Under the pieces are notes generated by a model. It was not told the DNA's origin. It saw nothing but the letters and a program-made list of their open reading frames with translations, and did not search any database. From positions 1-20,482 of IMG/VR virus record IMGVR_UViG_3300035670_010324: a stretch of DNA of 20,482 nt; one strand, written 5' to 3'. Source of the stretch: a virus. Numbering within the stretch: the first letter of the stretch is position 1; each line of letters opens with the position of its first letter. The translations under genes were made by a program, and so were the position numbers. This document shows, piece after piece, positions 1-20,482 of this stretch.

Positions 1-207
1 ACTATTATTGAAAAAGGCGCTACAGTGGGGGCGCATTCAACACTTATTTGTGGAATTACTATTTCTGAATATGCGTTTATTGGGGCCGGGAGTGTTGTAA
101 CTAATAGCATAGGCCGTCATGTACTTGCATTCGGGAATCCTGCAAGACCAAAAGGTTATGTAAATAAGATTAAAATTAAATGTAAATTTAGTGAGGTAGA
201 TTTATGA
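1..207 (+). CDS. Hexapeptide-repeat sugar N-acetyltransferase, C-terminal part (5' truncated)
   Basis: The reading frame is open from the first base, so only the last 68 residues are present. They show left-handed beta-helix hexapeptide repeats (IIEKGATVGAHSTLICGITI, then YAFIGAGSVV) followed by a GNPAR motif. This ending is typical of acetyl-CoA-dependent N-acetyltransferases that act on 3-amino nucleotide sugars (WbpD/WlbB or QdtC/FdtC type). In the family the enzyme is a cytoplasmic trimer that acetylates the amino group installed by a DegT aminotransferase, and such an enzyme is encoded just downstream. The neighbouring Gfo/Idh gene favours the WbpD/WlbB role (UDP-3-amino-GlcNAcA to UDP-GlcNAc3NAcA) over the dTDP-sugar role, but the substrate is inferred from context only. 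The stop overlaps the next ATG as ATGA. Confidence 0.85.
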   Translation, partial: TIIEKGATVGAHSTLICGITISEYAFIGAGSVVTNSIGRHVLAFGNPARPKGYVNKIKIKCKFSEVDL

Positions 208-281
208 AAAAATTGTATTGGCAAGGAAAACATCATACATTGCATACAAGTTATCATAGGAGATTAAAAAATGGTATTTAA
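204..281 (+). CDS. Possible 25-residue His-rich peptide
   Basis: This short frame begins in an ATGA overlap with the acetyltransferase stop. A GAGGT Shine-Dalgarno sits six bases before the ATG, which is better placement than chance would usually give. The peptide starts MKKLYWQGKHHTLHTSYHRR and is rich in His, Lys and Arg. It ends 11 bases inside the next gene, which has its own AGGAGA site. I recognise no family. It may be a real small protein, or a translated spacer that couples the acetyltransferase to the aminotransferase. Confidence 0.35.
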   Translation: MKKLYWQGKHHTLHTSYHRRLKNGI

Positions 282-1365
282 TAAATATGATGAAAATACT
301 TTGAAACAACCCCTCATAGCTCTTAATGCTCAATATAAAATAATAAAACCTGAAATCGATGAAGCAATACAAAGAGTCCTTAATCATACAGAATTTATTC
401 TTGGGCCTGAAGTTGAAATGTTTGAGAAGGAATTTTCAGAATATATTGGAACTAAATATGCAGTTGGAGTGGCTTCTGGCACTGACGCTTTGATAATAGC
501 TTTAGAGTCGGCTGGTATTGGCAGCGGTGATGAGGTGATCACAACTCCGACAACTTTCTTTGCTACAACAGAAGCTATCTTGAGTGTTGGGGCCACTCCT
601 GTTTTTGTGGATATAGATGAGACAGGCAATATAAATTCCAACCTTATTGTCGATAAGATTAGTAAAAAAACAAAAGCAATATTACCGGTACATCTGTTTG
701 GTAACCCTTGTAATCTCTCGTCGATATTACAATACGGTGTACCGGTAATAGAAGACAGCGCTCAAGCCTGCGGTGCTATGATTAATAATCAAAAGGTTGG
801 CTCAATTGGTCTAGTTGGTTGCTTTAGCTTCTTTCCGGGCAAGAACTTGGGTTGCTATGGTGACGGTGGAATGATCGCAACCAATGACAGAGACATTTAT
901 GAGAAAGCCAGAAGCCTAAGAAAGCATGGTGCTAAAGAAAGATACACTCATTATTATATAGGTCATAACTCAAGATTAGACACAATTCAAGCTGCGGTCT
1001 TGAGAGTTAAGCTAAAATATTTAGATGAGTGGAATAAAAAGCGCCGGGAGATTGCATTAAAGTATTTAGCTAACTTAAAAAAGTATGAACACATAAAGCT
1101 TAACAATGATTGCTGCACAGTTTACAATTACTTTTGTTTTTACGCTAAGAACCGGGATGAGCTAATCAAGAAGCTAGAGTCTAAAGGCATAGCTACTGGG
1201 ATTTACTTTCCGATAGCGATTCCACACTTGCCAGTCTTTAAGAGTCAATATAAAATGGGTGACTTTCCTATGGCTGAAAGGCATGCGAAAGAGGTTATAG
1301 CTTTACCGATGTATCCTGAGTTGACAGACAATCAAATTGACAATATTGTGGAGATACTAAGATGA
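271..1365 (+). CDS. DegT/DnrJ/EryC1-family PLP-dependent sugar aminotransferase
   Basis: This 364-residue protein is full length for the family. Visible landmarks are the SGTDAL phosphate-binding segment near residues 69-74, EDSAQACGA at 161-169 (the Asp contacts the PLP ring nitrogen) and the Schiff-base lysine K191 in FFPGKNLGCYGDGG. That last motif is close to WbpE/WlbC-type enzymes, which use glutamate to aminate a 3-keto nucleotide sugar in the cytoplasm. The gene lies between an acetyltransferase and a Gfo/Idh dehydrogenase, and together the three give oxidation, amination and acetylation at C3. AGGAGA lies seven bases before the ATG, and the stop overlaps the next start (ATGA). The family assignment is secure. 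The exact sugar is inferred and could be a dTDP-3-keto-6-deoxyhexose instead. Confidence 0.93.
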   Translation: MVFNKYDENTLKQPLIALNAQYKIIKPEIDEAIQRVLNHTEFILGPEVEMFEKEFSEYIGTKYAVGVASGTDALIIALESAGIGSGDEVITTPTTFFATTEAILSVGATPVFVDIDETGNINSNLIVDKISKKTKAILPVHLFGNPCNLSSILQYGVPVIEDSAQACGAMINNQKVGSIGLVGCFSFFPGKNLGCYGDGGMIATNDRDIYEKARSLRKHGAKERYTHYYIGHNSRLDTIQAAVLRVKLKYLDEWNKKRREIALKYLANLKKYEHIKLNNDCCTVYNYFCFYAKNRDELIKKLESKGIATGIYFPIAIPHLPVFKSQYKMGDFPMAERHAKEVIALPMYPELTDNQIDNIVEILR

Positions 1366-1580
1366 TTTGTGAAATAGAAAATGATAAAAATAGATTGAGA
1401 ATATCACATTATCATTATCACGGCAGGATAGTCAGAATTGTAACTAAATATGCAGAAGTTGCATTTATTTTTGATTACGATAAAAAAGGCAGAAAAAAAT
1501 ATGAAGAATTATATAAATTATTAAATAAGTGTAAATTTGGTTTATTTGTTCATCAAAAGCAAAGGATGTTACTAAAATGA
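1362..1580 (+). CDS. Small protein of unknown function (72 residues)
   Basis: This gene is joined by ATGA overlaps to the aminotransferase before it and the oxidoreductase after it, and a GGAGA site precedes its ATG, so it is very likely translated. The protein has a short His/Tyr-rich strand region (SHYHYHGRIVRIV), a hydrophobic AEVAFIFDY segment, then a Lys-rich helix (KKGRKKYEELYKLLNKCKF). It has no membrane segment and no motif I recognise. Its placement between two sugar-nucleotide enzymes could reflect a related role, but small unrelated genes inserted between others are common in phages. Confidence 0.65.
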   Translation: MICEIENDKNRLRISHYHYHGRIVRIVTKYAEVAFIFDYDKKGRKKYEELYKLLNKCKFGLFVHQKQRMLLK

Positions 1581-2578
1581 AAGGACACTGTTGCGAATGT
1601 ATAGGTTGTAATCCAGCACATGAACCGCAAGGTAGATGTGAAATGCACACAGATTTATATACAGGTAAAACTTTTAAAGCAATGAATCAATACCACGAGT
1701 ACAGATATTTAGCTAAAGAAATAATAAAAGAGGTTAAAAAAGTGAAGATTGCTTTAATCGGACGTGGGGCTTGGGGTGCAAATATCGAGCGAGTCTTGAA
1801 GTCGTTGAGAGTTGACTATGAGGTCTTTGATATTAAAGACGGTAAAACAATACATGCTGCCAAAGATTGCGAAGCTTGTATAATAGCGACTCCCGCTAAC
1901 ACACATTTTATTAATGCTTTAATTGCTTCACAACAAGGAAAGCATATTTTAATAGAAAAGCCTATGTGTACAAATGTTGAAGAAGCAAGATTATTAGTTA
2001 AACTTGTAGATTTCAATAATAAGATTTTAATGGTCGGTCATCAGTTTTTATACAACGGTGGGATAATTAAACTTAAAGAGCTAATCAAAAATAACGAGCT
2101 GGGCAAGATTTATTATATGTATTCGCAGAGACTTAAGCTAGGCAAGGTCAGAGATGATGCAGACATACTCTGGACATTCGCCCCACATGACATTTCGATA
2201 TTTAATTATTTATTAGATAGTTGTCCAAGGAGTGTGACATGTCATGGTTGGAATTATATCACAAACAAGGCAGATGTGGCGTTTTTAACTTTGAGTTATT
2301 CAAATAATGTTAACTGTCATGTGCATATAAGCTGGCTAGATAAGAACAAGACTCGAAAGATCGTAATAGTCGGCGAGAAGCAGACTGCTGTCTTTGATGA
2401 CTTGATTGAAGCACCAGAAAACGGTGAGCCATTAAAAAATGAGATAAAAGAATTTATAAACTGTATCGAAACTAACAGACAGCCAATAGCTAACGGACTT
2501 AACGGGCTTCAGGTAGTCAAAGTCTTAGAAGCTTGCCAAAAGAGTATGCAGAATAATGGCGAGGTAGTAAAGTTATGA
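1577..2578 (+). CDS. Compact Gfo/Idh/MocA-family NAD-dependent oxidoreductase with Cys-rich N-terminal extension
   Basis: Residues 57-67 (KIALIGRGAWG) form the Rossmann dinucleotide-binding loop. EKP at 127-129, GHQFLYN at 154-160 and APHD with H204 are the catalytic-domain marks of sugar-nucleotide 3-dehydrogenases (WlbA/WbpB-like). The expected reaction is NAD-dependent oxidation of a UDP-sugar C3 hydroxyl, supplying the neighbouring aminotransferase. Two things are odd. The first 55 residues are an extra domain with Cys/His spacing that could bind a metal (HCCECIGC, then C21 and H24). A good internal GTG start at 1742, preceded by AGAGG, would give a normal N-terminus. Also, the family normally has about 40 residues between FDD (275-277) and EPL (286-288), but only eight are present, so the C-terminal domain is shortened. 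Substrate assignment is inference. Confidence 0.88.
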   Translation: MKGHCCECIGCNPAHEPQGRCEMHTDLYTGKTFKAMNQYHEYRYLAKEIIKEVKKVKIALIGRGAWGANIERVLKSLRVDYEVFDIKDGKTIHAAKDCEACIIATPANTHFINALIASQQGKHILIEKPMCTNVEEARLLVKLVDFNNKILMVGHQFLYNGGIIKLKELIKNNELGKIYYMYSQRLKLGKVRDDADILWTFAPHDISIFNYLLDSCPRSVTCHGWNYITNKADVAFLTLSYSNNVNCHVHISWLDKNKTRKIVIVGEKQTAVFDDLIEAPENGEPLKNEIKEFINCIETNRQPIANGLNGLQVVKVLEACQKSMQNNGEVVKL

Positions 2579-2724
2579 GTATATATATCAAGCTAATCGG
2601 GATGTGGCTATTATGTGATTCCATCTACTCTTTGCGAACGTATTGGAATAAAGAAGATTGGTTTGCCCAATCGATCAGATGGGTCCGGTTGGGTTGCAGC
2701 TTTGGAATTATACTATGGGGCTAA
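2575..2724 (+). CDS. Small membrane protein (49 residues)
   Basis: The gene starts in an ATGA overlap with the oxidoreductase stop and ends two bases before the methyltransferase start. The protein begins MSIYIKLIGMWLLCDSIYSL, a probable first membrane segment. It then has a short polar, Trp-rich loop, and a second hydrophobic stretch (LGCSFGIILWG) reaches the C-terminus. This suggests a two-segment inner-membrane hairpin. I recognise no function. Coupling on both sides and the clear hydrophobic pattern support a real gene. Confidence 0.6.
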   Translation: MSIYIKLIGMWLLCDSIYSLRTYWNKEDWFAQSIRWVRLGCSFGIILWG

Positions 2725-2726
2725 TA

Positions 2727-3401
2727 ATGCAAGGGGATTGTTTGGAGTTATTAGATACTCTAGAGCCAGAAAGTTTTGATCTTTGTATTACTGATCCGCC
2801 ATATGGGTTAAATTACCGTTCCCCCTGGCCTGTGGGAACGAACAAGAAAGATTTTATAGAGAATGACAAGGCAGAGGATTTAATACCACTTATACAAAAT
2901 GTAATACCTAAAATAGTGCGAGTTATGAGTAAAGATAGCGAAATATATTGGTTTTGTGGTGGTGGTGGTTCGCCTGTATTAGCTTGGGCTTGGTTAGAAT
3001 TTAAGAAGTTCGAACCTAGTTTAAGGGTCAAAAATGTTTTAGTTTGGGATAAGGAATTTGTGGATTTGGGGTGGGATTGGCGATTCCAATATGAAACTAT
3101 ATTCCAACTTGTTAAGGGCAAAGGCATAGATAATATCGATAAGTCTGCGAGCAATGTAATACGAGCCAAAAAGATAATACCGCAAGTAGGTGAACATCCA
3201 ACCCCAAAGTCATTAGAAATAATAGCGGAAATTATTAAAAGAAAACCTGCCAAAAATATAATTGATCCATTTGCGGGAAGTGGCACAACATTGGTGGCAG
3301 CTAAACAGTTTGGCATTAATGCGGTAGGCATAGAGATAGAACCCAAATATGTGGAAATCTGCAAGCAAAGGTTAATGCAGGAATATTTTGATTTTAAATA
3401 A
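2727..3401 (+). CDS. Beta-class DNA methyltransferase (N6-adenine or N4-cytosine)
   Basis: This is a site-specific DNA methyltransferase that uses S-adenosylmethionine. The catalytic motif IV DPPY is at residues 23-26 and the SAM-binding motif I FAGSG at about 182-186, followed by VGIEIEPKYVEICKQR. The motif IV, variable region, motif I order defines the beta class. DPPY favours adenine, but N4-cytosine cannot be excluded. I chose the ATG that gives MQGDCLELL because family members usually start just there. An upstream TTG would add 23 residues but overlaps the small membrane gene. No restriction nuclease is nearby, so the likely role is protecting phage DNA from host restriction, or regulation. 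Confidence 0.92.
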   Translation: MQGDCLELLDTLEPESFDLCITDPPYGLNYRSPWPVGTNKKDFIENDKAEDLIPLIQNVIPKIVRVMSKDSEIYWFCGGGGSPVLAWAWLEFKKFEPSLRVKNVLVWDKEFVDLGWDWRFQYETIFQLVKGKGIDNIDKSASNVIRAKKIIPQVGEHPTPKSLEIIAEIIKRKPAKNIIDPFAGSGTTLVAAKQFGINAVGIEIEPKYVEICKQRLMQEYFDFK

Positions 3402-3416
3402 AGGGGGTGAGTAGTT

Positions 3417-3533
3417 ATGGGTAGAGGAAATGCAGGTAGAGGTAAACGTGGGGCTTGCGGCGGTAAAAGGCGCAGAGATGGCTCTGGGCGAGGGCGTGGG
3501 AATTATGGAACGCCAAGACAACCAAAAAAGTAA
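3417..3533 (+). CDS. Tiny Gly/Arg-rich basic protein (38 residues)
   Basis: A strong AAGGGGGTGA ribosome site precedes the ATG. The product is almost entirely Gly, Arg and Lys (GRGNAGRGKRGACGGKRRR) with one cysteine. This composition fits an unstructured nucleic-acid-binding protein, but no family is recognised. It shares the CGG plus Lys/Arg core and a nearly identical ribosome site with the 15-residue peptide encoded at 7346-7393, so the two may be related. It is the last gene before the terminator region. Confidence 0.6.
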   Translation: MGRGNAGRGKRGACGGKRRRDGSGRGRGNYGTPRQPKK

Positions 3534-3553
3534 ACAGAGATGAAAAATAATTG

Positions 3554-3583
3554 TTTACATTATAATAAATTATTTATTATAAT
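3554..3583 (+). promoter_or_regulatory. Candidate sigma70-type promoter
   Basis: TTTACA and a perfect TATAAT are separated by 18 bases, with a second overlapping TATAAT five bases further on. It lies in the largest non-coding gap, upstream of the packaging and head genes. The surroundings are very AT-rich, so chance matches are likely. Transcription would start near 3590, only about 15 bases before the terminator-like hairpin, which would make that hairpin an attenuator or the end of a short RNA. Confidence 0.4.
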
Positions 3584-3603
3584 ATAATTAAGAGCAAAAT
3601 AAA

Positions 3604-3663
3604 AACCTTACCGTAAATTTTATATAAATTTATATAAAGCTCGTCGGTAAGGTTATTTTTTTT
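3604..3663 (+). terminator. Intrinsic terminator
   Basis: A perfect 10-base-pair stem (AACCTTACCG pairing with CGGTAAGGTT) closes a 31-base loop and is followed by A and eight Ts. A run of As and Ts on the other side means it could also work on the - strand. It separates the sugar and methyltransferase operon from the terminase operon. The loop is longer than usual but contains its own palindrome, which would shorten it by folding. Confidence 0.75.
3619..3638. repeat. 20-base perfect A/T palindrome inside the terminator loop
   Basis: TTTATATAAATTTATATAAA is its own reverse complement. In RNA it would fold as a second hairpin stacked inside the terminator stem. In DNA it could be an operator or bending site. 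The position just before the terminase genes also fits a packaging-recognition region, but nothing here proves that. Confidence 0.6.
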
Positions 3664-3687
3664 ATATATTGATAAACAATAAAATCA

Positions 3688-4032
3688 ATGGTTTGGCAAA
3701 AAGGACAATCAGGAAATCCGAATGGGCGACCAGTATCGCCTTATGTTAAACAATTCAGAGATGCGCTCGCAAAAGTAGAAGGTGAAAAGGGCGTATCGCT
3801 AGTCGAACACGCAGTCAGAAAAGCATATCAAGAAAAAACCATTATGATAGAACTTCTAAAAAAAGTTCTACCAGATTTAATCAATCAAGAAATTACACAT
3901 GAAGGCAATATCAACTTAGGCGAGAAGGTACAAGAATTTGTTAAACACATCGTTGAGCGACTTCCTTCCAAAAGGAATGTTGCAGACCCTAACTCCGGAA
4001 GCGGAACAAGTAATACCACTGGAAGCGTGTAG
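3688..4032 (+). CDS. Small terminase subunit-like protein (DUF5681-type)
   Basis: The N-terminus MVWQKGQSGNPNGRPVS carries the WQKGQSGNPNGRP signature of DUF5681 proteins, which commonly sit directly before large terminase genes in phages and are taken as small terminase or DNA-recognition subunits. The middle is helical, and the Ser/Gly/Thr-rich tail (NSGSGTSNTTGS) is probably disordered. The signature at the very start fixes the ATG, although no clear Shine-Dalgarno precedes it, which is unusual among these genes. The 3' end overlaps the large terminase reading frame by up to 95 bases. The small-subunit role is from context and family knowledge. Confidence 0.75.
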   Translation: MVWQKGQSGNPNGRPVSPYVKQFRDALAKVEGEKGVSLVEHAVRKAYQEKTIMIELLKKVLPDLINQEITHEGNINLGEKVQEFVKHIVERLPSKRNVADPNSGSGTSNTTGSV

Positions 4033-5392
4033 GTATCATCCTGACGCTTTCGCTGCGCATTACTTAGTGGATTCACTCCCGTTATCAATCCCAGATTTTC
4101 ATATTGAGATTTACAATGATCTAGCCGATAGAAATTTAACTAAAATTGTTGAGATAGCGCCAACTGGATTTGCTAAGACTAGCATAGTTGGCTTTTGTGC
4201 TCCGTTATGGATTGCTTGCTATAGGCATTATAACGAAGTGTTATATATTTCGGGGTCAGGTGATTTTGCGGCTGGTAGATTACGAAGAGTAAGAGCTGAA
4301 CTAGAGAATAATGAGTATATCAGACAGGACTTTGATTTGAAGCCAGGGTCAATTTGGCGTGATGATGAGTTAGAGTTAAGTAATGGCGTAAGGTTATTAG
4401 CTAGAGGTAAAGGTTCGCAGGTTCAGGGTATGAGGCCTGACATAATCATACTTGACGATTTAGAGGATGATAAAGAGGTTAGAAGTGAGATAGAACGAGC
4501 GCATTTATGGGAATGGTTGAATTTAATTGTATTTAATCGGTTAGCTCCGGGCGGTCGGATATTTGTTATTGGTTCTTTGATTAGTAAGCTAAGTTATTTA
4601 AATAAACTGATCAGCCCGGATGCTGAGTCTAGAGGATGGCAGCATCGGATATTTAAGGCTCAAGATAAACAAGGTCGAAGTGTATGGCGTGAGCGATTTA
4701 GTGATATTGATATTGAGAATCGAAAAAGAGAGTTATCAGGTATGCCAGGTGCCTTTGAAGCTTTATATCAAGCTGATGTTTCAATGATTCAGAAGTACAC
4801 GTTTAATATGAACTGGGTTAGATATTGGAATGTATTACCAGATGACAATTTTCCGTTATATGCTTATATTGATCCAGCTGTTGGTGTTGACATTCATAAT
4901 GACTATACGGCAATCTCAATTGGCGGGATGGATGCGCAGAATAATCTCTACTTGGTAGATTTTATTAAGAAGCGATTTAATGTTGAGAGTTTAGAGCTGT
5001 TTGATGTGCTATTAGCTTTATATGATCGTTATAAGCTTAAAGGAATTGGTATTGAGACTAACGGCTTCCAGAAGTTTCTCAAAGTCTTTTTTGATATGAA
5101 GTGTAAGCAGGTCGGTAAATTCCCAAATATAATCGAGGTCAATAATTCAAGTTTAAGAACTAAAGAAGCTAGGATAAGTTCGCTAGCTCCTATGTTCCAA
5201 AGTGGTAAGTTACTAATTAATCGAAGCCATATTGGTTTAATTACAGAGCTTGAAGGTTATCCAGAGGTTGACACAGATGATGGGTTAGATAGTTTAGCGG
5301 GTTTGAAGGACATTATAGTACCGGGTAAATTGAATGCGAATAAGGGTCAGCCACATAGGTATCAGCCGAGAAACCCTTATATCAATATATGA
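3938..5392 (+). CDS. terL: Terminase large subunit (packaging ATPase and nuclease)
   Basis: This protein is the motor that pumps and cuts phage DNA into the prohead. Counting from the TTG, the Walker A-like loop is APTGFAKT at 74-81 and Walker B is DIIILDD at 168-174. The C-terminal RNase H-like nuclease has acidic residues in YIDPAVG (D312), GIETNG (E373) and DTDDGLDSLAG (D448/D451). At 484 residues it is full length. The start is uncertain: the TTG has GAGAAGG nine bases upstream, while the ATG at 3977 has a Shine-Dalgarno almost touching it. Both overlap the small subunit gene. The Walker A has Phe where Gly or Ser is more usual, a variation tolerated in terminases. Confidence 0.95.
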   Translation: MLNTSLSDFLPKGMLQTLTPEAEQVIPLEACRYHPDAFAAHYLVDSLPLSIPDFHIEIYNDLADRNLTKIVEIAPTGFAKTSIVGFCAPLWIACYRHYNEVLYISGSGDFAAGRLRRVRAELENNEYIRQDFDLKPGSIWRDDELELSNGVRLLARGKGSQVQGMRPDIIILDDLEDDKEVRSEIERAHLWEWLNLIVFNRLAPGGRIFVIGSLISKLSYLNKLISPDAESRGWQHRIFKAQDKQGRSVWRERFSDIDIENRKRELSGMPGAFEALYQADVSMIQKYTFNMNWVRYWNVLPDDNFPLYAYIDPAVGVDIHNDYTAISIGGMDAQNNLYLVDFIKKRFNVESLELFDVLLALYDRYKLKGIGIETNGFQKFLKVFFDMKCKQVGKFPNIIEVNNSSLRTKEARISSLAPMFQSGKLLINRSHIGLITELEGYPEVDTDDGLDSLAGLKDIIVPGKLNANKGQPHRYQPRNPYINI

Positions 5393-5402
5393 GAGGTAAA
5401 TT

Positions 5403-7175
5403 ATGAATGATGAGCAAAAGTTAGCGTATCTAGTTGGCCAATATGATAATTGGAAAACATATAGACAGAAGAATTACGATTCGGTATTCATAGAAGTATA
5501 TAAACTTTATAAATGTTTTAGGAATCGAGAAGTATCGAATTGGCAATCTAATGTATTCTTACCTTATGTTTTTTCTGTTATAGAGACTGTTTTCCCAAGA
5601 ATTATGGAATATGTGTATCAAGGTGATGAGTTTGTAAGAGCTTTACCAAGAGGTATGGAAGATTATAATCAAGCTGAAATTGTAGACAAACTTATCCAGT
5701 ATCAAATTGATACTCAAATCCAGAATCTATTTTTAGAGTTAGCTGAACATTTTAAGACATGTTTAATTTATGGGAATGGTATTGGTAAGTTGACTTGGAA
5801 TGTTAAAGAGAATAGGCCCGAGTTCTTTAATATTGATATTTTTGACTTTGTAGTAGAGCCTTATAAAAAGCATATTGAGACTATGGATGGTATGTATCAG
5901 GTTTACGATAAATTTGTAGATCAATTATTTCAATTACAGCAGGAGGGGTTAGCTGGCCATAAGAATGTAGGGAAATTATTTAGTACTTCACAGACAAAAG
6001 AAAGTGAGCCCGATAAACAGCAAAAGAATTCTGAGGTTGGTAAAAGCTCGAAATCTCAAAATAAGCGTAATAGTGCCTTAATATATGAATTTTGGGGTAA
6101 GGTGCCAATCCAAGATCGGATAGACTTAGATGCTGGTTTCTCAGCTGCCAAATACGAGGAGAAGCTAGTTTTAATAGCTAATAGAAAGCATCTAATAAGA
6201 GAAGTTCCTAATCCATATATCACATCATATAATCCAGATGGTTTTAAGCCATTTATCGCAAGCAAGAATTACATAGACCCTCAAGAGTTTTATTCAATGG
6301 GCGAGATATATCCGATTAGAGATTTACAGCATGAAGCGAATGAACTTGAGAATAATATGCTTGATAATCTTAAAATTATAATTAATCGGATGTGGCAGGT
6401 GACTCATACAGCTGGTATAGACTTGGATACACTTTATAGTTATCCAGGCGCTATATTCCAAACTAACGAGCTCGACCAGTTAAGGCCGATAGATCATAGA
6501 GATATTCCGCCTAGCTATTTTGAGTCTAGGCAGCACAGGCTTCAGGATATAGATAAAGCGACTGGAGTTTATGATTATACTAGAGGCGCTAATACGCCAG
6601 GAATGACAGATACTGTAGGCGGGATAACAAGTTTAATTGAAGAAGCTAATATGCGTTTTGGCGTAAAGATTAAAGTCCTGCAGATGACAAGTATAACCGA
6701 GTTCGCTCGCAAGCTTTTTATGTTAGATAAGATTTTTATAAGAGGTGCTGATTTCCCTGTAAGGATAGCTAACGAAGAGGGTTATGGTTGGATAACGATA
6801 AGTGAGGATAATCTAGCTGGCATGTATGATTTTAAGCCTATTGGTGTAAGTATGTTAGGCAATAAGTTAGCTCGCCAGAATGCTTTAATAAGGCTTGGCG
6901 AATTGTTTAGTAAATTCCCGCCAATTCCACCTTTAGCTGAGCAAATCTTAAAAGAGTATGACATGAAGAATACAGATCAGGTAATGAGTTATCTTAGAAT
7001 GATGTGGGGGATGCCTGTAGAGGGAGCAGGCGCTCCTCCGATTCCTGCGGGTACCCGTGGACAAGGTATCCCTCTGCCTTCCAGTATAGCTGCAGGTAAC
7101 CCGCAGGTAATGCCAAATACTGATGCGGAGTTAAATCAAAATTTAGGGAAGCAGTTAGCTGCTGGAATGAGGTGA
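5403..7175 (+). CDS. Portal protein
   Basis: This 590-residue protein follows the large terminase with a GAGAGGTAA ribosome site. The N-terminal region (YKCFRNREVSNWQSNVFLPY, then a helix-rich section ending in CLIYGNGIGKLTWNV) and overall length match portal proteins of tailed phages, which form the dodecameric ring at the DNA-entry vertex. Residues about 194-224 are Lys/Ser/Gln-rich and probably a disordered loop. Residues from about 535 to the end are Pro/Gly-rich, a likely flexible tail. Gene order (terminase, portal, scaffold, capsid) supports the call independently of sequence. Confidence 0.9.
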   Translation: MNDEQKLAYLVGQYDNWKTYRQKNYDSVFIEVYKLYKCFRNREVSNWQSNVFLPYVFSVIETVFPRIMEYVYQGDEFVRALPRGMEDYNQAEIVDKLIQYQIDTQIQNLFLELAEHFKTCLIYGNGIGKLTWNVKENRPEFFNIDIFDFVVEPYKKHIETMDGMYQVYDKFVDQLFQLQQEGLAGHKNVGKLFSTSQTKESEPDKQQKNSEVGKSSKSQNKRNSALIYEFWGKVPIQDRIDLDAGFSAAKYEEKLVLIANRKHLIREVPNPYITSYNPDGFKPFIASKNYIDPQEFYSMGEIYPIRDLQHEANELENNMLDNLKIIINRMWQVTHTAGIDLDTLYSYPGAIFQTNELDQLRPIDHRDIPPSYFESRQHRLQDIDKATGVYDYTRGANTPGMTDTVGGITSLIEEANMRFGVKIKVLQMTSITEFARKLFMLDKIFIRGADFPVRIANEEGYGWITISEDNLAGMYDFKPIGVSMLGNKLARQNALIRLGELFSKFPPIPPLAEQILKEYDMKNTDQVMSYLRMMWGMPVEGAGAPPIPAGTRGQGIPLPSSIAAGNPQVMPNTDAELNQNLGKQLAAGMR

Positions 7176-7180
7176 TTAAT

Positions 7181-7339
7181 TTGATAAATGAGAATAAGTT
7201 AGCTATTGAAATCGCAAAGAAAGAGAAAGGCGAGGAAGTGAGTATTGCCCAGATTAAAGAGGTTTTGAGATTAGCATTAAAGCTTTTAGCTAAAGAGAAG
7301 CCTAGTGATGTTTTGGCATTATTAGAAAAGAGGGGGTGA
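7181..7339 (+). CDS. Small helical protein after the portal gene (52 residues)
   Basis: The start is a TTG preceded by a very strong GAGGTGAT site five bases away. The nearby ATG at 7188 leads to a stop after four codons, so TTG must be used. The product is mostly charged helix (AIEIAKKEKGEEVSIAQIKE, then LALKLLAKEKPSDVLALLEK) with no membrane segment. Small helical proteins often follow portal genes in phages. The function is unknown. Confidence 0.7.
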   Translation: MINENKLAIEIAKKEKGEEVSIAQIKEVLRLALKLLAKEKPSDVLALLEKRG

Positions 7340-7345
7340 ATATAT

Positions 7346-7393
7346 ATGCCATGTGGAGGAAGAAAACGAAGAAGAGGTAAAAAGAGACAATGA
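7346..7393 (+). CDS. 15-residue basic peptide
   Basis: The product is MPCGGRKRRRGKKRQ. It has a strong AGAGGGGGTGA ribosome site, and its stop overlaps the next ATG as ATGA, so it is probably translated despite its size. It repeats the CGG plus Lys/Arg core and the ribosome-site sequence of the 38-residue basic protein at 3417-3533. It could bind nucleic acid or act as a coupling leader for the next gene. Confidence 0.5.
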   Translation: MPCGGRKRRRGKKRQ

Positions 7394-7701
7394 ATAGTGA
7401 ACAGCTGAATGTTATTAACGATGTTATTCAAGATATTAATATTCCCGACCCGTTAGATATTAAATTCAATAAATTATCTAATGACATGAATGATTTAGTT
7501 AAATCTCCAGCTTGGCAGCAATTAGTTTTAGACTGGACAAAATTGAGAGAGCAGTTAGTTAATTTGCTTTTAGAAGCTAAAACAATTAAAGAGATGCAGG
7601 GTTTACAGAATAGAATTAAAGACCTTGATCTAATAATAGCTAGCCCTAAGAAGCATCTTAGACAGTCAGAAATATATTTGAAAAGGAGACATAAATGGTA
7701 G
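7390..7701 (+). CDS. Coiled-coil protein before the scaffold (103 residues)
   Basis: The protein is almost wholly helical, with heptad-like spacing in LVKSPAWQQLVLDWTKLREQ and IKEMQGLQNRIKDLDLIIAS and a basic C-terminus (LKRRHKW). It is translationally coupled upstream (ATGA) and overlaps the scaffold start by seven bases. It lies in the head module and may assist assembly, but no family is recognised. Confidence 0.7.
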   Translation: MNSEQLNVINDVIQDINIPDPLDIKFNKLSNDMNDLVKSPAWQQLVLDWTKLREQLVNLLLEAKTIKEMQGLQNRIKDLDLIIASPKKHLRQSEIYLKRRHKW

Positions 7702-8684
7702 AGCAAAACCCAACCCCAGTGGCAACGCCTGAAATTGCGCCCACTAGTGCTGGAACTTCTATACCATCTCAAGCGACACAAGTTGGAGCTACGCCTTCTA
7801 ATCCTAATTTTAGTAGCATGACAAGTGCGGATATAGCTGAGATGATTGCAAAGTTAAACCAGCCGGGCGGTGAACCTTCTCCAGTAACAGAGGGAAAACC
7901 GCAAGTTAATGAAGCATTACAGAAAGAAGGTAGTAAGCCAGTAATTCCGCCTAAATTCTTGAATCCAGACGGGAGTCCGAATGTTGAGGCTTTAGCTAAG
8001 AGTTATGCTGAAATAGAGAAAGCTTATGGCAGATCGATGAATGCATCTAAAGAAAACGAAGAGCTTAAAAATCAGGTTGCGTATATGAACCAGATAGTAG
8101 CTGATGTTAAGGCTAGTTACGATGATCTAAAAAATCAAATCAGCCAGCCTGGATCACAACCCGGGACACAGCAGCCAACTCCTGAGAGGGTATATACTCC
8201 TGAAGAGCTAGAGTTATTAGAGAAGAATCCGGGCGAATTCGTTAGACGTGAGGCTCGCAAAGAGGTTGACGCTCTTAAGAGGGAACTATTACAGAAGGAT
8301 GATAAATCAAAAGAGGAAGCTCGGGTAGCGAGACTTGTTGATTATGAGATGTTCACAGCTCTTAATCGAGCTAGGCAATCGTTACCTAGTTTTCAAGCTT
8401 TAGAGCCTAAGATCGCTGAACTTATTAATCAGCCGTTTATTAATCAGCATCCAGACGCTATACCATTTGCTTATTATAGTTTACTAGGTCAGCAGATGCC
8501 ACAGATAGCTGAGAGCATAAGAAATGATTATTATAAGCAAGGTTACGAAGCTGCGAAAGCTGATTTAGCTAAACAGGTTGAGGGTGGTGGCCGAGATACC
8601 GCTCCTGCAACGGCTGGGTTAGAGAATATAGACATTAAAAAAGCGACATCTGATCAATTAGCGAAGGTGTTGCCTAGATATTAA
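7695..8684 (+). CDS. Probable capsid scaffolding protein
   Basis: The position directly before the major capsid gene and the composition both fit an internal scaffold that guides prohead assembly and then leaves. The first 90 residues are Pro/Ser/Thr-rich and likely disordered. A KFLNPDGSPNVEALAKSYAE segment and a coiled coil (NEELKNQVAYMNQIVADVKA) follow, then a second Pro/Gln-rich linker and charged helices. No protease motif is visible, so scaffold removal by cleavage would need another protein. AAAGGAG seven bases before the ATG marks the start. Scaffolds diverge quickly, so the call rests on context and composition. Confidence 0.75.
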   Translation: MVEQNPTPVATPEIAPTSAGTSIPSQATQVGATPSNPNFSSMTSADIAEMIAKLNQPGGEPSPVTEGKPQVNEALQKEGSKPVIPPKFLNPDGSPNVEALAKSYAEIEKAYGRSMNASKENEELKNQVAYMNQIVADVKASYDDLKNQISQPGSQPGTQQPTPERVYTPEELELLEKNPGEFVRREARKEVDALKRELLQKDDKSKEEARVARLVDYEMFTALNRARQSLPSFQALEPKIAELINQPFINQHPDAIPFAYYSLLGQQMPQIAESIRNDYYKQGYEAAKADLAKQVEGGGRDTAPATAGLENIDIKKATSDQLAKVLPRY

Positions 8685-8686
8685 AA

Positions 8687-8725
8687 ATTTAGTCTTGAGA
8701 TTTAGTCTTGAAATTTAGTCCTGAG
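8687..8725 (+). repeat. Three tandem copies of a 13-base unit
   Basis: The units are ATTTAGTCTTGAG, ATTTAGTCTTGAA and ATTTAGTCCTGAG, exactly head to tail, in the gap between scaffold and capsid genes. The differences fall at positions 9 and 13. They could be protein-binding sites controlling capsid expression, or the product of replication slippage. Confidence 0.9.
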
Positions 8726-8736
8726 GTCGATATGTT
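8708..8736 (+). promoter_or_regulatory. Candidate promoter for the major capsid gene
   Basis: TTGAAA (one mismatch to TTGACA) and TATGTT (two mismatches to TATAAT) are spaced by exactly 17 bases. The -35 element lies in the second copy of the 13-base tandem repeat. Extra transcription of the capsid gene would make sense because its product is needed in hundreds of copies. The -10 match is weak. Confidence 0.35.
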
Positions 8737-8780
8737 AAAAAAGGGATAGTTAGAATCTTAAAAGAAAGGAGAATTATTTT

Positions 8781-9896
8781 ATGGCAACTATACATGAACC
8801 AATGACGACTACTGCTAACGCTGCTCAATATGTAGTACATCAATATTATGATAAGCGTTATTTAGAGCGTTTAATTGCTTCAATGTATTGGTATCAGGGC
8901 TGTGAAAAGCGAGAGCTACCAAAGAATACTGGTAAAAAAGTATGGTTTCATGCTTACAAGAAACTTGGTATTGGAACAAACCTCACAGAAGGCACCAAAC
9001 CAACTTCGAAAGTCATGTCATCGTACAATGTATCCGCTCAATTAACTGAATACGGAGATTTTACTTCCGTATCAGATGTTATGGAATTGACCGCTATAAG
9101 TAGCGTAATCGAACAGGCAGTGGATGTTCTTGCAGAACAGAGTGCTGATACTATGGATAAATATATTAGATATATGGCCTTTAATGGCGCAATGCATATA
9201 ACACCAGTTGGCAAGTCTTTGTCGGTAGGTGTAAGGCAAAGATATACAGGATCAGCTAGTGCTATGAGTGCGTTCCATAATAAAGTTATAGGTTTCACTT
9301 TGTTGGAAGTTGGTAGTTTATCGGGCGTAGGTGCAGCCGGAGCTATTTCAGCATCTGCAAACTTTGGAACCTCAGCTTGGGAAAAGAAGATTACGTTAAG
9401 GGATGTAAGAAAAGCTGTTACACTCTTGAGACAGCGTAATGTTCAGCCTCTTGATGGCCAGTATTTCTTAGGTATAGCATCTCCAGGTGCGTTAGAACAT
9501 TTGAGAGATGATACCGCAACTGGTGGCTGGGTTGATTGGCAGAAATATACAGATAATACGCCTATGATGAAGGGTGAAGTAGGCAGGGCAGAGAGAGTCC
9601 GATTTGTTGAGACTACAAATGCCTGGGATTATCCGTTAGGTAATGCGAATCTATCAGTTACGATTATAACCGTTATTGGTAAAGGTGCGCTTGGAGTAGT
9701 CGATTTTCAATCTGTTCAAGATGTTCAAAATGGCAAGAATGAGAACTCGATTATTATAAAGAGAGCAAATCAGTATCAAACACTTGATCCTCTCGATCAG
9801 GTAGCTGGCACCGTAGGGTGGAAATGGATTATTGCAGCTTCAATCTTGAATCCGTCTTGTGGAGTACACTTGATGGGTATAAGGAAAGCAGCGTAA
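8781..9896 (+). CDS. Major capsid protein (N4-gp56 family)
   Basis: The sequence follows the HK97-fold N4-gp56 capsid family pattern: ELPKNTGKKVWFHAYKKLGI, then LTEGTKPTSKVM, then QLTEYGDFTSVSDVMELTAI and EQAVDVLAEQSADTMDKYIR. At 371 residues it is close to the usual family length. AAAGGAG precedes the ATG. No N-terminal delta domain or cleavage site is evident, which agrees with a separate scaffold gene just upstream. A stable hairpin follows the stop. I am confident of the family. Confidence 0.93.
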   Translation: MATIHEPMTTTANAAQYVVHQYYDKRYLERLIASMYWYQGCEKRELPKNTGKKVWFHAYKKLGIGTNLTEGTKPTSKVMSSYNVSAQLTEYGDFTSVSDVMELTAISSVIEQAVDVLAEQSADTMDKYIRYMAFNGAMHITPVGKSLSVGVRQRYTGSASAMSAFHNKVIGFTLLEVGSLSGVGAAGAISASANFGTSAWEKKITLRDVRKAVTLLRQRNVQPLDGQYFLGIASPGALEHLRDDTATGGWVDWQKYTDNTPMMKGEVGRAERVRFVETTNAWDYPLGNANLSVTIITVIGKGALGVVDFQSVQDVQNGKNENSIIIKRANQYQTLDPLDQVAGTVGWKWIIAASILNPSCGVHLMGIRKAA

Positions 9897-9921
9897 TACT
9901 TATTGTAACTTTTTACATATA

Positions 9922-9960
9922 AAGTTAGGAGGTTGGCTCGAAAAGTCAACCTCTTAGCTT
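9922..9960 (+). other. Stable 16-base-pair RNA hairpin after the capsid gene
   Basis: The 5' arm AAGTTAGGAGGTTGGC pairs with GTCAACCTCTTAGCTT across a seven-base loop, with three G-U pairs. No T run follows on the + strand, so it is not a standard intrinsic terminator. It may protect the capsid mRNA 3' end from nucleases, or partly reduce downstream transcription. The AGGAGG in the 5' arm would be hidden by pairing. Confidence 0.7.
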
Positions 9961-9969
9961 GAGGTGAGA

Positions 9970-10137
9970 ATGAAAAAGCGCAGATACAAATTGTATCATC
10001 GTGCAAAAACAAACGAAGAACAAAGAGGGCGGGATAATATTTACTACCAAGAGTATAGTGTTGGTGATGGAGTATTTAAGATATTTCCAGAATTAGAGCT
10101 AGAGTTAGGGTCGAATTTAACTGATAAGGAATGGTAA
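9970..10137 (+). CDS. Small protein of unknown function (55 residues) before the radical SAM gene
   Basis: GAGGTGAG precedes the ATG, and the stop is two bases before the preferred radical SAM start. The N-terminus is basic (MKKRRYKLYHRAKTNEEQRG) and the rest acidic (FPELELELGSNLTDKEW), with no cysteine. A virion role is possible because it follows the capsid gene. A short peptide directly before a SPASM-type radical SAM enzyme could also be that enzyme's substrate. Neither is shown. Confidence 0.65.
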   Translation: MKKRRYKLYHRAKTNEEQRGRDNIYYQEYSVGDGVFKIFPELELELGSNLTDKEW

Positions 10138-10139
10138 AA

Positions 10140-11189
10140 ATGGTAGAAGAATGGCATTCAGAATATAATTCTTTTAATTCTTGGAAAGGTTTAATGTATA
10201 TTGAACATTATAGAGCTATTCTTAAAGGCGAATTCTTACCTCCAATAGAGGTTAATCTTGACCCTGTTAATCAATGTAATTTAGCTTGTGTATGGTGTAA
10301 TAATGCTATTACCAGAACACGTAATATTATTATGCCGATAGATAAAATTTTGAAGTTGATAGAGTATCTTAAAAAATGGGGTGCGAAAGCTATTTGTGTG
10401 GCTGGAGGTGGTGAGCCAACTTTGCATCCTAATTTAGATCAAATATTTGATTTTTGTAAATTTATGGATATGCCAATAAGCATTTTAACTAACGGGACTT
10501 TTAAGTATGATTGGCATATTCCATCAGTAGCTGAAGTATCACGTTGGATTGGTGTAAGCCTGGATTGTGCGACTAAAAAGACTTATTTGAAATTAAAGAA
10601 ATCAGATAAATTTGATGTTGTAATTAATAATATGAAACTAATTGCTCAGTATGGCACTAAAGAGCTTACATATAAGTTTCTATTACATCCTGATAATCAA
10701 TATGAAGTTTATAAAGCTATTGAGCTCGCTAAAGACATAGGATGTCAAAGAATTCACATAAGGCCTTTAGCGTTTATGTATTTTCAAGATTGTGAAGCTG
10801 ATTATGATATTGGTTCTATTAATGATCAAGTTATAGAGGGCAGAGGTATTTTTGAAGATGATAATTTTAAGGTATTTTATGTTCAGCATAAATACAATAA
10901 AGATTTGCATAGAACTTTTAATTTTAAGAAATGTTTAGCTACTCCTATAATGATGATGATCGAGGCTAATGGTGATGTAATGTTATGTATTGATCGTAAG
11001 AATGAGCCTTCAATGTGTATAGGAAATGTTTATAAAAATGAGTTAAAGGAAATATGGGGAAGTGATCAGCATAAACGAGTAATTGAAGGTGTAAATTTGA
11101 AAGACTGTCAAAAATGCACTTTTAATAAATATAACGAACAGATCGAAAAAGCAGTTATAAATAATGCTTTAGATTATGAATTTACTTAA
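10140..11189 (+). CDS. Radical SAM enzyme with SPASM-like C-terminal cluster
   Basis: CNLACVWC (cysteines 46, 50 and 53) is the CX3CX2C motif that binds the catalytic [4Fe-4S] cluster and SAM. GGGEPTLHP is the usual SAM-contact strand. The C-terminus has C-X12-G-X4-C (CLATP to VMLC), another Cys nine residues later, and a DCQKC pair. That is fewer than a full two-cluster SPASM domain and suggests one auxiliary cluster (twitch/SPASM-like). Relatives modify peptides or small molecules by radical chemistry, and the substrate cannot be read here. AAGGA nine bases upstream favours this ATG over one nine bases earlier. It lies between the capsid gene and a membrane-anchored virion-like protein, an unusual place for this enzyme. 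Confidence 0.9.
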   Translation: MVEEWHSEYNSFNSWKGLMYIEHYRAILKGEFLPPIEVNLDPVNQCNLACVWCNNAITRTRNIIMPIDKILKLIEYLKKWGAKAICVAGGGEPTLHPNLDQIFDFCKFMDMPISILTNGTFKYDWHIPSVAEVSRWIGVSLDCATKKTYLKLKKSDKFDVVINNMKLIAQYGTKELTYKFLLHPDNQYEVYKAIELAKDIGCQRIHIRPLAFMYFQDCEADYDIGSINDQVIEGRGIFEDDNFKVFYVQHKYNKDLHRTFNFKKCLATPIMMMIEANGDVMLCIDRKNEPSMCIGNVYKNELKEIWGSDQHKRVIEGVNLKDCQKCTFNKYNEQIEKAVINNALDYEFT

Positions 11190-11199
11190 AGGAGGTTGT

Positions 11200-11610
11200 A
11201 TGAACAAATGGTTTTTGATTGGGTTGGCAGTTGGAGTTGGAATGATAAGTATGTTAGCGTTAACACCGAGAGAGGGTATTCAGTTTGTACTTAAAGACCC
11301 TGTAACTAACTTTAGGACATATCAGGTTAGTATAACTTCGACTTCGGCAACTGAAATTGTAATTCCTGACGCAAATAACATTAGGCGAACAGGGATTGAT
11401 ATTGTAAATACAAGTCAATATATAGTTTATTTATTAAGTTCAACTGCAACGACAGTGACTAATGGTTATCAATTAACGACAACATCTGGAACATGCAGTA
11501 CTTATTCTATAAATACGACTAAACCAATTTACGCTTTAATAACACCATTAGGTGGTGCTGAGACTGCGGCAACAGGTACTATAAATTTTGCAGTAAAGAA
11601 TTATGACTAG
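11200..11610 (+). CDS. Membrane-anchored Ser/Thr-rich protein (136 residues), possible decoration protein
   Basis: I chose the ATG after AAAGGAGG, rather than an earlier in-frame one, because the resulting N-terminus MNKWFLIGLAVGVGMISMLA is a clean membrane anchor or signal sequence. The remaining ~110 residues are beta-rich and crowded with Ser and Thr (TSTSATEIVIP, STATTVTNGYQLTTTSGTCS). This composition suits a surface-exposed, possibly O-glycosylated protein, and glycosyltransferase genes follow directly. A head-fibre or decoration role is possible. No family is recognised. Confidence 0.7.
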   Translation: MNKWFLIGLAVGVGMISMLALTPREGIQFVLKDPVTNFRTYQVSITSTSATEIVIPDANNIRRTGIDIVNTSQYIVYLLSSTATTVTNGYQLTTTSGTCSTYSINTTKPIYALITPLGGAETAATGTINFAVKNYD

Positions 11611-11636
11611 AAGACTAGAAGACTAGAAGACTAGAA
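11605..11636 (+). repeat. Four tandem copies of GACTAGAA
   Basis: Four exact 8-base copies run head to tail. The first contains the TAG stop of the preceding gene and the array ends 19 bases before the next ATG, so the units add extra TAG codons in several frames. It may be a slippage product, or a spacer that limits read-through and sets translation of the glycosyltransferase gene. The TAGTCTT core read on the opposite strand resembles the 13-base repeats upstream of the capsid gene. Confidence 0.95.
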
Positions 11637-11655
11637 AAGAGAGGGGAAAGACACA

Positions 11656-13308
11656 ATGGGAAAAGCAAAGAAAAAGAAATTTAGTTTTTGTATACCGAAC
11701 TATAAATGTTCGGATACTCTTGCGAAATGTTTAGGGTCAATTAAAGATCAGGATTATCCGGAAGTAGAGATTATTGTTGTTAATGATAGCCCTGATCCAT
11801 CTGCTGATGAAGTCTTAAAGGCATTTTCGGAAGTTAAAACTACATGTACAGGTCCTGAGCCTATGGGTGCTCCTTACGCCAGGAATCTTGCGTATTCGAT
11901 GTCAACTGGCGATTATATAAGCTTTTTAGACCCTGACACTTATTTATTACCGGGGGCTATAAGAGCTTGGAGTGAAGCTTTTGACGAGAATCCAGATTGT
12001 GGATTTGTTTATTCAGGCTATAAAATTAAGGGCCTTGAAGGGTTTTATCCTAGTGAACCTTTTGATCCTTATTTTTTAGAGATTAATAATTATATTAATG
12101 GTATGAACCCTATGCGTAGAGAGGTTTTTCCATCCAATGGTTGGGATGTTAATTGCAAATCATTACAAGACTGGGATTTATGGCTTAGGATTATTAAAAG
12201 CGGTGTAAAGGGTTATTATTTAGGGGATAAGGTCTTTTATTATGAAACCGAGCCACCTAAAAAGCAGGGTATTTCAGCGGATAGCCATAATAATTGGTTA
12301 GCTAGAAAAGAATATATCCAGAAGAAGCTTAATTTACCGGTTAGGGATATATGCATAACTTCTTTAGCAGCACCTGAGCATGCTAGAAGAATATCCAAGC
12401 TTATGGGGATTGATTATTGTTACTGGGAGATGCTTTCATTAAAACCTCATAAGTATAAATTAGTTTATTTATTAGGCATGTTTCCAGGTAATGGGTCAAG
12501 AAATTTTGTGCCATTTTATAGTAATGAATCATTAACTTTTAAACCTAACTTAAAATGCGTAATTCACTGGATAGGGACCGATATAGTACACATGAGGACT
12601 ATGGCTACATTCCAGCAGCTTCAAGCTTTAGTAACTGGTTATAACAAACGATTTACTCAGTTTTGTCAAAGTGAATCTAATCAAAAGGAGCTCAAAGAGT
12701 TAGGGATAAAAGCTGAGCTACTACCATTGCCGGTTGAGGTGCCTATAATTAAGGCATTTGATATGCCGGTTGAATTTACAGTTGCTATTTATGATCATGG
12801 TCAAAGTCGAGAAGATGTATATTGCAAAGCTTTAATGAGTGATATTGTAAAATCTTGCCCAGATATTAAGTTTATATTCTTTGGTGAAGAGCATAATATT
12901 GGTAAAGAGAACAATTATCAATTCTTAGGCAGGGTTAATATTGACGATGTTATTAAGCAATCCAGTTGTTTGCTTAGAATTACTAGACATGATGGTTTTC
13001 CTGTAACCCCAGTTGAATTTATAGTTCATAACAGGCCTACAATAACAAGCAATAAATACCCGTATCAGATAAAAGTTGATTTTGATGGAACTCTAAGCGA
13101 TATGAATGTTCCTGTTTTAAAGAAGCGGATAATAAATGAGCTTAGGAAGTTAAAAGCTAATGAATCTGAAAAGATAGATTTTGATGCTGCTAGAAATTAT
13201 TATAGACAGATACTAAGTCCGCATAAACTAAAGAGACGGCTTAAAACGTTGTCTATGGTGACTACGGTGACTGGGAATGCTAGTTCAACGCAGGGAGGGG
13301 GAAAATGA
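11656..13308 (+). CDS. Two-domain glycosyltransferase (GT2 plus GT-B-like)
   Basis: Residues about 9-220 are a GT-A family 2 domain: FCIPNYKCSDTLAKCLGSIK, then EIIVVND, the metal-binding DPD at 92-94, and QDWDLWLR at 171-178 with the likely catalytic base. Residues from about 230 look like a GT-B fold. FIFFGEEHNIG is followed by FLGRVNIDDVIKQSSCLLRI and HDGFPVTPVEFIVHNRP, resembling the donor-binding half of GT4-type enzymes. One protein may therefore add two sugars in sequence. Its neighbours are a Ser/Thr-rich protein upstream and another glycosyltransferase coupled by ATGA downstream. Donor and acceptor are unknown. The GT2 part is firmer than the GT-B part. Confidence 0.85.
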   Translation: MGKAKKKKFSFCIPNYKCSDTLAKCLGSIKDQDYPEVEIIVVNDSPDPSADEVLKAFSEVKTTCTGPEPMGAPYARNLAYSMSTGDYISFLDPDTYLLPGAIRAWSEAFDENPDCGFVYSGYKIKGLEGFYPSEPFDPYFLEINNYINGMNPMRREVFPSNGWDVNCKSLQDWDLWLRIIKSGVKGYYLGDKVFYYETEPPKKQGISADSHNNWLARKEYIQKKLNLPVRDICITSLAAPEHARRISKLMGIDYCYWEMLSLKPHKYKLVYLLGMFPGNGSRNFVPFYSNESLTFKPNLKCVIHWIGTDIVHMRTMATFQQLQALVTGYNKRFTQFCQSESNQKELKELGIKAELLPLPVEVPIIKAFDMPVEFTVAIYDHGQSREDVYCKALMSDIVKSCPDIKFIFFGEEHNIGKENNYQFLGRVNIDDVIKQSSCLLRITRHDGFPVTPVEFIVHNRPTITSNKYPYQIKVDFDGTLSDMNVPVLKKRIINELRKLKANESEKIDFDAARNYYRQILSPHKLKRRLKTLSMVTTVTGNASSTQGGGK

Positions 13309-14594
13309 AAAAGGTAACTACACATAAAAAAAAGTTGAAACAACCAAAAGAAGTCAAAGAAGTCAAGGTAACATTTTGTGTGCCAGCGTATAATAAAGTT
13401 GAATATTTAGCGGATGCTATAGAATCATTTTTAGAACAAAAATATGATAATAAAGAGTTACTTATTGGCGACGATGCAAGTACTGATTATACGGAGCAAT
13501 TAGCTACTTGGTATGCAAATAAATATCCAAATATTAGATATATAAGAGTTAATGCTAATATAGGTGTCGCTAATATGCGTAATTTATTAATAGATGAAGC
13601 TAAAGGTGATATTATTTTTATTAATGACGCTGATGATATGAGCGAAACAAATCGAATAATTAGTACTATGGCAGTTTTTAATAAAGAGCCTGAAATAGGT
13701 GTTGTATATGGCGATTGTGCAGTTATAAATGGGCTTGGTTTCCAGCATAGCACTTTAGGTTCTCAAGAAATGCAGGTATGGAAACTTAAGCATGAGAATT
13801 TTGTACCTCATCCTACGGTAGCGTTTAGGAAATCGGTAGGCATTAAATATCGGAAGGACTTGAATTTTATTGATGATTGGTATTTTTATCTAGATTGCAT
13901 TAAGCATGGCATTAAATTTAAGTATATTCCTGCTACATTAGCTGTTTATAGGCCTATAATTTCAGGTTTAACACTTAAAGATGGTTTTAGTAATAAAGAC
14001 AAGGAATTAAAAAAAGAGGTTTTGAGGCAAGAATTCAAGGATTTTGATGATGATATAACTGAAAATCTAAAGAATAAACCTCAGCAGAAAGTTAGAGTAA
14101 AGCGGATACTTAAAGAGATAGCTAATGAGTCAAAGGTGCTTGATTTAGGGTCAAATGGAGGTTATATAGCAGAGTTACTTGAGAAGAAAGGATGTCAAGT
14201 TAAATGCTATGAGATAGCTTCTAATTTAGTTGATATTTGTAAAGCTAAAGGCCTTGATGTCGAAAGAGTAGATGCTAGAAATTTTAATGATTATGATAGT
14301 TATGATATTGTCTTAGCTGGAGACATATTAGAACACATGGGTAATGAAGATGTTAAAAAGGTGCTTGAAAATAGCTATAACGCATTAAAAAAAGATGGGA
14401 AATTTATAGCGACTGTTCCGTATAAACATTCGTTCTATAATGCTGATAGAATAGTTGAGCATATCAAGGATTATTCGCTAGATGATTTTAATAAGTTATT
14501 TGATAGATTCGAATATAAAGCAGAACCTATTTATGTAGGTGATATGTCAGTTAGCTTATGGCTATTTATAACTGGTACTAAAAAAGAGGGCTGA
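13305..14594 (+). CDS. Glycosyltransferase family 2 fused to a SAM methyltransferase
   Basis: After a Lys-rich lead, residues about 22-215 form a GT2 domain: TFCVPAYNKVEYLADAIESF, LLIGDDAST, and the nucleotide-sugar/metal motif DAD at 108-110. Residues about 262-429 are a class I methyltransferase with motif I VLDLGSNGG at 278-286, acidic E303 after the second strand, and GDILEHMGN near 339-346. The fusion suggests that a transferred sugar is methylated, which in polysaccharides can block further extension. It begins in an ATGA overlap with the preceding glycosyltransferase gene. Substrates cannot be read from sequence. Confidence 0.88.
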   Translation: MKKVTTHKKKLKQPKEVKEVKVTFCVPAYNKVEYLADAIESFLEQKYDNKELLIGDDASTDYTEQLATWYANKYPNIRYIRVNANIGVANMRNLLIDEAKGDIIFINDADDMSETNRIISTMAVFNKEPEIGVVYGDCAVINGLGFQHSTLGSQEMQVWKLKHENFVPHPTVAFRKSVGIKYRKDLNFIDDWYFYLDCIKHGIKFKYIPATLAVYRPIISGLTLKDGFSNKDKELKKEVLRQEFKDFDDDITENLKNKPQQKVRVKRILKEIANESKVLDLGSNGGYIAELLEKKGCQVKCYEIASNLVDICKAKGLDVERVDARNFNDYDSYDIVLAGDILEHMGNEDVKKVLENSYNALKKDGKFIATVPYKHSFYNADRIVEHIKDYSLDDFNKLFDRFEYKAEPIYVGDMSVSLWLFITGTKKEG

Positions 14595-14605
14595 TTTTTG
14601 AAATT

Positions 14606-15559
14606 GTGAAGATACTATGTTTTTGGCTAATAAATTATATAGCGGAAAGCTATGAAAATTGTCATTATTTGCCTGCTTTAAAAGATTTGGGGCATGATGT
14701 CAAGTTATTTCCGCAAGAACACGCTTATGATAGTAAGTTATTAGATATTATTGCTCTTTGGCAGCCTGATTTAGCTTTTTTTGTACCCCATAAAATGGGT
14801 GATATCAGGCCTGAAACTTATAAATATATAAGTGATCATACAAAGACTACTACTTTCGCTTATTTTGGTGATGATGAAAAAGAGTTTGACATAAACGAAC
14901 CTTGGGATTCAAAGCATTTATGCCATAATTTTAATTATATTGGCACAAATCATGAACCTGCTCTTAAATGGTACAAAAAGATTGGTTATAACAATGCTAT
15001 TTACAGTCAATATGGCGGTTATGAAAAACTATTTAAGCCAAGTAAAATAAAAAAAGAAATTCCAACTTCGTTTATAGGCTCAATTAAGATGGTAAGAGTT
15101 AAGTTTTTGAATAAACTTGCATATTTAGGTGCTAGATTCCAAGTTTACGGACATGGCTGGACACCGGGCGATATTTGTGATGAAAAGATGCTTCATCCCA
15201 AAGAATATGTAGCTGTTATTAATTTAAGTAAGATAAATTTAGATTTGAATAGAGATGAAACCAAATATGGCATTAAATGTCAGCAAATTAAAGGCCGAGA
15301 CTTTGAAGTTCCGTTAGCGGGTGGTTTTTTATTATGCGAATATTTTAAAGAAATAGGGCAGTATTATAAATTAGGCACTGAGATAGAAACATTTAAAGAT
15401 GTGTTTGAATGTAAAGACAAGATTGATTATTACTTGAAAAATGAATCGAAGCGAGAGAAGATCGCTTTAGCGGGCAGAAGGCGAGCAATTAATGATCATA
15501 CATATTCTAAACGGTTTAAGATTTTGTTAGATAAGCTAAAGTTAAAAAAGACATTATGA
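14606..15559 (+). CDS. CgeB-like glycosyltransferase (GT-B fold)
   Basis: The C-terminal half has the CgeB/Glyco_trans_1_2 pattern: QQIKGRDFEVPLAGGFLLCE around 227-245, then LGTEIETFKDVFECKDKIDY and a final ALAGRRRAINDHTYSKRF segment. The N-terminal half is a Rossmann-like domain (MKILCFWLINYIAESYENCH; QPDLAFFVP). The family contains sugar transferases, some active on spore-surface or other surface polysaccharides. GTG is the likely start because it gives the standard MKIL opening, but the nearest AGAGGG is about 15 bases away. The stop is joined by ATGA to the next small gene. Confidence 0.87.
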   Translation: MKILCFWLINYIAESYENCHYLPALKDLGHDVKLFPQEHAYDSKLLDIIALWQPDLAFFVPHKMGDIRPETYKYISDHTKTTTFAYFGDDEKEFDINEPWDSKHLCHNFNYIGTNHEPALKWYKKIGYNNAIYSQYGGYEKLFKPSKIKKEIPTSFIGSIKMVRVKFLNKLAYLGARFQVYGHGWTPGDICDEKMLHPKEYVAVINLSKINLDLNRDETKYGIKCQQIKGRDFEVPLAGGFLLCEYFKEIGQYYKLGTEIETFKDVFECKDKIDYYLKNESKREKIALAGRRRAINDHTYSKRFKILLDKLKLKKTL

Positions 15560-15714
15560 AACAAGAAGAATTTGATAAACAAATGGTTGGTAAATTCATA
15601 TTTGGTGATTTGATTGATAAGCAGTTAGCTAAGCAGCTGATGGCAATAAAAGAAAGAGGGAATACAAAAAATGGGTATAAGAAAGATAGTCGATCCTTTA
15701 AAATCGAAGTTTAA
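15556..15714 (+). CDS. Small protein of unknown function (52 residues)
   Basis: It begins in an ATGA overlap with the CgeB-like gene and runs 44 bases into the next glycosyltransferase gene in another frame. The first part is helical and charged (MKQEEFDKQMVGKFIFGDLI), and the tail is basic where it overlaps the next gene. The overlap may serve translational coupling. No family is recognised. Confidence 0.5.
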   Translation: MKQEEFDKQMVGKFIFGDLIDKQLAKQLMAIKERGNTKNGYKKDSRSFKIEV

Positions 15715-16900
15715 GATTTTTTTTAACTGGACTACTAATCCTGGTACTACTTTTTACAGGATGATTAATCCAGCTAAATATATGCGTAAGATTAAAGATG
15801 TGCAAGTTGCTTATGATAGTTATAGCCCACAAGGTTCTGAAAGTTGGGAGTCTGTAATTATGAAAGATGATAAAAGTGCTAACAAAGTTATTGATGATTT
15901 ATATAGATTAATGAGAACAGCTGATATATCTGTTTGGCAGCGATGCCATAATGATTTAAGTACATCTGTAATGCTTGGATTTAGGGATAAAAGACTTGAT
16001 TTATATAATAAGGCGATGCTCCTAGAAATAGATGATGACGCTTTGAATGTAAACGCTGAAAATCAAGCTAGTCAGGTCTTTTATCCAGGAAGTGATATGA
16101 CTGATATGGTAAAAGATCAGCTTTCTTTTGCATCTGGCTTAATAGTATCAACTGAGTATCTCAAAAGACTTTATAGTGAGTATAATCCTTATATTGAAGT
16201 AATTCCTAATGGAATTGACTTTGAAATTTGGGGTAAACTTGTTAAACCTATTAGAGTTAATAAGAAGGTGCGTATAGGCTGGGCTGGTTCTTCAGCACAT
16301 GAGGAAGATATGAAGATTATAAGTAAAGTTATACCGGTTATCTTAAATAAATATAAGGATGTTGAATTTATGTTCTTTGGCCATGCGTCTAGCCATATTA
16401 AATACAATGGATACAACGTCTTGCATCATAGAAACTCTAAAGGTCATTTGATTTGGAATAATATAGCTGATTATCCTCAAGAATTAGCTAATTTGAATTT
16501 TGATATTGGTATTGCTCCTTTAAGGGATAATAGTTTTAATAGAGCAAAGTCTAATTTACGATTTTTGGAATATGCCGCGTTAGGTATTCCAACTGTAGCG
16601 AGTAATATTGAGCCTTTTAAAAACACGAAGAGTGACGGACTTATGAAAGTAACAGAAACTGAAGATTGGATAGAGGCATTAAGTATTTTAATAGAACACG
16701 AAGCTAAAAGAAAGACTATTGGTAGAATTGCATATAGAGATGTTAAACGAGATTATAATATAAAAGATATAGCTGATAAATATGTTGATATATTAAGGAA
16801 ATTTCATTCTGGTAAATTAAAATCTCAAATTAGAGATATTTCACCTGAAATGTTTGATAAGACTAAACGAATTAATAGGGAATATGGGATTTACCAATAA
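15671..16900 (+). CDS. Glycosyltransferase, GT4/GT1-like (GT-B fold)
   Basis: The linker VIPNGIDFEIW (177-187) and GWAGSSAHEED (203-213) start the donor-binding domain, and the E-x6-GIPTVAS signature lies at 300-311 (EYAALGIPTVAS), after a Lys/Arg-containing SNLRFL. These are standard GT4 marks for NDP-sugar binding by retaining enzymes. The N-terminal half (NPGTTFYRMINPAKYMRKIK) would bind the acceptor. GAAAGAGGG ten bases before the ATG sets the start. It is the fourth glycosyltransferase gene in a row, consistent with stepwise building of one glycan, whose composition is unknown. Confidence 0.9.
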   Translation: MGIRKIVDPLKSKFKIFFNWTTNPGTTFYRMINPAKYMRKIKDVQVAYDSYSPQGSESWESVIMKDDKSANKVIDDLYRLMRTADISVWQRCHNDLSTSVMLGFRDKRLDLYNKAMLLEIDDDALNVNAENQASQVFYPGSDMTDMVKDQLSFASGLIVSTEYLKRLYSEYNPYIEVIPNGIDFEIWGKLVKPIRVNKKVRIGWAGSSAHEEDMKIISKVIPVILNKYKDVEFMFFGHASSHIKYNGYNVLHHRNSKGHLIWNNIADYPQELANLNFDIGIAPLRDNSFNRAKSNLRFLEYAALGIPTVASNIEPFKNTKSDGLMKVTETEDWIEALSILIEHEAKRKTIGRIAYRDVKRDYNIKDIADKYVDILRKFHSGKLKSQIRDISPEMFDKTKRINREYGIYQ

Positions 16901-17348
16901 AACAGCTTCCGATATACTGGCTGGGCCTGTCAAGCCTGAAGTAATAACAAAATCAGAGGGGAAAACTGATGTCTTAAATTTAGAGCCCGATAAAGGGGAT
17001 AGGCCTTTTATAGGTTATGAGGGTATGTATAAACGTCCTTATACAGCTGATTTCTTTAATTTAAGTTATTATACCGAACTTAATGATAAAAATGACGTTA
17101 ATAAGATACGTTCTAAGGTCAAAGGAATTGAAGATTTTATTAAGCAAGAGATACAAGATAAAGGGTTAGAAGATTCAACATCTACTTATAGAGATTTTAT
17201 TAAACGAATTATGGGTTATATTGGTGAGTCTAAAAAAGATGAGAAGCTTTTAGATCGAGTGGCTAGTTTTTTAGATTTAATAAAGCAAATACGTGATCAC
17301 GACAAGAAAATAGCTAAAAAAATGGAATCTCTTGGAGTTAAACAATGA
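16884..17348 (+). CDS. Unknown helical protein (154 residues)
   Basis: The chosen ATG gives MGFTNKTASDILAGPVKPEV and has TAGGGA just upstream. An in-frame TTG 30 bases earlier lacks a good site. The gene overlaps the end of the glycosyltransferase gene and is coupled to the next by ATGA. Residues from about 65 are charged helices, with a conspicuously Lys-rich C-terminus (KQIRDHDKKIAKKMESLG). No membrane segment or known domain is visible. Its location suggests a structural or assembly role. Confidence 0.7.
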   Translation: MGFTNKTASDILAGPVKPEVITKSEGKTDVLNLEPDKGDRPFIGYEGMYKRPYTADFFNLSYYTELNDKNDVNKIRSKVKGIEDFIKQEIQDKGLEDSTSTYRDFIKRIMGYIGESKKDEKLLDRVASFLDLIKQIRDHDKKIAKKMESLGVKQ

Positions 17349-17677
17349 GTACGAATAACAAGACTAAATGGACTGAGCAAGAGATTATGAATATGTCTCT
17401 TGATGATGAGCTTGATGTACCGTTATTAACGGTTGGATTAAAAACGTATCATCCTTCTGGCGGTTGGCTACCGTTCCCGATAGCAAATATATATCCTATA
17501 GCCCAGATGGATCGAACAAGTGGTTATTTAGATTATTATGGTGTTAATGCTGATAGGTCAGCGTCAGATGATGCCACAGACTGGGTTATATTTAAGTTTA
17601 CTAGAAATGGATCGGGCGAAGTAACTAAAATTCAATCGAAGGTCGGTACGTGGACAGCACGCGCCTCGGGATGGTAA
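17345..17677 (+). CDS. Small probable virion protein (110 residues)
   Basis: Its ATGA overlap with the upstream gene and position next to a tail-fibre-like gene suggest a virion component. After a polar start comes a beta-like domain with many aromatics (GGWLPFPIANIYPIAQMDRT; TSGYLDYYGVNAD; DWVIFKFTRNGSGEVTKI), ending in GTWTARASGW. Short domains of this W/Y/G-rich type are common in phage receptor-binding or baseplate regions, but I cannot name a family. Confidence 0.65.
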   Translation: MSTNNKTKWTEQEIMNMSLDDELDVPLLTVGLKTYHPSGGWLPFPIANIYPIAQMDRTSGYLDYYGVNADRSASDDATDWVIFKFTRNGSGEVTKIQSKVGTWTARASGW

Positions 17678-17680
17678 TTT

Positions 17681-19195
17681 ATGGCTGAAGTAATGGATTT
17701 TCCTACTGGGTTGCCTGTAGATTGTTTAGCTTCTGGTATTGTATCGACAGCTAAACATTATACTGGTTTTCCTGATAAGACTAGCGCGACAGACCCATCT
17801 TCGATATCATGGGATGATTCTACTTATACATTGACTTTAGCACCTTCAAGTTCAACTCATAATATATATATAAATGGTGTTAAATACGCAATAAGTTCTT
17901 TGACTAAACAATTAACAGTAGCGCAGGAAGCTGCTACTGGTTTATATTGGTTTTGGTTAACTGCGACTGCTGGGGTAGTTTCATTGAATTGCAGTACTAC
18001 CCAACCTGGTTTTGATGTTTGTTTAGTAGCGACTGTCTATTGGAATACTACAACTAGTAAAGGCATTTTATCAGATGAACGGCACTGGTATGGCCGTGAT
18101 AAATGGATGCATGAATATTTACATGAAACTATAGGTGCTAGATTTGCAGTTGGTTTAACAGGTACATTTACAGATACAACTTTTGAAGTAGGAGCTGGCG
18201 AATTTTATGATGAAGATATCGAACATGATATATCAGCGCAAACTACTTGCAAGGTCTTATATCATAACGGTGATGCCGATTGGGCTTGGGTTGCAGGGTC
18301 AACTACACCTTATAAGACAGTTAATCCGGGTGTTGATGATACACTTCAATATAACAATGGGAATAGTCTTGCGACAGTAGATAATAACAAATATGTGAAT
18401 ATGTGGGTATTTATAACACCTGATATGACTCATTCAGTTCATATTGTTATAGGTACAGCCCAATATGCAACTATTGCATTAGCAAGAGCAGCTACAGTTC
18501 CAAGCCTGGGGACTCTAGGTACTGCTGAGAATAAGTTGATATATAAGGTTACTTACCAAAACAATGGTGGTACTCCTGATTATATCGAAACTACAGATTA
18601 TAGAACTTCGTCTAATCTACCGGTATCTAGTTATGTTGCGCCAGATCACGGTGCATTAACAGGTTTGAGTGATGATGATCATACTCAATATTTGCTAGTT
18701 AATGGTACAAGAGATATGACTGGCTATGCTGTTTTAATGGCTAGTCAAATGCAAGTTGATAATTCTTCTACTTATATTGATAAGGATGGATCAGGCAATA
18801 TGACTTTTACAGATGCTGTAACTGGTACCAGAACACTCAAACAGCTTGGCTGCCCTACTTATAAGAAGTTGACAGCAACAGGCCAAAGTGCTGGTAGCCT
18901 TAACTTGACTCATGCGTCTTGGGGTATTTCTAAGTCTTGGCTTAAAAGATTAGTAATCACAATAGCTAGTGGTTCTAGCTCAGATTATGATGTAGCAATT
19001 TACGAAAAAGATACTTTTGCGGCTAGTTTGGTTATTTATTCTTTGACTGATAATAACGATAGTATAGATATTATTTTAGATTGCATTTATGAAGATCAAG
19101 ATGATACTGATGAGCTGCACATCAAAATTACTGATAATGACGGAACAGGTAGCCCTACTTTCGATATTGAAGTAAGAGGGATAGAGTTATTATAA
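17681..19195 (+). CDS. Tail fibre-like protein
   Basis: The 504-residue protein is Ser/Thr/Asp/Gly-rich with strand repeats throughout. HGALTGLSDDDHTQYLLVNG at 323-342 is a motif found in many phage tail fibres and adsorption proteins, usually at a trimer register-setting point. The N-terminal ~150 residues (MDFPTGLPVDCLASGIVSTA onward) probably attach it to the virion. The C-terminal ~120 residues form a separate beta domain (SSSDYDVAIYEKDTFAASLV) that may bind the receptor. No chaperone or enzyme motif is visible. The Shine-Dalgarno is weak, with the start three bases after the previous stop. Confidence 0.82.
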   Translation: MAEVMDFPTGLPVDCLASGIVSTAKHYTGFPDKTSATDPSSISWDDSTYTLTLAPSSSTHNIYINGVKYAISSLTKQLTVAQEAATGLYWFWLTATAGVVSLNCSTTQPGFDVCLVATVYWNTTTSKGILSDERHWYGRDKWMHEYLHETIGARFAVGLTGTFTDTTFEVGAGEFYDEDIEHDISAQTTCKVLYHNGDADWAWVAGSTTPYKTVNPGVDDTLQYNNGNSLATVDNNKYVNMWVFITPDMTHSVHIVIGTAQYATIALARAATVPSLGTLGTAENKLIYKVTYQNNGGTPDYIETTDYRTSSNLPVSSYVAPDHGALTGLSDDDHTQYLLVNGTRDMTGYAVLMASQMQVDNSSTYIDKDGSGNMTFTDAVTGTRTLKQLGCPTYKKLTATGQSAGSLNLTHASWGISKSWLKRLVITIASGSSSDYDVAIYEKDTFAASLVIYSLTDNNDSIDIILDCIYEDQDDTDELHIKITDNDGTGSPTFDIEVRGIELL

Positions 19196-19218
19196 ACGTA
19201 TGAGGAGGTAAATTATAA

Positions 19219-19458
19219 ATGGAAAAAGAAGAAGCTTTAAAAATGGTAGGAGATAAATATAACCCATTAATTGATCAGGCCTGTGGTGAATTACAAACTT
19301 CAAGATTGTCAATTATTGCTTTAAAAACTCAGTTATTGGGTTTACAAGAGGAGTTAAGGCAAGCTATTTTGGGGATAGAGGATTACTATAAGGCAATTGA
19401 ATTAAAGAATAAATATGATGAAATTATCGCAAAGGGGATAGATCACTTAATCAAATGA
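19219..19458 (+). CDS. Coiled-coil protein (79 residues)
   Basis: GAGGAGG precedes the ATG. The protein is almost one long amphipathic helix (LQTSRLSIIALKTQLLGLQE, then EELRQAILGIEDYYKAIELK), consistent with an oligomerising coiled coil. It is coupled to the next gene by ATGA and follows the fibre gene, so it could be a fibre-assembly or minor virion protein. The function is not known. Confidence 0.75.
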   Translation: MEKEEALKMVGDKYNPLIDQACGELQTSRLSIIALKTQLLGLQEELRQAILGIEDYYKAIELKNKYDEIIAKGIDHLIK

Positions 19459-20482
19459 AAAAAATTTTAGGGTTATTTTTATTAGGAGTGGGGCTTCTAA
19501 TACCGAATAAAATATTTTCAGCAGCAATAACATCAGCTGGTAGTGGGAATTGGATGACTGCTGGTACATGGACTGGTGGTGTGGTTCCAGGAGTGTTATG
19601 TACAACTGATACAGTGACAATAGCCGCAGGTCATACAGTTACAGTAGATACACCTACATTTAGGTTAGGGACAGGTGTAGCTGCAAATGTCGCTTTAGGT
19701 ATTAATGGAACGTTAAATATTCCGTATGATTTACAGACAAGTACATTTTATTTTAATGGGATAGTTCATGTTTACGACGCTCAAACACCAGCATCTAGCT
19801 GGCTTATAGGAACAGCTAATACGCCTTATTTGAGTACGAATACTTGTACTATCCAAATGGTTGGAACTGGTTTTTATATTCAATTACATAAAGGTACATC
19901 TCCAGGTTCTATTAAATGGTATGGTAACTTTTATAACAACGAATATACAACAACTACATATTATGCAAGAACTATAAACGATGTAACAACATCTAGTAAT
20001 TCAGTTGTTTTAGATACTGATATCCAAGCTAAAGTAGGTCAATTATACACTATAGCTGGTACAGAAGGGGTTAAACAAACAATACATTATACGGTTGCCG
20101 CTTATGATGCAGGTGTCCCATCTGTAACTTTTACTACAAATTTTAATCATTCATACTCTTCTGGTACGACTTTAGCGTTATTATCACAAAACATTATATT
20201 AACAGTAGATAGTTCATCTAGTAGAACTTACTTAAATAAAGAAAATCTAGGTACAGATTCAAATTCAGGAACACTTATCTTGAGTCATGTAATGTTTAAT
20301 GGTGTATATAATTCTGCCACCGCTGCCTCGGCTGTAGCATTAAACGCATACGGTTATGATACTACAATTCAATATGTTTCGTTTGTAGAGAGTGGTTATA
20401 TGAATATACGAAACGGCGGTAGAATAACGACATCTGATGTTGTGTATTCTTCGATGGCTGTTGTTGGCTATCCAGGTGTTAT
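19455..20482 (+). CDS. Secreted beta-rich protein with G8-like N-terminal region (3' truncated)
   Basis: The frame stays open for 342 codons to the window end. The start MKKILGLFLLGVGLLIPNKI is a Sec-type signal peptide with a likely cleavage near IFSA/A. Next come GSGNWMTAGTWTGGVVPG and DTVTIAAGHTVTVDT, resembling the opening of G8-like or beta-helix surface proteins. The rest is Thr/Ser/Tyr/Asn-rich strands, as in parallel beta-helices (NGTLNIPYDL; SHVMFNGVYN). A true signal peptide is unusual for a tail fibre and implies export across the host membrane. The protein may be a depolymerase-like fibre, a surface-modifying protein, or a virion protein with an N-terminal hydrophobic anchor. The C-terminal part is outside this window. 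Confidence 0.7.
   Translation, partial: MKKILGLFLLGVGLLIPNKIFSAAITSAGSGNWMTAGTWTGGVVPGVLCTTDTVTIAAGHTVTVDTPTFRLGTGVAANVALGINGTLNIPYDLQTSTFYFNGIVHVYDAQTPASSWLIGTANTPYLSTNTCTIQMVGTGFYIQLHKGTSPGSIKWYGNFYNNEYTTTTYYARTINDVTTSSNSVVLDTDIQAKVGQLYTIAGTEGVKQTIHYTVAAYDAGVPSVTFTTNFNHSYSSGTTLALLSQNIILTVDSSSSRTYLNKENLGTDSNSGTLILSHVMFNGVYNSATAASAVALNAYGYDTTIQYVSFVESGYMNIRNGGRITTSDVVYSSMAVVGYPGV

Follow-up and report, generated by a model that had tools for sequence, protein, structure and literature searches.

The glycosyltransferase (GT) cassette lying between a capsid gene and a fibre-like gene in the window analysed here (20,482 nucleotides, positions 1 to 20,482 of IMG/VR record IMGVR_UViG_3300035670_010324) is probably a core module, inherited vertically, of an uncultured podovirus-like lineage; its likely product is an amino-sugar glycan with a methyl modification, most probably attached to virion proteins. 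The capsid/tail operon encodes the whole set: WbpB/E/D-like enzymes (joined in some relatives by WbpA- and WbpI-like enzymes), a SAM methyltransferase and multiple soluble GTs.

Gene content of the window

All four GT reading frames are open on the plus strand at the coordinates first assigned to them (Table 1). A preliminary description had counted five GT domains in four GT genes, together with one methyltransferase domain, between the major capsid protein (MCP) gene and the fibre-like gene; Pfam and PHROG searches bore out this count. The flanking genes that it had named (portal, MCP, radical SAM/SPASM and fibre-like) were likewise recovered, the fibre by sequence features only: the 504-residue fibre-like reading frame gave no family match in Pfam or PHROG.

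Table 1. Features of the window
Feature	Coordinates	Strand	Evidence or remark
C-terminal part of hexapeptide N-acetyltransferase (WbpD/WlbB/QdtC-like), cut by window edge	1..207	+	8.9e-18 vs HMM of relatives' N-acetyltransferase family
DegT-family sugar aminotransferase, C3 (WbpE/QdtB/DesV) type	271..1365	+	Pfam PF01041, 1.9e-111
Gfo/Idh/MocA oxidoreductase, UDP-GlcNAc(A) 3-dehydrogenase-like (WbpB/WlbA-like)	1577..2578	+	PF01408/PF22725
Terminase large subunit; true start possibly more internal	3938..5392	+	PHROG 38, 1.5e-82
Portal protein (SU10/P22-type)	5403..7175	+	SU10_portal 1.1e-26; PHROG 1216
Putative scaffold protein	7695..8684	+	Between portal and MCP; 32% identity to same-place L083 protein
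Major capsid protein (MCP)	8781..9896	+	PHROG 1357, 2.5e-48
Radical SAM/SPASM enzyme; may modify a sugar or peptide	10131..11189	+	PF04055 6e-20; SPASM 3.7e-10
136-residue protein, hydrophobic segment at N terminus; candidate surface or head protein	11200..11610	+	
GT1: double glycosyltransferase, GT-A (GT2 family) + GT-B	11656..13308	+	Pfam, AlphaFold2, Foldseek; its profile defines the module
GT2: GT-A glycosyltransferase fused to SAM methyltransferase	13305..14594	+	Pfam
GT3: GT-B glycosyltransferase	14606..15559	+	Glyco_trans_1_2 6e-26
GT4: GT-B glycosyltransferase, FNRAKSN motif	15671..16900	+	PHROG 7162 'glycosyltransferase' 3e-46
Small protein kept between GT4 and fibre genes in about ten relatives	16854..17348	+	
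Small late protein	17345..17677	+	Retained in L083 (43%)
Fibre-like protein, 504 aa, DHGALTGLSDDDHTQYL-type motif	17681..19195	+	Sequence features only

GT1 opens with a GT2-type domain (Pfam, 3e-21), and its C-terminal GT-B stretch scored 5e-5 and 24.0 bits, slightly below the Pfam cut-off of 27.0. An AlphaFold2 model of the protein (mean pLDDT 83.7, pTM 0.80) showed the strands and helices of two domains in succession; its Foldseek matches included SenB and TarM in addition to GT-A enzymes. The nearest solved relatives of the GT-A half use lipid-linked, teichoic-acid or polysaccharide acceptors. GT2 combines a GT2-type domain (4e-27) with a class-I methyltransferase (1e-11, both Pfam), and the DxD motifs of the GT-A domains read DPD and DAD. 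Members of the lineage generally have GT1, GT4 and the methyltransferase, the fusion partner of the last varying from one sublineage to another (GT1 in 17 loci, GT4 in 11 and GT2 in 2).

The two genes between MCP and GT1 are more restricted. For the radical SAM/SPASM protein, which carries CxxxCxxC at residue 49, a direct search found the gene in only three members: the window itself, L083 (48%) and MW202801.1 (26%), the homologues lying between MCP and the GTs. The 136-residue protein, which had been proposed as a glycan acceptor, has homologues behind MCP in only four relatives (L043, L047, L054 and L211), and its structural model was unreliable (pLDDT 45.5). No acceptor sequence or protein-glycosylating GT was identified.

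Co-inheritance with the capsid gene

A GT1 profile search of viral contigs retrieved 43 distinct contigs, every one of which (43/43) encoded an MCP homologue upstream of GT1 on the same strand. In the control, contigs matching a generic GT domain only, an MCP homologue was present in 0 of 21. The reverse search by capsid found GT1 in 21 of the 21 contigs that reached 9.6 kb or more downstream, and 4 of these were new. Two-sequence profiles were required for these searches; MCP or GT4 used as a single query gave no matches in viral contigs. No full-length GT1 was found in 50,697 phage records, and a genome-contig scan with weak peptide patterns returned only generic GT2 enzymes.

The order portal-scaffold-MCP-rSAM-GT1-GT2/MT-GT3-GT4-p164-p110 is kept in L083, with identities to the window of 42-50% for the GTs, 50% for the portal and 47% for MCP; dN/dS against this relative was uninformative, synonymous sites being saturated in most genes. 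Dozens of divergent viral contigs repeat the gene order, so the arrangement is not due to chance. Among relatives, median identity was higher for GT1 (33%) than for MCP (28%) and portal (20%), and GT1 distances followed MCP distances (rho, 0.76; partial rho given portal, 0.65). Related phages also agreed with the late placement originally described: rather than occupying early or lysogenic-conversion regions, the cassette stood behind the capsid gene throughout. An integrase was encoded in only 6 of 30 contigs, and most contigs near 40 kb had none.

Amino-sugar biosynthesis genes

Compared with PDB entries, the window aminotransferase scored 281 bits against QdtB, 280 against the 2OGA transaminase and 259 against WbpE, with 168 bits against the 4-aminotransferase 7L7X and 151 against ArnB; the lower score of 7L7X relative to WbpE agrees with C3 specificity. 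The best NCBIfam model for the 3-dehydrogenase-like protein was UDP-GlcNAc 3-dehydrogenase, at 9e-39 but under the cut-off, and the protein matches the 3-dehydrogenase family of the relatives' cassettes. The full-length N-acetyltransferase of the relatives has WxcM-like, LPS-biosynthesis and QdtC N-acetyltransferases as its nearest PDB entries. By homology, 3-dehydrogenase, 3-aminotransferase and N-acetyltransferase occur together in the window (the last one partial) and in 15 relatives; the three genes nearly always stand between capsid and GTs in the relatives and upstream in the window. Pcryo_0638/0637 were considered as 2,3-diacetamido enzymes and rejected, published work showing a 2,4-diacetamido product.

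Four relatives (L015, L017, L022 and L050) carry a five-enzyme, WbpA/B/E/D/I-like set. Their 6-dehydrogenase is short (about 240 aa) and WecC-like, with the match confined to the middle of WecC, and the 2-epimerase of the relatives is closest to UDP-2,3-diacetamido-GlcA 2-epimerase (189 bits versus 108 for the UDP-GlcNAc 2-epimerase 1F6D). The window had been described as a complete glycosylation programme. A coherent glycan pathway, a late/virion operon, sugar-nucleotide genes at the left end and a methyl modification are all upheld, but "complete" is too strong for the window alone because it begins inside the acetyltransferase gene and shows no 6-dehydrogenase or 2-epimerase.

Possible destinations of the glycan

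The main rival to a virion acceptor is late modification of the host surface, in which soluble GTs would add a methylated diacetamido sugar to the LPS core or to a lipid-linked glycan of the inner leaflet. The supposed effect would be to block superinfection or the re-adsorption of progeny to debris. Soluble peripheral GTs are able to act on membrane-bound acceptors, and the structural neighbours of GT-A include wall-teichoic-acid and polysaccharide enzymes. Sugars of the 2,3-diacetamido type are O-antigen sugars (PMC10622841), and some members encode an integrase. However, no membrane GT, flippase, polymerase or initiating phosphosugar transferase was seen in the loci: none of 833 genes encoded a flippase- or polymerase-like membrane protein, and no protein in 48 loci had 4 or more predicted membrane helices, the controls E. 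coli WecA and WzxE being detected. The cassette also lies within the virion operon in every case and GT1 shows stronger conservation than capsid or portal, neither of which is typical of accessory conversion genes; the integrase is missing from most of the near-40-kb contigs. We consider host-surface modification unlikely. GtrABC-type serotype conversion relies on the GtrA flippase and a membrane-spanning GT; with neither seen in the cassette loci and integrase rare (6/30), it was rejected.

Two further destinations are less probable still. A secreted or small-molecule glycan with no role in the virion, either a glycolipid or a peptide modified by the radical SAM/SPASM enzyme, would suit the frequent action of SPASM enzymes on peptides and the position of one beside the GTs in the window, L083 and MW202801.1. 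Yet the radical SAM step is not a core activity, because only these three members have the gene, in contrast to the general occurrence of GT1, GT4 and the methyltransferase, and no transporter was seen in the loci; such a product is improbable. Hypermodification of phage DNA bases we regard as very improbable indeed. Phage GTs can glycosylate DNA (Pyle 2024, as cited in PMC12619734), and a DNA methyltransferase gene neighbours the cassette of the window and, in L007, lies within the cassette. This methylase is of the N6/N4 type, however, which gives no hydroxyl handle; thymidylate-synthase-type hydroxymethylase (PF00303) was absent from 30 possibly incomplete contigs with a positive control, and no TET/JBP (PF12851) match was obtained, though the control of that search was silent. 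Moreover, the GTs are tied to the capsid gene and not to replication genes, and it would be unusual for DNA glycosylation to involve several successive GTs and a sugar pathway.

Discussion

Because the cassette is so faithfully inherited with the capsid gene, it most likely decorates the virus particle, although this co-inheritance could instead reflect linkage in one operon. On this reading, a short glycan would be made in the host cytosol during late infection. Host UDP-GlcNAc would be oxidised at C3, and in some relatives also at C6, after which amination and N-acetylation would give a 2,3-diacetamido sugar. This and other sugars would be attached singly, in turn, by the GTs to the acceptor, most likely a virion protein of the capsid surface or the fibre; methylation would then cap or trim the chain, and particles would leave the cell with a phage-specified methylated amino-sugar coat. 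More tentatively, the whole lineage may need a capsid-bound methylated 2,3-diacetamido glycan to make its particle, supplying both the nucleotide-sugar pathway and an assembly enzyme of GT-A/GT-B/methyltransferase type; this would parallel, among bacteriophages, the capsid glycosylation of chloroviruses.

When environmental phages carry glycosyltransferase, epimerase and aminotransferase genes, these are usually taken as auxiliary genes for host-surface remodelling. Here, such genes make up a module that is constant in one lineage and linked to the capsid gene, and its lead enzyme is more conserved than the capsid. If the virion is coated, phages can use an amino-sugar pathway of their own to make sugar coats for their particles, which would bear on particle stability, adhesion, evasion of antibodies and defences, and the counting of such genes in virome surveys. 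About 45 natural variants are available for working out which GT acts when.

Comparison with known systems

The bacterial WbpA/B/E/D/I pathway to UDP-ManNAc3NAcA (PMC10622841) uses the same five enzyme classes as the four relatives with the full set, and three of these are represented in the window. In contrast to that pathway, the set here is phage-borne, its 6-dehydrogenase is short and its product is predicted from the genes. A close phage layout is that of podovirus-like MW202801.1 (Manatee Spring metagenome), which shares the order portal-MCP-radical SAM-GT-methyltransferase-GT4-tail but lacks GT1 and the amino-sugar genes, and carries an integrase together with PhyH and NodB-like genes.

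By analogy, and with a presumed virion acceptor, the cassette may work like the virion glycosylation of mycobacteriophages and like chlorovirus A064R. In mycobacteriophages Che8, Corndog and Myrna, glycans are reported on capsid and tail-tube subunits (Freeman et al. 2023, as summarised in PMC12363180 and PMC12619734), and the GTs are phage encoded, as in the cassette; the hosts differ, and the passages of these summaries that describe the glycans do not mention a phage-encoded diacetamido-sugar pathway or GT-methyltransferase fusions. Mimivirus and Megavirinae clusters resemble the cassette in gene classes, with rare amino-sugar synthesis, GTs and sugar methyltransferases decorating structural fibrils, but these are giant eukaryotic viruses with other sugars, such as viosamine and 2,4-diNAc sugars (PMC10117803). 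In chlorovirus PBCV-1, a virus of green algae whose glycosylation genes are early, some nucleotide-sugar synthesis is virus encoded, and A064R has a first domain similar to GT family 34 and a second that represents a new GT family (PMC9614988). Through A064R/A061L, this virus makes a methyl-capped glycan on its major capsid protein with a GT-GT-methyltransferase protein (PMC9614988), and the order of activities in A064R is that of the GT1-methyltransferase fusions in 17 loci, a likeness of activities.

Gene content of the glycosyltransferase cassette

The 20,482-base virus record begins within a hexapeptide acyltransferase gene, and its late operon encodes, on one strand, a DNA methylase, terminase, portal, scaffold, capsid, radical SAM/SPASM enzyme, the glycosyltransferase (GT) cassette, small proteins, and fibre-like proteins. 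An ORF check bore out the positions proposed for the four GT genes in the preliminary description, and its domain calls held: GT1 joins a GT2-type to a GT-B domain, GT2 joins a GT2-type domain to a methyltransferase, and GT3 and GT4 are GT-B. The GT-B half of GT1 is the least secure of these calls, scoring slightly below the Pfam cut-off, but it is backed by a confident AlphaFold2 model with two domains in succession and by Foldseek matches to both GT-B (e.g., SenB and TarM) and GT-A enzymes. The cassette is confirmed, more firmly than first claimed. A direct search found the radical SAM/SPASM gene in three members only (see table).

Positions of cassette genes and neighboring features in the window and related contigs
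Feature	Sequence	Position	Strand	Remark
GT1	window	11656-13308	+	
GT2	window	13305-14594	+	
GT3	window	14606-15559	+	
GT4	window	15671-16900	+	
N6/N4 DNA methylase gene	window	2658-3401		close to cassette
N6/N4 DNA methylase gene	L007	8241-9332		within cassette
Radical SAM/SPASM enzyme	window	10131-11189		beside GTs
Radical SAM/SPASM enzyme	L083			beside GTs
Radical SAM/SPASM enzyme	MW202801.1	19640-20704		beside GTs
Signal-peptide-like starts	window	19455-20480, 11200-11610		
Signal-peptide-like start	L083	49-1938	-	fibre-like ORF
Signal-peptide-like starts	L013, L016, L026, L032-L034, L041, L042, L047, L053-L055			
Fibre-like, Ser/Ala-rich repeats (VSAxxxDAxxLxVSA)	L011	14531-17170		cluster 21, downstream of GT4/p164 (small protein)
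Fibre-like, Ser/Ala-rich repeats	L018, L024, L027			as for L011

Linkage of the cassette to the capsid gene

Scanning with a GT1 profile yielded 48 full or partial GT1 loci on 43 distinct contigs, all with a homologue of the major capsid protein (MCP), which was found in none of 21 further matches covering only part of the GT2-type domain; retrieval by capsid recovered GT1 in 21 of 21 contigs extending 9.6 kb or more downstream, four of them new (the contigs are mostly incomplete, and counts depend on the patterns the scans required). The capsid occurs without the cassette in Bacillus phage Page and one gut phage; for the capsid family as a whole, the cassette is not required. In both L018 and L039, the capsid HMM matches two separate ORFs, which may represent a split or duplicated MCP gene.

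The entire gene order is preserved in L083, the closest relative, whose GTs are 42-50% identical to those of the window, with portal and capsid in the same range. L007, retrieved by a GT4 profile, carries portal, scaffold, MCP, DegT, GT1, GT2, DNA methylase, and a methyltransferase-GT4 fusion. In the annotated phage MW202801.1, capsid, radical SAM, GT, PhyH, methyltransferase, NodB-like, and GT4 genes stand consecutively ahead of the tail genes.

Median pairwise identity was 33% for GT1, 28% for MCP, and 20% for portal, whose alignments were noisier than the others. Tree distances correlated at 0.76 for GT1 and MCP versus 0.47 for MCP and portal, and the GT1-MCP partial correlation given portal was 0.65. 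By these sequence comparisons, GT1 behaves as a core gene would; because the genes are linked and the portal alignments noisier, this alone names no acceptor.

Amino-sugar genes

The window aminotransferase appears closest to C3 enzymes (QdtB, 281 bits; 2OGA transaminase, 280; WbpE, 259), compared with 168 bits for the characterized 4-aminotransferase 7L7X and 151 for ArnB; the top match of all is 7B0D (342 bits). The best NCBIfam model for the Gfo/Idh protein is UDP-GlcNAc 3-dehydrogenase, under cut-off, and members of the acetyltransferase family are similar to WxcM-like, LPS-biosynthesis, and QdtC enzymes. In relatives this trio is usually located between capsid and GT1, and some relatives add a 2-epimerase, nearest to UDP-2,3-diacetamido-GlcA 2-epimerase, and a short WecC-like dehydrogenase with a GGHC motif, all five occurring together in four contigs. 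The bacterial WbpA/B/E/D/I route leads in five steps from UDP-GlcNAc to UDP-ManNAc3NAcA (PMC10622841); cassette functions are assigned by homology, and this sugar is the product of the known route, not an assignment for the window virus. One dehydrogenase family (c14; L013, L015, L016, L017, and L032), of ∼240 aa and without a Pfam match, can be aligned with WecC across its middle and catalytic-Cys portion and is possibly a reduced UDP-sugar 6-dehydrogenase.

Candidate acceptors of the glycan

The preliminary description had favored modification of virion proteins, an interpretation that is partly supported: the virion is the most likely acceptor, as a candidate. In favor of a virion protein, operon position is the same in every member, and the cassette is strongly conserved and co-varies with the capsid. 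Mycobacteriophages provide a precedent for virion protein glycosylation (PMC12363180). None of 833 genes encoded at least four predicted membrane helices (the E. coli controls WecA and WzxE were detected), and no membrane GT, flippase, polymerase, or initiating transferase was found among them, which counts for a virion acceptor, as does the occurrence of the cassette in contigs both with and without an integrase. Counting against it, soluble GTs are able to act on lipid-linked host glycans. Modification of phage DNA by the GTs is unlikely: a thymidylate-synthase-type gene was present in 0 of 30 contigs, and a TET match was also absent, but the control for that search was silent.

Sec-type signal-peptide-like N termini begin many late-region proteins of the lineage, including 905-aa tail-like proteins, fibre-like proteins, and the 136-residue family; such segments are unusual on tailed-phage virion proteins. 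A crude heuristic, with some false positives including Rossmann-fold proteins, counted them in 44 of 724 genes versus 9 of 385 in controls. The fibre-like proteins with Ser/Ala-rich repeats may be dense O-glycan acceptors.

Methyltransferase fusions and comparison with chloroviruses

The methyltransferase occurs as a fusion with GT1 in 17 loci, with GT4 in 11, and with GT2 in 2 (window and L083), and is free-standing in others; such permuted fusions would be expected of steps in one pathway. In its order of activities (GT, GT, methyltransferase), the GT1-methyltransferase fusion is like chlorovirus A064R, a protein that completes the methyl-capped glycan of the major capsid protein (PMC9614988); this is a likeness of function and layout rather than a claim of homology.
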